A stretch of 64,000 nt of DNA from Amniculibacterium aquaticum. Its GTDB lineage: Bacteria > Bacteroidota > Bacteroidia > Flavobacteriales > Weeksellaceae. Position 1 is the stretch's first letter. Every line of letters starts with the position of its first letter. The stretch is taken from contig NZ_REFA01000003.1 of NCBI RefSeq assembly GCF_003852705.1, forward strand, positions 62,001 through 126,000, read 5' to 3'. A program made the translations under genes and the position numbers. The notes under the pieces were generated by a model. The model was not told the DNA's origin. It was given only the letters and a program-made list of their open reading frames with translations, and made no database searches. Below, piece after piece: positions 1 to 64,000 of the stretch.

Positions 1-2
1 AT

Positions 3-944
3 AACGACTTTGTACAAACCGTTTTTGAAAGTAGAGCGTACGCTAAAAAAGACAAAACCCGCATCATGTCTGCCTTGGTCAATTATACCAAATACGGTAA
101 AAATTCCAGACTGCGAGAAGTCATCAGTCATGAAGATTTGCAAAATATTGATGTTGAAAAACTGATCGAAAAAATGAGAACGATTTTCCAACATCCCTAC
201 GAAATTTTCTATTACGGCACCGAACCGGAAATCATGAAAAAACATGTTACCAACTACATTAAAAAAGAAAAATTCGGGATTCCAACGGCTAAAAAATTCC
301 CTGAACCCAAGACAGAAGATAAGGTATTTTTTGTAAATTATGACATGGTGCAAATGGAAATGTCCAGGGTGGCAAAGGCAAAAACGGTAAATCCTGAAAA
401 TTTCGGAAAAATAAATGTGTACAACGAATATTTTGGACGCGGACTGTCTTCCATTGTTTTTCAAGAAATGAGGGAGAGTAAGAGTTTGGCCTACTCGACC
501 TATGTATCCTACATGGCTGCTATGGAAAAAGAAAACTCCGATTACATCAGCACTTACATCGGAACGCAACCCGACAAATTGCACATTGCTGTACAAACTT
601 TGAACGAATTGATGGCTGAGCTTCCGCAAATCCCAATCCAGTTTGAAAATGCCAAAAACTCAGTTCTCAGACAGATCGAGTCCGGCAGAATTGTACGCAC
701 ACAAGTGTTTCTAAACTTCAGGAGTCTAAACAAACTCGGCATTTATCACGATTTTAGAGAAAACATGTACCGCGAAGTGGAGCAATTGGATTTGGAGCAA
801 TTGACAACATTTTACCAAGACGAAATTCAACATTTGACTTACAACACGGCCATTATAGGGAAAAGGGAAAACCTGGATCCCGATATCATCAAACCTTTGG
901 GCGAACTGACCGAACTGAGTTTGGAGGAGATTTTTGGATACTAA
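3..944 (+). CDS. M16 family zinc metallopeptidase, C-terminal part
   Basis: The frame is open to the left edge, so the gene is cut by the window; the first ATG at 66 is internal. The segment MRESKSLAYSTYVSYMA matches the conserved R-x-x-x-x-LAYS region of the C-terminal domain of pitrilysin/insulinase-type (M16) peptidases. The catalytic HxxEH motif is not in this part and would lie upstream, if present. The family degrades peptides, usually as a clamshell of paired domains. A three-armed hairpin region follows the stop codon. The family call is firm; substrate and active-site integrity cannot be judged from this fragment. Confidence 0.85.
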   Translation, partial: NDFVQTVFESRAYAKKDKTRIMSALVNYTKYGKNSRLREVISHEDLQNIDVEKLIEKMRTIFQHPYEIFYYGTEPEIMKKHVTNYIKKEKFGIPTAKKFPEPKTEDKVFFVNYDMVQMEMSRVAKAKTVNPENFGKINVYNEYFGRGLSSIVFQEMRESKSLAYSTYVSYMAAMEKENSDYISTYIGTQPDKLHIAVQTLNELMAELPQIPIQFENAKNSVLRQIESGRIVRTQVFLNFRSLNKLGIYHDFRENMYREVEQLDLEQLTTFYQDEIQHLTYNTAIIGKRENLDPDIIKPLGELTELSLEEIFGY

Positions 945-954
945 GAACTATGGG

Positions 955-1052
955 AAAATACTGCTCATTTACACCAATTCGAAATTTGAGAATTATTCTT
1001 AGGAATTCAAATTAAATATCGAGCAGTATTTCTTAAATCAAGAAATACTGCT
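955..1052. terminator. Three-armed bidirectional terminator-like region
   Basis: Between the convergent peptidase and GLPGLI genes, 1022-1034 and 1040-1052 form a perfect 13-bp stem with a 5-nt loop. A third arm at 955-966 is also complementary to 1021-1031, so two mutually exclusive stems are possible. A weaker inverted repeat lies at 982-1012. No long T-run follows, so function as an intrinsic terminator is inferred from position. Confidence 0.5.
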
Positions 1053-1064
1053 TATTTATAGAAT

Positions 1065-1850
1065 CTACAATTCAAGTTCTAAAGGATTATACTTTTTAGA
1101 TTTTTCCAAGATTTTTTGCTTTAATAATTTTAGAGTCTCAGGATCTTCTATATAATCGTTGTATTTATCTTGATTTGCCATATCATTTCTTTTGTAATCA
1201 AATATTTTTGATTTGGATACAAATTTAGCATTCGCATTTATATTGGCAGATTTACATAAATACTTTCTCTTTTTAAAACTGTACATCTCAAATCGATAAT
1301 CGCCTTTATCATCGTACACTTCCAAAATAAGCCCAGGAAGTTTATTAAATTTATACGGACCAAATGGCAAAGGGATTGCAGCTGTAAAATAAGCAATCCA
1401 TACTCTACCGTATTTTTTTATAGTTGCTTTCTGACAAGTGTACTTGTCAATCTTTTTGAACTCATTATGAAGTTTCCAATTAAAATCATTCTGTTCCTCA
1501 TATTTAAAATTTTTATCAGAAATTGGAATCGTAACATAAATTTTACCACTTGTAATCCCAATATTTTCGGGGAATGATGTATCGTATTTCATGTGTAAAC
1601 TTATATCGCTAACATCCGTGATTTTCTTTTCAAATTTCAACGAATCACCAATATATTTATTCATGCTCTTAAAATAGGATTCTCTCTCGTTCATTAAAAG
1701 TGCAAAAGCCTCTTCCTGTTGGAAGTCAGTGTTTTTTAAATCTTTATATACTAGTCTATAATCGGCTTCATATACCACTTTAAAGCTCTTTTGAGCATAA
1801 ACCATCGAAGCAAAAGAAAAAAGGGTAAAAAAAAGTAATTTCATATCCAA
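1065..1850 (-). CDS. GLPGLI family protein
   Basis: A 261-residue protein of the Bacteroidota GLPGLI family, of unknown molecular function. The defining motif appears as KLPGLILEVYDDKGDY near residues 167-182. The N-terminus (MDMKLLFFTLFSFASMVYAQ) is a typical Sec signal peptide with cleavage after Ala-Gln, so the protein is exported to the periplasm or outer membrane. Length fits the family. The gene stands alone, convergent with the M16 peptidase and separated by 94 bases from the glycan cluster gene at 1945. Members are often paralogous within a genome; no partner is visible here. Confidence 0.85.
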   Translation of the reverse strand: MDMKLLFFTLFSFASMVYAQKSFKVVYEADYRLVYKDLKNTDFQQEEAFALLMNERESYFKSMNKYIGDSLKFEKKITDVSDISLHMKYDTSFPENIGITSGKIYVTIPISDKNFKYEEQNDFNWKLHNEFKKIDKYTCQKATIKKYGRVWIAYFTAAIPLPFGPYKFNKLPGLILEVYDDKGDYRFEMYSFKKRKYLCKSANINANAKFVSKSKIFDYKRNDMANQDKYNDYIEDPETLKLLKQKILEKSKKYNPLELEL

Positions 1851-1944
1851 AACGATATTCTTTATTTAAAATACACAGCAAAAAAAATAAAACACAAGAA
1901 AAAAAAAACAACTCAACCAAAAATAATCAAAACAGCTGATGAGT

Positions 1945-3021
1945 CTATGTAAAAACCCAATCTCCGTCTCCATCTTGGAAATGGAGATTTTCTTTTATAG
2001 AAATAGCATTTACAAAGTTTTCATGAAAAAAATATCGCCTTTCAAAATCTTTTGAAAACAGCTTTGGGAAACGATTTTCAGAAATACAACGGTTGAGTTC
2101 GTCATGGTAACAAGTCAAAAATTTCACCTTATGCTCTTGAATAAAACCGTTGAGGAAATGTGTGAAATCTTTCAAATTTTGCTTCGTAAAAAGATACGGT
2201 ATTTTCAGATGTCCATCTCTTAAAGACAGCATAGCACAAGCCTTTAATTGACGATCGGCAGAGAAAATTTTAACCCAAAAAAAGTCCATACTTTTGGCAA
2301 AAGACGAAAAATTATAAGCCTTTATAGGCTGATTACCTTCCACAACCCAAGGATTTTTCATGATCCAATTCAAATCATCTGCATTTCTTATGGATGGAAA
2401 ATTTTGTAAAAACAATACACTTTCAGCATCCACTTCTTTTTGCATTTCAATGAGATGTAAACCTGGATTTTCTTTCTTTTTAAGAAGAGCATAACACCCA
2501 TCCAAAACGGAATTTGCTTGGGTTAAAAACGGTTTGATCTTATGAAAAAATGAAAATTTTTGAGGTAAAATTTCATCGATACCGAATGAAAAATAGTACC
2601 GTTTTCCCAATTTGGACTTTCCGTATTGCAGTGCTTTGGTTTTGCTAAAAAGTCTCTCGGCTTCAGGTGTAAATTCTGTTAAAACCACCTTCCCATCGTA
2701 CAAGTTAAAAGCAAGATCCATCATTTTTTGTGCAATTTTCTGACCTCTAAACTGCGGATTGACATATATCGTACTGAACCAGCCCATCTTCTGTGGGGTG
2801 CCTTCAACAAAAATTTCATCCGGTAGAATCCCCAAATATCCTGCAAGTTGATGATCGGCAAAAGCCAAAATCAACAAAACATCGTCCTCCGTGGCTTTGG
2901 GATTTCGGCATTGAGATTGAGCTCTAAAATCGGTGATGGGTAAAAACGGAAAAAGTCTGAATCTATCGGAGTTCAGCAAATGCACCAATTCGGATTTACA
3001 AAAAGTTTCTAATCGAATCAT
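1945..3021 (-). CDS. GNAT-family N-acetyltransferase
   Basis: A 358-residue protein. The N-terminal half contains a GNAT fold signature: the segment YVNPQFRGQKIAQKMMDLA carries the R/Q-x-x-G-x-G/A acetyl-CoA pyrophosphate loop. The C-terminal half (about 190-358) shows no family I recognise; a second degenerate GNAT-like domain is possible. The start overlaps the stop of the polysaccharide deacetylase upstream (3018-3021, ATGA overlap), so the two are translationally coupled. With its neighbours this suggests acylation of a surface sugar or amino-sugar, but the substrate is an inference. Confidence 0.75.
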   Translation of the reverse strand: MIRLETFCKSELVHLLNSDRFRLFPFLPITDFRAQSQCRNPKATEDDVLLILAFADHQLAGYLGILPDEIFVEGTPQKMGWFSTIYVNPQFRGQKIAQKMMDLAFNLYDGKVVLTEFTPEAERLFSKTKALQYGKSKLGKRYYFSFGIDEILPQKFSFFHKIKPFLTQANSVLDGCYALLKKKENPGLHLIEMQKEVDAESVLFLQNFPSIRNADDLNWIMKNPWVVEGNQPIKAYNFSSFAKSMDFFWVKIFSADRQLKACAMLSLRDGHLKIPYLFTKQNLKDFTHFLNGFIQEHKVKFLTCYHDELNRCISENRFPKLFSKDFERRYFFHENFVNAISIKENLHFQDGDGDWVFT

Positions 3022-4022
3022 CTTCTAAATATCGTATTTTTCCCAAAAAGTTTTTTCACTCGAAAATAGGCAATTTCTTCTTTTAAAATTTCCTCTGCAC
3101 CCTTTCCATTTTCCATCGGTATTCGATGAAAATTTCTCTCGATGCTGTCCAATTTTATCCCTGCCGCTCCGAAGGTACAAAACAGATCGGGCTCACGAGA
3201 AAAAAGCGCATCAAAAAAAACTTTTTCTACACCAAAATCGGTGAATGGAAAGGCAAAGGACTCCGTGTGAAGTCCTTCTGTTTTCAAGTATTCAAAACAG
3301 TTTTGACTTTGCCAAAGTTGCTCTTCCAAATTCAGTTCGCCATACAAAGGATGATCCCAACTGTGTGCACCAAATTGAAAACCCAACTTGGACAAATCCT
3401 GAATTTCTGCAAACGACAAATACGGTTTTTCTTGCTTCAAAAATTCAGAAAAATTAACATTTACCAAAGGAGCCAAACCGTCTAAAACCGACTGATTAGC
3501 GTAAGAAATGGACAAAATTTTGGCTGCTATTTTCTTAGGATTTTCTTGTTTAAAGCCCAATAAATTGAAAATTTCTGGGTGGATCGTTTTGGATTTCAAA
3601 AGAACATCCACCAGCAAAGAGGCTTTGCAACGAAAAGACAAGTCGTGGTTATCAACAAATTGAGGATTGATGTAATTGATGGCAAAAATTCCCTTTTCGT
3701 ACAAAATGGGGGCGACAACCTCTTTGAAATCCCTCAATCCATCGTCAAAAGTCAAAAGGGCTACTTTCTTTTTCGCTTTGAATTTTCCCTGAACAAAATC
3801 TTTGAACTCGTCCCAAGTCACCCACTGGAAATTTTTAGAAAGCACATCCAAATCTGCTAAAAATTGCTTTTTGTTTTTGTAACGAATGATGTGCTTCAGA
3901 TGCGGCAAATCCCTATCCGAAACCGTATGGTACACCGGCAGACAATAATCCAAAGGATAATCCTTTGAAATCGTAATGTATTTGATGGGCAAAATGGAGA
4001 TGACTTTTTCTTTGAAAGGCAT
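3018..4022 (-). CDS. Polysaccharide deacetylase family protein
   Basis: A 334-residue NodB-homology (carbohydrate esterase 4) protein. The catalytic TFDDG motif is at residues 91-95, with His220 and His224 in HSWDH as the likely metal ligands. No signal peptide is obvious, so it may act in the cytoplasm or at the inner membrane on a glycan precursor. It is the upstream partner of the GNAT gene (4-bp overlap) and follows the glycosyltransferase-like gene at 4059 by 36 bases, in the same orientation. The family removes N- or O-acetyl groups from sugars; the specific substrate is not visible. Confidence 0.82.
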   Translation of the reverse strand: MPFKEKVISILPIKYITISKDYPLDYCLPVYHTVSDRDLPHLKHIIRYKNKKQFLADLDVLSKNFQWVTWDEFKDFVQGKFKAKKKVALLTFDDGLRDFKEVVAPILYEKGIFAINYINPQFVDNHDLSFRCKASLLVDVLLKSKTIHPEIFNLLGFKQENPKKIAAKILSISYANQSVLDGLAPLVNVNFSEFLKQEKPYLSFAEIQDLSKLGFQFGAHSWDHPLYGELNLEEQLWQSQNCFEYLKTEGLHTESFAFPFTDFGVEKVFFDALFSREPDLFCTFGAAGIKLDSIERNFHRIPMENGKGAEEILKEEIAYFRVKKLFGKNTIFRR

Positions 4023-4058
4023 GATGAAAATTATGAAGACAAGTTAAGAAAAAAGAAA

Positions 4059-5117
4059 TTACAACGACAACAAAACTTTTTCCAATTGTCCTGCAATGGT
4101 CCTGCGGTTGAAATTTAAGCTAAAATCTTCTGAAAAATTTGTCAAATCGATAATTTGCTTCTCAACATCTTCCCTTTCTGTAAAGATAAAAGAATAAGCA
4201 TTCTTGTACGAAGCCGGAAAAATAGCCGGAACGCCAAACTTTATGGCATCGCCCACATTTCCAGAAATTTTACTGCTTCCGTAGGTTTCTTTTTGACTAA
4301 AAAAATCGACATGGAGTTGGAGTGGGCACCACAAAACCGAGGCGTTGGACATCTCTTCTCGAAAATCGACATCGGGCACTTTGGTTTCGAAAAATTTTAT
4401 AGAAATTTCTTCTGGCAATTCTTGGTTTAATTTCTTTAAAGCGTTCAATTCTTCGTCCATTGCCTTTCCGAGAAACACAATTTCCATAGGGGTTTTAAAG
4501 GTTTTAACCGATGAAAAAACACGATGATAATCTCTCCTTTGTTGCGAAACCGTCCCCGGAACAACCACTTTCAACTTCGAAGGTTTTTCCTTAAAAAACT
4601 CATTAAAAAAGAGAGAAATGCTTTCTTTTTTTGCATTCAGTTCAGTTGAAATAAGATCAATACCACCGTCCAAAACCAAAAGTCTTTTTGCATTTTGATA
4701 AATTTTTGTTGATGATAAAAGCCCTTCTTTCAAAAGCAATTTCAATCGATAGACCTGTTCTTTTTTCCAACAATTTATAAAAAGCTGAACTCTTGAAAGA
4801 TTAATAAAACACGCATTATGAACCAAAACAGAAGTCGAAAACAGCTTGGTAATCTCAAGGAAAGTAGAGAAATACCGATGAACCGTCCCAACAATAACCT
4901 CATCGTATTTTTTCCGATTGAGCATGCCTAAAATGGTTTCGGAATTGCAAAGTATTGCCTTGTGTTTTAACTTTTCCGGCAACAAACGGACGATCTTTTC
5001 CGAAAGATAAAAATCCATCTCCACGGCGTGAAATTCCTGAGCCAATTCCATGAAATTAGTGGCAATTTCGGCATGGGTATCCAGTTCTATGTAGGCAATT
5101 TTTCTCAAAAAAAACAA
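4059..5117 (-). CDS. Putative glycosyltransferase (GT-B-like), weakly recognised
   Basis: A 352-residue soluble protein that I do not recognise with certainty. The C-terminal part contains KISGNVGDAIKFGVPAIFP, which resembles the nucleotide-sugar binding region of GT-B glycosyltransferases, where a G-x-x-x-D/E-A-x-x-x-G-x-P pattern follows the second Rossmann domain. The central KLKVVVPGTVS looks like the start of that second domain. It lies in a run of minus-strand sugar-modifying genes (deacetylase, GNAT, GT2 transferase, methyltransferase). The glycosyltransferase call rests on motif shape and neighbourhood; an unrelated glycan-associated protein is possible. Confidence 0.45.
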   Translation of the reverse strand: MFFLRKIAYIELDTHAEIATNFMELAQEFHAVEMDFYLSEKIVRLLPEKLKHKAILCNSETILGMLNRKKYDEVIVGTVHRYFSTFLEITKLFSTSVLVHNACFINLSRVQLFINCWKKEQVYRLKLLLKEGLLSSTKIYQNAKRLLVLDGGIDLISTELNAKKESISLFFNEFFKEKPSKLKVVVPGTVSQQRRDYHRVFSSVKTFKTPMEIVFLGKAMDEELNALKKLNQELPEEISIKFFETKVPDVDFREEMSNASVLWCPLQLHVDFFSQKETYGSSKISGNVGDAIKFGVPAIFPASYKNAYSFIFTEREDVEKQIIDLTNFSEDFSLNFNRRTIAGQLEKVLLSL

Positions 5118-5132
5118 TTTTCACAAAGCTAT

Positions 5133-5157
5133 AAAAAGCTCCACTTCCGTGGAGCTT
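5133..5157 (-). terminator. Intrinsic terminator of the lipoprotein gene
   Basis: A perfect 9-bp stem (AAGCTCCAC with GTGGAGCTT) closes a TTCC loop. On the minus strand it is followed by TTTTTATA. It lies between the lipoprotein gene at 5180 and the gene at 4059, so these are probably separate transcripts. Confidence 0.8.
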
Positions 5158-5179
5158 AATTTATTATTTTCTTAAAATT

Positions 5180-5638
5180 TTATTGAAAATACTCGTGGTA
5201 GGTTTTATAAGAATCGGCCAGTTTTGATACCAATTCTTTAGCTTCAGCATCATCGGAAGCACCTAATTTCTCTACCAATTCCAAATGCGGTGCCAGCCAT
5301 TTATGCAATTCATCGTGGCTTTTTCCATCCATGGTGCAGCTGTTGATCAACTCATCATTTTTTATGGTAATTTCTTTTGCCAACATCTTGTAATCGTTTT
5401 TATTTTGCGAAACAAAGTCATTTACAATGGTTTCGCTTTCCAAAATAAAAGGTTTCATTTCTTCATTCACCTTCCATTTCTCACCGTTATTCAGTTCTAT
5501 GCCAGCTTCCTTTTCATCGGTTGCATGATTGTCATGCGTTTCGTGCGTTTCGTGTCCTGCATGATTTTCGGTTTTATTACAGCTAAAAACGATCAGTCCC
5601 ATTACCAAACCTGCTGCTATTAATTTTGCTTTTTTCAT
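5180..5638 (-). CDS. Histidine-rich lipoprotein of unknown function
   Basis: A 152-residue exported lipoprotein: positively charged MKKAK, a hydrophobic stretch, and a lipobox ending VFSC with the acylated Cys at residue 20. Immediately after it comes an unusually His-rich segment (HAGHETHETHDNHATDEK), a plausible divalent-metal ligand cluster. The remaining about 100 residues are predicted helical and include HDELHKWLAPHLELVEKL. No named family is recognised. It has its own terminator downstream and 26 bases separate it from the GT2 gene upstream. Metal binding is inferred from composition only. Confidence 0.7.
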   Translation of the reverse strand: MKKAKLIAAGLVMGLIVFSCNKTENHAGHETHETHDNHATDEKEAGIELNNGEKWKVNEEMKPFILESETIVNDFVSQNKNDYKMLAKEITIKNDELINSCTMDGKSHDELHKWLAPHLELVEKLGASDDAEAKELVSKLADSYKTYHEYFQ

Positions 5639-5664
5639 TGTAAATACTATTTATTTTGATTGAT

Positions 5665-6561
5665 TTAAAATTTATTCCACATTTTTTTCCATCTCAAATT
5701 TCGGATAAAGTCCATTTCTTCCGAGCTTAAAACTCGATTGTGCTTTTGCTTTAAAAAGCTATTCATGGTGATCATCAACTCCGAAAAAGAACGGTTTTTC
5801 CAAGATGATTTTGCCGAAGAAATAAAAGCCAAAGGGAAATTCAACCCCAAATTATAAAAGTACTCACCCAATTTTTCAGCCTTTTGATTTTTGTATTTGA
5901 AGGCGGTAGGTCTCAGGTGTTTCACCCAAATATTTTTATCGGTTTGGGTAGTAAACCCCTGCATTTCGGCCAACATAACATCCAGATTATCCCAACCCAA
6001 AACCGGTCGCAAACCGTTCATTTTCAACAAACATTCTTTTCGATACGCTTTTATTGGACCACGAACATGATCGGGAGACGAAAGATTTTCAAACACCCAA
6101 CCGTCTGAGCTTTCAAAATTCAAAATTTCAGTGTTGATTTTACGAACATTTTGTTTTTCTTTCAGAATTTTCACAATTCCCGATGCCATTCCCAATCGAG
6201 GATTTTCTGTAAACATACGATGAATGGTCGATAAATATTGGGATGGAAAAATTATATCGGCATCGAACTTACAGATGATGTCGTAAACCGAAAGGTCAGC
6301 AGACTCCAGTCCTGCATTGAACGATCTCACGACTTTTGCTCCGGGTTGATGCTCAGAAGCTGCCAAATTCAGAGTTTTAATTCTCGCTTTTATGGGCGAT
6401 TGCTGAATAAAATTTTGAATGATCGCCTCGGTATCGTCCGTTGATCCATCGTTGACCACCACCAAATCAAAATTTTGAAAATCTTGAAGCTCCAAAGATT
6501 TCAGACAGAAAAAAATATTTTCTTCTTCGTTATGTGCAGGTATGATGATGAGAAATTTCAC
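5665..6561 (-). CDS. Glycosyltransferase family 2
   Basis: A 298-residue GT-A fold transferase. The N-terminus begins with the canonical LIIIPAHNEEENI strand-turn, followed by DGSTDD at residues 38-43 (nucleotide-sugar binding) and a DAD metal-binding triad at residues 100-102 in CKFDADIIFP. It has no membrane segments, so it is likely a cytoplasmic transferase adding a sugar to a lipid-linked or nucleotide-linked acceptor. It sits 20 bases downstream of the methyltransferase gene in the same direction, suggesting co-transcription. Donor and acceptor are unknown. Confidence 0.88.
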   Translation of the reverse strand: MKFLIIIPAHNEEENIFFCLKSLELQDFQNFDLVVVNDGSTDDTEAIIQNFIQQSPIKARIKTLNLAASEHQPGAKVVRSFNAGLESADLSVYDIICKFDADIIFPSQYLSTIHRMFTENPRLGMASGIVKILKEKQNVRKINTEILNFESSDGWVFENLSSPDHVRGPIKAYRKECLLKMNGLRPVLGWDNLDVMLAEMQGFTTQTDKNIWVKHLRPTAFKYKNQKAEKLGEYFYNLGLNFPLAFISSAKSSWKNRSFSELMITMNSFLKQKHNRVLSSEEMDFIRNLRWKKMWNKF

Positions 6562-6581
6562 AAATTCAATGGATTAAAACC

Positions 6582-7382
6582 TTACAAATTACTGATTTTC
6601 AAGTCTATTTTAAACAAAACCTCAGGCGTTTTTGGACTTTCAAACTGCTGGGTCAACTGCTGTTTTCCGTTCAACATAACGGCGCACATCGTATTGGCAA
6701 CATGATGCAGTTTGTGATGAAATTCTTTGGGAGTCCCATCCATAATCCCACGGAAAACTTCGTATCTAATTTTTTCCGGATTGTAGGCATAATCGTGCCA
6801 AACCACCACAGAGTTTTCATGGATCAAATGTTGAAAAACCTTTTGGGTATCGTGTTTTACCATCTCATAACTGTGGTCGCCATCGATAAAAATAAGATCG
6901 TATTTTTTTTGAAGTTTCTGGAAATCAAAGGTTAAAGTATTGCCTTTCAAATGAAGAATTTTTGGATTTTTTTTGGATAAAAAACCGTGGAGTTCTATGT
7001 ATTTTTCAGGAAGATTCATGGCCTTCATTTCTTCATCTCCAAGGTTTAGCGTGGTGCAATCTTCAATATTTTTAGCAACATTCCAAATGCTTTCTCCGCG
7101 CCAAGTACCAATTTCGAAATAGCTTTTCTTTCCTTTTGCCAAGGTTTTCAACAAAGCCAAATCCGTTGGTAGAGAGCTTCCATCCAAGAGGAAACTCTCT
7201 ACCGAAGATTCAAAATTATCATCCAAATCCTGAAGTTTTATCTGTGGCAATGCCAAAATATCCGGATATGCTTCCTTAAATTTATTTTGTTGAACTCCTT
7301 GTTCATTCAACACCAAATTTAGTAAATACGGTTTCGATGAAATGGCTTTTACCGCTTCAAAAAACTTTTGAAGTTTCTTCAT
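6582..7382 (-). CDS. Class I SAM-dependent methyltransferase
   Basis: A 266-residue protein of the Methyltransf_24 type common in sugar-biosynthesis clusters. Motif I is YFEIGTWRGESIWNVA (SAM-binding glycine loop) and the downstream acidic motif is LIFIDGDHSYEMVKHD, typical of this subgroup, in which the Asp-His segment follows the fourth strand. It lies 3 bases after the aspartase stop codon and 20 bases before the GT2 gene, all minus strand. A sugar O-methyltransferase role fits the neighbours but is not shown by the sequence itself. Confidence 0.82.
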   Translation of the reverse strand: MKKLQKFFEAVKAISSKPYLLNLVLNEQGVQQNKFKEAYPDILALPQIKLQDLDDNFESSVESFLLDGSSLPTDLALLKTLAKGKKSYFEIGTWRGESIWNVAKNIEDCTTLNLGDEEMKAMNLPEKYIELHGFLSKKNPKILHLKGNTLTFDFQKLQKKYDLIFIDGDHSYEMVKHDTQKVFQHLIHENSVVVWHDYAYNPEKIRYEVFRGIMDGTPKEFHHKLHHVANTMCAVMLNGKQQLTQQFESPKTPEVLFKIDLKISNL

Positions 7383-7385
7383 CGA

Positions 7386-8786
7386 TTAAAAATTATGTGG
7401 GGTAAGCATATGGGCAGGATCCAAGATTTCGTCTAATTTTTGTTGAGTAAGCAACTCGTGCTCCAAGACCAAATCGTAAACGCTTTTCCCGGTTTCCAAT
7501 GCTTCTTTTGCAATTTTTGTTGAGTTTTTGTACCCGATGTACGGATTCAGGGCTGTTACAATCCCGATGCTGTGTTTCACCATATTCAGGCAAGCCTCTT
7601 TGTTGGCTGTAATTCCCACCACACATTTGTCTCTAAGGGTGTCGATGGCATTGCACAAGAAGTGAATATTTTCCATGATGGCGTGGCACAAAACCGGTTC
7701 CATCACATTGAGTTGCAACTGACCCGCTTCGGCAGCAAAAGTTACCGTAAGATCGTTGCCAATCACTTTAAAACAGACTTGGTTCACCACTTCTGGAATT
7801 ACGGGATTCACTTTTCCGGGCATGATGGAGCTTCCAGGTTGCATCGGTGGCAGGTTGATTTCTGCCAAACCGGCTCTAGGTCCGGAAGTCAGCAAACGAA
7901 GATCGTTGCAGATTTTGGATAATTTCACCGCCAATCTCTTCATGGCTGATGAATAGATCACATACGAACCGGTATCCGGAGTGGCTTCAACCAAATTGGC
8001 AGCCGAAACGATGGGATAACCCGATATTTGAGCTAGATTTTCTGCACAAAGTTTGGCATAGCCCAAAGGTGCGTTCAGTCCTGTACCAATCGCTGTTGCC
8101 CCCATATTCACTTCTACAAACAGCTTGGCATTGTTGTTCAGTTTTTCAATATCTTCTTCTAAGTTGGCGGCGAAAGCTTCAAACTCTTGTCCCAAAGTCA
8201 TAGGAACGGCATCTTGAAGTTGGGTTCTTCCCATTTTAATGACCTCTTGGAACTCAACTCCTTTTTTCCTGAAAGCATCGACAATACTGATGACTTTTTC
8301 TACCAATCTCTCGTTCATTTGCAACAAAGCCAACTTAATCGCTGTTGGATAGGCATCGTTGGTGGATTGTGACAGGTTGATGTGATCGTTTGGCGAACAG
8401 AATTGATAATCTCCTTTTTCTTTTCCTAATTTTTCCAAAACACGGTTAGCTATTACCTCATTGGCATTCATATTCACCGAAGTTCCGGCTCCACCCTGTA
8501 TCATATCTATTGGGAATTGATCGTGAAATTGACCTTCCAATAATTCATCACAAGCTTCAGCTATTTTCACATTAAGAGCTTCAGGCAACAATCCCAACTC
8601 GTAATTGGTTTTGGCTGCTGCTTTTTTCACAAAAGCCAATCCTTTGATAAACTCGGGGTAGGACGACAGCAATTGCCCAGAGATTTTGAAATTATTGATG
8701 GCTCTTTGGGTTTGAACCCCATAATATGCGTTAATAGGAACTTGCAATTCTCCCAAAAGATCACTTTCTTTTCTAAAATTTTCCAT
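7386..8786 (-). CDS. aspA: Aspartate ammonia-lyase
   Basis: Catalyses reversible deamination of L-aspartate to fumarate and ammonia in the cytoplasm. It carries the fumarase/aspartase signature GSSIMPGKVNP at residues 318-328 of the chosen product, plus the GRTQLQDAVPMTLGQE substrate-binding region and NLSQSTNDAYPTA. I start it at Met at 8786 (467 residues, the usual length) because an upstream in-frame extension to 8849 would run into the amidase gene terminator at 8843-8864. The methyltransferase gene follows after 3 bases, so the two may be co-transcribed. Fumarase is less likely given the length and motif spacing. Confidence 0.92.
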   Translation of the reverse strand: MENFRKESDLLGELQVPINAYYGVQTQRAINNFKISGQLLSSYPEFIKGLAFVKKAAAKTNYELGLLPEALNVKIAEACDELLEGQFHDQFPIDMIQGGAGTSVNMNANEVIANRVLEKLGKEKGDYQFCSPNDHINLSQSTNDAYPTAIKLALLQMNERLVEKVISIVDAFRKKGVEFQEVIKMGRTQLQDAVPMTLGQEFEAFAANLEEDIEKLNNNAKLFVEVNMGATAIGTGLNAPLGYAKLCAENLAQISGYPIVSAANLVEATPDTGSYVIYSSAMKRLAVKLSKICNDLRLLTSGPRAGLAEINLPPMQPGSSIMPGKVNPVIPEVVNQVCFKVIGNDLTVTFAAEAGQLQLNVMEPVLCHAIMENIHFLCNAIDTLRDKCVVGITANKEACLNMVKHSIGIVTALNPYIGYKNSTKIAKEALETGKSVYDLVLEHELLTQQKLDEILDPAHMLTPHNF

Positions 8787-8842
8787 AAGAATAGTATTTT
8801 TTTTAAAATCGTTCATCATAAAAAGATGAACAGTAAAATAAA

Positions 8843-8864
8843 GACACACCTTGCGAGATGTGTC
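8843..8864 (-). terminator. Intrinsic terminator of the amidase gene
   Basis: A 9-bp stem with one G-U pair (GACACATCT with AGGTGTGTC on the minus strand) encloses a 4-nt loop and is followed by TTTATTTT. It separates the amidase gene from aspA. Confidence 0.75.
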
Positions 8865-8887
8865 CTACAAAGATATTTAAAATATGA

Positions 8888-9907
8888 TTATTTTGTCGTA
8901 TTATATTTCTGAATTAATGCTTGCAGTATGGACCAAGTTTCTGCATCTACCACCCCATCGTATTTGGCTGGTCTGAAATGGTACTGGAAAGCCTCAACCA
9001 CTTTAACATTGTTTTTATCCCAAGATCCGCTTGGTACAATATCGTAACCGAATTGCTGCAATGCGGTTTGCACTTTGAAAATAAAAGGACTTTGTCCTGA
9101 CTGCGTTACAAATTCTTCTGGGTTGATCTGGCTCAAAATGCTTTTCATGGTCGCATCGTCGTACCACATTCCTACTTGATAGTCATCGTAAAGTTTTTTC
9201 CAAGGGAACAAAGGTCCTGGATCTTGCTTTCGGGTAGGTGCAATATCCGAATGTCCCAAGATGTTGGTTGGTGCCATCATGTAACGATCTGCAATATCTT
9301 TAACCAAGGTGGCCACTTTCTTAATTTGTGCATCGCTGTATCCTACAAAAACTTTTTTCCCGGAAGCATCGGTTTTAAAACCAGGATTCACAATTTCGAT
9401 CCCAATGGAAGAGTCGTTCAGGTTATAGTCTCCTTTCCAACGACTCACCCCGGCATGGTATGCTCTTTTATTTTCATCCACCAATTGATAGATTTCGTCA
9501 TTGTTGGTATCGTTCACTAAGTAATGAGAGCTTACGGCTTGTTGAGAAAGAACACGAACGGACTTCTCTTCGTCCAAAGCCGTGTAGTGTAAAATTATAT
9601 AGCGCTGTCTGAAATTTTGTCCTAAAGCCGGAAAATAATTTTTGGTCACTTTATAACCTTTTGGCTTTGCCGAAACCAAAGATCCGTAACTGGTCGTACT
9701 GTTATTTTTACTGGCATCGGCAATATTCTCTTTATAAAACTCTACATCACCCTGATGTTGAATGCTGGGTTTTGGATTTGGATTTTCAGTTTTTTGAGGA
9801 GTCGTGGACTTTAATTTTGACTTCGCATCATAAGTGTAATAAATTTTTTGTGTGGTACAGGAAAACACGACAGTTGCTAATCCTATGAAATATAATGTCT
9901 TACGCAT
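8888..9907 (-). CDS. N-acetylmuramoyl-L-alanine amidase lipoprotein with C-terminal peptidoglycan-binding domain
   Basis: A 339-residue exported enzyme of the Amidase_2 (AmiD-like) type that cleaves the bond between muramic acid and the stem peptide. The lipobox VFSC places an acylated Cys at residue 17. Zinc ligands and catalytic residues are visible as ILHYTALDEEKS and LGHSDIAPTRKQDPGPLFPW. The C-terminal segment (about 265-339: QTALQQFGYDIVPSG, VVEAFQYHFRP, DAETWSIL) is a PG_binding_1 repeat. It is a single-gene transcript, with its own terminator at 8843 and the divergent tRNA cluster upstream. A role in muropeptide recycling or wall turnover is inferred from the family. Confidence 0.9.
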   Translation of the reverse strand: MRKTLYFIGLATVVFSCTTQKIYYTYDAKSKLKSTTPQKTENPNPKPSIQHQGDVEFYKENIADASKNNSTTSYGSLVSAKPKGYKVTKNYFPALGQNFRQRYIILHYTALDEEKSVRVLSQQAVSSHYLVNDTNNDEIYQLVDENKRAYHAGVSRWKGDYNLNDSSIGIEIVNPGFKTDASGKKVFVGYSDAQIKKVATLVKDIADRYMMAPTNILGHSDIAPTRKQDPGPLFPWKKLYDDYQVGMWYDDATMKSILSQINPEEFVTQSGQSPFIFKVQTALQQFGYDIVPSGSWDKNNVKVVEAFQYHFRPAKYDGVVDAETWSILQALIQKYNTTK

Positions 9908-9967
9908 TTATGAATTTTTTAACAGTTATTAATTACCAAAAATACGAAAAAAAATATGGAAATAAAT

Positions 9968-9998
9968 TTGGCGAATAAGGAAAAGTGTTCTATATTTG
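9968..9998 (+). promoter_or_regulatory. Bacteroidota-type promoter of the tRNA cluster
   Basis: A TTG at 9968-9970, a 20-base spacer and TATATTTG at 9991-9998 match the Bacteroidota -33/-7 consensus. The expected start site lies about 35 bases before tRNA-Ser. Confidence 0.75.
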
Positions 9999-10042
9999 CA
10001 CTCGCAATTACGGAACAGATGATCATTAAAAAATTGCAATAA

Positions 10043-10127
10043 GGAGGGTTGCCGGAGTGGTTAACGGAGCAGTTTGCTAAACTGTCGACGCGCAAGTGTC
10101 GCATGAGTTCGAATCTCATACCCTCCG
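10043..10127 (+). tRNA. tRNA-Ser (anticodon GCT)
   Basis: An 85-nt class II tRNA with long variable arm. The acceptor stem GGAGGGT pairs with ACCCTCC and the discriminator is G. The anticodon loop is TTGCTAA, giving GCT, which reads AGC/AGU serine codons. The T-arm GAGTTCGAATCTC is standard. CCA is not encoded. It is first of three clustered tRNAs on the plus strand. Confidence 0.95.
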
Positions 10128-10142
10128 CATCAAAAAAAAATA

Positions 10143-10217
10143 CGGGGCGTAGCGTAGTCCGGTCATCGCGCCTGGTTTGGGACCAGGAGGTCGCAGGTTC
10201 GAATCCTGCCGCCCCGA
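10143..10217 (+). tRNA. tRNA-Pro (anticodon TGG)
   Basis: A 75-nt tRNA with acceptor stem CGGGGCG/CGCCCCG, discriminator A, and anticodon loop TTTGGGA giving TGG. It lies 15 bases after tRNA-Ser. It is base-for-base identical to the minus-strand copy at 49123-49197. CCA is not encoded. Confidence 0.95.
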
Positions 10218-10252
10218 CAAAAAGTTATCGTACTTTTAAAAAAAACGAAAAC

Positions 10253-10326
10253 GGGTGCGTAGCTCAGCTGGATAGAGCATCTGCCTTCTAAGCAGACGGT
10301 CACAGGTTCGAATCCTGTCGCGCTCA
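10253..10326 (+). tRNA. tRNA-Arg (anticodon TCT)
   Basis: A 74-nt tRNA. Acceptor stem GGGTGCG pairs with CGCGCTC through two G-U pairs, with discriminator A. The anticodon stem-loop CTGCCTTCTAAGCAG gives TCT, reading AGA/AGG. CCA is not encoded. A short inverted repeat (AACTTCTC, AGAAATG, then GAGAAGTT and a T-run at about 10330-10355) follows and should terminate the cluster. Confidence 0.95.
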
Positions 10327-10423
10327 CGAAAACTTCTCAGAAATGAGAAGTTTTTTTTGTTTTAAAACACAACTCCGATGGAGAATGCATCCTTATTTCA
10401 CATTTTTACACAACCTTAAATTA

Positions 10424-10653
10424 AGTGCTTGTTTAAAATTTTACCTGAATAAAAATTCGGATATTTATAATCTTTCTTATCTTTCTTATCTTTCTTATCT
10501 TTTTTATCTTTCTAATCTGCCTTTTTGTATTCTCTTTAGTGTATTTTGCATTTTAAATTTTTGTTTCAGCCCGCTAAAACTTCGATTTTAAAACCCAAAA
10601 CCCATCTAAATATCTATACAAAAAAATCTAGATATAAAATTTAAACAGTCTCT
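10424..10653. repeat. MITE-like element, copy A
   Basis: About 230 bp. The left end contains TTGTTTAAAATTTTACC and the right end TAAAATTTAAACAGTCTCTAA, which are imperfect inverted repeats of each other. The interior (CTGCCTTTTTGTATTC, TTTTGCATTTTAAATTTTTG, CCGCTAAAACTTC) is shared with copies at 45363 and 59228. Near the left end it carries about four tandem TTTCTTATC units, expanded relative to the other copies. It fills the gap between tRNA-Arg and the muramidase stop codon, and no coding potential is seen. Confidence 0.75.
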
Positions 10654-10656
10654 AAG

Positions 10657-11229
10657 CTATTCCAAGTTTTTAAATTTAGTATACGCTTTTTGCAATTTAC
10701 TATCATAAAGGTTTTTGGAATAAGCAGGACCGTTGTATCTCCTGGCAAACTCTTTCCAGTTTTTCGCTCTCAATTCATCATCGATAAAAGTGTTGATGAT
10801 GTAGTGAACAAATGCATCCAAATGAGCCGCCTCGGAAGTGTACATCGCAGTAATGAATTGTTGTAAACTGTTGTACCCTGCCAATGTGAAATTGAATCCC
10901 ATTATCTGAAATTTTCCCCATGAAGCAGACATCAGAGCTGCATTTCTATCCAGCGCTACAGCTGCTTGCAGTCGCTTGTGCTGCCGAGAGATCGCTCCGT
11001 ATCCTCCAGGGTCTCGATTGGAAACATCGGGATTTGTGCTATCGTACAAATGACGGGTGAGTCTTGAAAAAACATGCCTTTCAAACAAAATAATAGGCTC
11101 ATCTGTAGAAAGAAATCCATCGGATTTCGATTCGACTTCAGCAACAGCTTTTATTGCGGCAACTTCACAATTTAACGAAATAGCTGCGTTCTTGAAGTCT
11201 TTTTCCGTAAGTTTTGGTTTTATTGTGCT
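10657..11229 (-). pseudogene. N-acetylmuramidase domain (DUF3380) reading frame without a recognisable start codon
   Basis: The frame encodes about 190 residues of a phage-like N-acetylmuramidase: KLTEKDFKNAA, EVAAIKAVAEVES with the catalytic Glu region, PIILFERHVF, DPGGYGAISRQHKRL and ASWGKFQIMGFN, ending in NYLYDSKLQ-type sequence. Full-length homology appears to run right up to an in-frame TAA at 11230-11232, exactly where a Met codon would be expected. No ATG or GTG occurs in frame; the only standard alternative is TTG at 11088, which would delete the catalytic region. It is either a decayed gene or one using a non-canonical start. Its stop codon is 4 bases from MITE copy A. Confidence 0.65.
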
Positions 11230-11439
11230 TTAGTTTTGTTCGTATAAATTTAGAAAATATAGAAGGAATTAAAAAAGGTAAAACCCTAAAATTCAATCGT
11301 TAATGAAATATTTTGATGAATAAGAATAAAAGACGAATGAAAATAAGTTTTAGTTTTCATGTTATAATTAGACCACAGATTAAATGTTAAACGCTGTTTA
11401 TTTATTGTTATTCAATAAATATTTATTAATTTTGTTTAA

Positions 11440-11447
11440 TATATTTG
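11440..11447 (+). promoter_or_regulatory. -7 box upstream of the DUF2975 gene
   Basis: TATATTTG matches the Bacteroidota -7 consensus and lies 14 bases before the ATG. No convincing TTG at the -33 position was found. Confidence 0.5.
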
Positions 11448-11461
11448 AAAACACTTGATTT

Positions 11462-11998
11462 ATGGAAACTAAAGATAACATGATTTACACGGGACTTTTA
11501 GTCGTGGTTTGGATCATTTTTGTTGGGCTTTGCATCAATGCCGGTGGTTTGGTGGTGAATTTTATCTTCAGCCTAATACGGCCGGATTTGTTGGGGAATC
11601 TGTATGAAAAATTAGATCTGACCGCTCTGTATCAGCAAAATACAGCCTGGTTTTTTGGGATGTACAGCTTTGTACTGTGCATTGCCATTCTCAAGGTACA
11701 TCTCTTTTACATCTTGGTTCGGCTGATGCACAAAATCGATCTATCAAAACCATTTAACACCTTCGTGTCCAATCAAATTTCAGCAATTAGTTACTACATT
11801 TTCTCGATTGGGATCATCAGTTTTATTGGGCAGCAAATTTTAAAAAGTGGAATGCGACAAGGGTACAACCTCAAGGATTTGAGAGCTTTTTGGGTAGATG
11901 CAGAGGCGTTCATCCTTTTGTCTGCCGTAGTCTATGTCATCGCCTTGATTTTTAAAAAAGGAGTGGAAATACAGAATGAAAACGATTTAACCGTATAG
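11462..11998 (+). CDS. DUF2975 domain-containing membrane protein
   Basis: A 178-residue integral membrane protein with about four hydrophobic segments (near residues 8-38, 60-85, 100-125 and 150-168). The pattern and the immediately downstream small XRE regulator (3-base gap) match the widespread DUF2975-HTH pair of Bacteroidota and Firmicutes, in which the two proteins are thought to form a membrane-linked regulatory unit. Biochemical function is unknown. The gene lies outside the mobile island, just left of its boundary repeat. Confidence 0.8.
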   Translation: METKDNMIYTGLLVVVWIIFVGLCINAGGLVVNFIFSLIRPDLLGNLYEKLDLTALYQQNTAWFFGMYSFVLCIAILKVHLFYILVRLMHKIDLSKPFNTFVSNQISAISYYIFSIGIISFIGQQILKSGMRQGYNLKDLRAFWVDAEAFILLSAVVYVIALIFKKGVEIQNENDLTV

Positions 11999-12001
11999 AT
12001 T

Positions 12002-12229
12002 ATGCCGATAGTTGTAAATGTAGATGTCATGATGGCAAAAAGAAAAATGTCTCTGAATGAACTTTCAGAAAAGGTAGAACTGACCCTTTCTAACCTTTCA
12101 ATTTTGAAAACCGGCAAAGCCAAAGCCATTCGCTTTAGTACCTTAGAAGCCATCTGCAAGGCGTTGGATTGTCAGCCTGGAGACATCTTAGAATATATTC
12201 CGGAAGAAAAAAATAAAAAACCGCTGTGA
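12002..12229 (+). CDS. Small XRE-family transcriptional regulator (YozG-like)
   Basis: A 75-residue DNA-binding protein that is almost entirely one helix-turn-helix domain: MAKRKMSLNELSEKVELTLSN, then the recognition-helix region LSILKTGKAKAIRF and LEAICKALDCQPGDILEY. It is co-transcribed with the DUF2975 gene. The last codons and stop (12215-12229) overlap the left boundary repeat of the mobile island, so the 3' end of this gene forms part of the integration site, and the natural terminator hairpin follows directly. Confidence 0.88.
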   Translation: MPIVVNVDVMMAKRKMSLNELSEKVELTLSNLSILKTGKAKAIRFSTLEAICKALDCQPGDILEYIPEEKNKKPL

Positions 12230-12249
12230 ACATTACATTTACAGCGGTT
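12215..12249. repeat. Left boundary repeat (attL candidate) and terminator hairpin
   Basis: A-run, then CCGCTGT and an A/T-rich centre, then ACAGCGGTT: a 9-bp stem that can terminate the XRE gene. It matches 35750-35784 at 31 of 35 positions. It overlaps the XRE stop codon. Confidence 0.65.
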
Positions 12250-12354
12250 CTATTTCATTCATGGTTTTCAGTTCAAGTGAAACCATGAGTCGTAAATTCT
12301 ATTTCACTTCTTCAAAAATAACGATATATGAATATCAGTTAGTTATGGTTTTAT

Positions 12355-12378
12355 GGTACAAATACGGCACAAAAATAG
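12355..12378 (+). promoter_or_regulatory. Integrase arm-type binding site, left end
   Basis: GGTACAAATACGGCACAAAA followed by ATAG is nearly the same as 35679-35701 near the right end (same orientation). Paired (G)TACAAA units near both ends of an island fit arm sites for a tyrosine integrase. The rest of 12250-12486 shows no gene. Confidence 0.5.
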
Positions 12379-12486
12379 GATTATAACTTGATAATAAAAT
12401 GCCGTTATTGGCAAACAGATCATAGATTTTATGTTTTAAATAATCGTTTTTGCCAATGAGAATAAAAGAAATATGGAGTTTCTAAC

Positions 12487-13740
12487 TTAAATAAATCTGA
12501 AAGCAGCCTGCATCAACTCTTGTTCCGCTCGTGAAATGCCAATTTGATGAGCGATTTCTTTCCATTGTTTTACGGAAGTAAAAACTTCGCCCAATATATT
12601 GTTCATTTCAGAATGATTTAATCTAAAAAAGTCGCCTACATTTTTCGCTAATTCAAAATCTAACGCATTGTTATCCATATCAATATTTAAAGCCAAACCC
12701 TCTTTATCAATGGACGGATTTAAATCATAAGCCGGAGATAATACCCAACCTTCATCAGTTAAAATAAATCCGTGGTTGCGAAGATGGTCGTCCGTATTGG
12801 AAACAGCAATATTAAAAACAATTCTTCGCCACAACTGGTGCAGATTTTCATTGACCTTACAACCATAATTTTGAACAAATTCTACTATATCCAAATAACT
12901 TGCGGGCTGATTTTTAATCGTGTCTTCATTATTTCCAGTCATTGTCATTGCCGATGAAAAATGAATTCTTTCTTTGCCAATTCTATCAAAGCGTCTGGTA
13001 AAAAAGGTGTGATAAGTTCCACTTACTTTCTCCATTTTACATTCTGCCATTTCGATTCCTGCTTTTATCGCTAATTGATAAGTTAAATATTCCCAAGCGG
13101 CTTTATCAATGGTATCGTTTTTAGAAGGGAATTTTGCAATCCAAAGTTGATTCTTGTCATCTAAAACATTGGCTTTGGGTCTTGCCCCACCTAAAGAAGA
13201 ACCCGGTGCGATGAGCACTTTTAACCATTTATTTATGGCTTCGTTATCGGTATCATTTTCGTAATGAACAACCGCTTGTTGCAATTCTCGAACCGTTGAC
13301 CAAGGCGGAGTTGATTTTTCGGAATCATTATCCAAAAAATCTCCATCAGGATTCAATTTAAACCGAAATGCTCCCATTCTGGTTTCGTCAAAAACGCCCA
13401 ATAAATAGTCAATATCATACAGTGTTTTAGGAATTTCGCCTTTCTCTTTGGCTAACTGAATTTCTCGTCTTTTCATTAGAGTTCGTCCCCAGGTATCGGG
13501 CATACTGTCTAAGAAAATACCGAAATTCTCTTTATTATTTGGAAATTGTTGTCCTGAATAAAATTGAATATCCGGATCAATCAATCTTTGAACATTAGAT
13601 TTTAACCAATTTTTGTCATATTCAAAACTAAAAGCCTTTCGTCCTTTTGCTTGATGTGCAGACAAAATACCCAACAACACAGGTTCGGCTAATCCAATCC
13701 AGTGTGCATAAACAAAGATATCTGTTTTATTTGCTGCCAT
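12487..13740 (-). CDS. hipA: HipA-family serine/threonine kinase toxin
   Basis: A 417-residue kinase of the HipA family, whose best-studied member phosphorylates glutamyl-tRNA synthetase and causes growth arrest. Visible motifs are the glycine-rich GSSLGGARPK (180-189), the catalytic loop NTDDHLRNHGF (315-325) and the metal-binding SPAYDL (335-340), so all kinase elements look intact. The upstream hipB antitoxin gene ends 1 base before this start, a typical toxin-antitoxin operon. Its place at the left tip of the island suggests addiction or abortive defence. The target in this organism is unknown. Confidence 0.9.
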   Translation of the reverse strand: MAANKTDIFVYAHWIGLAEPVLLGILSAHQAKGRKAFSFEYDKNWLKSNVQRLIDPDIQFYSGQQFPNNKENFGIFLDSMPDTWGRTLMKRREIQLAKEKGEIPKTLYDIDYLLGVFDETRMGAFRFKLNPDGDFLDNDSEKSTPPWSTVRELQQAVVHYENDTDNEAINKWLKVLIAPGSSLGGARPKANVLDDKNQLWIAKFPSKNDTIDKAAWEYLTYQLAIKAGIEMAECKMEKVSGTYHTFFTRRFDRIGKERIHFSSAMTMTGNNEDTIKNQPASYLDIVEFVQNYGCKVNENLHQLWRRIVFNIAVSNTDDHLRNHGFILTDEGWVLSPAYDLNPSIDKEGLALNIDMDNNALDFELAKNVGDFFRLNHSEMNNILGEVFTSVKQWKEIAHQIGISRAEQELMQAAFRFI

Positions 13741-13741
13741 T

Positions 13742-14023
13742 TTATAATAGATCTAAATCTTGTAGTTTCCTGCCCAATTCATCATCAGCCGCCAATTTCA
13801 AAAAATCGTTTTGCAAGCCCAACACACGCAATACATTAAAGTAAGCACCCATTGCCACGCTACTATCCCCTTTTTCTACCAAATACAATGTAGAACGAGC
13901 AATACCAGCACGCTCGGCTACCTGTATTGCCGTTAGCTTTCTACGCTTTCGGGCTAATTTTATGTTCTCACCCAATTGCTCTAAAAGAGCGGTGTATTTG
14001 GGCAAAATAATTTGCTTTTTCAC
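13742..14023 (-). CDS. hipB: HipB-like XRE antitoxin
   Basis: A 93-residue helix-turn-helix protein: NIKLARKRRKLTAIQVAERAGIARSTLYLVEKGDS spans the HTH, followed by a short C-terminal tail (LGRKLQDLDLL) of the kind that contacts the HipA kinase. It is first gene of the hipBA pair and should neutralise HipA and repress the operon. A strong inverted repeat 12-50 bases upstream (14035-14073) is the likely operator. Confidence 0.88.
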   Translation of the reverse strand: MKKQIILPKYTALLEQLGENIKLARKRRKLTAIQVAERAGIARSTLYLVEKGDSSVAMGAYFNVLRVLGLQNDFLKLAADDELGRKLQDLDLL

Positions 14024-14034
14024 TATATATGATT

Positions 14035-14073
14035 GTTATTTCATACAAAAGTAAACAAAATGATTGAAATAAC
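14035..14073 (-). promoter_or_regulatory. Probable HipB operator
   Basis: Perfect 9-bp inverted repeat: GTTATTTCA at 14035-14043 and TGAAATAAC at 14065-14073, with arm starts 30 bases apart, directly upstream of hipB. The spacing places both arms on about the same helix face. The rest of the 190-base gap to hsdR holds no other clear signal. Confidence 0.6.
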
Positions 14074-14214
14074 GAACTATTTATCATTAGTGTTTCAGCA
14101 TTGTGAAAAAAATGAAAAGGCTACATAGGCTTATATAGTATTGAAAGTTTTATTGACTATAAGCATGAATTTATAGTTTGGGAAATATTAAGTCATCAAT
14201 TTTCGAGTTTATAA

Positions 14215-17200
14215 CTAAAGATTGATTATTCTCTTCATCGTATTATAAAACGCCTGATAAAACGATGAATCTTGAGCATAGAGTTTATAGAGTTCCAATT
14301 CTTGTTTTCGCTGATTTGCCATCACTTCATCTAATATTTTTTTTAATGCTAATTCCTGAGTTTGTCCATCGGTGTTTTGTGCCACTTTGGTTTTAAAATC
14401 GGGATGTGCCTGAACAGATTTACTTAAAGAGAGAAACTTAACCCTTTGGTCTTCGGGAGTAGCTTCCCAACCTTGAAACCATCGCTCATTGAAACCATTA
14501 ATAATCGCTTCTAATTCGTCTTTTTCTTCTCCTCCATGTGCTCCTCTGGCATTTGGGTTTTGGGGATTCAATTCTGTTTCCTCTTCACTTAATGTGATGG
14601 AAACATTTAATTTCGTTCTTTCTAAACCATAAGTTGATAAATCTACTGATTCTAATAATTTATCAAGTAAATCTGATTGTGCGTCTTTCACTATCATTTT
14701 AGGAATAAGAAACTTTAAAAACCAAAATAGTTTTTCCCAAGCCAGTATTTCATAAGGTAAAATTGCGGCTACTTGCCCATAAATTTTCACAAATTGTTTC
14801 GCCTTAATTTTATAATCGGCTTTTTGTTTGTCATCTAAATCCAACTCAACTACAAAACGCTTTGCAGCGATATCAACGATAGGACTTAAAAGCTGCGCAT
14901 CTGCTCCTTTAAAATATTTTTCGTTAAAATCATCTACTTCTGCTTGTTCATAAATCCCGGAATCGTCCAAACTGTCTTTCAGTTCATGCAGCACATTAAT
15001 ATCGGTGGCACCGCTCAGACTGGTGGCGGTATAAAATGGATCAAAAGACTGTTGAATATCGTCCACAGAATTAAAGAAGTCTAATACAAACAAATCTTCT
15101 GTTTTCTTATTCAGTTTGTTGGCAGAGCGATTCAGTCTAGACAAAGTTTGTACTGCCAGTACACCTTGCAATTTTTTATCGACATACATTGCCGAAAGTT
15201 TAGGCTGGTCAAATCCGGTCAAGTATTTATTCGCCACAACCAACATTCTGTATTCGTCTTCGTCAAATTTATCTTTGGTTTCAGTTTCCGAAAAACCATT
15301 CATTTGGGCTTCTGTATATTTAATTCCATCCATTTCTTTTTCACCCGAAAAGGCAATCACAATTTTAAACGGATTTCCTCTTTTATGCAACAACTGATTC
15401 AAAGCTTGATAATACCGAATGGCAGATTCTATGCTTTGGGTTACCACCATGGACTTGGCTTTGCCGTTGAGTTTTTTCTGATTGACAACCGCACTGGTAA
15501 AATGGTCTAACATAATTTCGGCTTTGGTACCGATGGTTTGCTGATGTTTTTCAACATAAGCTTTCAGTTTTTTCTGTGCTTTGGAGGTATCAAACAAAGG
15601 GTTTTCTTCTATTGATTTTTCCAGCTCATAATAACTTTTATACGTGGTATAATTTGCCAATACATCCAATATAAAACCTTCCTCAATAGCTTGTTTCATC
15701 GAATACAGATGAAATGGCTTGAAAGAACCATCTTCTTGTTTTTCGCCAAATTTCTCTAAAGTGGAGTTTTTGGGAGTAGCCGTAAAAGCAAAATAAGAAG
15801 CATTTTGGGTCATCTTCCTCGCTTGCATCGCTTGGAGCATCATATCCTGATAATCTTCACTGTCTGCCTCGTCACCTTTGTTACCAAGGGCTTCATTCAA
15901 TTTGTCGGCAGAGCTGCCCGACTGCGAGCTGTGCGCTTCGTCAATAATCACTGCAAATTGCTTGTTGCTCATATCGGCAATGCCATCAAGGATGAACGGA
16001 AATTTCTGAATGGTGGTAATAATGATTCTTTTACCGTTTTCTAAAGCAGATTTTAAGTCGGAAGATTTATAAGCTGGAGCTACGATGTTTTTTACTTCTG
16101 AAAATTCTTTGATATTGTCCCGCAATTGTTTGTCCAATAACCTTCTATCCGTTACCACGATAACCGAATCAAACAGGGGTTGGTTTGTCGTTTTATTGCC
16201 AGCGACCGATTCATTTTCGGGATAAGCTTCTATCAATTGATAGGCCAACCAAGTGATAGAGTTGGACTTGCCCGAACCGGCACTGTGCTGAATGAGATAG
16301 GTTTTTCCTGCTCCGTTTTGTGCTGTGTCTTTCAGCAATCTGCGAACTACCTCCAACTGATGATAACGAGGAAAAAACAAAGTTTTCTTGCTCAAAGCAT
16401 CATTTTCTCCTCCATCAAAACGAACAAAATGTTGAATGATATTGGCAAGACTTTCTTTCTTCAAAATATCCTGCCAGAAATAGGCGGTTTTATGTCCAAA
16501 TGGATTGGGTGGATTTCCTTTGCCATGATTAAAACCAAGGTTAAAAGGCAAGAAGAAGGTCTTTGCACCATCTAATTTGGTGGTCATATAAATTTCGTCT
16601 GTATCTATGGCAAAATGGACAATACACCTTCCAAAATTCAACAAAGACTGGGTAATGTCTCGTTTAAATTTATACTGGTTTATGCCATGAACTTTTGCAT
16701 TCTGACCTGTCCATTGATTCTTCAATTCGATAGTGGAAATAGGAATTCCATTGATGAAAATTACCATATCGATCTCTTCCAAAGGATTAGAAACTGAATA
16801 CCGCAACTGTCTTGTCACACTGAACTGGTTCTTCTCAAAATTATCTTTGATTTGCTGACTGCTGTTTTGCAATGGCGCCACATAAAACAAAGTAAAATGC
16901 GCATCATCTACCGCCAAACCTTTGCGCAACAATCTAAGGATACCGTATTTCTTTACTAATTTATCATAGCGGTCGAGTACTTTTATTTTCCAGTCGCTTT
17001 GGCGTTTGAGTTTTTCAAGTTCGTCTTTTTGGCTGTTTTCCAGAAAATCCCAGAAGCGGGCTTCATCCAGTGCATATTTAGCATTGTAATCTGATGCCCG
17101 ACCAATACAATAACCATTACTTGCATAAGCTGCCGCAGGCTCTGCAACAACTCCGTTTTTTATATCTTCGGTCGAAATACCACAGAGAGCTTTTTCTATG

Positions 17201-17238
17201 GCGGTTTCGAGAGCGAGTTCGTTAGTTTTACTGGTCAT
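14215..17238 (-). CDS. hsdR: Type I restriction enzyme R subunit
   Basis: A 1007-residue motor and nuclease subunit. The N-terminal PD-(D/E)XK nuclease is visible as Asp157 with ELK at 171-173. The SF2 translocase follows, with Walker A GSGKS at 321-325 and DEAH at 433-436, then the later helicase motif QTLSRLNRS. The C-terminus binds the methyltransferase complex. With HsdM and HsdS it would translocate and cut DNA lacking host methylation. It is the last gene of the restriction operon: its start overlaps the end of the DUF262 gene by 11 bases, so three non-canonical genes lie between it and hsdS. All catalytic motifs appear intact. Confidence 0.95.
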   Translation of the reverse strand: MTSKTNELALETAIEKALCGISTEDIKNGVVAEPAAAYASNGYCIGRASDYNAKYALDEARFWDFLENSQKDELEKLKRQSDWKIKVLDRYDKLVKKYGILRLLRKGLAVDDAHFTLFYVAPLQNSSQQIKDNFEKNQFSVTRQLRYSVSNPLEEIDMVIFINGIPISTIELKNQWTGQNAKVHGINQYKFKRDITQSLLNFGRCIVHFAIDTDEIYMTTKLDGAKTFFLPFNLGFNHGKGNPPNPFGHKTAYFWQDILKKESLANIIQHFVRFDGGENDALSKKTLFFPRYHQLEVVRRLLKDTAQNGAGKTYLIQHSAGSGKSNSITWLAYQLIEAYPENESVAGNKTTNQPLFDSVIVVTDRRLLDKQLRDNIKEFSEVKNIVAPAYKSSDLKSALENGKRIIITTIQKFPFILDGIADMSNKQFAVIIDEAHSSQSGSSADKLNEALGNKGDEADSEDYQDMMLQAMQARKMTQNASYFAFTATPKNSTLEKFGEKQEDGSFKPFHLYSMKQAIEEGFILDVLANYTTYKSYYELEKSIEENPLFDTSKAQKKLKAYVEKHQQTIGTKAEIMLDHFTSAVVNQKKLNGKAKSMVVTQSIESAIRYYQALNQLLHKRGNPFKIVIAFSGEKEMDGIKYTEAQMNGFSETETKDKFDEDEYRMLVVANKYLTGFDQPKLSAMYVDKKLQGVLAVQTLSRLNRSANKLNKKTEDLFVLDFFNSVDDIQQSFDPFYTATSLSGATDINVLHELKDSLDDSGIYEQAEVDDFNEKYFKGADAQLLSPIVDIAAKRFVVELDLDDKQKADYKIKAKQFVKIYGQVAAILPYEILAWEKLFWFLKFLIPKMIVKDAQSDLLDKLLESVDLSTYGLERTKLNVSITLSEEETELNPQNPNARGAHGGEEKDELEAIINGFNERWFQGWEATPEDQRVKFLSLSKSVQAHPDFKTKVAQNTDGQTQELALKKILDEVMANQRKQELELYKLYAQDSSFYQAFYNTMKRIINL

Positions 17239-19048
17239 TAAGATTTATAGGCTTATTATTAAACTTCCAAGTTTCAAAAACTAAATTTAGTAATTTCTCC
17301 TGTCTTTGATTAATAGATTCTTTATCCCATTTTTTAAATTCAAAATCGTAATCACTTTTAAATCTATTCAGAGCAGTGTTTGCACCTATCTGAAATTCAT
17401 CGTCAAGAAGTTGAGTTGAAATAATTCCAGAATTTTTATACTCATTTTGTTTCTTTTCAAACCAATCGCTACTCAAATCATTGAAATTATTGACTGCTTG
17501 ATTTATTGTTGACTCAATCAAAGTAACGTTTCCTAAACGATATACGTAATTAGAATAATCGTGTTTACTTTCAAATTCCTCAGTTAAAACATCATTCTTT
17601 GGAGTTTGAGGTAATATATGTTCAATTTGTAAATTATACAGATAATCTTTTCCTTTTATCGGAAAATTAGATTTCGATAATATTGTATTCTCAATCATCC
17701 CTAATACATATCTTTCTCTGTAAAGTGGACTATAATGATAGTGAGTTAAAGTTGGGAATTTAACTAAAAATTCACCTAACCTTTCTTTGATATAAGGTAC
17801 CATATTTTTTTCAATAACTTCTGCGACCTCATCAATAGTATTTTTATTTCTGAGTTTTATTGCCCATCTGGTAAATTGATTTTCATTATTTTTTGCTTGA
17901 ATTCCTAAACTTACACTATAAAAAAAGAAACTTTCTATTTGTTTACCTAAATACTCAATAACATCTGTTGTTGCACCTTCATTAAGTGCCATCAATAGAA
18001 TTAAATGTTGTCTCGATTTATATTTATTAATAAATCCTATGTTGGTAATATTGGGATATTCTCCTCCGTCTTTTACTAATTCTGTTGCAATAACTAAATC
18101 CGAATATCTTTTAGACATTTTTTTTAACTCCTTAGCAAAAATAAGTGGTTGAGTTTCATACTTAGTATCATTTTTACCCCTTTCAGATAAAAACCATTTG
18201 TAAATATCATCTTCTCTTAGAATTCCATCATAGTATCTGGACATTAAAAAATATCTAAGAAATCGTAAAGGCGTATTGTCTTCTTTACATTTTTGAAGAT
18301 TATGGACTATATCTTTCCATATATCTTTTATGTGATTAAAATCCGCAGGTTTAGCTTTACTAAACAAAAGATTTTTCACCAAATCCATTGCATTGAGCCC
18401 AGCTCCCCTTTGATTAATTGTTTCGAAAATCTTTAATGCACTACTTAGGTTTTCTGACTCGATTACAACTAATTCTATTTTGGTAAGAAAATATTTTGCA
18501 TAGTTGGTTATTGCCTCAACGCTATCATTTAAATAAGTTTCTAAATGATTCTTGATTTTGTAATAGGCTTGCTCCATCTTAATAATCGAAGGAGACTTCA
18601 AATCATTAAAATCTGTTTTAGAAATTAATGATTCCAAATAACCTTTACTTTCTTCATACTGCAATTCTAATCGCATTTGAGTTTCATCACTATCCATATC
18701 AAAATCAGATAGAAGTTCTTCAATATTTTTAAGATATTGCTCTTGCTTTCTGTCTAAATCAACTTCTTGTAATAAATCACGAAAGGCACATAAAGTGAGA
18801 ATTATTGTAGTAAGTCTCTGTTGCCCATCGATAACATCAAACTTTTCTTTATTGGCTACAATAATTATTGACCCAATGAAGTAACCTTTTTGTTTTGTTA
18901 CGTCTTCATCGTATTCATTATCTATGTCTATTAGAAACTGTTCTACCTGATCTTCTGGTTTCCAAACATACTCTCTTTGATAATCTGGTACTACAAAGAA
19001 ATAATCCTTTAATTTTGATATACTTTTAACTTGTGCGTTTATTTCCAT
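17228..19048 (-). CDS. DUF262/DUF1524 protein, GmrSD-like nuclease
   Basis: A 606-residue protein. The DUF262 domain is marked by PDYQREYVW (21-29) and the DGQQR motif (74-78) in DVIDGQQRLTTIIL, proposed to form a ParB/Srx-like NTP-using active site. The C-terminal DUF1524 domain near residues 470-520 shows IEHILPQ and YRLGNVTLI, a His-Me finger (HNH) nuclease signature. Single-chain GmrSD relatives are modification-dependent restriction enzymes. Here the gene is fused into a type I operon and overlaps hsdR by 11 bases, implying coupled translation. Restriction of modified phage DNA is inferred from the family; 77 bases separate it from the GHKL gene upstream. Confidence 0.88.
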   Translation of the reverse strand: MEINAQVKSISKLKDYFFVVPDYQREYVWKPEDQVEQFLIDIDNEYDEDVTKQKGYFIGSIIIVANKEKFDVIDGQQRLTTIILTLCAFRDLLQEVDLDRKQEQYLKNIEELLSDFDMDSDETQMRLELQYEESKGYLESLISKTDFNDLKSPSIIKMEQAYYKIKNHLETYLNDSVEAITNYAKYFLTKIELVVIESENLSSALKIFETINQRGAGLNAMDLVKNLLFSKAKPADFNHIKDIWKDIVHNLQKCKEDNTPLRFLRYFLMSRYYDGILREDDIYKWFLSERGKNDTKYETQPLIFAKELKKMSKRYSDLVIATELVKDGGEYPNITNIGFINKYKSRQHLILLMALNEGATTDVIEYLGKQIESFFFYSVSLGIQAKNNENQFTRWAIKLRNKNTIDEVAEVIEKNMVPYIKERLGEFLVKFPTLTHYHYSPLYRERYVLGMIENTILSKSNFPIKGKDYLYNLQIEHILPQTPKNDVLTEEFESKHDYSNYVYRLGNVTLIESTINQAVNNFNDLSSDWFEKKQNEYKNSGIISTQLLDDEFQIGANTALNRFKSDYDFEFKKWDKESINQRQEKLLNLVFETWKFNNKPINLNDQ

Positions 19049-19125
19049 ACTATTAATTTTCAGTATATTGTGTCTATGTTGTAATTGTTTTTTTTATCAA
19101 TATTTAAAATTACTTTACTAAATAT

Positions 19126-22100
19126 TTAAGCCTTAATCATAACTTCTTTAAGGTCATCGATAAATTTTTCGAACGACATACCATTTGTTTCAATTCTCTT
19201 CTGAGGTATGTGACCTCTATATTCTATTAACTTAGTTTTTTCAGGAATCTTTTCGGATTCTTCATTCTCTTTAATTAATTTTTCAAAATCATCTCCTAAG
19301 TCTACGTTTACCTTTACATCATCTGCTAAATCTACAAAAGAAATAGTTTCAATATCTATTTTGTTTTTAGATTTGTAATTAGCAACATTTACAGTTATTA
19401 CAGCGTAATTTTCTTTATTAAGAGAGCAACATTCTACTTGTCTTTTACTTAAAGCAACTATTCCCTCTATATCCCATCTTGATTTAACTTCAATATAGTA
19501 GATAGGTCTACCTGACTTGTATATTATAAAATCTTGCCCATTTTGTTCTTCAACACTTTTTAATTTCTCATCCGATATAGATTCTATGATTTCTATAGTA
19601 TCTCTCAATGAAGAATTCAATTCACTTTCAATTATATTTTGGATTCTTAATCCAACTTCATTTATGTATATTAAATGATTTGATTTTCTAGCCTCCTCTT
19701 TTTGTTTCTCTTTACCTGCACGGATTAAATCACTAAGATTATCAATTTTTGCAAGTTCTCCTAACAAATTAATCTTTTCAGGTTTAACAGAAAGAATACT
19801 AAATAAACTTTGTCTTGTACTTTCATCCTGAAATTTATACATTAGAATTTCTTCCTTTACTGCATTTATTTCCCTTAACCAACTCCCCCAAGTATCTTGA
19901 TTTGAGGAAATTTTTTCAATTAAACTAATTACAGTTTCCAAAATATCTTTATCAACTGGAATAAATTTTCTCTCACTGTTTAGTTTTTGTTCTATTTGGC
20001 TTCCTAATTCAGAACCTGACACAAAACTACTGTGCTGAAGAAAGCCTTCAAAGCCTTCAAACACTAAGTCATCACGAATATCTCCTCCTAAAATTTCATC
20101 CCATTCATCTTTAAAATCCTCGTCTTTTACATTATCTTTTTTTAAGACAGACTGCGATTTTAAACACAAATTTTGATTTGGAATACACTCCATTTTATGC
20201 AAAAGCTCCTCTTTAAGATTTGTGTTAGTATACATTATCCCGATGATTTCTTTTAAATCATCAATAGTAGATTCAATGTCATTTTTGACAATATTTTTGA
20301 TATATAAATTTGCTAGTAACTTAATCGCTGGTTGATAATTTACTTCAACAGTTGGCGAAGATAATCCCTCAAACATTGTTGAAAAATTATATATCTTATT
20401 GTAAAATGAATGTAGGTCAATATTTAATTGCGTATTTCTATTTAATCCAATAAATTTATTTAGAAACTCTGTCAGGTATATATATCTGATTCCCTTTGAA
20501 GAGAGAGATACTTTTTCTTTTTCCAGATTATCTAATAACTCGTTACAAAATTTGCTAAAATCTTCTTTAAACTTTTCTCTTGTATAGATGTTTACATTAT
20601 TAATGAACTCAAAATCTTGATGAATATATTTTTCGCTAACTGATGCATTTATATTATCCATAATATCTATCAGTAAATATTCTTTATTATCCCATTTTAC
20701 AAGACTTTCAAGCGTTTTGAAATCGCCGTGAATATTAGGAATGAGAGCAACTTTATTAAGTATAGTAATATCTGTACTAATTTGATTTACAAATTCTTTA
20801 TAAGATTTTTTATCATTTAAAAATGCATAATTTCCTCCTCCTTCATTTGCAATAATTTGGGCGAGATCATTTAATGATAAAATATCGAAATTCTTATTTG
20901 CATTTTCATTCCAAGTATTTATGTATTCACTAAGAAAACAATAAGTTTCATAAGGTGGTATTTTACGAAATTGCTTTAATAATTTGTATACTTCTTTTTT
21001 TGCATATTCTTCTAACAATAAAATAGACTTGTCAAAGTACTGTAAATCACAAAGAGCATATTTTTCGCTGTCGAATTCAAGACGTTTGAGATTCTTAATA
21101 TTTTCAATGAATTCAGTTTTCAGTTGTTTCTCAAAAATGGAATCAGAAGCGTTGAATGAAATCTTAGCCATATCTACAATTGATATGTCTTCATCTTCAT
21201 TAATCCTTTTTAGCGCTAATTTAAATGCTATCTGTAATAAGTTTTCATTTGTCTCAACATCGATTTTCAATTCCTCATTTTCCTTTATTTTGTGTAAATA
21301 ATCTCTTTCTCTATTGGGTTTAAAATCATTAGCGTGAATAATAAAGTTATAACCTGCTTTGCCAGTTTCCATTAGAGGATAAAACAAAAATTGTTTAGGA
21401 ATCTCATCGATTAAACGTTCTTTACTTGCCAGCACTACCACAATCTTATTTTCTTTGTCTTTTAGTATTGGTATTTTTATTGGTTGGTCGTTTATCTTAA
21501 TCGAAACTTCTATATCAGAAGTCTCATCTCTTTCATATTTTAATGAAATATTATCATAAGTAAGATTAACTTGCGAAAGTTTATCATTAAAACAAAATAT
21601 GTAGGGTAATACTGTTTCAACATATTTAAGCATAGAGTCAATATGTTCTTTACTTTTAGCAGATGCTTTATATTCAAAAGAAGTATAACGTAAGCAAGTT
21701 TTTTCTGCTAATTCTATATTATCACAGAGTGTTTCTATTTTATGATCTTGTACAATAAGTTTATCTGTAAGCTCATCTACACTAACAGCATCACGGTCAA
21801 TCTCAAAATCATTTAACAATCTATAATTAGTATCATCTGTTAATAAAGAGCCATTAACAAAGATTTTTTTTCCATAAATATGAGTACTCAAAAAACCTGT
21901 TCCGTACTGACCGAGTTTTTCACTATTGTCTCCGTAAGATTTTCCAACACTATATTGGTTTATTAGTCCTCCAAATTCATCATCTGTAAATGGCCTGCCA
22001 TTATGCTTAAACAATAGACCTTTATCTGTTTTTGCAATTTCAATAATTCCGTTTTCCACGACAGTGTCTAAAGCATTCTGAAAAAGTTCCCAAATTGCTC

Positions 22101-22206
22101 TTTTCTCCGCATATTCAGGAACGATTTCCCTTATGCCTGTAAAAATTTTATTTGCTGAAGATTCAAAGAATCCCCTTTTACGTTTATCTCCGTATGATGC
22201 ACACAT
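19126..22206 (-). CDS. Sacsin-like GHKL ATPase with C-terminal DUF3883-type nuclease-like domain
   Basis: A 1026-residue protein. The N-terminal Bergerat-fold ATPase has the N-box IWELFQNALD (Glu40, Asn44), a sacsin/NO VEIN-type second box KHNGRPF (67-73) and the glycine lid LGQYGTGFLS (98-107). A long central region (about 250-830) has no recognised domain. The C-terminal block (about 850-950) fits DUF3883: RDTIEIIESIS and DFIIYKSGRPIYYIEVKSRW, with Asp892, Glu906 and Lys908 in a PD-(D/E)XK-like arrangement. It is unusually A/T-rich and Lys/Asn-rich. It lies between a second GHKL gene and DUF262 in the restriction operon. An ATP-gated nuclease role is inferred. Confidence 0.78.
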   Translation of the reverse strand: MCASYGDKRKRGFFESSANKIFTGIREIVPEYAEKRAIWELFQNALDTVVENGIIEIAKTDKGLLFKHNGRPFTDDEFGGLINQYSVGKSYGDNSEKLGQYGTGFLSTHIYGKKIFVNGSLLTDDTNYRLLNDFEIDRDAVSVDELTDKLIVQDHKIETLCDNIELAEKTCLRYTSFEYKASAKSKEHIDSMLKYVETVLPYIFCFNDKLSQVNLTYDNISLKYERDETSDIEVSIKINDQPIKIPILKDKENKIVVVLASKERLIDEIPKQFLFYPLMETGKAGYNFIIHANDFKPNRERDYLHKIKENEELKIDVETNENLLQIAFKLALKRINEDEDISIVDMAKISFNASDSIFEKQLKTEFIENIKNLKRLEFDSEKYALCDLQYFDKSILLLEEYAKKEVYKLLKQFRKIPPYETYCFLSEYINTWNENANKNFDILSLNDLAQIIANEGGGNYAFLNDKKSYKEFVNQISTDITILNKVALIPNIHGDFKTLESLVKWDNKEYLLIDIMDNINASVSEKYIHQDFEFINNVNIYTREKFKEDFSKFCNELLDNLEKEKVSLSSKGIRYIYLTEFLNKFIGLNRNTQLNIDLHSFYNKIYNFSTMFEGLSSPTVEVNYQPAIKLLANLYIKNIVKNDIESTIDDLKEIIGIMYTNTNLKEELLHKMECIPNQNLCLKSQSVLKKDNVKDEDFKDEWDEILGGDIRDDLVFEGFEGFLQHSSFVSGSELGSQIEQKLNSERKFIPVDKDILETVISLIEKISSNQDTWGSWLREINAVKEEILMYKFQDESTRQSLFSILSVKPEKINLLGELAKIDNLSDLIRAGKEKQKEEARKSNHLIYINEVGLRIQNIIESELNSSLRDTIEIIESISDEKLKSVEEQNGQDFIIYKSGRPIYYIEVKSRWDIEGIVALSKRQVECCSLNKENYAVITVNVANYKSKNKIDIETISFVDLADDVKVNVDLGDDFEKLIKENEESEKIPEKTKLIEYRGHIPQKRIETNGMSFEKFIDDLKEVMIKA

Positions 22207-22303
22207 TATTTAAAATAAATTTTCTTGGTATTAGTATTAGTTTTTCATTATTATTTCATCTAAGATATATTTGCTTAAAATCTTGTTCACAAAAATGTTT
22301 TAC

Positions 22304-24058
22304 TTAGTCACTTTTCAACTCTTTCAGCAACCAATCCAACTGCGTTCTCGCAGTAGAAATCAAGTCTGAATAAGTTATCATCATAACATCATCTCTTTCA
22401 TTATGCGATGAAATGGCAGGATTAACCTTTCCGCCAATAACTATAATTTGAATATTTTTACTATGAATTACAGAGTTTAAGTCATCTCGATATTTTAAAG
22501 CTTGACTCTCTGCATCTCTTCCAATTGTTGCATCAGGTTTCTTAAACTCAATCAGCAAATGTCTTCTCAGAATATCTTCACCTAAAAATAAGTCAGGTCT
22601 TTTGTCTGCTCTTTTACCAGTAAATTTTTTATCTAGCATTTCCATTATGGCTACCTTTAAAGTTTTATTAGAAAACATCAGAGTATATTCGTTTCCAAAT
22701 ACCCATAAATTGTTCTCCAAAGCCTTATGTATTGTAGCTTCTAAAGTTTTAGAGTTTTTATTTAATAAATCCAATTCATCCAAGAACTTTAATCTACTTG
22801 TAGCTTGACTTGTCATTACTGCCATCTCAACAAAACCAAACTCTGATAATGCATCTGCTATTTTTTCGATATCGCCATCTTTTGAACTTTCTATATTCTG
22901 AACAACGTTCCAGTAATAATCTTTTTCCAAAGCATCTACCATCACTGATATGATTACATTTACTTTCTCTTCCGGCTCACCGTAGAACTTTTCAAGAACT
23001 TTATGTAGTGACTTTTCAGCAAATTGCCTTTTATATTCAGGCAACTTTTGCAGTTCCCTATTAATCTTTTGCTGATGTCTTTGTTTAGCAAGATGCATAT
23101 CAGTTTTAAAAACTTCGGTAAAAGAACTGTGTAGTTCTTCTTTTACTTCCTTTTTTATACTGTCATTCAGTTTGCTGTTTTCAATAATTCCTCCCCAATC
23201 AGCGGTTACAAAATCTTCCAACTCATCACAAATAATCTCGCCAACAAGCCTTTTCTTCAACTTATCCGGTACCAATTCATCTTCTTTTAAAAAATTTTCC
23301 GGTCGTCCAACTATTTTTCCGCCAACCCTATAAATAAGACCAGCATATGGCACAGGCTTGTCTGTAATAGTATAGACGACTTGCGCAGTACTTCCATTTT
23401 CTAAAGGCAAATCTTTTGTAATCGTTTTGCCTTGAAAATCTTGCACACCGAGTTTTTCGCCATTTACAAAAATGTTCAGGTCGGAAACTCTACCATAGTC
23501 CCAAACCAAAATCTGTTTTAATTTGTCTGGATTGGGATAATTAAAATTCTGATTGAGTCCAATCAAAGTGATAGTTGTACCGTGTTCTTCTTTTGAACAG
23601 TCGGATACAGTTATAGGCAGATTTACTTTCTCTAAATCGTATTTTTCTCTTGCCAGCTCATCTTTCGCAATAGATACTGTAGTTTGTTTACCTCCTGCTT
23701 TTGTAGTAACATTCATAACAGCCGCAACCATTAATCCTGAAAACTTACCAATCCCTTTTCTACCTTTAACTTTTCTGCCTTTCAATAAAGTTTTTTCACC
23801 TTTTCTAGATAGACGACTACTTGCAATCTTAAGATACTCTGTTCGTAATTCTTGTTCTTTCATACCCGTACCATCATCAGTAATAGTGATTACGGCGTCA
23901 TTTGTAAGAACTTCGGGCAATGTAATCCAGATATTATCGGCATCTGCATCATAAGCATTATCAACTAATTCCTTTGTGGCATCCTCGGTTGATTTGTAAG
24001 TTTCACCTAAAAGCTCTGCTAGCTTTGGATCAACTTGGAAATTGGCATTTTTTGACAT
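22304..24058 (-). CDS. GHKL (MORC/Hsp90-like) ATPase with C-terminal PD-(D/E)XK-like domain
   Basis: A 584-residue protein. The N-terminal GHKL ATPase has the N-box KELVDNAYDAD (Glu30, Asn34), the G1 box DDGTGM (61-66) and the glycine lid GRKGIGKFSG. It resembles the prokaryotic MORC/MutL-type ATPases that Iyer, Abhiman and Aravind reported linked to restriction systems. The C-terminus contains PDLFLGED and LLIEFKKPD (Asp489, Glu504, Lys506), a PD-(D/E)XK-like core followed by a helix with QALKYRDDL. It starts 22 bases after hsdS, in the same operon. A nucleotide-driven clamp that presents or cuts DNA is a reasonable inference; there is no direct evidence. Confidence 0.8.
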   Translation of the reverse strand: MSKNANFQVDPKLAELLGETYKSTEDATKELVDNAYDADADNIWITLPEVLTNDAVITITDDGTGMKEQELRTEYLKIASSRLSRKGEKTLLKGRKVKGRKGIGKFSGLMVAAVMNVTTKAGGKQTTVSIAKDELAREKYDLEKVNLPITVSDCSKEEHGTTITLIGLNQNFNYPNPDKLKQILVWDYGRVSDLNIFVNGEKLGVQDFQGKTITKDLPLENGSTAQVVYTITDKPVPYAGLIYRVGGKIVGRPENFLKEDELVPDKLKKRLVGEIICDELEDFVTADWGGIIENSKLNDSIKKEVKEELHSSFTEVFKTDMHLAKQRHQQKINRELQKLPEYKRQFAEKSLHKVLEKFYGEPEEKVNVIISVMVDALEKDYYWNVVQNIESSKDGDIEKIADALSEFGFVEMAVMTSQATSRLKFLDELDLLNKNSKTLEATIHKALENNLWVFGNEYTLMFSNKTLKVAIMEMLDKKFTGKRADKRPDLFLGEDILRRHLLIEFKKPDATIGRDAESQALKYRDDLNSVIHSKNIQIIVIGGKVNPAISSHNERDDVMMITYSDLISTARTQLDWLLKELKSD

Positions 24059-24080
24059 ATTGTTTGCGTTTGGTTTTTTT

Positions 24081-25373
24081 CTAACTTACCCTCACTTTCC
24101 CCATTACCACCTGATCTATCAACACCGTTTTATACTCCTTCAGCTTTTCTATTTCCTGCTCTTTCAGCGTGATGGCTTTGGCGATTTTACTAGAATTAAA
24201 TTCGATAAATTTCGCTATTTCCTCTTGTTCAGAAATTGGTGGCACAGCAATAGAAACTGTTTTCAAATCATTGATATTAAATCTAAATACTTTTATTCCT
24301 GTTGCAAATTTTCGTAGTTCTTTTGAAAACACTTTGGAAGAAAAATACAGAAAGTAGCTGTTTACTTTTTCTTGATTTGGTTTAAGCATTATTTGCTCGC
24401 CTCCCAATAGTCCCAATTCATTTCTTCTGTAATAAACTGTGTGACCTAAATCCTCAATTGTTTCAGAAGTAGAAACTATAATTACATCTCCATATTTTAC
24501 GACTTGACTATTCTTGTAAAATTCGCTATTAACATAAAAGGCAAATTCTTCATTTACTTCATTTACTTTATAAGTTTTTCCATATTGCAATGCAATATAT
24601 TCTCCTTGGTCCAACAATTCATCCTTACCAAAAGGAGAATTACCTCTAACTAATCGACATAAACTAACCAACTTCCTCACCTCCCAATGCTCCGGGATCT
24701 CCCCAATCCAATCCACACCGCTGTCTTTCATCGGTACGTTAGCATCCAAACCTTTGGTTACGGCTTGCTGTATCACGATTTGTCGGCGTTCTTTGAGCAG
24801 TTCTATTTCTTTTTGGCGGATGGCAATGGTTTGGTCTATTTTGGCGGTTTTGTCATCGAGAAATTGGGCAATGGCGGTTTGTTCGGGAAGTGGGGGGAAA
24901 ATCGTTTTAAAAGAAAAGAAACTGTCTTTAGGAATTGTATTTCTTAAACCTCGATATAAAAATTTAAGCCTTTTCTTCTCATCTAAATTGAGATAAAAAT
25001 AGTAAAGATACTTTTTGTCTGGAGTTGATTTAGTGTCAAAAACAGTATATGCTCCTGTTATCATTCCGTCAAAATCAGACAAACCAACTGTTCTTGGCGT
25101 TTCTTCAACATCAAAAAGACAAAAGATAAAATCACCTTTCTTAACTTCTTGATATGTATCAAACTCAGCAGGAAATTTTCCCTCAGGATTTTCCATATCT
25201 CTTTTGATTACACCTTTCAATGTAAGAGATAACAAATCATACTCATTTGATCTTTTTCCAACTTGACTTTTTTTCAAATTGAAGATATATTTATTCTTTA
25301 GGACATCCCATCCCTCGGGAATTTCCTCAATCCAATCGACGCCGCTGTTTTTATAGGTTTGGTATCTTTTCAT
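24081..25373 (-). CDS. hsdS: Type I restriction enzyme specificity subunit
   Basis: A 430-residue S subunit with the usual two target-recognition domains and two helical spacers. Each half opens with the same block (SGVDWIEEIPEGW near residue 11 and SGVDWIGEIPEHW near 218) and closes with a coiled helix (PLPEQTAIAQFLDDKTAKID and PISEQEEIAKFIEFNSSKIA). It directs HsdM and HsdR to a bipartite target. The gene is 3 bases downstream of hsdM. The target sequence cannot be read from the protein. Length and both halves look complete. Confidence 0.93.
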   Translation of the reverse strand: MKRYQTYKNSGVDWIEEIPEGWDVLKNKYIFNLKKSQVGKRSNEYDLLSLTLKGVIKRDMENPEGKFPAEFDTYQEVKKGDFIFCLFDVEETPRTVGLSDFDGMITGAYTVFDTKSTPDKKYLYYFYLNLDEKKRLKFLYRGLRNTIPKDSFFSFKTIFPPLPEQTAIAQFLDDKTAKIDQTIAIRQKEIELLKERRQIVIQQAVTKGLDANVPMKDSGVDWIGEIPEHWEVRKLVSLCRLVRGNSPFGKDELLDQGEYIALQYGKTYKVNEVNEEFAFYVNSEFYKNSQVVKYGDVIIVSTSETIEDLGHTVYYRRNELGLLGGEQIMLKPNQEKVNSYFLYFSSKVFSKELRKFATGIKVFRFNINDLKTVSIAVPPISEQEEIAKFIEFNSSKIAKAITLKEQEIEKLKEYKTVLIDQVVMGKVRVS

Positions 25374-25376
25374 CTG

Positions 25377-27728
25377 CTAAAAATTTAAGATTTCTGCCAA
25401 CATTCCATCACCTTCTTTTTCCAGTGCCAAAATATCCTGGGTTACTTCTTCTAAAGAACGCAATGGGGCAGGCTTGTAAAAATATTTGTTGAAGCTTAGC
25501 TCATAGCCAATCTTTACGCTGTCTAGTGCCATCCAGCTTTCTTCGGCATACGGTTTTACTTCTTTCAAATAATATTCCTGTATATTGTCTTTCAGCGGGA
25601 TGCTTTCGCTGTCACGCAGGTCGCTTTCGGTTTCGTAAATGATGTATTCACCTTTCTTTTCGGCAGGGAAATAACCATAATACGGCAAATTTTTTTCGGT
25701 ACAGCCCAAAAAAGCCAATAAATCCTCTAGCTTTTGTCCGCTGAATTTTTCAGTTTTCTTGATGACTTTCTCTGCGGTTTCATCATACCAGCTCACGGCA
25801 TCGAGGATCTGTTTCTTTTCAGAAGCCGAGAGTTTGGTTTTATCCTGTTTCAACACTTCCTCTACTTTCGCAGTGAAACTATTGAAGTTGGTAAACTCGT
25901 CTGTTCCCAACACTTCCATCAGGCGCACCGCAGTCTGGTACAGTTCTTCCTGCTTTTGCCAGGTTTCTTTTTTCAGAAAAGCGGTCAGTTGTTTGGCGTT
26001 GATATTCAGTTCGTGTTTGTCGATATAGTCGGAAATGGCTTTTTTGTGAGCTTCCAAACCGCTGTACACTTCCATTCCGTACTGCTCAAAAAGATAGTGT
26101 GAAAACTCGGGTTGTGCTTTATCCCATTTCAACACTTCAATTTTCTCTTTTGTAAACTGGGCTTTCAGTCGCTTCGGTCTTTCGATATTGATTTTATAAT
26201 ATCCAAAATCTGCATTGTCAAAAACTTTACTTGCCAGTTTTTGTTCTCCCTCTTTCTCCATTTCACTCAACCCCAGATAGCAATTCACAATTTCGCTGAT
26301 GTGTGTTTTGCTGAGTTCGCAGTTTTTATTCCCCAAATTCTTGCGCAGTTTCTGGTACATTTCACTGGCATCTATCAGCTGAACTTTTCCTTTTCGTTGC
26401 GCAGGTTTATTGTTGGTTAAAATCCAGATATAGGTGGTAATTCCCGTATTGTAAAAAATATTGTTCGGCAACTGGATGATCACATCCAGCAAATCGTTTT
26501 CAATAATGTAGCGTCTGATATTGCTCTCGCCACCGCCGGCATCACCTGTAAAAAGGCTCGAACCGTTGTGTACCGAAGCAATGCGGCTTCCGATTTTATT
26601 TTTATCGGTCAGGGCTTTCATCTTGTCCACCATTTCCATCAGAAACAGCAACTGCCCGTCGCTGGAACGCGGTACGGCATCCACATCTTCTTCTTCGCCC
26701 CAATAGTTTTTAAGTTTAATTTTAAAACGGTTGTCGATGACGTCTTTTCCGTCTTTGATGTATTTCTGCTCACTCGCCCAGCTCTTTCCATACGGCGGAT
26801 TAGACAACATAAAGTCGAACTTTGTTCCGGCAAATTCATCGGTAGAAAGTGTAGAACCCACCTTGATATGTTCAGGGTCTTTACCCTTGATCATCATATC
26901 CGATTTACAGATGGCGTAGGTTTCATCATTCACTTCCTTCCCAAACATATAGACAGAAGTGTTGGTCGCTTTGATTTCGCCCTCTGGGTCTGTAATGAAA
27001 TTTTCAGATTCAGTCAGCATTCCCCCCGTTCCGCAAGCAGGATCATAAATGGTAATCACCGAAGGAATTTGATTTTTAATCGGTTCAAAAACCATGTGCG
27101 TCATCAAATCGATTACTTCTCTTGGCGTGTAGTGTTCTCCGGCTTCCTCATTATTCTCTTCATTGAATTTACGGATCAGCTCTTCAAACACATAACCCAT
27201 TCCCAAATTAGTCAAAGCAGGCAGTTTTCTACCGCTGGAATCCAGTTTTTCAAAAGGCGTCAGATTAATATCCGGTGAGGTAAATTTTTCCAGCACATCC
27301 AGCAACACATCTTTGTTTGCCATGTGTTTGATCTGTGCCCTGAGGTTAAACATTTTGATGATTTCCTGAACATTGTCGCTAAATCCATTCAGATAGTCAT
27401 TGAAATTTCCCAGAAGAATTTGGGAGCTATTGGTAGCGTTGGTATGGAGGCTTTGCAATGTCCATTCGCTGGTATTGTAGAATACATATTTAGAAGCGGC
27501 GGTCATTCCTTTATCGTCCCATTCGGTAAACTTCATCGTATTTTTCTGAAAATCTACTTCTTCTAAAACCCTTTCTTTAGTAGGTTCAAGCAAAGCGTCC
27601 AATCTTCTCAATACCACCATGGGCAGGATAACATCTCTGTATTTTCCACGCACATAAACATCTCTAAGACAATCATCGGCGATGCTCCAGATAAAGGAGA
27701 TTAATTTATTATGTACAGTTTGATTCAT
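25377..27728 (-). CDS. hsdM: Type I restriction enzyme M subunit (N6-adenine methyltransferase)
   Basis: A 783-residue DNA methyltransferase, longer than the usual about 500 residues. SAM motif I is DPACGTGG (229-236) and the catalytic motif is NPPY (310-313). The N-terminal HsdM helical domain (LRDVYVRGKYRDVILPMVVLRRLD) is present. The extra C-terminal about 280 residues are mostly helical and include SGQKLEDLLAFLG and KPAPLRSLEEVTQDILALEKE, a region seen in long HsdM variants. It follows the small XRE gene by 24 bases and heads the operon. It methylates adenine for self-protection. Confidence 0.94.
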   Translation of the reverse strand: MNQTVHNKLISFIWSIADDCLRDVYVRGKYRDVILPMVVLRRLDALLEPTKERVLEEVDFQKNTMKFTEWDDKGMTAASKYVFYNTSEWTLQSLHTNATNSSQILLGNFNDYLNGFSDNVQEIIKMFNLRAQIKHMANKDVLLDVLEKFTSPDINLTPFEKLDSSGRKLPALTNLGMGYVFEELIRKFNEENNEEAGEHYTPREVIDLMTHMVFEPIKNQIPSVITIYDPACGTGGMLTESENFITDPEGEIKATNTSVYMFGKEVNDETYAICKSDMMIKGKDPEHIKVGSTLSTDEFAGTKFDFMLSNPPYGKSWASEQKYIKDGKDVIDNRFKIKLKNYWGEEEDVDAVPRSSDGQLLFLMEMVDKMKALTDKNKIGSRIASVHNGSSLFTGDAGGGESNIRRYIIENDLLDVIIQLPNNIFYNTGITTYIWILTNNKPAQRKGKVQLIDASEMYQKLRKNLGNKNCELSKTHISEIVNCYLGLSEMEKEGEQKLASKVFDNADFGYYKINIERPKRLKAQFTKEKIEVLKWDKAQPEFSHYLFEQYGMEVYSGLEAHKKAISDYIDKHELNINAKQLTAFLKKETWQKQEELYQTAVRLMEVLGTDEFTNFNSFTAKVEEVLKQDKTKLSASEKKQILDAVSWYDETAEKVIKKTEKFSGQKLEDLLAFLGCTEKNLPYYGYFPAEKKGEYIIYETESDLRDSESIPLKDNIQEYYLKEVKPYAEESWMALDSVKIGYELSFNKYFYKPAPLRSLEEVTQDILALEKEGDGMLAEILNF

Positions 27729-27752
27729 TTCTTATTTTTAAATCTTTTTTAA

Positions 27753-27950
27753 TTATTTGGTTGCGTTAATAAGCTGTCGCACATCTACATCCAGCAGTTT
27801 GGCAATGGCTAAAAACATCTCCATCGAGGGTTGGATTTCATTGGTTACCCAGCGAGAGATTGTAACTTCGCTTTTGCCTAATTGTTCTGCTAACCACTTA
27901 TTGGTTTTATCTTTCTCGGCAAGAACGACTTTTAGCCTATTTATCTTCAT
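27753..27950 (-). CDS. Small XRE regulator heading the restriction operon
   Basis: A 65-residue one-domain helix-turn-helix protein: LKVVLAEKDKTNKWLAEQLGKSEVTISRWVTNEIQPSMEMFLAIAKLLDVDVRQL. Size and position directly upstream of hsdM resemble controller (C) proteins that delay restriction after entry into a new host. A perfect palindrome lies 14-30 bases upstream of its start codon (27965-27981), consistent with autoregulation. The controller role is inferred. Confidence 0.85.
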   Translation of the reverse strand: MKINRLKVVLAEKDKTNKWLAEQLGKSEVTISRWVTNEIQPSMEMFLAIAKLLDVDVRQLINATK

Positions 27951-27964
27951 GAACTGTTATTTGA

Positions 27965-27981
27965 TTAACACAAGGTGTTAA
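27965..27981 (-). promoter_or_regulatory. Palindromic operator of the restriction operon
   Basis: TTAACAC-AAG-GTGTTAA is a perfect 7-bp inverted repeat with 3-base centre. On the minus strand a TATATTTA box overlaps it, 21 bases after a TTG, so protein bound here would block the promoter. Confidence 0.65.
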
Positions 27982-28050
27982 ATATAAGAATAAAATTTTG
28001 AGTTTTGCAAGTATTCTGTTTCATTAAATATAATGTAAAATTGCAAAGCA

Positions 28051-28083
28051 AAAAGAAGCCGTCCGATAAGATCAGCTTCTTTT
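28051..28083 (-). terminator. Terminator of the mobilization operon
   Basis: A perfect 9-bp stem (AAAAGAAGC with GCTTCTTTT) and a 15-base loop, followed on the minus strand by a T-run. It separates the mobilization genes from the restriction operon promoter. Confidence 0.7.
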
Positions 28084-28108
28084 AAAATCAACATAATTTG
28101 ATAGATGA

Positions 28109-28705
28109 TTATCTACTCTCAAAACCTTCTTTAAACCTCATGAAATCTTGAGATTCTTTAGGATTTTTTTGTATCCATTTATTCATAATGATGGTATTGT
28201 GTTTCAGTTGTTCTAACTCTGAAGTTTTATAAATCGTATTTCCATCATTCTTGATTTCGTTCAAAATTTCGAGTCGGATTTCGCTTTTGGTTCTTACGCT
28301 TTCCGAATACCAGTCCTTGGCAAGTTTTCCAATAGAGAAAATTGAAAGTATTGCAAGTAACAAAATACCCATGCTTCCGAAAAATAAATATTTAACGGTT
28401 TTGGATTTCTTTTCAAATGCATTAAGTTGATTTATAGAATCTTCAGAAAACTTAACTTCAATCGATTTTGGAATTTTTTCTAAGAATTGATTTCTTTCTA
28501 GCGTTTCTTTTTCAATAGTTTTGTTTAATACTGAAATTGAGTAGTCTAATCCTCGTATCGAGGATTGTGTTTCCCCAAATATATTCAATAAATTTTCAAG
28601 GGCAAATTCTAATTTTATACCTTGTTCAATGTTTCTTACATTGGATTCAACAACTTGTTTAAGTAGCTCTAAACCATTGTCTTTCGGAGTGTTATTATTT
28701 TCCAT
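28109..28705 (-). CDS. Mobilization-associated membrane protein of unknown function
   Basis: A 198-residue protein with a single strong membrane segment at about 106-127 (YLFFGSMGILLLAILSIFSI). Both flanks are helical and charged; the N-terminal half (20-95) has coiled-coil character. No named family is recognised. It starts 4 bases after the relaxase gene stop, as the third gene of a mobA-mobB-type operon. Such genes commonly follow relaxases in Bacteroidota mobilizable elements. A role at the coupling-protein interface is speculative. Confidence 0.6.
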   Translation of the reverse strand: MENNNTPKDNGLELLKQVVESNVRNIEQGIKLEFALENLLNIFGETQSSIRGLDYSISVLNKTIEKETLERNQFLEKIPKSIEVKFSEDSINQLNAFEKKSKTVKYLFFGSMGILLLAILSIFSIGKLAKDWYSESVRTKSEIRLEILNEIKNDGNTIYKTSELEQLKHNTIIMNKWIQKNPKESQDFMRFKEGFESR

Positions 28706-28709
28706 ATTT

Positions 28710-29630
28710 TTAAATTTTTCTTCTTTTTTTCTTTTTAAATAATTCAGGATCAGGTGCTGTGAAGCTTGGTTTCATAATTTCATGAGCAATAGTACTCAGC
28801 TGATTTAAAATTGGTGTGATATTACTTTTCTCGTTATTCTCAAATTTTTGGGAATCTGGATTTTGAGAAAATTCACTTTTAAAAATTTCTTTTTCTTGAT
28901 TTGCATTGAGCATGTTTTTAATATCCGTAATCTTTAATTTATTCGTGATTTCAGAAAGTTTATAACCCGACGAATATTGTCGAGCCGTCTCATTATTAAT
29001 ATCATCATTTCGGACTATTCGCATTCCTGAAACTCCAACTTTTACATTTTGTGAAAGTATAACACGATAATTTAAATCATTCATTTTCTGAATGAGTTCA
29101 TCGAAATTTTTTGCCGTTTTAAGACAGGATTTCAAATCTTTCAGCATTTGATTTTTCTTTTCAATACCAATTTCAATATCCGTTTTCAGATTCATTTCTT
29201 TACAAACTTCACGAACGGCTTTTCCGAAAGTCTCACCTATTTTATGCGCTTTTATGGTGTTTTTTCCATGGATATTAATTCTATTAACAACAAAATGAAT
29301 GTGCTTTTGCTTGGTAGAAGAATGAATATCTAATCTAATTTGATTTTGTTCGGTTACACCCACTTTTTTCAATGCTTTCAAAGTTAATTTCACCAAATCT
29401 TCATTTGATAATTGATCGCCAATTGATTTTTCCGGAGAAATATATCCTGTAAAAGCCCATTTTTTAACATTAGAATTTCTATCGGCAATCGTCTTCATTT
29501 CCAGAAATTGCTTTTCGGGAGCTTCATTCAGTAGATTCTGGCTGAAAACCATTTCGGCTTTTCCTTTGTCATTTCCGTTGTATTCCAAAGCGATTTTTGA
29601 AATTCTTCTTGTGGTTGCAGAGTTATTCAT
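28710..29630 (-). CDS. Relaxase / mobilization nuclease (MobB-type)
   Basis: A 306-residue relaxase that should nick the element at oriT and lead the strand into a recipient. The metal-binding histidine motif appears as IHSSTKQKHIHFVVNRI near residues 101-117, as in the Relaxase/mobilization nuclease domain (PF03432). A conserved GKAVREVCKEMNLKT segment follows. The C-terminal about 60 residues are low-complexity and charged. The start overlaps the end of the accessory gene by 8 bases. It has no fused helicase, consistent with a small mobilizable element relying on a helper conjugation system. Confidence 0.85.
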   Translation of the reverse strand: MNNSATTRRISKIALEYNGNDKGKAEMVFSQNLLNEAPEKQFLEMKTIADRNSNVKKWAFTGYISPEKSIGDQLSNEDLVKLTLKALKKVGVTEQNQIRLDIHSSTKQKHIHFVVNRINIHGKNTIKAHKIGETFGKAVREVCKEMNLKTDIEIGIEKKNQMLKDLKSCLKTAKNFDELIQKMNDLNYRVILSQNVKVGVSGMRIVRNDDINNETARQYSSGYKLSEITNKLKITDIKNMLNANQEKEIFKSEFSQNPDSQKFENNEKSNITPILNQLSTIAHEIMKPSFTAPDPELFKKKKRRKI

Positions 29631-30072
29631 TTTGAAGCTTTTTTTGATAGAGATAGTTTTTAATTAAGCCTAAAACCAATTCTATTTCGGTTAAAATTTC
29701 CTTTTTATTTTCAAAGGCAGTCCATTCTGCATTTCTCAAAAGATTTCGGATTTTGAGAAAATTATCTCCATATTTCAATAGAATTTCATCGGTTTTAAAT
29801 TCATTAACTTTCAATTCTTTTTCTGTAAAAATCAATCTCAAATATTTTGAAAAACCAAGGTTAAATTTTTCTGATTCGTTTTTGATTTCTTCAAATTCTT
29901 TCTCGGTAAATCGCACCGAAACTACCTTAGAAAATTGCTGAGAAGTTTTCTTTTTTAGTCCACCTTTTCTTCCTAATTCTTGGAAGTATTTTCGCTTTTT
30001 TTGTTCTGCTTTTTTCTGTTCTTCCTCTTTAGAAATTTGTTGAACAAATGCTTTTAAAAAATCATTTTCCAT
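29623..30072 (-). CDS. Relaxosome accessory protein (MobC/MobA-type)
   Basis: A 149-residue basic protein with a ribbon-helix-helix-like segment: VSVRFTEKEFEEIKNESEKFNLGFSKYLR. The N-terminus is a highly charged helix (SKEEEQKKAEQKKRKYF). Such proteins bind oriT and recruit the relaxase. It is first gene of the mobilization operon and overlaps the relaxase gene by 8 bases. The 123-base gap upstream (30073-30195) is where oriT is expected. Confidence 0.75.
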   Translation of the reverse strand: MENDFLKAFVQQISKEEEQKKAEQKKRKYFQELGRKGGLKKKTSQQFSKVVSVRFTEKEFEEIKNESEKFNLGFSKYLRLIFTEKELKVNEFKTDEILLKYGDNFLKIRNLLRNAEWTAFENKKEILTEIELVLGLIKNYLYQKKLQNE

Positions 30073-30195
30073 CTGATTTATATTTTAATTTATTGGTTTT
30101 AGAATCTGTTTTTGACGATAGGAAAAAACCAAAAAGTCCAGAGTTTTTAATCAGCGGATACGCTTATTGTAAACTTTGGGTACTTTTTGCACTCA
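30073..30195. other. Candidate oriT region
   Basis: Intergenic segment between the primase gene and the mobilization operon. It contains the inverted repeat AGCG-GATA-CGCT (30153-30164) and a following TTTGGGTACTTTTTGCACTC. Position before a MobC-relaxase operon is typical for oriT; no nic site can be assigned from sequence alone. Confidence 0.35.
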
Positions 30196-31065
30196 CTATC
30201 TGCCGAATTTTCGCACTCGCTTCTCAATAGTTTCATGGCTCATTAAAAACTCATTCAAATCTTTATGGCTTTTGTAGAGTAATCGCTCGTCCGAAATATT
30301 TTTATCAAGCTTAATTAACTGTTCGGTTGCTGAATTTCCTGCTTTATCGTTATCAAAATAAAGTTCAATTTTTTGATAATTTTTAAGTTCACTTTTAACT
30401 TTGAAAAGCATAGAAACCGAATTTAAAATCAGATAATCTGAAGGTTCTTTTTCGAGTGAGTTTTCTAAAATTTTGAATGATAAATAATCCGTGAATCCTT
30501 CAAAAATTCTCAAAGTATTGAAGTTATTTCCAATGGTGGTGGTGTCTTTTTTTCCAAGACATATTTTAATCCATGGATTCCTTATTTCATATCCTTCGGA
30601 ATCGTTTTTAAATCCAATTCCAAAATAGTTTTTTCCGTTCAGTTCATAATGGATTTCTTGAAGTGTAGATTTCATAGAACCAAGTTTTCTTGACTTTAAA
30701 TAACTTATCAAACTAGGATGCTCGACTTCATTGATTTTAAAAATATGATAACTTGACTTTGAATGGTTGTTTTTAGTTTCTTGTTGTGTTGTAATGGAAT
30801 AATTAAATCGCTTCAGATACTCCAAAGCTTCAGAAACTGTACATTTTTTGATGGCTTGAACCAAAGAAACATTATCATATTGTTTCCCAGTTCCAAAATC
30901 AAAAGCGGTATTTTTTTCATAATTAACGGAAAGACTAGGTGTTCTTTCCTCACGGTCAAAAGCAAAATAAAAGGCTGATTTTAAATTTTCTTTGCTTGGA
31001 AAAAGAGAAAAACTTTCCAGAATTTCTCTGATTTTAATATTCTGAGTTGCTGTTTTACAGTTCAT
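30196..31065 (-). CDS. Toprim-domain primase (DnaG-like)
   Basis: A 289-residue protein with a CHC2-like N-terminal zinc-finger fold (FYFAFDREERTPSLSV, AFDFGTGKQYDNVSLVQAI; the zinc-binding cysteines are not evident) and a C-terminal toprim domain with the metal-binding acidic pair in IELYFDNDKAGNSATEQL. The middle has ISYLKSRKLG and YFGIGFKND, as in plasmid and mobilizable-element primases of Bacteroidota. It should synthesise primers for complementary-strand synthesis after transfer or for excised-circle replication. A 246-base iteron-like region lies directly upstream. Confidence 0.82.
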   Translation of the reverse strand: MNCKTATQNIKIREILESFSLFPSKENLKSAFYFAFDREERTPSLSVNYEKNTAFDFGTGKQYDNVSLVQAIKKCTVSEALEYLKRFNYSITTQQETKNNHSKSSYHIFKINEVEHPSLISYLKSRKLGSMKSTLQEIHYELNGKNYFGIGFKNDSEGYEIRNPWIKICLGKKDTTTIGNNFNTLRIFEGFTDYLSFKILENSLEKEPSDYLILNSVSMLFKVKSELKNYQKIELYFDNDKAGNSATEQLIKLDKNISDERLLYKSHKDLNEFLMSHETIEKRVRKFGR

Positions 31066-31311
31066 TTTTTTATGTTTTTAAAGTTTTATAAATTTTTACC
31101 GAATTTGCCTACCTGCTTACCAAAGCCTTTGCTAGAAGTGGTTTTGATTGAATTTTAGCAGTCACCTTTCTTTACCTAATTACCTTTCATTATTTTAAAA
31201 AGGTAACTTAGGTAAGAAGATTTTTTAGGTTACCTACTTAGAAAAACCTTTATTGATGGTGATTTCAAAAGATTTTAGGTAAGTTGGTAATTGAGGTAAG
31301 TCGTTTTGTAA
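31066..31311. repeat. Iteron-like GGTAA repeat region, candidate replication origin
   Basis: The gap between primase and VapE genes contains about ten GGTAA/TTACC units in both orientations (roughly 31100-31130, 31163-31187, 31200-31216, 31227-31240 and 31276-31300). The largest unit is an inverted repeat with arms CTTTACCTAATTACCTTT (31170-31187) and the near-complement at 31198-31216. Such clusters next to a primase are typical of origins or primase/initiator binding sites. Confidence 0.5.
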
Positions 31312-32481
31312 CTATTCGTTTTTTGATTCTTCAATTTTTCGTTTGATGAGATAGCCATAAACTTGTCTTTTGGAGTGTTTAATCCGATCATATTTTAGAT
31401 TGGTTAGTGCTTTCCCGATTTTCACGATGTTTAACCGAACTCCTAAGGCATTATTCATCACCAACATAATATCGGTTGCGGTAAGAAAATCGTTTTTGTT
31501 TTCTGATTTTTCGAAATGACTAAGGATTATTTCCTGCTCCAAACTAACTTGTTTGAATTTCTCATTTCGCTTTTCGTTCTCCAAAATATCTTCGGCAGTG
31601 AGTTCAGGATTGTAATTTTTTCTTTCAAAAGCATTGAAATACGCCTGAGCCCAAACTTGGTTGATGTTGATTTCTTTAGAATAATTGAAATCGATTTCTA
31701 ATACTTCAAAAATTTGCCATCGTACACTTCCTGTTTCATCCGTCAGAAAATCAGAACGATTGGTTGAACCACAAAATGAAGCGGTTCTGTGCATTAATGA
31801 AGATTTTCTGTCATAAGGTAATCTCGCATTGATGGTATTTTTTGAAATAAAAGATTTCAGCGTATTCACATCAATTTTTGACATTACCGAAAGCTCATCT
31901 ATATTGATAATCAGAGATTTACAAAGTGAAATCAATCCATCTTTATCAATCCCAATATCTTCGGTATAGTATTTTTCTAATTCAGTTGGAATCAAGAATC
32001 TCAAAAAGCTGGTTTTACCTGAATTTTGTTTGGTATTGAAAAGTACTAAGCATTGTTTATTAACATAGCCTTTCTTCAAAGAACATAAAACGGCTCTTGT
32101 CAACCATTTTTCAAAATACTTAATGAAAGATTGATCGTCAGTTGTTTTTACAAATCCTGAAAATTTTTGAATGTGATTTTTACCGTCCCACTTTTGCAGA
32201 TTTTCAAAGTAATTTTGAATAGGATTGTATTTTTCTATCAAATGACTTTTCAGTAAAATTTCCAATTTATTCAAAGTGACATTAACCCCCGATTGAATCA
32301 GCTCGATAAACAAGGAATTGATGTTCAGTTCGTCCCAATCTTCGTTTTTAGTTCGGATTTCAAATTCTAAAGCAATTTCATTATACCGGACTTGATATTT
32401 TTGGTTCAGATAATTGATAACTTTATCAAAGACTGTGACCGAACCAGAATCTGTCTGATATCGTTTTTGTGGCAAGTCCAT
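31312..32481 (-). CDS. VapE/D5-like ATPase of a mobile replication module
   Basis: A 389-residue P-loop protein. Walker A is TKQNSGKTSF around residues 150-159 (KQNSGKTS at 151-158), with the acidic Walker B in LIINIDELSVMSK, the hallmark of the virulence-associated E family, which acts as a replicative helicase-like ATPase in phages, plasmids and islands. The arrangement HTH-VapE-primase-mob recurs in Bacteroidota mobilizable elements. It starts 5 bases after the HTH gene, so they are co-transcribed. Hexameric helicase function is inferred from the family. Confidence 0.82.
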   Translation of the reverse strand: MDLPQKRYQTDSGSVTVFDKVINYLNQKYQVRYNEIALEFEIRTKNEDWDELNINSLFIELIQSGVNVTLNKLEILLKSHLIEKYNPIQNYFENLQKWDGKNHIQKFSGFVKTTDDQSFIKYFEKWLTRAVLCSLKKGYVNKQCLVLFNTKQNSGKTSFLRFLIPTELEKYYTEDIGIDKDGLISLCKSLIINIDELSVMSKIDVNTLKSFISKNTINARLPYDRKSSLMHRTASFCGSTNRSDFLTDETGSVRWQIFEVLEIDFNYSKEININQVWAQAYFNAFERKNYNPELTAEDILENEKRNEKFKQVSLEQEIILSHFEKSENKNDFLTATDIMLVMNNALGVRLNIVKIGKALTNLKYDRIKHSKRQVYGYLIKRKIEESKNE

Positions 32482-32486
32482 ACGAA

Positions 32487-32825
32487 TTATTTTAGATTCT
32501 TATAATTCGTCCTTGCCTCAGCTTCTATTTCTTGCAGGGTTTTCTTTTTACCTTTAGAAATCCATTCTAAAAGTTCATCTTCAAAAAAATAGAGTTTCTT
32601 TCCGTTTTTGTAACATGGGATTTTTCTTTCTCGAACAAGTGTATAAATAGTCGGTTTTGCTTTACCTATAATTTTACAGGCTTCGGAAATGTCAATAGGG
32701 ATTTTCTTGGTAGGAATTGCGGGAGCTTGCTTTTGCTCTACAATAGATTTGATTTCGGCAATTTCATTTACCAAATGTGCGACTGCTTTTGGCAGGTTTT
32801 CAAAGTTGATTTCTTGTGCATCCAT
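32487..32825 (-). CDS. Excisionase-like helix-turn-helix protein
   Basis: A 112-residue protein with an N-terminal coiled helix (ALPKAVAHLVNEIAEIKSIVEQ-like) and a C-terminal MerR/excisionase-type winged HTH: ISEACKIIGKAKPTIYTLVRERKIPCYKNG with KLYFFEDELLEWI. Proteins of this type (HTH_17) regulate excision or the replication operon in Bacteroidota elements. It precedes the VapE gene by 5 bases. It contains no catalytic motif. Confidence 0.82.
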   Translation of the reverse strand: MDAQEINFENLPKAVAHLVNEIAEIKSIVEQKQAPAIPTKKIPIDISEACKIIGKAKPTIYTLVRERKIPCYKNGKKLYFFEDELLEWISKGKKKTLQEIEAEARTNYKNLK

Positions 32826-32953
32826 AAGTATCGTTTATGATTGTTATGGTGCAATGATAATTTATGTTCTGTGTATGTTTTTTTTATGATAAAGAATATT
32901 TAAATCATATTAATATCATAAGAGGTTTTCTGCTCAATACTTATTGGATTTTT

Positions 32954-33769
32954 TTATTGAAGTAATTCTTTTTCAATTTTAATTAATCCTTCCTGACCTT
33001 TATTAGTTAGTAATTTTTCTATTACTGATTCTTCCATATTCTCGAAATTTTTCGAAAAAACAGTTTTCAAAAATTTGGCAACATCCTTTCTTTTATTATC
33101 GCCTCTATAAAGATCCCATACATTCCAACCAAAATGCATTAAATCTATGGTACGTAATTTTTGTATCTTTATCGAATCTATATCCTCAATTTTACTATCC
33201 TTAAGGAAATTTACAAGATAGGTACAAAGTCTAAAAATTTCTTCATTACAAGCGTACGGTGCAAATTTTTGTTTTGTGTATTGGTCAATAAAATCTAACT
33301 TTTCCTGAAGAATTTTTTCGTTTTCAAATTTCGCTTGAATTCTTATTTTTTCAATATCAGAAAGTTCAACTGGCTTTTCAGCTTCCTCTAATGTATTTGA
33401 TATTTCTTTTTTATCTTCTAAGGTTGGTTTCTCTTCGATAATATTTTGAGGTTTTGCATTCAATTCCGAATTCTCCGTCGAATTAGCTTTTTGAGTATTC
33501 ATTAAATCGGCTTCTTGTTTTTCAACATTATTCTGATTATATAATTTATTTTTTATTTGTTTGAATATTTCTATAAGAGAAATACTCAAAGAAACAAAAG
33601 CCAAATACAATAAAATGAATACTAAATTGATAACCCAAAAAATACTATTTGCAGTAAATTCATCTACTCCCTTTTCAAGTACTATCAACCTTACTCCTAA
33701 ACCTGTAATTACTCCACCAATAATAATAGCAAGATTTTGAATTAAAATATCTCGATAATTCTGTTTCAT
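32954..33769 (-). CDS. Membrane protein of the integrase operon, unknown function
   Basis: A 271-residue protein with two N-terminal membrane segments (about residues 11-30 and 43-66), a long charged linker rich in Glu, Lys and Asn (70-150), and a helical C-terminal domain (about 160-271) including YTKQKFAPYACNEEIFRLCTYLV and IDLMHFGWNVWDLYRG. No family is recognised. It overlaps the integrase stop by 4 bases (ATGA), so it is translationally coupled to it. Cargo or an exclusion-type function is possible; nothing in the sequence decides. Confidence 0.6.
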   Translation of the reverse strand: MKQNYRDILIQNLAIIIGGVITGLGVRLIVLEKGVDEFTANSIFWVINLVFILLYLAFVSLSISLIEIFKQIKNKLYNQNNVEKQEADLMNTQKANSTENSELNAKPQNIIEEKPTLEDKKEISNTLEEAEKPVELSDIEKIRIQAKFENEKILQEKLDFIDQYTKQKFAPYACNEEIFRLCTYLVNFLKDSKIEDIDSIKIQKLRTIDLMHFGWNVWDLYRGDNKRKDVAKFLKTVFSKNFENMEESVIEKLLTNKGQEGLIKIEKELLQ

Positions 33770-35022
33770 TTTTGATTTTTAAAAAGTGTTTTTAATTGTA
33801 TTGCTTCTGCTGCTTTATTTTTCTTTTCATCAATTACTTTGGCGTAAACTTGAGTTGTTTTTACATTCGTATGACCAAGCATTTTACTTACCGTGTAAAT
33901 GTCCGTTCCGTTGGATAATTGTAAAGTTGCAAAGGTGTGACGAAAACAATGGAAAGTAATATTTTTCTGGATTCCTGCTTTTGCTACCCAAGTTTTTAAT
34001 GGTCGATTGATCCAAGATGGATCTGTTAAGTTTTCAAAAACTAAATCATTGGGCGACTTCGGATCTCCACAAATCTCTAAAGCTTGCAGAGAAATTGGCA
34101 TATATTCTACACCTTTTGTCTTTTTTTGTGTGAAATTTATTCTTGGCTGATTGCTTTCAATATTTATTTCATTCCATCTCAATTTCTGAATATCAGAATG
34201 TCGCAATCCTGTTAATGCTGAAAAAAGTGCGGCACGTTTCAGTACATCGTTTTCGCAAGGTGTTTCCACTAAAGTATTCAATTCTTCAATAGTTAAATAT
34301 TCTCTTCTTGTTTCTGCTTGAGGAATACTTTTTATTTTTGAAGAGATATCTGTGGTAAAATAACCATCGATAAAAGCTTGTTTCAGTGCTGCTTTGAAAA
34401 CAGAAAAATAAGTTGAAGCTGTATTTTGTGAAAGTATTCCATTTTTATTTCCTCCTCTTTCAGCAGTCAGTAGAAACGATTTAAAATCCTCACAAAATTT
34501 CAAATTAATCTGAGAAAATTCTATATTTTCATCAGCAAAACTCTTCAAAAACTCTATGGATCTTTCCCAGTTTGTGATAATGGAAATCGAACTATTCTTG
34601 TGTCGCTTTTTAATTAAAGCTTCAAAATATTTCACAAAATTTTCTTGAGACTTTTCTTTTTGTTCCGCCTGAATGCTATCCAGTTCGCTGTATAGATCAA
34701 TATTATCATATTCTTTCTGTCGTAATTTTCTTACGGCATCAGCATACAACATGGTTTCCATATCATTATCGCTTTTGCAAATAATGATTCCATTGTCATT
34801 CCTTTTTGGTTTATAAGAAACAGAAGTTTCTGTAGTTCTTGCTACTCTTTTTTTATCGAAAACAACTGTAGCAACACTTCTGTTAAGATATTCTCTAAGT
34901 CGCTGAGGCGATTTCTTTCCGCTAACCTGAACCGGATAACTTTCCAAATAAATGTACCATTCCTTTCTATCTTCTGCTTTTCGAAGCCGAACCGTGACTT
35001 TTGTTTTGGTTAATTCTTTCAT
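33766..35022 (-). CDS. Tyrosine-type site-specific integrase
   Basis: A 418-residue recombinase of the Bacteroidota phage-integrase type. The arm-binding N-terminus (VRLRKAEDRKEWYIYLESYPV) is followed by an SAM-like core-binding domain (about 115-215) and the catalytic domain with Arg in LTGLRHSDIQKLRW, HCFRHTFA (HxxR), LGHTNVKTTQVYAKV (His and the Tyr nucleophile). All five key positions appear intact. It catalyses island integration and excision at the boundary repeats. It sits between an HTH gene and a membrane protein gene with 4-base overlaps on both sides. Confidence 0.93.
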   Translation of the reverse strand: MKELTKTKVTVRLRKAEDRKEWYIYLESYPVQVSGKKSPQRLREYLNRSVATVVFDKKRVARTTETSVSYKPKRNDNGIIICKSDNDMETMLYADAVRKLRQKEYDNIDLYSELDSIQAEQKEKSQENFVKYFEALIKKRHKNSSISIITNWERSIEFLKSFADENIEFSQINLKFCEDFKSFLLTAERGGNKNGILSQNTASTYFSVFKAALKQAFIDGYFTTDISSKIKSIPQAETRREYLTIEELNTLVETPCENDVLKRAALFSALTGLRHSDIQKLRWNEINIESNQPRINFTQKKTKGVEYMPISLQALEICGDPKSPNDLVFENLTDPSWINRPLKTWVAKAGIQKNITFHCFRHTFATLQLSNGTDIYTVSKMLGHTNVKTTQVYAKVIDEKKNKAAEAIQLKTLFKNQK

Positions 35023-35588
35023 TTGTTAGCAAATATTTTATCGATAAGTTTTTTAGGGACATATACGAAGCTTCCAACTTTCCTTTTGGGAATATTATTT
35101 TTCTTAATAATGCTACTCACAGTTGAAGCATTAGTATTAAACTTCTTAGAAACTTCAGAAAGTGTATAACAATCCTCAATTTTGTAATCATTTTTAACTA
35201 CTTCTTCCTCAGAAGATTTAACTACCAATACTCTGCTAAACATTTCTTCTAAATCAGTTTTGCTAACACGAGTGAGCCTTTCTCCAAAATTATATGCAGA
35301 TATTCTCTTGCTTTTTATTAATCTATGAACAGTATCCTTCGACATCCCAAAAAGTTGAGCTGCCTCCTTTACTGTAATATAAGGTCGGGTTTGAATATCT
35401 ATAATCTTAGCTTTATAAATCTCTAATAAAGTTTGCCTTTCCTCTGCTTCCTTTGTTAATTGTTTCTGTTTTTTCGCAGATTTATTTGCGCAATAAGTAC
35501 TACAAAAACGTGTAGTAACGGTTTTTGCTTCAAACGGTTTTTCACAAAGTTCGCAAACTTTCGGAATTTTCAATTTACTAAAACCCAT
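35019..35588 (-). CDS. Double helix-turn-helix protein with N-terminal zinc-finger-like motif
   Basis: A 189-residue protein. Four cysteines (12, 15, 29 and 33: CELC and CSTYC) form a zinc-ribbon-like module. Two excisionase-type HTH units follow: ITVKEAAQLFGMSKDTVHRL with ISAYNFGERLTRVSKTDLEE, and TLSEVSKKFNTNASTVSSII with KVGSFVYVPKKLIDKIF. First gene of the integrase operon, 161 bases inside the right boundary. It could be the recombination directionality factor; regulation of the integrase is an alternative. Confidence 0.78.
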   Translation of the reverse strand: MGFSKLKIPKVCELCEKPFEAKTVTTRFCSTYCANKSAKKQKQLTKEAEERQTLLEIYKAKIIDIQTRPYITVKEAAQLFGMSKDTVHRLIKSKRISAYNFGERLTRVSKTDLEEMFSRVLVVKSSEEEVVKNDYKIEDCYTLSEVSKKFNTNASTVSSIIKKNNIPKRKVGSFVYVPKKLIDKIFANK

Positions 35589-35678
35589 TATAAAATATTT
35601 TTATGATTTATAGACTATTAAAAGTGATTAAGACTATTTAAGACACTATAAGACGCAGATTAACATCATTTAAAACGC

Positions 35679-35732
35679 GGTACAAATATGATACAAAAAT
35701 AAGCTAAAAATCAATGAAAAACAAGTACAAAC
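35679..35732 (+). promoter_or_regulatory. Integrase arm-type binding sites, right end
   Basis: GGTACAAATATGATACAAAA (from 35679) parallels the left-end site at 12355, and a further GTACAAAC occurs at 35725-35732. All lie between the integrase operon and the boundary repeat. Confidence 0.5.
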
Positions 35733-35749
35733 AAAATATTGAAAAAACA

Positions 35750-35784
35750 AAAAAACCGCTGTAAATATTAGATTTACAGCGATT
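35750..35784. repeat. Right boundary repeat (attR candidate) and dnaK terminator
   Basis: On the minus strand this is a stem of AATCGCTGTAAAT with ATTTACAGCGGTT followed by a seven-T run, 33 bases after the dnaK stop: a good intrinsic terminator. It matches 12215-12249 at 31 of 35 positions. Confidence 0.7.
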
Positions 35785-35817
35785 TGTCTATTTTTATTGA
35801 TCGTTTACAATGAGTAC

Positions 35818-37719
<1,902 letters not shown>

Positions 37720-37778
37720 TTAAAATTTTTCGTTGCGATGCTTGTCTTTTTTCCAATTCTGTACCAAATTCGGAAATG

Positions 37779-37791
37779 TGACAAAATGACA
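37779..37791 (-). promoter_or_regulatory. Possible dnaK heat-shock element
   Basis: TGACAAAATGACA (TGTCATTTTGTCA on the minus strand) is a direct repeat of TGTCA about 80 bases before the dnaK start. Similar motifs precede chaperone genes in Bacteroidota as far as I recall; no factor is assigned. Confidence 0.3.
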
Positions 37792-37949
37792 CGCAAGCAT
37801 ATGTTTATGCTCCTCCCTTTTGCCATTAACATCATCAGAAACCTTTACATGAGGATGTTTTATCACAAAATTGTCTTGGTAAGTTTCAGAAGCCCATTCT
37901 TTATATATGGCAATTTTTTGCTCTCCATCGCTTTTCCCACCGCCAGCAA

Positions 37950-38033
37950 AAACCGGGCTTTCCGTTGCAATCTTTTTTTGCCAACACGCTTTCCAAAGCA
38001 AAAAAAAGGATTTCCACTGCAATCCCTATCGCA
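37950..38033 (-). repeat. REP-like element D
   Basis: On the minus strand: GCGATAGGGATTGCAGTGG, AAATCC and a T-run, a short spacer, then an A-run with GATTGCAACGGAAAGCCCGG. The two GATTGCA(G/A)(T/C)GG blocks flank complementary T/A runs. The arrangement resembles a structured dispersed element frequent between genes of Flavobacteriia; element E at 43242 is a divergent relative. Confidence 0.5.
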
Positions 38034-38090
38034 TAAAAAACCAAAAAAAAACAGATCAGTTGAATTGAGAATCGACAACCTGCTATTTTC

Positions 38091-38114
38091 GGTAAAACCT
38101 AAACAGACTCTTAC
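38091..38114. repeat. Solitary MITE-type right end
   Basis: GGTAAAACCTAAACAGACTC followed by TTAC matches the right terminal repeat of the element at 59228 (AAAATTTAAACAGACTCTAA) without an accompanying element body. Confidence 0.45.
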
Positions 38115-38157
38115 ACGAATAAGAAAAAATATGTATCATTGTAAAAGCTTATTTTTT

Positions 38158-38439
38158 ATGAATTTAGAAGATTTCATGTTGTCCTGTCCTTCCAAAAGCA
38201 TTCTGGGAATAGAATGTTTAGGTTGTGGCACTCAAAGGGCCTTGCTTCTTCTGTTTCAGGGTAAGTTTTCGCAAGCCTTTCAGATGTATCCACCGATATA
38301 TACCTGGCTGATCTTTTTGGGCATCCTAACCGCAAGTGTCATTGACAAGAAAAGAAGTTACTCCACTTTGACAAAAGGATTTGCCATTGTACATGCCCTT
38401 GTTATGGTGGTTGCATACGGTGTTAAACATCAATTTTAA
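38158..38439 (+). CDS. DUF2752 domain-containing membrane protein
   Basis: A 93-residue protein from the ATG at 38158 (an ATG at 38131 is also possible). It shows the DUF2752 signature CPSKSILGIECLGCGTQRALL, with a conserved Cys pair in CLGCG, followed by two hydrophobic segments (YTWLIFLGILTASVI and GFAIVHALVMVVAYGV). The family is small inner-membrane proteins of unknown function, and in Flavobacteriia it often precedes a CCC-motif membrane protein, as here (22 bases). I start at 38158 because the domain begins directly with MNLEDFML. Confidence 0.82.
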   Translation: MNLEDFMLSCPSKSILGIECLGCGTQRALLLLFQGKFSQAFQMYPPIYTWLIFLGILTASVIDKKRSYSTLTKGFAIVHALVMVVAYGVKHQF

Positions 38440-38461
38440 ACAAATCAAAAAAAACAAAACC

Positions 38462-38791
38462 ATGATTAAACAAAAATTACCACACGAACAAACGGTTTTT
38501 ATCCTTGGCATCGTGTCCATCGTAGGCAGCTGCTGTTGTTTTGGACCGGTTGCAGCAATTTTCGGAATTGTAGGACTGTCTTTTTACAACAAAGACAAAG
38601 TCTTGTACCAGTCCAATCCGGAAAAATATGGAGAAAGTTTCAACAAAATGAACACCGGCAAACTGCTTAATATCATAGGCATTGTGTTGGGTGCACTAGC
38701 AACACTTTATTTTATTTTCCAAATACTAACCCTTGGTTGGGACGGATATTTGGAGCAAATACGAGAAGCTCAGAAAATAATGGGTCAATAA
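38462..38791 (+). CDS. CCC-motif membrane protein
   Basis: A 109-residue protein with the name-giving triple cysteine in VGSCCCFGPVAAIFGIVGL and a second membrane segment (LLNIIGIVLGALATLYFIFQIL). Between them is the soluble loop NKDKVLYQSNPEKYGESFNKMN, typical of the family. I start at 38462 rather than at an in-frame Met at 38381, because the extra leader overlaps the DUF2752 gene and is not part of the domain. Function unknown; co-transcribed with DUF2752. Confidence 0.82.
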   Translation: MIKQKLPHEQTVFILGIVSIVGSCCCFGPVAAIFGIVGLSFYNKDKVLYQSNPEKYGESFNKMNTGKLLNIIGIVLGALATLYFIFQILTLGWDGYLEQIREAQKIMGQ

Positions 38792-38799
38792 TTATTTTT

Positions 38800-38822
38800 A
38801 GTCTCGGAAATTTTTCGAGGCT
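38800..38822 (+). terminator. Terminator after the CCC-motif gene
   Basis: AGTCTCG and CGAGGCT form a 7-bp stem with one G-U pair around a 9-base loop, followed by ATTTTTTT. Confidence 0.65.
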
Positions 38823-38829
38823 ATTTTTT

Positions 38830-38837
38830 TATATTTG
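38830..38837 (+). promoter_or_regulatory. -7 box five bases before the DUF4290 start codon
   Basis: TATATTTG matches the consensus, with the ATG at 38843. The expected transcription start would fall on or next to the ATG. Confidence 0.45.
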
Positions 38838-38842
38838 CATTT

Positions 38843-39481
38843 ATGGAATACAATACACAAAAATCTCAACTCTTCATGCCGGAATACGGAAGGATCATCC
38901 AACAGCTGGTAGAAAGATGCAAATCGCTTGCAACCAAAGAAGAACGCAACGAAATGAGCCATGCAATTGTTGATTTTATGGGACAAAGAAACCCACAACT
39001 CCGCGATGAGGACGGTTATAAGCACAAGCTTTGGGATCATCTGTTTATTTTGGCGAATTACGATTTGGATGTCGATGCACCCTACCCTTTTCCAACTCCG
39101 GAACAATTGGCCGTAAAACCAGAAAGAATGACCTATCCAAAGCTGCAAGGAGATTTTAAATTTTACGGTAAAAGTATTCTGCAACTTATAGAAAAAGCCA
39201 TCGAACTGCCAGAAGGAGACGGAAAATTGGCTCTGATTGAGGTTATTGCCAATAACATGAAGAAATCCTACAACATCTACAACAAAGAGCATGTCACAGA
39301 CGATGTCATCTTTCGACACCTGAAAGAACTTTCAGAAAACCGCCTGGATCTAACTTCTATCGACTCTTTGGACAGAAGCAAAATTTATTATTCCAACAAG
39401 TCGAATAAAAACAACAACGGTAACAACAGAAACAATAGCAACAACAAAAAGCGACATTTTAACCATAAAAATAAAAAATAA
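38843..39481 (+). CDS. DUF4290 domain-containing protein
   Basis: A 212-residue protein found across Bacteroidota directly upstream of murA. The conserved core begins at once with QLFMPEYGRIIQQLVERC and continues with MGQRNPQLRDEDGYKHKLWDHLFIL. The C-terminal tail (about 180-212) is a low-complexity Asn/Lys stretch. Its stop codon overlaps the murA start (TAATG), so translation is coupled. Molecular function is unknown; the constant linkage to murA suggests a cell-wall connection. Confidence 0.9.
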   Translation: MEYNTQKSQLFMPEYGRIIQQLVERCKSLATKEERNEMSHAIVDFMGQRNPQLRDEDGYKHKLWDHLFILANYDLDVDAPYPFPTPEQLAVKPERMTYPKLQGDFKFYGKSILQLIEKAIELPEGDGKLALIEVIANNMKKSYNIYNKEHVTDDVIFRHLKELSENRLDLTSIDSLDRSKIYYSNKSNKNNNGNNRNNSNNKKRHFNHKNKK

Positions 39482-40788
39482 TGACAGGGGCTTTTCAAAT
39501 ACGAGGTGGAAAAAGATTGCATGGTGAAATTACACCACAAGGTGCAAAAAATGAAGCTTTACAAATCTTATGTGCCGTTTTACTTACCGATGAAGAGGTA
39601 AGAATAAAAAACATTCCCGACATCCACGATGTAAATAGACTGATCGAAATTCTGGGCGATTTTGGCGTGAAAGTAACCAAAAATGCTCACGGCGATTATA
39701 CCTTCAAAGCAGATCAAGTTAATTTTGACTACATACGCTCCAAAGAATTTAAAAAAGACGGAGCCAAACTTAGAGGTTCCATCATGTTGCTAGGACCGAT
39801 GTTGGCACGATTTGGCGAAGCGTATATGCCAACTCCTGGTGGTGACAAAATCGGACGACGAAGACTGGATACCCATTTTCAAGGTTTTGTTGAATTGGGC
39901 GCCGAGTTTACTTACGACGAAGACGAAGCCTTCTACAGTTTGAAAGCCAAAGAACTAAAAGGGAAATTTATTTTACTTGAAGAAGCTTCGGTTACCGGTA
40001 CCGCCAATGTGGTCATGGCAGCAGTTTTGGCTAAAGGAAAAACAAGAATCTACAATGCCGCTTGCGAACCTTACCTACAGCAACTATGCAAAATGCTTAA
40101 CCGCATGGGAGCTCAGATTTCCGGTATCGGCTCTAATTTACTAACGATAGAAGGCGTAACACATTTGCACGGCACAGAGCACACCATGCTTCCTGACATG
40201 GTAGAAATCGGCTCTTGGATTGGTCTTGCTGCCATGACAAAGTCCGAAATCACCATAAAAAATGTAAACTGGAATCAGCTGGGCGTTATCCCAAATACTT
40301 TTAGAAAACTAGGAATACAGCTGGAGCAAAGCAATGACGATATATTCATCCCAGCTCAGGAACAATACCGAATCCAAAAATTTATCGACGGATCCATCCT
40401 AACGGTATCCGATGCACCATGGCCGGGTTTCACACCGGATTTATTGTCCATCGTTTTGGTGGTGGCCACACAGGCAAAAGGTACGGTACTCATTCATCAA
40501 AAAATGTTTGAATCCAGATTGTTTTTTGTGGACAAATTAATTGATATGGGTGCACAAATTATCCTTTGCGATCCGCACAGAGCAACAGTCGTTGGACTGA
40601 ACCACGAATACCCATTGAGGGGAACCACCATGACCTCTCCAGATATCCGAGCCGGAAACGCTTTGCTTATTGCTGCCCTTTCTGCAGAAGGCAAATCCAT
40701 TATCCACAATATTGAGCAAATTGACAGAGGGTACGAAAATATCGACGGCCGTCTGAAAGCTTTGGGTGCCGATATCGAAAGAATTTAA
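39481..40788 (+). CDS. murA: UDP-N-acetylglucosamine 1-carboxyvinyltransferase
   Basis: A 435-residue enzyme transferring enolpyruvate from PEP to UDP-GlcNAc, the first committed step of peptidoglycan synthesis. It shows GAKNEAL with the active-site Lys23-Asn24, LRGSIMLLGPMLARFG, and VSDAPWPGFTPDL. In the mobile loop the motif is PGGDKIGRRRLDTH: Asp122 takes the place of the usual active-site cysteine, the residue fosfomycin alkylates. Asp-type MurA enzymes are active and fosfomycin-insensitive, so resistance is predicted. Translationally coupled to DUF4290; a short MITE-like end overlaps the stop. Confidence 0.96.
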   Translation: MTGAFQIRGGKRLHGEITPQGAKNEALQILCAVLLTDEEVRIKNIPDIHDVNRLIEILGDFGVKVTKNAHGDYTFKADQVNFDYIRSKEFKKDGAKLRGSIMLLGPMLARFGEAYMPTPGGDKIGRRRLDTHFQGFVELGAEFTYDEDEAFYSLKAKELKGKFILLEEASVTGTANVVMAAVLAKGKTRIYNAACEPYLQQLCKMLNRMGAQISGIGSNLLTIEGVTHLHGTEHTMLPDMVEIGSWIGLAAMTKSEITIKNVNWNQLGVIPNTFRKLGIQLEQSNDDIFIPAQEQYRIQKFIDGSILTVSDAPWPGFTPDLLSIVLVVATQAKGTVLIHQKMFESRLFFVDKLIDMGAQIILCDPHRATVVGLNHEYPLRGTTMTSPDIRAGNALLIAALSAEGKSIIHNIEQIDRGYENIDGRLKALGADIERI

Positions 40789-40806
40789 TTTTAAACAGAC
40801 CCTTAG
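40787..40806. repeat. Solitary MITE-type right end at the murA stop
   Basis: AATTTTAAACAGACCCTTAG matches the right terminal repeat of the larger elements. It overlaps the last two bases of the murA stop codon; no element body is present. Confidence 0.4.
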
Positions 40807-40828
40807 AATAATTGTTAGAATTTCATTC

Positions 40829-41554
40829 ATGAATTTTATTAAAAATAATTTAGCCAATGCCTTTACCTTGGGGAATTTGTTCTCCGGTTGCATTGGAGCG
40901 ATACAGTTGCTTTATGGAAATTATCAAGTGACGGCTATTTGCATTGCCATTTCCTTGGTGTTGGATTTTTTTGACGGTTTTATCGCTCGTGCCCTAAAAG
41001 CCAACTCCAATCTTGGAGTGCAGCTGGACTCATTGGCAGACATGGTCAGCTTTGGATTCTTACCGGGATTGGCCATGTACAAAATGTTGGAACCCTACGG
41101 AAACATCCTTTACGGCATACAATTGCCTTTCGAAATAAAGTATTTGGGGTTGTTCATCACGCTGTTTTCTTGCCTGCGATTGGCAATTTTCAATTTGGAT
41201 GAAGAACAAAAATATTATTTCAAAGGTCTTAATACGCCCAGCAACACCATCCTGATTTTTGGTTTGTTTTGGATACAACCCAACATTGTACTTAGCCAAG
41301 ACATCATCACCAATGTCAATCTTACATCTGTACTTTGGGTGGTGGTTACAGGACTTTCATCGTGGTTACTGATCAGTCCGATAAAAATGATCGCCATGAA
41401 ATTCAAGTCAATGAAATTGCAAGATAATTATCCCAAATTGGCCTTGCTGATTGGTGGAATTGTCCTTTTGGCCGTATTCGGAGTTACGGGAATCCCGATG
41501 GTCATTTTGTATTACATCATTATCTCCATCGTCTTTCAAAAACAATTGAAATAA
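40829..41554 (+). CDS. pssA: CDP-diacylglycerol-serine O-phosphatidyltransferase
   Basis: A 241-residue inner-membrane enzyme making phosphatidylserine, the precursor of phosphatidylethanolamine. The CDP-alcohol phosphotransferase motif is complete: DGFIARALKANSNLGVQLD followed by SLAD. Several hydrophobic helices follow. I start at the ATG at 40829 (MNFIKNNLANAFTLGNLFSG), which matches the usual N-terminus; an upstream in-frame ATG at 40766 would overlap murA. It lies 40 bases after murA. A strong hairpin follows the stop codon. Confidence 0.9.
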   Translation: MNFIKNNLANAFTLGNLFSGCIGAIQLLYGNYQVTAICIAISLVLDFFDGFIARALKANSNLGVQLDSLADMVSFGFLPGLAMYKMLEPYGNILYGIQLPFEIKYLGLFITLFSCLRLAIFNLDEEQKYYFKGLNTPSNTILIFGLFWIQPNIVLSQDIITNVNLTSVLWVVVTGLSSWLLISPIKMIAMKFKSMKLQDNYPKLALLIGGIVLLAVFGVTGIPMVILYYIIISIVFQKQLK

Positions 41555-41568
41555 ACGAATGATGGTGC

Positions 41569-41615
41569 GATGAAGTAAAAAAATACCAGGATTGAATCCT
41601 CTTTTTTACTTCATC
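41569..41615 (+). terminator. Hairpin terminator of pssA
   Basis: GATGAAGTAAAAAA (41569-41582) pairs with TTTTTTACTTCATC (41602-41615), with an inner AGGATT/AATCCT stem. The last 8 bases of the right arm are the first unit of the tandem repeat that follows. Confidence 0.7.
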
Positions 41616-41698
41616 ACTTCATCACTTCATCACTTTATAACCTCATCACCTCATCACTTTATAACTTCATCACTTCATCACTTCATCACTTCATCACC
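41608..41698 (+). repeat. Octanucleotide tandem repeat
   Basis: Eleven exact 8-bp units in register: three ACTTCATC, one ACTTTATA, two ACCTCATC, one ACTTTATA, four ACTTCATC. It fills most of the gap between pssA and the exonuclease gene. Confidence 0.9.
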
Positions 41699-41719
41699 CA
41701 ATAACATCTTCTAAAAATA

Positions 41720-42484
41720 ATGAACTTAAAACTCCATAAACCGCTTTGTGTTTTCGATTTGGAAACCACAGGAACTCATGTAGGAAAAGATAGAATTGTT
41801 GAGATTTGCATTTTAAAAGTAAATCCGGATGCCTCCAGAGAAAGCAAAACTTGGTTGGTCAATCCAGGAATGCCCATACCTGCAGAATCCAGCGCCGTGC
41901 ATGGCATTTCTGATGCTGATGTCGCCGATGCACCAAGTTTTCAGGAAATTGCTCCAAAAATCATGGAGATGATTGCCGGAACCGATTTGGCAGGCTTCAA
42001 CTCCAATCGTTTTGATGTACCCCTTTTGGCAGAAGAACTTCTGAGAGCCGGTTTGGATTTTGATTTGTCAAAATTCCGTTTGGTAGATGCACAAACCATA
42101 TACCATAAAAAAGAACCGAGAAATCTAAGTGCTGCGTATCGATTTTATTGCGATAAGGAATTGGTAAATGCCCATTCTGCCGAGGCCGATGTAATGGCGA
42201 CTTTTGATATTTTGGATGCTCAGGTGGGCAAGTACGAGGATTTGCCTAATGAAATTGCCGAACTGAGTGAGTTTTCTTACCACAGCAAATTTGCCGATCT
42301 CGCCGGGATGATCCATTTCAATGATAAAAATGAAGAAATTTTTGCTTTTGGAAAGTACAAAGGACAAGTGGTGAAGGAAGTTTTCCAAAAAGATTTGGGT
42401 TACTACGGTTGGATACAAAATGCCGACTTCCCGTTGTACACAAAAAAGATTTTCACAGCCATACAATTAAGATCTAAATTTTAA
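41720..42484 (+). CDS. DnaQ-like 3'-5' exonuclease
   Basis: A 254-residue DEDDh exonuclease. Exo I is CVFDLETTGT (Asp13, Glu15), Exo II lies in AGFNSNRFDVPLL, and Exo III is NAHSAEADVMATFDIL with the catalytic His and Asp five residues apart. After the nuclease (about 1-170), the C-terminus has FGKYKGQVVKEVFQKD, a small ExoX-type module. It may be a proofreading or repair nuclease; it is not fused to a polymerase or to UvrC domains. Confidence 0.88.
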   Translation: MNLKLHKPLCVFDLETTGTHVGKDRIVEICILKVNPDASRESKTWLVNPGMPIPAESSAVHGISDADVADAPSFQEIAPKIMEMIAGTDLAGFNSNRFDVPLLAEELLRAGLDFDLSKFRLVDAQTIYHKKEPRNLSAAYRFYCDKELVNAHSAEADVMATFDILDAQVGKYEDLPNEIAELSEFSYHSKFADLAGMIHFNDKNEEIFAFGKYKGQVVKEVFQKDLGYYGWIQNADFPLYTKKIFTAIQLRSKF

Positions 42485-42587
42485 TCGAATAAAAATTTGA
42501 TGAAGATGCATCTTCTGAAGACTTAGTCGTTTTTTCAAATGAAATCTAAGTCCCAATCGTCATTTTACAATTAATTAAAGAATATCC

Positions 42588-43193
42588 ATGAAAATAATTT
42601 GCATTGGAAGAAACTATACCGAACACGCGCAGGAACTAGGAAACGAGATACCGGAAAATCCGGTGATTTTTATGAAACCCGATACGGCGGTATTGAAAGG
42701 TTCGGATTTTTATATTCCGGAGTTTTCCAACGATGTACACCATGAATTGGAGGTGGTTATCAAAATTTCAAAGGGAGGAAAATACATACAAAAAGATCAT
42801 GCCCACAAGCATTACGAAGAAATTGCCTTGGGCATCGATTTTACTGCTAGAGATTTGCAATCCGATCTAAAAGCCAAAGGACTGCCTTGGGAATTGTCTA
42901 AAGCCTTTGACGGGTCTGCGGTTTTGTCCTCTTTTTTTTCTAAAGATCAATTTGATTTGGCAAATTTGAATTTCCAACTCAATAAAAATGGAAATAAAGT
43001 TCAGGAGGGCAACACCTCACAAATGCTCTATTCACCAGACGAAATTATTGCCTATGTTTCTCAGTTTTTTACACTTCGTGTGGGCGATTTGATCTATACC
43101 GGAACTCCAAAAGGAGTTGGAAAAGTAGAAGAGAACGATATTTTGGAGGCTTTTCTGGAGGGAGAAAAGGTTATGGATCTTAGGATTTGTTAA
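42588..43193 (+). CDS. Fumarylacetoacetate hydrolase family protein
   Basis: A 201-residue FAH-fold enzyme. Conserved elements are CIGRNYTEHAQELG at the N-terminus, NPVIFMKPDTAV, HHELEVVIKI (metal-binding Glu pair), IDFTARDLQ and YTGTPKGVGKV at the C-terminus. The short single-domain form resembles acylpyruvases and oxaloacetate decarboxylases (YcgM/FAHD1 type) rather than true fumarylacetoacetase. The exact substrate is not determined. It stands alone, 103 bases after the exonuclease gene. Confidence 0.88.
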   Translation: MKIICIGRNYTEHAQELGNEIPENPVIFMKPDTAVLKGSDFYIPEFSNDVHHELEVVIKISKGGKYIQKDHAHKHYEEIALGIDFTARDLQSDLKAKGLPWELSKAFDGSAVLSSFFSKDQFDLANLNFQLNKNGNKVQEGNTSQMLYSPDEIIAYVSQFFTLRVGDLIYTGTPKGVGKVEENDILEAFLEGEKVMDLRIC

Positions 43194-43241
43194 TCGCTCT
43201 ATTTTTTCTTTTTGTCCTTTTAATGTTCTAATTTCTCTGCT

Positions 43242-43350
43242 CCATAGCCCTGATCGAACGGCCTGTCTGAGCTCTTTTTGTGAAAATGGTTTTGGAAAAA
43301 GCCTTGGCATTTTCACAAAAAAGCGAGTAGTGAGAGTAGGTTCCCGGCTA
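43242..43350 (+). repeat. REP-like element E
   Basis: Begins CCATAGCCCTGATCGAACGG and ends GGTTCCCGGCTA. Its centre is a perfect 14-bp inverted repeat (TTTTTGTGAAAATG at 43275-43288 and CATTTTCACAAAAA at 43308-43321). Outline similar to element D at 37950. Confidence 0.5.
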
Positions 43351-43416
43351 CTAAAAAAAAATCATGTTTTGGGTTTGGTAAAAATTGATTAACTTTATGG
43401 AACAAAAATAAAAATC

Positions 43417-43854
43417 ATGATGAATATTGTATTGCCTGTGGATTTTGGAGGATCTTCTGATAAATTAATTGAGGGTGCTGTTAATTTTGCAAAAATTACC
43501 AATGCCAAAATTTGTTTGATCCATGTTGCTCCTTCGGATATAGGTTTTGCCATTGGGGATATGGGTTTCCAATATTTTCCCGAGGTGGAACAAAACGAGA
43601 TCAAAGAAGAATTGCTGCAACTGAACAACCTGGAGCAAAGAATTATTGCGATGGGTGTAGATTGCGAGCATTTGCTGAAGCAAGGTATTGCTGGAGATGC
43701 CATTTTGGACTATGCCAATCTGAAAAAAGCATCATACATTGTGGTTGGCTCTCACGGAAGAAGCGGTATTTACGATGTTTTTGTTGGCAGCCTAACCAAA
43801 GAGATTACCCGGAGATCGACCATTCCGGTGGTGGTTATTCCGGTGCATGAATAA
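43417..43854 (+). CDS. Universal stress protein family protein
   Basis: A 145-residue single-domain UspA-fold protein: NIVLPVDFGGSSDKLIEGAVNFA at the start and the ATP-binding-type loop VVGSHGRSGIYDVFVGSLTKEITRRSTIPVVVIP at the end, with G-x2-G-x9-G(S/T) spacing retained, so nucleotide binding is likely. It is cytoplasmic and involved in stress tolerance by family knowledge. Two adjacent ATG codons (43417 and 43420) are possible starts. Confidence 0.9.
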   Translation: MMNIVLPVDFGGSSDKLIEGAVNFAKITNAKICLIHVAPSDIGFAIGDMGFQYFPEVEQNEIKEELLQLNNLEQRIIAMGVDCEHLLKQGIAGDAILDYANLKKASYIVVGSHGRSGIYDVFVGSLTKEITRRSTIPVVVIPVHE

Positions 43855-43868
43855 ACAATAGAATGACT

Positions 43869-43907
43869 AAAAAAGCCTCTTTTCCGTGATGGAAAAGAGG
43901 CTTTTTT
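43869..43907. terminator. Bidirectional terminator
   Basis: A perfect long stem (AAAAAGCCTCTTTTCC with its complement) around GTGAT, with T-runs on both strands. It serves the convergent stress-protein and DUF3822 genes. Confidence 0.9.
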
Positions 43908-43927
43908 GGTGGAATGAGAATTATTTT

Positions 43928-44719
43928 CTAAAAAGAATTTTTCCATTGGTTGATGATTTCTGAAAAACGCTCGTTGCCAAACGATTTGTTTCTGATTTTG
44001 GAAACGGTATAAAGTCCTTTTTCATCGGATATGATGAGGATTTCGTCGGCTTTTTGGGATTCGAAACCGCTCATTTCTTCGGGTTCTACAAAGGCCAAAT
44101 TGCTTTTATGAACAAAAGTGACAAAATTTTCCATCAAAGGCGAGATGTAGGCGCCTTCCGATTGTTTTGGGATGCGGATGTATTTGTCTTGCAAAAGAAG
44201 GATATTTCCGTAGATGGATCTCGCAATTCTCTTGTTCGGGTTCAACAAAATAAGATCCTGAAGGTCGTTTTCCTGAGCATAGATCTCGGCATAGATGTTT
44301 TCTGGACTGTGCGTGCGGATGTTGCTCAGCAAATTGGTGTTCACATTGATTTCTTTGATCATGTCGATTTCTGCTGTTTTTTGAAGTCCCAAAACATCAT
44401 CGGTTGGTTGGATTGAGAAAACAAAATCGACTGTGGATTTTTGTAATGCCTTTTGATCGATATTTCTATAGGCCATCAATTGGATAAAGGCATTGTTGTG
44501 TCCTTGGTTGATCACTTTTTCTGTGAAAAGATTTTGGAAAAACTCCAAGGTGTACGACAATGGAATGTTCATTCTCATCTTTCGCATGGATGCCATTAGG
44601 AAGAAATAACATTCTTCGGCCATAATTAGTTGTCCATTTCTGACAAAAAAAGAAACTTTTACAGAATCTCCGTTTAGGAATGCGTGGTTCTGAGCTTGGA
44701 ATTGATCCGTACTGTACAT
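43928..44719 (-). CDS. DUF3822 family protein
   Basis: A 263-residue protein of a Bacteroidota-restricted family with an actin-like/ASKHA-related fold predicted for some members; function unknown. Recognisable features are SVKVSFFVRNGQLIMAEECYFF, AYRNIDQKALQ and LNPNKRIARSIYGNILLLQD. No signal peptide or membrane segment. It lies 96 bases downstream of the START-like gene, a conserved Flavobacteriia neighbourhood. Confidence 0.78.
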   Translation of the reverse strand: MYSTDQFQAQNHAFLNGDSVKVSFFVRNGQLIMAEECYFFLMASMRKMRMNIPLSYTLEFFQNLFTEKVINQGHNNAFIQLMAYRNIDQKALQKSTVDFVFSIQPTDDVLGLQKTAEIDMIKEINVNTNLLSNIRTHSPENIYAEIYAQENDLQDLILLNPNKRIARSIYGNILLLQDKYIRIPKQSEGAYISPLMENFVTFVHKSNLAFVEPEEMSGFESQKADEILIISDEKGLYTVSKIRNKSFGNERFSEIINQWKNSF

Positions 44720-44815
44720 ATTTTTGGTACTTATGAAAGTGAAATTAAGGTTATAAATAAAAAAAATAATGAACGAATGGTTTTTCGTTCATCTATTTTT
44801 GTGTTTCGAGTGAAA

Positions 44816-45202
44816 TTAGGCTGCTCCAAGTTTTATTTGAAGATTTTCGATCAGGTTTTCCCAATACATTTTGTTTTCCTCTTCGTCGCCCGGTTCGCAG
44901 AAATCGGTAATTATCAGAGCGAGATCATCGGTAATGTCATCAATAACAATGGACATTTCGAAGAAATTTTTGGTGCCTTCGTCTTCTTCCCAACGGAAAC
45001 GAACGAAACTCTCCGGTTTGTAGCGAATAAGCGTGGCTTTTTCTGCCGGTCCGCCACCCCAAGAGAAAAAGAAATCGTCTCCTTTTTCCACAACATCTTC
45101 CGCAAACCATTCTGCTAAGCCTTCAGCACTTGCAAGATATTCATACAAGATCTCGGAAAGACAATGCATAGGAAACTCATACTGTACTTTATGTTTCGCC
45201 AT
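44816..45202 (-). CDS. START-like (SRPBCC) domain protein
   Basis: A 128-residue single-domain protein with the helix-grip (AHSA1/START) pattern: VQYEFPMHCLSEILYEYLASAEGLAEWFAEDV at the start, FSWGGGPAEKATLIRY and FVRFRWEEDEGTKNFFEMSI in the strands, and DEEENKMYWENLIENLQIKLG as the C-terminal helix. Such folds bind hydrophobic ligands; no ligand is known here. It precedes the DUF3822 gene on the same strand. Confidence 0.85.
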   Translation of the reverse strand: MAKHKVQYEFPMHCLSEILYEYLASAEGLAEWFAEDVVEKGDDFFFSWGGGPAEKATLIRYKPESFVRFRWEEDEGTKNFFEMSIVIDDITDDLALIITDFCEPGDEEENKMYWENLIENLQIKLGAA

Positions 45203-45362
45203 ATTGATCGATTTTTATATTTCGTGCAATATATAAATTTATTTATAAAGATTGCAAAATATTCAAATTAATTTTCATTCACTTTGAAATGAAATCCAAA
45301 CGGCTACTAAATTAGGTTTAGAAAAGGTCTCAAATTTTGAGTTCAAATTCTTGAATCCATTA

Positions 45363-45490
45363 AGAGCCCGTTCAAAATTTTAACTAAATAATACTTCGGC
45401 TATTTCTAATCTTTATTATCTTTCTTATCTGCCTTTTTATATTCTATTTAGCGTATTTTGCATTTTAAATTTTTGTTTTAGCACGCTAAG
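45363..45490. repeat. MITE-like element, copy B (right end missing)
   Basis: Begins AGAGCCCGTTCAAAATTTTA and continues through CTGCCTTTTTATATTC and TTTTGCATTTTAAATTTTTG to GCACGCTAAG, where similarity to copies A and C stops. The right terminal repeat is absent, so this is a truncated copy. The rest of the gap 45203-45577 shows no gene. Confidence 0.65.
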
Positions 45491-45548
45491 AGAATATTCA
45501 TACAGACTATCGTGGTAATTGTATTCTGCAATATCCAATAAAAAACAA

Positions 45549-45556
45549 TAAATTTG
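45549..45556 (+). promoter_or_regulatory. -7 box upstream of the Fur-family gene
   Basis: TAAATTTG matches TAnnTTTG, 21 bases before the ATG at 45578. No well-spaced TTG was found. Confidence 0.4.
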
Positions 45557-45577
45557 CATGAACTATCAATTAGAAAT

Positions 45578-46054
45578 ATGAATACCAATCAGAAGGAGAA
45601 TAATATAGAAATTATTAAGGATGTATTAAGGAATTATTTGCAAGAAAATGGTTTTAGAAACACTCCGGAACGCTATACGATTTTAGAAGAAATTTACCAA
45701 TTGGATCATCATTTTAATGTGGACGATCTTTATCTGATGATGATTCAAAAGAAATATCATGTTTCTAAAGCCACCATTTACAATACCATCGAGATTTTTT
45801 TGGATGCCGGACTCATCCGCAAACACCAGTTTGGAGAGAAAATTTCATCTTCGGCTTCTTATGAAAAATCCTATTTCGACAAGCAACACGATCATTTGGT
45901 TATCTATAAAAACGGATCGGATCGTGAGATTGACGAAATCATAGAATTCTGCGACCCTCGTATTCAAGGGATTAAAGAAGCCATAGAAAATGCTTTTGGT
46001 GTGCAAATAGACTCTCATTCTCTGTACTTTTATGGGACTAGAAAAGATTCATGA
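45578..46054 (+). CDS. Fur-family transcriptional regulator
   Basis: A 158-residue metalloregulator. The winged-helix DNA-binding domain includes FRNTPERYTILEEIYQLDHHFNVDDLYLMM and the recognition helix VSKATIYNTIEIFLDAGLI. The dimerisation domain has QHDHLVIYKNG, a degenerate version of the usual HxHHHxxC metal motif, and the structural CxxC pairs are absent, so metal specificity may differ from classical Fur. I start at 45578, where the Fur-like helix begins. It overlaps the OstA-like gene by 4 bases (ATGA). Confidence 0.88.
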   Translation: MNTNQKENNIEIIKDVLRNYLQENGFRNTPERYTILEEIYQLDHHFNVDDLYLMMIQKKYHVSKATIYNTIEIFLDAGLIRKHQFGEKISSSASYEKSYFDKQHDHLVIYKNGSDREIDEIIEFCDPRIQGIKEAIENAFGVQIDSHSLYFYGTRKDS

Positions 46055-47784
46055 AAAAAATTGTAGCTCTATTTTTATTTTTTAGTGTTTGGTTTACTGC
46101 ACAGGTCAATCAAAAGAATCTTAAAAAAGATTCGTTTTTCACTCCAAGTTCTGCACAACAAAATCAAAATGCAGAAAAAATACATCATACCCATTCCGAT
46201 ACTTTTTCAAAGGATCCTAAAAAGTATGATGGAAACCCTTACTTTCAGGGCAAAGTTCAGTTTGACCATCAAGGCTCTACACTTTTTGCAGATGTGGTGA
46301 TCCTTTACCAAGAACAAAACTTTGTAAAAGCCATTGGAAATGTAAAGTTGCAAAACCCCGATGGCACCATAATTACCGCAGGCGAAATGGAATACGATGG
46401 CAATACACAAAGAGGAATTGCCAGAAAAAATGTGGTGCTTACCGATCCCAAACAGAGCATAAAAACGGAAACTTTGTATTACGACAAACTTCAAAAAAAA
46501 GCGTATTTCAACACGGGAGGTACCATTTCGGATTACCAAAATACCATGTACACCAAATCCGCAACTTACAATACGGAAAGCCGAATAATTGATTTTACAG
46601 GAAATGTGAAAATCAACAATGCCGAATACACGGTTGAAGGACAAAATATTCTTCAGGATCAAAACACCAATACGGCAACTTTTAGCGGTCCCACTTGGAT
46701 TACCAATAAAAAAAATCCTGGCAATCAAATTTTTACTGAAAAAGGAATTTATAACATGACTTCCAAAGAGGTTTGGTTAGAGAAAAATTCGACCATCTAT
46801 TACAACGGAAAAACCCTGAAAGGCGACAGAATGTATTTTAACCAGATCACAGGATTCGGAAAAGCCAACGGAAGGGTCACCCTGAACAATCCCAAAGAAA
46901 ATCGTTATATAAAAGGAGGTTATGCCGAAATTTTTGAAAAAAAGGATTCGGCGATGATTACCGAAAAGCCCTATGCTGTGAAGATTTTGGAGAAAGATTC
47001 CATATATTTTTCTGCTGAAAAAATCTTTGCCTTTCAAAAGGCCGATACAGCGGATGTCAAGAAAAAGAAAAGTTTTCTCCGTGCTTTTTACAAAGCCAGA
47101 ATGTACAAGTCCAATGCACAAGCCAAAGCCGATTCCATCAGTTTTAACGAGACCGATGGCATCATGCACCTCTTCCACAAACCCATTTTGTGGAGCGGCG
47201 AAAAGCAAGTGAGCGGTGACAAAATTGAAGCCTACTTCAATTCGGATTCCGAAAACATAGATTCTCTAAAAGTGGTGGGCAATGCTTTTGCCATTTCCAA
47301 AGCCGACTCCTTGAACCTGAAGGATGAATTCAATCAAGTAAAAGGAAAATTAATGTCAGTGTATTACCAAGACGGCGAGGTGAAATTGGCCAAAGTCATA
47401 GGAAATGCACAAGCAATCAATTATGCCGATGATCAAAATGAAAAAACCAAACAAACCGAAAGAATTGGGGTTGCCATTTCTTCTTGCGGAGTGATCGAGG
47501 CTGAGTTTGAGGAGAGAAAAGTTCAAATAATTTCGTGTAATATTGGCGCCAATTCGGAAGTCTATCCCATGAGTAAAATCGCAAAAAAAGACCGATTTTT
47601 ACCCGATTTTAATTGGAATACCAAAGATCGACCTCTAAAATGGGAAGACATCTTTTTAGACACTCCCAACAATCCAGAAACCGTTTACGAGTCGGATGAT
47701 TCTTTGTACGATCAAGCCCAGGAAATCATCCAGAAAAATAAAGAAAAAGAAGAGGCTAAAAAACCTAAAAGAACCAGGAAATAA
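46051..47784 (+). CDS. OstA-like protein (LptA/LptD-N type)
   Basis: A 577-residue exported protein: signal peptide MKKIVALFLFFSVWFTAQ, then repeated OstA/LptA-type beta-strand units (GNVKLQNPDGTIITAGEMEYDG, GNVKINNAEYTVEGQNILQD, GRVTLNNPKENRYIKGGYAEI), and a charged Lys/Glu-rich C-terminus. The beta-jellyroll forms the periplasmic bridge carrying lipopolysaccharide to the outer membrane. In Bacteroidota the OstA-like protein is separate from the LptD barrel. Coupled to the Fur-like gene, suggesting metal- or stress-linked expression. Confidence 0.87.
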   Translation: MKKIVALFLFFSVWFTAQVNQKNLKKDSFFTPSSAQQNQNAEKIHHTHSDTFSKDPKKYDGNPYFQGKVQFDHQGSTLFADVVILYQEQNFVKAIGNVKLQNPDGTIITAGEMEYDGNTQRGIARKNVVLTDPKQSIKTETLYYDKLQKKAYFNTGGTISDYQNTMYTKSATYNTESRIIDFTGNVKINNAEYTVEGQNILQDQNTNTATFSGPTWITNKKNPGNQIFTEKGIYNMTSKEVWLEKNSTIYYNGKTLKGDRMYFNQITGFGKANGRVTLNNPKENRYIKGGYAEIFEKKDSAMITEKPYAVKILEKDSIYFSAEKIFAFQKADTADVKKKKSFLRAFYKARMYKSNAQAKADSISFNETDGIMHLFHKPILWSGEKQVSGDKIEAYFNSDSENIDSLKVVGNAFAISKADSLNLKDEFNQVKGKLMSVYYQDGEVKLAKVIGNAQAINYADDQNEKTKQTERIGVAISSCGVIEAEFEERKVQIISCNIGANSEVYPMSKIAKKDRFLPDFNWNTKDRPLKWEDIFLDTPNNPETVYESDDSLYDQAQEIIQKNKEKEEAKKPKRTRK

Positions 47785-47824
47785 ATTCAATTTTCTTCTT
47801 TAATTCACATTCAAATCCATTAAA

Positions 47825-49000
47825 ATGAATCAAGATTTTTTTAAATACCAAGCGCAAACCACAGCATTTGCCTCAGGATTTCAGGTGGAAAAAGCCGTTG
47901 GATCCTATATTTACGGAAAAGACGGTAAAAAATATTTGGACTTTGTGGCAGGAGTATCCGCAAATACTTTGGGGCATTCGCATCCCAAGGTGGTTGCAGC
48001 CATAAAAGAGCAAGCCGACCGGTATCTTCATGTGATGGTTTATGGCGAATATGCCCAAGAAAAACCGGTAGCTTTGTGCAAACTTTTGGCAGAGGCAACT
48101 CCCGAACCTTTGGAGGTCACTTATTTGGTCAATTCCGGAGCCGAAGCCATTGATGGAGCTTTAAAACTGGCAAAAAGATACACCGGAAGGGAAGAAATTG
48201 TTTCGATGAAAGATTCCTATCATGGCAATACTCATGGCGCACTGTCGGTGTCGGGAAATGAAGTTCATAAAAGGGAATTTCGACCGCTTTTGCCCATGGT
48301 CAATTTTATTCGCTTCAACGACGAAAGCGAATTTTATAAAATTACCGAAAAAACGGCCTGTGTTATTGCCGAAACCGTACAAGGAGCAGCAGGATTTCTG
48401 ATGCCGGATCAGGATTATTTTAAAAATCTAAAAAAACGATGCGAAGAGGTTGGTGCTTTGCTGATATTGGACGAAATACAACCCGGATTTGGGAGGACGG
48501 GAAAATTATTTTCTTTTGAACATTTCGGCACGGTTCCCGACATCTTGGTGATGGGAAAAGGAATGGGGGGCGGAGTCCCGGTGGGTGCTTTCATGAGTTC
48601 CGAAAAAATTATGAACAGTCTTTCTCATTCTCCAAAACTTGGACACATCACTACTTTTGGGGGCAATCCCTTGATTGCTGCGGCTTCCTTGGCAACACTA
48701 AACGAGGTGTTGACTTCTGGTCTGATGGAAGAAATGGAAAGAAAAGAACTCTTATTCCGTCAGTTGTTGGTGCATCCTAAAATTAAAAACATCAATGGTA
48801 AAGGATTGATGTTAGCGGTAAATTTAGGCGAACCGGAATTCACGCTAAATGTGGCTAAAAAATGCATGGATAAAGGTCTGATTGTCTTCTGGCAGTTGTA
48901 TAAGAATGAATACATGCGTATATCGCCACCATTGACCATCAGTGATGACGAAATCCGTGAGGGTTGCCAAATTATTTTGGACAGTTTGAATGAAATGTAA
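47825..49000 (+). CDS. Class III (acetylornithine/ornithine-type) aminotransferase
   Basis: A 391-residue PLP enzyme of the aspartate aminotransferase superfamily subgroup III. It contains VNSGAEAIDGALKLAKRYTG, the PLP-Asp motif LLILDEIQPGFGRTG, and the Schiff-base Lys in VMGKGMGGGVPVGAF. Length and motifs fit ArgD-like acetylornithine or a related omega-aminotransferase; no arginine genes are adjacent, so the substrate is not settled. It starts 40 bases after the OstA-like gene and may share its transcript. Confidence 0.87.
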   Translation: MNQDFFKYQAQTTAFASGFQVEKAVGSYIYGKDGKKYLDFVAGVSANTLGHSHPKVVAAIKEQADRYLHVMVYGEYAQEKPVALCKLLAEATPEPLEVTYLVNSGAEAIDGALKLAKRYTGREEIVSMKDSYHGNTHGALSVSGNEVHKREFRPLLPMVNFIRFNDESEFYKITEKTACVIAETVQGAAGFLMPDQDYFKNLKKRCEEVGALLILDEIQPGFGRTGKLFSFEHFGTVPDILVMGKGMGGGVPVGAFMSSEKIMNSLSHSPKLGHITTFGGNPLIAAASLATLNEVLTSGLMEEMERKELLFRQLLVHPKIKNINGKGLMLAVNLGEPEFTLNVAKKCMDKGLIVFWQLYKNEYMRISPPLTISDDEIREGCQIILDSLNEM

Positions 49001-49042
49001 AAGCCTGTGATACATTTGAGAATATAATTTCAGGCTCTAAAA

Positions 49043-49078
49043 TACAAATCCAACTTCAATATTGAGGTTGGATTTGTA
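49043..49078 (+). terminator. Terminator of the aminotransferase gene
   Basis: TACAAATCCAAC pairs perfectly with GTTGGATTTGTA (12 bp) and is followed by ATTTTTAA. Confidence 0.85.
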
Positions 49079-49095
49079 ATTTTTAAGCATAAAAA

Positions 49096-49117
49096 AAACC
49101 GTTTATAAAAACGGTTT
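49096..49117 (-). terminator. Terminator of tRNA-Pro
   Basis: AAACCGTTT and AAACGGTTT form a 9-bp stem with a 4-base loop; on the minus strand it is followed by an eight-T run directly after the tRNA. Confidence 0.85.
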
Positions 49118-49122
49118 CTTGG

Positions 49123-49197
49123 TCGGGGCGGCAGGATTCGAACCTGCGACCTCCTGGTCCCAAACCAGGCGCGATGACCGGACTACGCTACGCCCCG
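49123..49197 (-). tRNA. tRNA-Pro (anticodon TGG), second copy
   Basis: Reverse complement is base-for-base identical to 10143-10217: acceptor CGGGGCG/CGCCCCG, anticodon loop TTTGGGA. It stands alone with its own promoter and terminator. Confidence 0.95.
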
Positions 49198-49241
49198 AAA
49201 GGTCATCTAACAAAGGGATGTTACCTTTATTTTTGTGGGTG

Positions 49242-49271
49242 CAAATCTATTGTTTTTTTTCTGAATAACAA
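49242..49271 (-). promoter_or_regulatory. Bacteroidota-type promoter of tRNA-Pro
   Basis: On the minus strand TTG (49269-49271), a 19-base spacer and TAGATTTG (49242-49249) match the consensus, 45 bases before the tRNA. The rest of 49198-49357 is A/T-rich with no gene. Confidence 0.65.
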
Positions 49272-49357
49272 AAATATTTTTCTGAAAAAATAATTTATTT
49301 TTTTAATAAAAATATGAATGCCAAAGCATTTTTGTCCGGGATACAGAAGATTTATAA

Positions 49358-50626
49358 TCAATCGTTCAGTTCGTCAAATTTTGCTTTCATCGTGGGGTTG
49401 CCGTGGGTAAGTTTTTTGATGGTCAAATCTTCGGCTTTATCGTTGGCCAATCTTAGGTTGTTCTCAGACGAAAGCAATGCTGCTTTGGTTTTTTCTAATT
49501 CTTTGATAGTCTTGTCTATTCCATCAATGGCGTCTTTAAATTTTCTGCTTGCCAAATCATAATTTCTTGCAAAACCTTCTTTGAATTTGTTCATCTTCTC
49601 TTCAAAATTGGTGATGTCGATGTTCTGGCTTTTTACCATTGCCAGTTCTGCTTTGTACTGTATGGAGTTCATGGCGGCATTGCGAAGCAAAGTGATGATG
49701 GAGATGAAAAACTGAGGCCTCACCACATACATTTTCGGATATCGGTGAGAGACATCTACAATCCCGGTGTTGTAGTATTCGCTATCGGCTTCTAGCAAGG
49801 AAACCAGAATGGCGTATTCGCATTTTTTTTCGTTTCGGTCTTTGTCCAGTTCTTTCAAGAAGTCGTCGTTTTTCTTTTTTGTTGCAGTTTCGTCGCCTTC
49901 ATTTTTCATTTCGAACATGATGGAGATGATCTCGTTGCCGGCATCGTCATTTTCTCTGTAGATAAAATCGCCTTTGCTGCCCGATCTGGCGTCGTTGTCT
50001 TTCTCGAAATAGGCTTTTTGGAATGCAGTTGCTCTTAGCTTATTGAACTCTGTTTCGCAATGTTGCTCCAGCGTTTCGCCCAACATTTTAGTGGAGAGTT
50101 TCAGTTTCATGTCTTTTACACGGGAGATTTCATCGTCTTTGTATTTGATGATATCGTCTTTGGTTTTCAGTTCGGCAGCATATTTTTCGACCAGAGATTT
50201 TTCTAGAAGTTGCTTTTCGGTGTCTATATTTTTTAGGTCGTTGGCGAGACGGTCTCTTTCTTTTTCAATCTTCTGTACCGCTTCGTTTACAGCGAGTTTT
50301 CTTTCAACTTCTGTATTTTCTATTTTCGCTTTCAACTTGCTGATTTCAGCGTCTTTTTCACTTAATTTTCCTGAGAGATTCAGTTCACTTTGGGCTTTCA
50401 GTTCGGTAAGCTCTTTGTCTTTTTTAGACAGCTGTTCTTGTATGGCGTTTCTAATATTGGCTTCGGCAAGTTTTACCGCACTTTCTTTTTCCCTTTCGGC
50501 CATGTCAAGTTGTCGTTTGATTTCTTCTTCAAACTGATGGTCTCTTACTTGTTTCAGTATATCGGCAAACCCGGCTTCGTCCACTTTAAAAGCTGTTTTG
50601 CAATTGGGGCATATTATTTCATTCAT
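49358..50626 (-). CDS. DUF2130 domain-containing protein
   Basis: A 422-residue protein. A short zinc-finger-like N-terminus ([14 protein letters not shown]) is followed by a long coiled coil (about 30-190). The DUF2130 domain follows: GDFIYREND with [12 protein letters not shown], giving an Asp...Glu-x-Lys arrangement like PD-(D/E)XK nucleases, and [16 protein letters not shown] and [20 protein letters not shown]-terminal helix region (about 340-422) completes it. The family is described only as a domain of unknown function; a coiled-coil nuclease resembling RmuC is an inference. It lies 114 bases downstream of the RecQ-UvrD fusion gene. Confidence 0.8.
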
Positions 50627-50740
50627 GTTCGATGTTGTTCTAGGGTTTAAAAATAGGACATTACTGTTTAATTATCAGAATGAATTGGATGTTATTTTGA
50701 AGATTTTTTTTTGAAATTTATATATAACAGTTTTTTGTGA

Positions 50741-53700
50741 TTAATCTGTTTTTCTTTCAAAGGTCAACTCTGGCAAAATGATCTTTATCTCTTGTTGGGT
50801 TTCTTCTTTTTTCCAATAGAGAACAAAGTTTACTTTAGCAGATTTCAATTCAAAGTTTTTAGCTTTCAGTTTCTCTATTTGGGCGGTAAATTGCTTTGAA
50901 AATTTTAGCACTGAATTTCCTTTTTCATCAAAACATTCCATGCTATTTAACCGTAAAGAATCACCACTTTTAAGTTCTGAAATGGCGATTTGTCGATTGA
51001 TGAAGAAATCAAGCCAAACATCTTTTAAAGTTAGATGCATGGACAATTGATTGGGAGGCAGATGCATTTCGATATTTTCAAATCGTTCTAAATTTTCTGC
51101 CGTGAGCGGGTCTAAAAAGTTTGAATTTAGATGAATTGTTAGGTTTGTTTTTGCCCGAGTCATTGCCACATACAAAAGTCGTTTCGCTTGATCGGTCGTT
51201 GCATCAAAATTTTCCAGCAGTATGAAAACATTATCAAATTCTTTCCCTTTGGCTTTGTGTATGGTTGAGACGAAAACAGTTTCTCCATTTTCATTGTAAA
51301 AATCTTCCAATTTAGACTCTCGAATGAAAACCTCTAAGTCGGATTTGTACTTGATTTTTGTGTTTGAGGCTTCAAATTCTTTGATGATGTTTCCTAAAAT
51401 TTCCAATTTCGTACTGTGTCTGTATTTATTAACCACCTCTCGTTTTGCTTTCAGCCAAATGTCATCGTTGATGGTGTAAACATCATCGGCCAAATTCAAA
51501 TGGTTCAAAAAATATCGAACTTCGTTGAGGTTGTATAAGCTGAAACCATCATTAGACTGTATCAATTTTGCTTGTAAGTTATTTTTCAAAAGCAATCCCG
51601 TAATCTGTTGTGCCTCATCGTTAGTTTTTGTCAAAACACAAGTTGTCCCTGATAGTCCTGTTGATAGTAGTTCTTGCACAAGAGGGACGGTCAGGTTTCC
51701 ACTTTTATAATGGACAATTTTAATTTTCCCATTATCATTTTGCTTTGCGATGATGGGGGTTTGTTTGATGCGGTGCGAAACTTGTTTTACAAATTGATTA
51801 GAAAACCCAACTAAGTTAATTTTACTTCTGTAATTTTCTAATAATTCATGCTTTACGGCTTGGTTTTCGAAGATGAACTGCTCAAGATGTTTAGAATCTG
51901 CACCTCGAAATTCATAAATATTTTGGTCGTCATCGCCTACGGCAATTACGCGCATTTCTTCATTTTGTTCCATCAAAGTTTGAATCAAGTCAAACTCATC
52001 TTTGTCCATATCTTGTGCTTCGTCTATCACCAAAACTGTTTTGGTTATCCTACTTACTTCTACCTCATTATTTTTGATTTTCTGAATCGTTTTGCTTAGA
52101 ATTTCGTTTGATTTTTCTAGGCTACCTACTTTACCTAATAGGTCAAAACAATAGGAGTGAAAAGTTTTAATTTCAATATAATTGGCAGCATTACCTATAA
52201 GCTGAAGCAAACGCTTTTTGAATTCAGTTGCTGCTGCTCTAGAGAAAGTAATCATTAGCAATTGCTCATGTTTAACATCCTCCATAAGAAGTAACGAAGC
52301 TAATTTGTGAACCAAAACCCTTGTCTTTCCACTACCTGGACCGGCTGCAACAACAATGTGTTTGGTTTCGTTGTCGTTAATAATTTTCAACTGAGTAGGT
52401 GAAAGTTCCCCGAAAAGTTGTCTAAATTTGGCAGGTGTAATATTTCGTTTTATTTCATTTTGCCTACTTCCTTTAAAATATTTATTGAGAAAGACAGGAT
52501 AGTTTAAATGAAAATAGTCTTCTACAAATTGCAATGCGCTTTTATAGTCTTCAATCATTTTCTTAGCATATTCTCCAACAATATGAATTTGTTGAATTTT
52601 GCTTTCGTAAAACTGATTGAGCTTTTGATAATCCTCTTTTGTGTATCTTTTTTTGTTGTCTGTTTCTGTTCTTTCAATGGTCAAACGATTGTACACAACT
52701 AAAAAACCACCTTCAATTTTTATAGCTTCAATTCTTGACAAGTAAAAAAGCGTATCTTCAATATCATCAAGATTTATTTCCAATTTGAATAAATCTGAGC
52801 CGTTCTCATAAGCTGTTTTCAGTTCATGAATTGAAAATTCAACCAAAATTTCTTCTTTTGTTGAATCTTCAGATGCCGTAGTTTTAGTTTTTTCATAAAG
52901 AAATTCGATAATAAATTTTGCTAAAGTCTGTCTTTTTTCTAATTTTTCTTTCAACAATTCTCTTGGGTGCAAGGCAATTATTGACACATGACTTTTGGTG
53001 TCTAAGATTTTTCTTTTAACCCAATTTTTGATGGCCCAAAAATTGAGAATGGTTTTTATCTTATTACTACTGATGTCATTAAGTCCCTGTTCCTCGCCTT
53101 TTTCATTCAGTTCTTTTAGATGGTATATTTGTTCTTGCTCTTTTAAAAGCAGGAGCAAATAATTTTCAATTTTACTGAAGGAATCCACAATATTAAATGA
53201 ACGATTGGTATTCTCTCCTTTTTTTATGAAAGCGGTTAGATCTTTTGCATCGGCCAGAATTTTTTCTTCACGCAAAAGATTAACGATGTTGATGACTTCT
53301 TCTTTTACAATCCCTAAATGGTCACTGATATAATCAATTCTTGATTCCGCAACCTCATCATTATTTTGTTTTCTACTTTTACTGGAGAAAAGTTTCTTGA
53401 TAATTCTTACACCTTTTTCTTTTTGGTTACCCACAAATCTCTCTGAGGAGTTGATTTTGTCTATGGCTTCTTGTGCATTTTTAGAAATAATACTGTTTGC
53501 AAAAACTCGTGGCATATTTTGGCCGCGTTTCAAATAACCGGCATCTTCCAAGGCTGCAATTGCGGTAGTTACTCTGGTTTCTATTTCGACAACATTATCG
53601 TCCCAGCCTGCTTTTCGTGCAATCTCCAAGGCAGAATTGGATACGGTTGAACGAAAGCGTGTAATTTCTTTGATGGCTTTCCAAATCTGTTGTATTTCTT

Positions 53701-55579
53701 TGATGGAAAGTTTGGTCTGATTCAACAATATGAAATGTTTACTCAAATCTTCCTCGTTGAATAAAACAAAACAATCTGCCGTAATTTTTTCATCCCTACC
53801 GGCTCTACCTGCTTCCTGAATATAATTTTCCAAAGAATCCGAAATTTCATAATGAATGACCATCCCAACATCTTTCTTGTCCACCCCCATTCCAAAAGCA
53901 GAAGTAGCCACCATAATTTGGGTATCACCGTTGACAAACGAATTTTGATTTTCAGACTTTTCTTGTTTGTCCATCTTTCCGTGGTAGGGTTTGGCACTGA
54001 ACCCGTCTTCTTTTAAGCGCTCTGCAAGCGTGTAGGCTTTTCGTGTTCTTGATACATAGATAATGGTTGGACAATTTTTTTCTTCTATCAAATCCCGAAC
54101 TTGTTGGTATTTTGTTTCTTCGTCTGATTTTTCAAAAACTTTATAATGTAGATTTGTTCTTGATGCTTTTGAGGTAAATAATTCAAGATTGAGTGAAAGT
54201 TTTTCCTTGAAATAACCCAGAATATCTTCAATAACTTTCTGTTTTGCTGTTGCTGTAAAACATGAAACGGGAATGCCGTCTTCGATATTTTTCTTTTCTT
54301 GAATGGATTTGATAAAATCTCCGATGTATAAATAATCCACCCTGAAATCTTGTCCCCACGAAGAAAAACAATGTGCTTCATCTATTACAAAACGAGCTAT
54401 TTTCCTACCTAGAATCAATCGTTCTATCGTTTTTGATCGCAAAGATTCAGGCGAAATGTACAGTATGCACGCTGAGCCATCCTCAACTCTTTCGAAAGAT
54501 TTTGCTCTTTCAATAGGGTCCAGTAAGCCGTTTATGGTAACCGCATTTGTAATTCCATTTTTTTCAAGATTATCCACTTGATCTTTCATCAAGGATTGCA
54601 ACGGTGAAATCACAACAGTTAAAGCATTAGAAGTGTCTCCACTCATCAATGCCGGAACTTGAAAAGTAATGGATTTGCCACCTCCAGTTGGGAAAACCGC
54701 TAGTATAGACTTATTATCAATTGCAGCTTTCACCGCTTTTTCTTGCAATGGTTCACCACCATAGCTTCTGTAAGAATCAAAGCCAAAATACTTTTTAAGT
54801 CCTTTATGTGCATCTAAAAAACCGTTGCAGTATTCGCAGCCACTAATGCAAGGTTTGTTTCGTAATCGAAACATGAGTTGCTCTACATCAGGATACATTT
54901 TCAAAACCCAAGGAGGTGTTATGGAATGGATTTTATTGTGTTGAACGAAGGAATCGATAAGAGATAAACAGTAAGCTAATTCAATAGGTTTTTCTACAAT
55001 AATGTTTGTTAGATAAACATGTCCACAAATTTCTTTTTTAAATTTTTGTCGAATAAGTTCTTCAATGTTCGTATCTGAATGGTTGTATGCAATATAACGG
55101 AAAAAAGCTTGAAACTCTTTTTTGTCGTATAAAAGAAGATGAAAAATCTTCTTTAGAGTGTCGTCAATCCCTTTGAAAGTAGCAATTTCATCATTCAGTA
55201 AATCTCTAGCCTTGATGGAGTCGGTCAGAGGATTATTTGCCTCAGAGGATTGGATTTTATCATCTTTGAGTAATGAATGATAGGGCTTTGTTGGAAAAAG
55301 CAATGGCGAAAGAAACAATGTGTCTATAATGTTAGCCGAATTGATACCTGCATCAAAGAGGGCTTTCCCAATATATTTAATGTCGTGATTGAAAATATTG
55401 TGTCCAGCTACGAAATGTGTTCCATTGAGAAAATGTACAAAGTCAAGTATCGAAGCTTTATGAAAAGTACTTCCATTGCCCTTGATTCCACCAATATCAA
55501 GTATTTTATTACTAATTGGTTCAATTTCTGTGTCTATGAATGCGATAGAGCTGCATGTATGTTCACTTTCTCCTTTCAA
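50741..55579 (-). CDS. Exonuclease-RecQ-UvrD fusion helicase
   Basis: A 1612-residue multidomain protein. Residues 1-125 resemble a DEDD exonuclease (Asp16, Glu18, Asp66, Asp86, Asp120), but the His usually five residues before the last Asp is Asn. A Cys cluster (244, 248, 251) follows. The RecQ helicase has TGGGKS at 298-303 and DEAHC at 400-404, then winged-helix and HRDC-like parts. A UvrD/Rep-type SF1 helicase ends it: GPGSGKT (1080-1086), DEAQD (from 1186), VGDDDQNIYEFRG (about 1215-1227), STIHKAKGKEFD (1438-1449), VAMTRAK (1471-1477). Two opposite motor classes and a nuclease in one chain suggest recombination repair or anti-DNA defence. Confidence 0.88.
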   Translation of the reverse strand: MKGESEHTCSSIAFIDTEIEPISNKILDIGGIKGNGSTFHKASILDFVHFLNGTHFVAGHNIFNHDIKYIGKALFDAGINSANIIDTLFLSPLLFPTKPYHSLLKDDKIQSSEANNPLTDSIKARDLLNDEIATFKGIDDTLKKIFHLLLYDKKEFQAFFRYIAYNHSDTNIEELIRQKFKKEICGHVYLTNIIVEKPIELAYCLSLIDSFVQHNKIHSITPPWVLKMYPDVEQLMFRLRNKPCISGCEYCNGFLDAHKGLKKYFGFDSYRSYGGEPLQEKAVKAAIDNKSILAVFPTGGGKSITFQVPALMSGDTSNALTVVISPLQSLMKDQVDNLEKNGITNAVTINGLLDPIERAKSFERVEDGSACILYISPESLRSKTIERLILGRKIARFVIDEAHCFSSWGQDFRVDYLYIGDFIKSIQEKKNIEDGIPVSCFTATAKQKVIEDILGYFKEKLSLNLELFTSKASRTNLHYKVFEKSDEETKYQQVRDLIEEKNCPTIIYVSRTRKAYTLAERLKEDGFSAKPYHGKMDKQEKSENQNSFVNGDTQIMVATSAFGMGVDKKDVGMVIHYEISDSLENYIQEAGRAGRDEKITADCFVLFNEEDLSKHFILLNQTKLSIKEIQQIWKAIKEITRFRSTVSNSALEIARKAGWDDNVVEIETRVTTAIAALEDAGYLKRGQNMPRVFANSIISKNAQEAIDKINSSERFVGNQKEKGVRIIKKLFSSKSRKQNNDEVAESRIDYISDHLGIVKEEVINIVNLLREEKILADAKDLTAFIKKGENTNRSFNIVDSFSKIENYLLLLLKEQEQIYHLKELNEKGEEQGLNDISSNKIKTILNFWAIKNWVKRKILDTKSHVSIIALHPRELLKEKLEKRQTLAKFIIEFLYEKTKTTASEDSTKEEILVEFSIHELKTAYENGSDLFKLEINLDDIEDTLFYLSRIEAIKIEGGFLVVYNRLTIERTETDNKKRYTKEDYQKLNQFYESKIQQIHIVGEYAKKMIEDYKSALQFVEDYFHLNYPVFLNKYFKGSRQNEIKRNITPAKFRQLFGELSPTQLKIINDNETKHIVVAAGPGSGKTRVLVHKLASLLLMEDVKHEQLLMITFSRAAATEFKKRLLQLIGNAANYIEIKTFHSYCFDLLGKVGSLEKSNEILSKTIQKIKNNEVEVSRITKTVLVIDEAQDMDKDEFDLIQTLMEQNEEMRVIAVGDDDQNIYEFRGADSKHLEQFIFENQAVKHELLENYRSKINLVGFSNQFVKQVSHRIKQTPIIAKQNDNGKIKIVHYKSGNLTVPLVQELLSTGLSGTTCVLTKTNDEAQQITGLLLKNNLQAKLIQSNDGFSLYNLNEVRYFLNHLNLADDVYTINDDIWLKAKREVVNKYRHSTKLEILGNIIKEFEASNTKIKYKSDLEVFIRESKLEDFYNENGETVFVSTIHKAKGKEFDNVFILLENFDATTDQAKRLLYVAMTRAKTNLTIHLNSNFLDPLTAENLERFENIEMHLPPNQLSMHLTLKDVWLDFFINRQIAISELKSGDSLRLNSMECFDEKGNSVLKFSKQFTAQIEKLKAKNFELKSAKVNFVLYWKKEETQQEIKIILPELTFERKTD

Positions 55580-56010
55580 TATTTGTTACTTCTAAGTTAG
55601 TTGGTTGGCAAGTACATATTTTAAATTCAAAAATACAGCTTCTGTATTTTAAGCCATAATTTATGAACTAAATTAACAAAAAAAGTAGTATAATTTAAAA
55701 ATAAAATTGCACCATATATTACTATTGAAGTCAATATGTTTCTCTCACTTTTTTAATTTTCAGAATGCATTAATATTGAGAAACAAAAAATCCGTTCAAA
55801 TATTGAATTCCCTTCCATCCATAGCTTTTTTTAAATTGATTTTCAACACCATAAATATGGTATCGAAGATTTCAAATTCGAGTTGTATGATAATTTTACA
55901 ACAAAAAAACTTCTCTTTTCCGAGAAGTTTTTTGTGAGTACACCAAGATCTGAACCTGTGAACAAAACGATTGAAATCAAGGTAAAACCCCACCAGAATT
56001 GTGTAAATAC
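55580..56010. other. Intergenic region with no supported gene
   Basis: 431 bases of A/T-rich sequence upstream of the RecQ-UvrD gene and downstream of pdxH. Short frames exist but lack starts, composition or homology. It holds the pdxH terminator at 55904-55933. Confidence 0.7.
55904..55933 (-). terminator. Terminator of pdxH
   Basis: AAAAAACTTCTC pairs perfectly with GAGAAGTTTTTT (12 bp) around TTTTCC; both strands end in homopolymer runs. Confidence 0.85.
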
Positions 56011-56655
56011 TTATGGAGCAAGCCTGGAAATTTCCCAATCGAAATCTTCATTCAAGCTATATAAAATCCTATCGTGTAAACGATTGGGCCTTCCTTGCCA
56101 AAATTCAATTTCATAAGGCTTGGCTAAAAATCCACCCCAATGTTTGGGTCTGGGAATCTCCTGCCCTTCCCAATCTTTTTCTAATTCGGTTAGTTTTTTT
56201 TCTAAAAACTCTCGATTCGGGATCTCTTGGCTTTGCGGCGAAACCCATGCACCCAACTGACTGCCTCGAGGTCTGGATGCAAAATACCCATCAGAAAGAT
56301 TCTCAGCCAGCTTTTCCACATTGCATTTTATTATGATTTGCCTTTCCAAGCTGGGCCAAAAAAAATGCAAACATGCTTTCGGATGATCCATTATCGTTTT
56401 ACCCTTTCTGCTTTCATAATTGGTGTAAAAAGAAAACCCCTCCCAATTGTAGGATTTTAACAACACCATCCTGGTTCGGGGACAACCATCGGCTTCTACC
56501 GTAGAAACGGAAACCGCGTTTGCTTCTGATACATTGGGATCGTTTTGTGCTTCTAAAAACCAATCTCTAAATTGCTCTATGGGATTTTGTCTGATCTGGG
56601 ATTCTATCAGTTCGGATTTGTTATAAACTTTTCTTTGATCGTGTAGGTTTTCCAT
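56011..56655 (-). CDS. pdxH: Pyridoxamine 5'-phosphate oxidase
   Basis: A 214-residue FMN enzyme making pyridoxal 5'-phosphate from pyridoxamine or pyridoxine phosphate. It has NPIEQFRDWFLEAQ, RMVLLKSYNWEGFSFYTNYESRKG (FMN phosphate binding), YFASRPRGSQLGAWVS and the C-terminal signature EIEFWQGRPNRLHDRILY. I start at 56655 (MENLHDQR), the usual N-terminus; an upstream in-frame start at 56763 would run through the divergent algH gene. A TAnnTTTG box (CAAAGGTA at 56692-56699 read on the plus strand) is a plausible promoter. Confidence 0.95.
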   Translation of the reverse strand: MENLHDQRKVYNKSELIESQIRQNPIEQFRDWFLEAQNDPNVSEANAVSVSTVEADGCPRTRMVLLKSYNWEGFSFYTNYESRKGKTIMDHPKACLHFFWPSLERQIIIKCNVEKLAENLSDGYFASRPRGSQLGAWVSPQSQEIPNREFLEKKLTELEKDWEGQEIPRPKHWGGFLAKPYEIEFWQGRPNRLHDRILYSLNEDFDWEISRLAP

Positions 56656-56666
56656 TGAAAAAAGAT

Positions 56667-56674
56667 TATATTTG
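56667..56674 (+). promoter_or_regulatory. -7 box three bases before the algH start codon
   Basis: TATATTTG with the ATG at 56678. If used, the transcript would start at or just inside the coding region. Confidence 0.35.
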
Positions 56675-56677
56675 ATT

Positions 56678-57223
56678 ATGGATAAGTCGTACAAAGGTAA
56701 ATTATTAATTTCTACTCCGGATCTGTCTTCGGATATATTTTCTCGTTCGGTGATACTGATCATTGATCACAATGAAAATGGAGCTTTCGGACTTATACTC
56801 AACAAAAAAAACGATATTGCAACCCATGCACTTCGCCACATTTTCGGTAGTGAGATTGAAGTTTTTGATGGAGGACCTGTTGAGAACGATAAAACTTTTT
56901 TTATTGTTCGTGGCCAACCCATCACCGATTTTTATATGAAATTGGATAACGATTTTTACATCACCGAAGATCTTGAAAACATTGTGAAAGCAGTGATTGG
57001 AGGCGAAATTCCATTAGATCACATGAAAATATTTTCAGGATATTCCGGTTGGTCCAAGGATCAATTGGAATCTGAAATTGATAAAAAACATTGGACTGTT
57101 GTTGATGTATATCAGATGGATTATACCAACAACGATCCCAATCTTTGGAAAAACATCATGCAAAACTTAGGTGGAGAATTTCTGATTTGGTCCAATGCTC
57201 CCAATGACATCTCCATGAACTAA
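56678..57223 (+). CDS. YqgE/AlgH family protein
   Basis: A 181-residue cytoplasmic protein of the AlgH/UPF0301 family: YKGKLLISTPDLSSDIFSRSVILIIDHNENGAFGLILNKK, VFDGGPVENDKTFFIVRG and IFSGYSGWSKDQLESEI are diagnostic. Function is unclear in most bacteria; in Pseudomonas it was named for effects on alginate. I start at the ATG at 56678, six bases inside a longer frame that begins with TTG. Divergent from pdxH with 22 bases between start codons. Confidence 0.9.
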   Translation: MDKSYKGKLLISTPDLSSDIFSRSVILIIDHNENGAFGLILNKKNDIATHALRHIFGSEIEVFDGGPVENDKTFFIVRGQPITDFYMKLDNDFYITEDLENIVKAVIGGEIPLDHMKIFSGYSGWSKDQLESEIDKKHWTVVDVYQMDYTNNDPNLWKNIMQNLGGEFLIWSNAPNDISMN

Positions 57224-57233
57224 AAGATAAAAA

Positions 57234-57255
57234 CCACTTCTCGAAAAAGAAGTGG
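57234..57255. terminator. Bidirectional terminator between algH and the OmpA gene
   Basis: CCACTTCT and AGAAGTGG form a perfect 8-bp stem around a 6-base loop, with CTTTTTT on the plus strand and GTTTTTA on the minus strand. Confidence 0.85.
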
Positions 57256-57279
57256 CTTTTTTGGGTCTATTATATTCAT

Positions 57280-59139
57280 TTATTTTGGACAGATCACTTT
57301 CATTTCGGTTCTTCTGTTCATTTGATGTTCGGCTTCTGAACATTTCACATGATCTGCACAACGGTTCAACAGTTTTTTCTCACCGTAACCTTTTGCTATT
57401 AATCTATCTTTCGCTATACCTTGAGAAACGATATAGTCTACTGCCGCTTGAGCTCTTCTTTGCGATAATTTATTGTTGTAATTGTCGGAGGCTCTGGAAT
57501 CGGTATGTGAGGACAACTCAACCCTAATCGACGGATTGTCATTTAAAAATTGTACCAATCGGTTCAGTTCGGGTTTGGCATCGTCTCTGATAAAGGATTT
57601 ATCCAAGTCATAAAGGATATCTTTAAGAATAATGGCATTGTTGCAATCGGCCAAATCCATACAGATTTCCAATCGAATGGTTGAAGTGCTGCTTCTGTTA
57701 TATCCTCTTGTTGAAAAAGAAACATTTTGTGAGAGGTGATTCGCTTTCTTAGCATAAACGGTATAATCCGTATTTTCTGGTGCTCTGAATGAGAATTGTC
57801 CGTTGGCATCGGAACGGTAGTTTTCTACTGCACCCGTTGTCTTATTGGTAACAATGATTTCTGCATCTGCAATCGGTTCGGAAGTATTACACCTCATCAC
57901 ATTTCCTTGAACGACGAATCGTTGATCCGGCAGAACAATCTCTTTTACAATTCCAAGAGTTGCATCACAGTTATTAAATTCACCGGTATCCACCGAAGCA
58001 CCCGTCAATTCTTTTCCGTTATAAGTCCCTTTTACGCTATAATACCCTTTCACCACATTACCAAAATGGACATGACCATCGGCATCTGTAGTCGCATTTT
58101 GTACAACCGTATCATTGGAATCTACTAACGATACCGCAACATTAGATAGTACAGAACCACTACCTTCATCTTTTGCTGTAACATGAACCGAGCACACAAT
58201 AGGCTTAGGAGCCTCCACCGTTTTCACTGGACTAATAAATTGAAATATCATACCGGCAAACACTCCAAAAGAATGAAATTTGGTATCGATAGGTCCTCTT
58301 TTATACATTGGTTCTTGTAAAGGATCGTACACTTGAAGTCCGTTATTAAATGTCGTATGTGGCGCTTGTGTACCGTAAGACATTCCAGAAGAAGAATTGA
58401 ATAATTCCGGAGTTTTAAAGTGCTGCATATAATAACCTCCTAAGCTCATACCAAAATGAGGGCTGAAGAAATAATTAAATTGCAACGAAGCCTTACCTGT
58501 AAAAACAGAAGTAAGATTATATCCCGCATGATAATTGAGCATTATTGGTGTGGACAATGCATTTACAGCTCTTGTTTCTCCACCGCCATCACCTGGCGAA
58601 TCGGGTGGTTCCGGATTGGTAGGTGTGCCAACACTTAAGGAATCCGGTGTTGCCATATGGTTTATTTCACCCCCTTTTATACTGGCGACACCCGCTCTTA
58701 ATTTAAACTCAAAATCGGATTTTGGAGTTTGCCAAAATCTAAAACTCGGACCAATACCCACGAAATTTCTGGTGATTTTTTCTTCGGACAAATAAAAATC
58801 GTTAAAAGGTCTTGAATATGGATCTAGCAAGTTATCGGCCGGATAGGTACTTCTGGCTTGATTACGGATATAATCATAGTCCAGACCTAGCCCAAACCAA
58901 TCCCAATAATAATCCAAAGAAGCTCCTGCCATAAAACCACCTTCGTATTTATAAAAAGGTTGAAGTTTTTGGTCGGCAGAAAGTTTTTTGAAATTAGGAA
59001 AATCATAACCTCCACGAATGGAAACTCTAAAGGCATTGTTTTTTAGTGGACGAGCAACATCCACCTCTTGTGCATGAAAGGAAGAAAAAAAAGACAATCC
59101 TCCCAAGAATATTGCACTGAGTAGTTTTAACTTTTTCAT
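57280..59139 (-). CDS. OmpA family outer-membrane protein
   Basis: A 619-residue exported protein. Signal peptide MKKLKLLSAIFLGGLSFFSSFHAQ, then a predicted outer-membrane beta-barrel (about 30-310) with strands such as YKYEGGFMAGASLDYYWDW. Two carboxypeptidase-like/CNA-B-type beta domains follow (about 320-400 and 410-490). The C-terminal OmpA domain begins DLDKSFIRDDAKPELNRLVQFL and contains the peptidoglycan-binding NNKLSQRRAQAAVDYIVSQG. It should tether the outer membrane to peptidoglycan. Single-gene transcript. Confidence 0.92.
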   Translation of the reverse strand: MKKLKLLSAIFLGGLSFFSSFHAQEVDVARPLKNNAFRVSIRGGYDFPNFKKLSADQKLQPFYKYEGGFMAGASLDYYWDWFGLGLDYDYIRNQARSTYPADNLLDPYSRPFNDFYLSEEKITRNFVGIGPSFRFWQTPKSDFEFKLRAGVASIKGGEINHMATPDSLSVGTPTNPEPPDSPGDGGGETRAVNALSTPIMLNYHAGYNLTSVFTGKASLQFNYFFSPHFGMSLGGYYMQHFKTPELFNSSSGMSYGTQAPHTTFNNGLQVYDPLQEPMYKRGPIDTKFHSFGVFAGMIFQFISPVKTVEAPKPIVCSVHVTAKDEGSGSVLSNVAVSLVDSNDTVVQNATTDADGHVHFGNVVKGYYSVKGTYNGKELTGASVDTGEFNNCDATLGIVKEIVLPDQRFVVQGNVMRCNTSEPIADAEIIVTNKTTGAVENYRSDANGQFSFRAPENTDYTVYAKKANHLSQNVSFSTRGYNRSSTSTIRLEICMDLADCNNAIILKDILYDLDKSFIRDDAKPELNRLVQFLNDNPSIRVELSSHTDSRASDNYNNKLSQRRAQAAVDYIVSQGIAKDRLIAKGYGEKKLLNRCADHVKCSEAEHQMNRRTEMKVICPK

Positions 59140-59227
59140 AACACTTCGTTTTTAGTTTATATCTATTTGTAATGATCAAATCCAACGAAACCAACTGAAA
59201 AAAAGTACACAATAAAAAAGTAAATTT

Positions 59228-59421
59228 AGAGCCCGTTTAAAATTTTACCAAAATAATAATTCGGCTATTTCTAATCCTTCATATCTGCCTTTTTGTATTC
59301 TATTTAGCGTAATTTTACATTTTAAATTTTTGTTTTAGCCCGCTAAAACTTCAATTTTAAAACCCAAAATCCATCTAATCATCTATACAAAAAATCTAGA
59401 TATAAAATTTAAACAGACTCT
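59228..59421. repeat. MITE-like element, copy C (complete)
   Basis: 194 bp. Left end AGAGCCCGTTTAAAATTTTA and right end TAAAATTTAAACAGACTCT form about 20-bp imperfect terminal inverted repeats. The body (CTGCCTTTTTGTATTC, TTTTACATTTTAAATTTTTG, GCCCGCTAAAACTTC, AATCTAGATATAAAATT) matches copies A and B. No coding potential; internal deletion product of a transposon is a plausible origin. Confidence 0.75.
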
Positions 59422-59507
59422 AAATTCTTTTTAACAAATTTAACACAAACCCCTTTGCAAAATAAGAGTGTTTTCCCTTAATTTAGAAACAAAAATATAA
59501 ACATAAA

Positions 59508-59536
59508 AAAAGGAAACGCTTTTGGCGCTTCCTTTT
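59508..59536 (-). terminator. Terminator of the DUF6341 gene
   Basis: AAAAGGAAACGC and GCGCTTCCTTTT pair with one mismatch, followed on the minus strand by a seven-T run. Confidence 0.75.
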
Positions 59537-59555
59537 ATATATCGATGCATGATCT

Positions 59556-59783
59556 TTATTTTTTATAAATCTTAGGATCACAATACGGTCTTGGCTCTTT
59601 TGAAGGCGATATATAATCGTTGTCCTTATTGTTACCCAAAGGTACAATAAGCTCCCAACACCAATAGGTAAAATAAGCCGAAGCTACCACGAACAATATC
59701 CAGTTCAAAACATTACCAAATAGGTCATAAAATTGAAAAGACCATTTGAATGCATCACTTATTAATAAGAACAAAGATGTCAT
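59556..59783 (-). CDS. DUF6341 family protein
   Basis: A 75-residue membrane protein with one hydrophobic segment (LFGNVLNWILFVVASAYFTYWCWELI) and a polar tail (DYISPSKEPRPYCDPKIYK). It matches a short Flavobacteriia-specific family of unknown function that sits next to DUF6427, as here. I start at the ATG at 59783 since an upstream ATG at 59813 falls inside the divergent promoter. Confidence 0.75.
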   Translation of the reverse strand: MTSLFLLISDAFKWSFQFYDLFGNVLNWILFVVASAYFTYWCWELIVPLGNNKDNDYISPSKEPRPYCDPKIYKK

Positions 59784-59800
59784 AATTTCCTTTTTTAAAT

Positions 59801-59818
59801 TAACTTTGCACAAATTTA
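59801..59818. promoter_or_regulatory. Back-to-back divergent -7 boxes
   Basis: TAACTTTG (59801-59808, plus) and TAAATTTG (minus, CAAATTTA at 59811-59818) both match the consensus within a 41-base gap between DUF6341 and DUF6427 start codons. Confidence 0.55.
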
Positions 59819-59824
59819 TAAAAA

Positions 59825-60745
59825 ATGTTTAGATTACTTTCAAAAGAAAGCAATATTTTTTCGATACCGGTGTATATGGCTTTTTTACTCGTCATAACCA
59901 TCGCATTTAACATTTTGAATTTCAATACCATAGAAGCCATTTCCGAAACCATAACTTTTATTGGAATTGCGCTTGGATATTTTTTATTTAACAAAATAAA
60001 TCTCAATCAACAGATCCACTTACCCTTATTTCTATATACATTTTTCGTTTTTGCATTGTATCATGGTAATTTGGACATTGGCATCTCCGTAACCTTGCTG
60101 AGCAACTCTTTTTTACTTCTCATACTCACCAATACCGATGACAAGGTAAAGAAAAGCTCTTATGTTATCATTGGCTCTTTGTTGGCTCTTAATTATTTCT
60201 TTTTACCAACCACTTGGCCCATGCTGGCATTTGTAATGGTTCACATCATTGCTACGACCAGCCAAATAGCGCTCAATATTTTTCGTATATTACTTGGTAT
60301 TGCTTTGGTTGCTTTATCCTATCTTCTCATTTCATTCAGTATTGGAAATAGAACTTTGGATATGGATTATTTTCCATCAAGTTCTTTCAGCGCCCTACAG
60401 ACCTATTATCCGTTTACCATACTCATTCCAATTGTAGTATTAATCCTACTGGCCATCCTTTCTCATTTCGTACATCTAAATGAAAAGAGTTTGATAAACA
60501 AAACAAAATACACATTTTTATTAACCTTTTCGGCGGCACAATTGATTACCATTTTGCTGTACATGAACCAAAATTTTGAATACCTTTTACTTCTGGTACT
60601 TCCTGTAAGCATTATTTTGGGCAGATATTTAAGGTTTTTACCCAAATACTGGATGCAAGAATTGGGCATGTGGATCATTATCATTACCTTACTTTTGTTC
60701 AAAATAGGAACCTATTTCGACTTAAAACAATTAATATTTATTTAA
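59825..60745 (+). CDS. DUF6427 family membrane protein
   Basis: A 306-residue integral membrane protein with about eight to nine hydrophobic helices and short charged loops (RLLSKESNIFSIPVYMAFLLVI at the start, GMWIIIITLLLFKIGTYFDL at the end). It fits the Flavobacteriia DUF6427 family of unknown function. The DUF3109 gene follows after 4 bases. No transporter signature is visible. Confidence 0.75.
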   Translation: MFRLLSKESNIFSIPVYMAFLLVITIAFNILNFNTIEAISETITFIGIALGYFLFNKINLNQQIHLPLFLYTFFVFALYHGNLDIGISVTLLSNSFLLLILTNTDDKVKKSSYVIIGSLLALNYFFLPTTWPMLAFVMVHIIATTSQIALNIFRILLGIALVALSYLLISFSIGNRTLDMDYFPSSSFSALQTYYPFTILIPIVVLILLAILSHFVHLNEKSLINKTKYTFLLTFSAAQLITILLYMNQNFEYLLLLVLPVSIILGRYLRFLPKYWMQELGMWIIIITLLLFKIGTYFDLKQLIFI

Positions 60746-60749
60746 AATT

Positions 60750-61334
60750 ATGATACAAATAGAAGATAAACTGATTTCTGAAGATATTTTTTCTGAAGAA
60801 TTTGTGTGTAACCTCAGCAAATGCAAAGGCGCTTGTTGTGTGGAAGGCGACATCGGTGCACCTTTGGAAAAAGAGGAAACAAAAATATTGGACGACATCT
60901 ATGAAAAAATAAAACCCTACCTGACCCGGGAAGGGATAAAAGCCATTGAAGAACAAGGTACTTGGGAGATCGATCCTAGCGATGGGGATTTCGTAACACC
61001 GATGGTGGAAAACCGAGAATGCGTATATGTTACTTTTGATGAAAAGGGCATTACAAAATGCGGCATCGAAAAAGCGTATGAAGACGGAGTAATAGATTGG
61101 CAGAAACCTATCTCATGTCACTTGTACCCCATCCGAGTACAGAAATACTCTACATTTACCGCACTGAATTACCACGAATGGTCCATTTGCAGCGATGCTT
61201 GTGCTTTGGGTAAGGAATTGCAGGTTCCAGTGTATAAATTCCTAAAAACACCACTTATACGCAAATTTGGAGAGGATTTTTTCACCATGCTCTCAGAAGC
61301 TGCCGAAGAGTGGGAAAAAGAGTTTGGCAAGTAA
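60750..61334 (+). CDS. DUF3109 family cysteine-rich protein
   Basis: A 194-residue cytoplasmic protein with conserved cysteines: FVCNLSKCKGACCVEGD near the N-terminus, ECVYVTFDEKGITKCGIEKAYEDG in the middle, CHLYPIRVQKYS and WSICSDACALGK toward the end. The pattern resembles the YkgJ/CxxCxxCC zinc- or iron-sulfur-binding group, but function is unknown. Co-transcribed with DUF6427. Confidence 0.85.
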   Translation: MIQIEDKLISEDIFSEEFVCNLSKCKGACCVEGDIGAPLEKEETKILDDIYEKIKPYLTREGIKAIEEQGTWEIDPSDGDFVTPMVENRECVYVTFDEKGITKCGIEKAYEDGVIDWQKPISCHLYPIRVQKYSTFTALNYHEWSICSDACALGKELQVPVYKFLKTPLIRKFGEDFFTMLSEAAEEWEKEFGK

Positions 61335-61369
61335 ACCTTTTCAGCTCAGAATCATCATAAAAAAACAAG

Positions 61370-61400
61370 GAAGCCACCCACTAAGGATGGCTTCTTTTTT
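61370..61400. terminator. Bidirectional terminator
   Basis: GAAGCCA and TGGCTTC form a 7-bp stem with T-runs on the plus strand, serving the convergent DUF3109 and phosphoesterase genes. Confidence 0.75.
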
Positions 61401-61421
61401 AAAACTCAGCAACGCTGAAAA

Positions 61422-63005
61422 CTAAGGTATAGGATTGGGTTCTGCTACTATAAACTGTTCGGTTGCGGTATAGATCTTTCCGTATCTATCGATAACCCTT
61501 ACCTCTACAGTATGAGAGCCTTTGGACAACTTCTTCGGAAATCCTGCGGTCCAAATATGTTGGGAAATTTCTGGGTTAGACGGTCTTCTGCCTTCAAAAA
61601 GTTGCTGGGTGGTATCCCATTGGTACACAGAAATGGCAAAATTAGGATCTGCAGTTGGGGAAAACGACATGTCCTTCCACTCTCCTTGATCGATTCTGTA
61701 TTCCATTTTATCATTTTTAGATCCCATAAAAAAGTTGGCCATAATGCGAGCCGAATTTTTAGAATGGAAAGGAATCACTTCTGGGACATGCAATTTGATC
61801 TGATAGCTTTCTGGTTTTCCGGCAACTTTATACTCGATATCATATTGATTATCTTTGAAGTTAATAAAAGAATAACCTCTATCCGTACCATCTCTCATGG
61901 TAGATGCAGGAACTCCCAAATTGTCCTTGATGCCAGAGTACCAATCACCAGAAGTAGTCCCGACATTGTATTCGTGCAAAGGCTTTTCTCCATTCCATCC
62001 AGCTTCTTTTCCGTAGAACAACTGCTGCTGAACATGAGTGTGTGCCGAAAGTAAAAGCGTATTTTTAAAAGGCTCTAAGGCTTTGAACAATCTTTCTCGG
62101 TCTTCTTTTCTAAAACTTTTTTCGTGTGACTGATATAAAGGAATATGATACGATATCACCACCAATTGGTTGGGATCCACATGCTTCAAATCGTTTTCTA
62201 CAAATTTCATTTGATCTTCTCTAAAGCCACCCCAATAGCTTTTTCCACCTCTAGGATCTGGATATAAGATGTCATCTAACACAATAAAATGAACATTTCC
62301 ATAGTTGAAGGCATAATTGGCAGGACCAAAATTGGCTTCAAAAGTTTCGTCAGAAAGCTGATCTTCTTTCGCATCATAGTTCATGTCATGATTTCCCATC
62401 ACATTATACCATGGCAACCCGACCTCTTTCATTACTTTAGAATACAACGGTTGTAGACTTAGATCATCGCCAACAATATCGCCCAAACTAATTCCAAAAA
62501 CGGCCGATTTTTTGTTATTCTTCACTTCATTGACAATACCCCTGCGGAAATAATCCAATTCTTTTTCATTATAAGGTTGAGGATCTCCAAAAACCAAAAT
62601 ACTGAAATCTTTATTTTCCTTTTGCTCAAAAAGAGGGAAGTTAATTTCTTTTGGCAAGTTTCCTGTGGGTGCACTTCCTTTGTATTTAAAATCGGCAGGT
62701 GACCCCTGTGGCTTGTGCTGATAATAGTACATAGGCTGCTGTAGTGATGACACTGGAAACATAAATTGGGCCGGCTTAACCACAAATATAGTTTGTCCCT
62801 CCTTCACAGGGATTTGGTACCAACCTTTTTCATTCGTCAATACAACATCTTCACCATTGGATACCGCAACTTTGGACATTCCATTTTCACGGTTTTCTTT
62901 TTTTAAATTTTTATTGGCATCGTGGAAAACATATCCCGTTGCATAATTTTGAGAAAATGCCATGGCCGAAATCAGCATACAAGGCAATATGAATTGATTT
63001 TTCAT
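61422..63005 (-). CDS. Exported calcineurin-like phosphoesterase
   Basis: A 527-residue protein with signal peptide MKNQFILPCMLISAMAFSQ. An N-terminal beta domain (about 20-130) precedes the metallophosphatase core: VFGDPQ, SLGDIVGDD, VMGNHDMNYD and LLSAHTHVQQQ give the metal ligands. A C-terminal beta domain (about 400-527: GSHTVEVRVIDRYGKIY) completes the typical three-part Bacteroidota architecture (calcineurin N and C domains). It hydrolyses phosphoesters outside the inner membrane; substrate unknown. It starts 24 bases after the SusD gene stop, so the two are likely one operon. Confidence 0.9.
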   Translation of the reverse strand: MKNQFILPCMLISAMAFSQNYATGYVFHDANKNLKKENRENGMSKVAVSNGEDVVLTNEKGWYQIPVKEGQTIFVVKPAQFMFPVSSLQQPMYYYQHKPQGSPADFKYKGSAPTGNLPKEINFPLFEQKENKDFSILVFGDPQPYNEKELDYFRRGIVNEVKNNKKSAVFGISLGDIVGDDLSLQPLYSKVMKEVGLPWYNVMGNHDMNYDAKEDQLSDETFEANFGPANYAFNYGNVHFIVLDDILYPDPRGGKSYWGGFREDQMKFVENDLKHVDPNQLVVISYHIPLYQSHEKSFRKEDRERLFKALEPFKNTLLLSAHTHVQQQLFYGKEAGWNGEKPLHEYNVGTTSGDWYSGIKDNLGVPASTMRDGTDRGYSFINFKDNQYDIEYKVAGKPESYQIKLHVPEVIPFHSKNSARIMANFFMGSKNDKMEYRIDQGEWKDMSFSPTADPNFAISVYQWDTTQQLFEGRRPSNPEISQHIWTAGFPKKLSKGSHTVEVRVIDRYGKIYTATEQFIVAEPNPIP

Positions 63006-63029
63006 TCTAAATAAAAGTTTATAATATTA

Positions 63030-64000
63030 CTATTGTTGCCACCAAAGTTTGGTGTTAATGTTATCTCCACCAATGGCCTGAGCCGCGTTTTGATAATTTT
63101 CTGGATTCATCACCTTTGCATTAGGCGGATACATGAATCTTTTTGGCATTTTACCATCGTTCATCAAACCACCGTTATTGGGCAACATAGGCAATCCAGT
63201 ACGGTTAAATTCATACCATTGTTGATGATCTACAAAGAATAAAGAGAGGTACTTTTGCAGCATAATTCTCTCCAAAGATTGGTTATAACCCACATTGGTA
63301 TTGGTAAAATAATTGGCTGGCACCACAGCTCCCCATTGTTCTATGATGGAAGTAACTCCGTTTTTATAATAGGTTTCTGTATTGCCTCCAATGATGTTTT
63401 TAAATGATAATTCAGCCAGAATAAATTGAAGTTCAGAATAGGTCATCAATAAAATTTTCATAGGAGCTTTTGCCAAATTTTGATTGAGATTAGACGGTTG
63501 GTAACTAAAAACCGTACCCAACTGATAGCCTGAAGGTGCCCCTTTGTATCCTATAGAGGTATTTGTAGCCAGATCTTTCGCCGTACTGAAAAACATGGAC
63601 ATTCTAGGGTCGTTGTTTTTTTTCATTTCATCAATAAAAAATTCTCCAGCGGCTCTTCCGGTTGTAAAATCCTGTGGTCTTGCAACAGGAGGCAGATATG
63701 GAGCAATGCCAGATAAACTGAGTACGGCAGAATCTGTATTGGAGGTAAAAAGTGGATACACGGTTGGATTGTTCACAATCTCTTGTATCCTGACATGGAC
63801 ATTAAGGTCTCCGTTCTTGTTGAGTGATCTGGTTAACAACCGAAGCGAAAGTGAGTTGCAGAATTTTTTCCATTGCAGAATACCATCATTAGAATTGTTG
63901 GCGTTGTAAAAAAGATCGATTTCTGATAATTTTTTCGTGGTATCAAAAAGCGAATTGGCTTCTTTCAAATCATTCAACAAAGCCGTATAGATGTCTTTTT
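63030..64000 (-). CDS. SusD/RagB-type outer-membrane nutrient-binding lipoprotein, C-terminal part
   Basis: The frame is open to the right edge; the N-terminal lipobox lies outside. About 323 residues are present, with the SusD-like features ALLNDLKEANSLF, WKKFCNSLSLRLLTR, LMTYSELQFILAELSFK, and the C-terminal KMPKRFMYPPNAKVMNPENYQ and WQQ end. SusD partners a SusC TonB-dependent barrel, expected upstream outside the window. Pairing with a phosphoesterase suggests uptake and use of a phosphorylated or organic-phosphate substrate, which is an inference. Confidence 0.9.
   Translation of the reverse strand, partial: KDIYTALLNDLKEANSLFDTTKKLSEIDLFYNANNSNDGILQWKKFCNSLSLRLLTRSLNKNGDLNVHVRIQEIVNNPTVYPLFTSNTDSAVLSLSGIAPYLPPVARPQDFTTGRAAGEFFIDEMKKNNDPRMSMFFSTAKDLATNTSIGYKGAPSGYQLGTVFSYQPSNLNQNLAKAPMKILLMTYSELQFILAELSFKNIIGGNTETYYKNGVTSIIEQWGAVVPANYFTNTNVGYNQSLERIMLQKYLSLFFVDHQQWYEFNRTGLPMLPNNGGLMNDGKMPKRFMYPPNAKVMNPENYQNAAQAIGGDNINTKLWWQQ

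Follow-up and report, generated by a model that had tools for sequence, protein, structure and literature searches.

Helicase-nuclease partnerships are a major theme of both bacterial immunity and DNA repair, and one gene in the window studied here, by which we mean the whole 64,000-nucleotide stretch of the Amniculibacterium aquaticum genome that was analysed, raises the question of what a single chain joining one exonuclease to two helicases might do. An earlier sequence-only reading had described the product as a fusion of a DEDD-like nuclease, a RecQ helicase and a UvrD helicase, with no firm functional assignment known for it. That last point holds for the open-licence PMC literature (subscription journals lie mostly outside it), in which we found no description of the three-part architecture; specifically, "RecQ" does not appear in the main text of PMC12458937, PMC10952713 or PMC11981726, and its two occurrences in PMC5512222 are both in the reference list.

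One exonuclease and two motors in a conserved chain

The open reading frame is free of internal stop codons, and its product runs, from N to C terminus, through a DEDD-type exonuclease, a four-Cys segment, a RecQ SF2 core, a winged-helix-like arm and a UvrD SF1 core (Table 1). The nearest relative among the matches listed is 84% identical in an alignment that spans residues 1-1609 of the window protein, and the architecture is therefore not a product of chance. Further, ten catalytic residues spanning all three enzymes are intact in 92 of 96 near-full-length rows, these rows being the window protein and the 95 of 104 loci with an open reading frame (ORF) of more than 1350 aa (no ORF of that length is present in L035, L037, L056, L066, L084, L094, L097, L107 and L113, which the residue counts do not include). 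The triple fusion belongs to a real and widespread family.

Table 1. Positions of the fusion gene, its parts and other features of the window.
Feature	Position	Strand	Remarks
Exonuclease-RecQ-UvrD fusion gene	50741-55579	(-)	1612-residue ORF, TTG start, TAA stop
DEDD (DnaQ-fold) exonuclease core	55169-55549	(-)	residues about 11-137; D16, E18, D66, D120, Asn115
Asn115 codon AAT (His-to-Asn site)	55235-55237	(-)	read from the window sequence
Helical segment with four conserved Cys (C185, C244, C248, C251)	54812-55168	(-)	residues about 138-256
RecQ-type SF2 helicase core	53705-54811	(-)	residues about 257-625 (about 647 by Pfam/NCBIfam)
Linker arm, winged-helix-like units (AlphaFold model)	52430-53704	(-)	residues about 626-1050
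UvrD-type SF1 helicase core	51119-52423	(-)	residues about 1053-1487
C-terminal tail, weakly conserved	50744-51118	(-)	residues about 1488-1612
DUF2130 protein, adjoins the fusion	49358-50626	(-)	PF09903, E 2.8e-88
tRNA-Pro(tgg)	10143-10218	(+)	
tRNA-Pro(tgg), beside DUF2130 and the fusion	49120-49197	(-)	
HsdR-like protein	14215-17238		read from translation
DUF262-like protein, two GHKL-ATPase-like proteins, HsdS-like protein			next in the island; read from translations
HsdM	25377-27728		confirmed by PF02384
Relaxase-like protein	28710-29630		read from translation; then primase- and helicase-like proteins
Tyrosine-recombinase-like protein	33766-35022		read from translation

Both motors are complete, as the sequence-only reading had it, with Pfam, TIGR00614, motifs and residue conservation in agreement. 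In the RecQ part, Pfam places DEAD at residues 277-452 and Helicase_C at 490-595, the translation carries GGGK, DEAH and QEAGRAGR, and the RecQ family model TIGR00614 is passed with 281.2 bits against a cut-off of 219.8; the solved sequences nearest this SF2 core include RecQ, BLM, RecQ5, RecQ1 and WRN. The classical bacterial RecQ equivalog, TIGR01389, is failed with 319.6 of the 640.2 bits needed, only positions 4-368 of its 591 being matched, and RQC, RecQ zinc and HRDC are absent from the 15 Pfam families found at E <= 1. The SF1 part is a UvrD/PcrA/Rep core (PF00580, 116.3 bits, and PF13361, 84.2 bits, both above cut-off), in which UvrD-helicase begins at residue 1060 and UvrD_C ends at 1486. 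It carries GPGSGKT, DEAQD, GDDDQ, ENYRS, HKAKG and TRA; PcrA and UvrD are among the nearest solved sequences, and none of the PcrA, UvrD and Rep equivalogs is passed (134/911, 114/1144 and 95/951 bits, respectively). The motor residues examined are retained in 95-96 of the 96 rows, and both motor families move 3'-5'.

Between the nuclease and the RecQ core, C185, C244, C248 and C251 are retained in 93-95 of the 96 rows, an Aliarcobacter relative being without the C-x3-C-x2-C part, and this segment probably forms a Zn or Fe-S site. The arm was modelled with AlphaFold as residues 612-1060 (mean pLDDT 83.8, pTM 0.53) and consists mostly of helices with short strand pairs. In fold searches it is best matched by winged-helix domains some 65-85 residues long (with Z reaching 9.8); a weak similarity that extends over the whole arm was also seen, with RPC62, a protein of tandem winged helices (Foldseek E 0.005, probability 0.41). 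Our reading of the model is that the arm comprises several winged-helix-like units, uncertain in number and arrangement.

Several known systems have parts of this chain. The best 25 of 65 PADLOC models each match a single motor, either RecQ or UvrD, and NCBIfam DpdF (NF041063) scores 220.2 bits where 550 are required, with a match confined to the RecQ part. It is this RecQ core that DpdF, PsyrT and other RecQ-like PADLOC proteins have in common with the fusion. PsyrT is a RecQ-like toxin, and the fusion might, like it, be a toxin-like or abortive effector, the unchecked helicase-nuclease activity of which harms the cell upon infection. Although the RecQ core does match the PADLOC PsyrT model (E 4.4e-81), two DpdF models outscore it, which means that the PsyrT match shows RecQ kinship alone; further, no small partner recurs beside the fusion gene, and we regard such an effector as very improbable.

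In WRN, too, an exonuclease precedes a RecQ core, and the two RecQ cores are related (E about 1e-37). The WRN exonuclease is of the DEDDy kind, and to our knowledge WRN has no UvrD motor; the exonuclease-RecQ order common to both may be convergent. Hachiman (HamAB) and Gabija (GajAB) are helicase-nuclease defence pairs, and GajB models match the UvrD core of the fusion, but these are two-gene systems with other nucleases, whereas the fusion is one chain with two motors. The Hachiman helicase is described in PMC12278908 as holding its nuclease in check until DNA damage is met.

The exonuclease domain and its asparagine

The nuclease region (first 250 residues) of the window protein has no Pfam match. 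Among 79 relatives, DNA_pol_B_exo1 is weakly matched in 12 (best E 0.0005) and RNase_T in two, and a sequence-profile search of solved structures gave nothing convincing (best E 0.09 for the N-terminus and 0.008 for the arm). An AlphaFold model of residues 8-262, built with 79 sequences, has a DnaQ-like fold (mean pLDDT 93.0, pTM 0.90). Among solved structures it is best matched by two of S. aureus DinG, 9ii8 (Z 12.7, 218 residues aligned, rmsd 3.8, 16% identity) and 8zef (Z 12.7, 223 residues), both of which align with it from first residue to last. The sequence-only reading had proposed a structural model of residues 1-130; the N-terminal unit is larger than that, as the 8-262 model aligns end to end with DinG (218 of 255 residues). 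The next fold matches, at Z about 10-11, are oligoribonuclease, DnaQ, Cap18, T7 polymerase, ExoX, RNase AS and RNase T. Cap18 (7t2s, Z 10.6) and the TREX1 homologue Plex9.1 (9mrd, Z 9.7) resemble the fusion in their DnaQ fold but are short chains, of 177 and 185 residues, that carry no helicase.

DEDD enzymes trim 3' ends, and in the DEDDh kind the His serves as the general base in catalysis. The fusion nuclease has the four acidic residues of this kind on a DnaQ fold, and five residues before the last Asp, where the His is expected, it has Asn, a substitution noticed in the sequence-only reading and now confirmed at the codon for residue 115. In an hhalign comparison, N115 falls on the His of HRAAGD in a DEDDh-type protein of the host (probability only 12%, E 0.0025), with the G-H-N, D-T and last motifs in register across model columns 47-122; with another host protein, hhalign did not usefully align the N115 motif.

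The Asn is nearly invariant in the family. D16, E18, G59-H60-N61, D66, D86-T87-L88, H101, K105, N115, P117 and D120 are all invariant in an 11-sequence alignment. Across the larger set, D16, E18 and D66 are present in 94 of 94 rows reaching these positions and D120 in 94 of 95, and 93 of the 95 rows with a residue at position 115 have Asn there, with Ser in L030 and Lys in L108. Alignments A2 and A3 were made without L105, L082, L030, L108, L045, L064, L073 and the plasmid and G-genome loci, and since the loci with odd nucleases are absent from A2, its list of "invariant" residues is cleaner than that of the full set. Specifically, L108 has also lost D120, L105 is without the nuclease domain altogether, and L082 starts late yet retains N115 and D120; L108 and L105 look like exceptions. 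A stand-alone nuclease of 199 aa on a Sulfurospirillum plasmid has D-L-E, G-H-N, D-T-L and N-S-P-x-x-D, and so the same Asn. Judged from these alignments, Asn115 is a conserved variant and an old feature of the lineage, because it is both family-wide and present in the stand-alone plasmid nuclease. The suspicion that the nuclease might be altered or inactive is thus upheld as to alteration, by the Asn at the DEDDh His place, and decay is unlikely, since family members retain both Asn115 and all four carboxylates. A near-invariant Asn at this position offers a test of how far the DEDD mechanism needs His or Tyr.

The closest structural precedent, ExoDinG (S. aureus and B. subtilis DinG), resembles the fusion in that an N-terminal DnaQ-fold exonuclease is followed by helices and then by an SF2 helicase. 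The fusion is not a member, its helicase being RecQ-type and its four Cys lying ahead of the helicase core, and we know of no UvrD motor in ExoDinG. PMC11981726 describes ExoDinG as combining a DEDDh nuclease, complete with its His, and a helicase of the DinG type that includes arch and FeS domains. For pExoDinG, in which two acidic residues and the Tyr are lost, it gives a proposed role as strand holder. This precedent, together with the position of Asn115 at the place of the DEDDh His, lends weight to a reading in which the DEDD domain of the fusion is a non-catalytic strand holder, the Asn having removed the general base, and the helicases alone do the work. The carboxylates, unlike those of pExoDinG, are all kept, and we consider a purely holding domain somewhat unlikely.

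A patchy family on chromosomes, plasmids and putative viral contigs

The fusion was found in 15 of 392 Bacteroidota genomes, the window's own included, with one match each (two candidates were scored per genome), and in 2 of 58 other related genomes (G001 and G052); presence as patchy as that in Bacteroidota indicates that it is not a housekeeping gene. The idea of a well-studied housekeeping repair gene of Flavobacteriia, named in the sequence-only reading as what would refute it, was likewise rejected, with only 1 of 35 other same-family genomes carrying the fusion at E <= 1e-100 (the nine best first-look candidates were scored per genome). The host genome has two further RecQ-type and two further UvrD-type loci, which makes the window copy an add-on. 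The congener G001 has a full copy that is 64% identical and a partial second copy that is 83% identical, and G089, outside the window's class, has 80% identity to the window fusion. Among 47 carrier genomes, 46 have one match and one (G470) has two.

A search of one genome per species across 84,980 species returned 579 tblastn relatives, other helicases included. The best 80 of these 579 loci come from Bacteroidota, Bacillota, Lentisphaerota, Spirochaetota, Fibrobacterota, Aminicenantes and one Deltaproteobacterium, and by their record titles the carriers include Bacteroidales and Clostridia of animal guts. In a FastTree phylogeny of 74 of the 96 rows (those from genome contigs, plus the window), the window falls within a supported set of 15 that also holds Bacteroidota, Lentisphaerota, Bacillota (Clostridiaceae) and Deltaproteobacterium rows. 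Phylum labels change seven times on this tree, against a minimum of four and a shuffled mean of 19.8; this pattern is compatible with transfer between phyla and is no proof of it, because the labels are clustered and contigs of foreign origin may sit in metagenome bins. The combination of an exonuclease with motors of both superfamilies, SF2 and SF1, on a single chain has stayed intact in several phyla and seems to have moved from one to another.

Mobile replicons carry it as well. In PLSDB, 26 plasmid records match at E <= 1e-60, five of them covering at least 80% of the query, and some of these copies lie near ParA/ParB or single-strand-binding-protein genes; of the 25 matches listed, 12 are annotated as "RecQ family ATP-dependent DNA helicase", two as "ATP-dependent DNA helicase RecQ" and one as "UvrD-helicase domain-containing protein", and ten are unnamed. 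A viral collection contributed 14 relatives on putatively viral contigs (L100-L113), 11 of them full length, the exceptions being L105, without the nuclease, and L107 and L113, both truncated where their contigs end. Among isolate phage records, none of the 21 that match covers 80% of the query. The plasmid and viral-collection copies, and the add-on status of the window copy, favour an alternative in which the fusion serves mobile elements as an accessory enzyme of repair or recombination. It would act, as a portable counterpart of WRN or RecBCD, on ends, gaps or stalled forks of plasmids, integrative elements or prophages, and would have restriction genes nearby only through riding the same islands. 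The bearing of its neighbours on this alternative is taken up below.

In the window, the adjoining DUF2130 gene does not recur beside the fusion in the 104 loci, nor was it found in the pdxH-flanking stretches of six same-family genomes (one a congener) or in 8.5 kb taken from another congener. No 11-mer on either strand is common to 49001-49360 and 55561-56020, as target-site repeats would be. Comparison of 45554-49000 with a stretch of the congener G002 (L191, G002:C12) showed the fur-to-aminotransferase block inverted relative to pdxH, and the G002 stretch examined has neither DUF2130 nor the fusion; with the block inverted, it does not show a clean empty site. The two tRNA-Pro(tgg) genes of the window are identical across 76 bases, lie in opposite orientation 39 kb apart, and are a possible hot spot for integration or inversion. 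Elsewhere in the window, an island at 14215-35022 carries type I restriction genes. On a plasmid of Nostoc sp. ATCC 53789 (L216:8968-15713), an IS1634 transposase gene sits inside the fusion gene and splits it.

Restriction genes nearby and a possible role against foreign DNA

No constant operon partner was found among the six ORFs on each side of the 104 loci, as delimited by a simple ORF caller and clustered by single linkage; the largest neighbour cluster covers 8 of the 104 loci, with varying offsets and strands. At least one member of six named clusters lies within six ORFs of the fusion in 21 of 104 loci. These clusters, named from Pfam matches of some members and by reading, are RhuM (8 loci), HsdR (6), McrB (5), McrC (5), HsdM (4) and HipA (4), of which RhuM and HipA are not strictly defence. 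In L098, a McrB-like gene (AAA_5) begins 2 bp past the fusion stop and is followed by McrC (Pfam-confirmed), with an HsdM-type gene five ORFs upstream of the fusion and all four on one strand. L024 has HsdR (Pfam-confirmed) and an HsdM-type gene downstream of the fusion, and L023 has McrB- and McrC-type genes there. By Pfam, Abi_2 and Eco57I proteins lie near the fusion in L103, an N6_N4 methylase adjoins a ResIII protein in L111, and TOTE primase and SMEK proteins are nearby in L108. The window copy has no adjacent restriction gene, its nearest HsdM being about 23.5 kb off in a separate island.

Colocalisation within 20 kb was evaluated for McrC (PF10117), N6_Mtase (PF02384, HsdM type) and RhuM (PF13310) in 47 of the 80 genome loci, those with longer contigs, leaving the partial second copy in G470 unused; positions were entered by hand and same-contig rows chosen by eye. 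McrC lies within 20 kb in 5 of 18 matches against 0.17 expected (Poisson P 9e-7, about 30-fold), N6_Mtase in 6 of 110 against 0.98 (P 5e-4, about 6-fold) and the accessory family RhuM in 3 genomes against 0.86 (P 0.056, about 3.5-fold), P values that are too good, since the families were picked after viewing the neighbours of overlapping loci. A tRNA synthetase control had none near among the matches listed, of 206, with 2.1 expected for all 206; as a core family, it does not correct for the clustering of accessory genes. In a second set of 16 genomes, which includes the window's own and was taken as distinct from the 47 by differing match scores, McrC and N6_Mtase were tested again. McrC lies within 20 kb in 1 of 3 matches (G278, 8.2 kb) and N6_Mtase in 2 of 44 (G088, 0.7 kb, and G393, 8.7 kb; P 0.08 alone), together 3 against 0.50 expected (P 0.015 under the random-placement null). 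For the window copy itself, the nearest HsdM is beyond the 20-kb limit.

These results bear on both sides of the mobile-element repair alternative. Accessory genes cluster with one another regardless, and the null was random placement, so that restriction genes could be near as fellow passengers only. Nevertheless, the McrC enrichment exceeds those of N6_Mtase and RhuM, and no replication or recombination partner recurs across the 104 loci. On balance, we hold repair or recombination of mobile elements, with restriction genes as bystanders, to be unlikely, yet it is the chief alternative to the explanation that follows.

The explanation that we favour, and to which we give about an even chance, is that the fusion is a stand-alone helicase-nuclease which spreads horizontally, resides in defence islands and on mobile elements, and acts on foreign DNA. 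We infer this function from the domain order, the conserved catalytic residues, the Asn variant, the arm model, the patchy spread, the plasmid and viral-collection copies and the excess of restriction genes. Against it weigh the modest share of loci with a named neighbour cluster (21 of 104), the window copy with no restriction gene beside it, and the confinement of each of the best 25 PADLOC models to one motor. The two motors, helped by the arm, would take hold of DNA that is replicating, recombining or cut by restriction, at its ends, gaps or branches, unwind it and pass the 3' strand to the DEDD domain, which would trim that strand, or hold it if the Asn slows catalysis. The outcome would be the destruction of phage or plasmid DNA, whether auxiliary to restriction systems or independently. 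Hachiman and Gabija are precedents for helicase-nuclease defence, and ExoDinG is one for the nuclease fusion. A more specific version, which we advance tentatively, is an unrecognised and widely distributed one-gene system against foreign DNA, in which the arm-joined motors gate an N-x-P-x-x-D DEDD nuclease that finishes invader DNA beside or downstream of McrBC and type I systems. Should the fusion confer protection from phages, then plasmids as well as Bacteroidales and Clostridia of animal guts would possess in it a compact defence.

The stand-alone form of the nuclease has surroundings of its own. On the Sulfurospirillum diekertiae plasmid pSDCE1 (L215:7090-8588), this 199-aa DEDD nuclease directly follows an AbiEii gene and lies about 3 kb from a McrB/McrC-like pair, a locus that may be a system in its own right. 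On another Sulfurospirillum plasmid, a hypothetical protein matches in part (H66).
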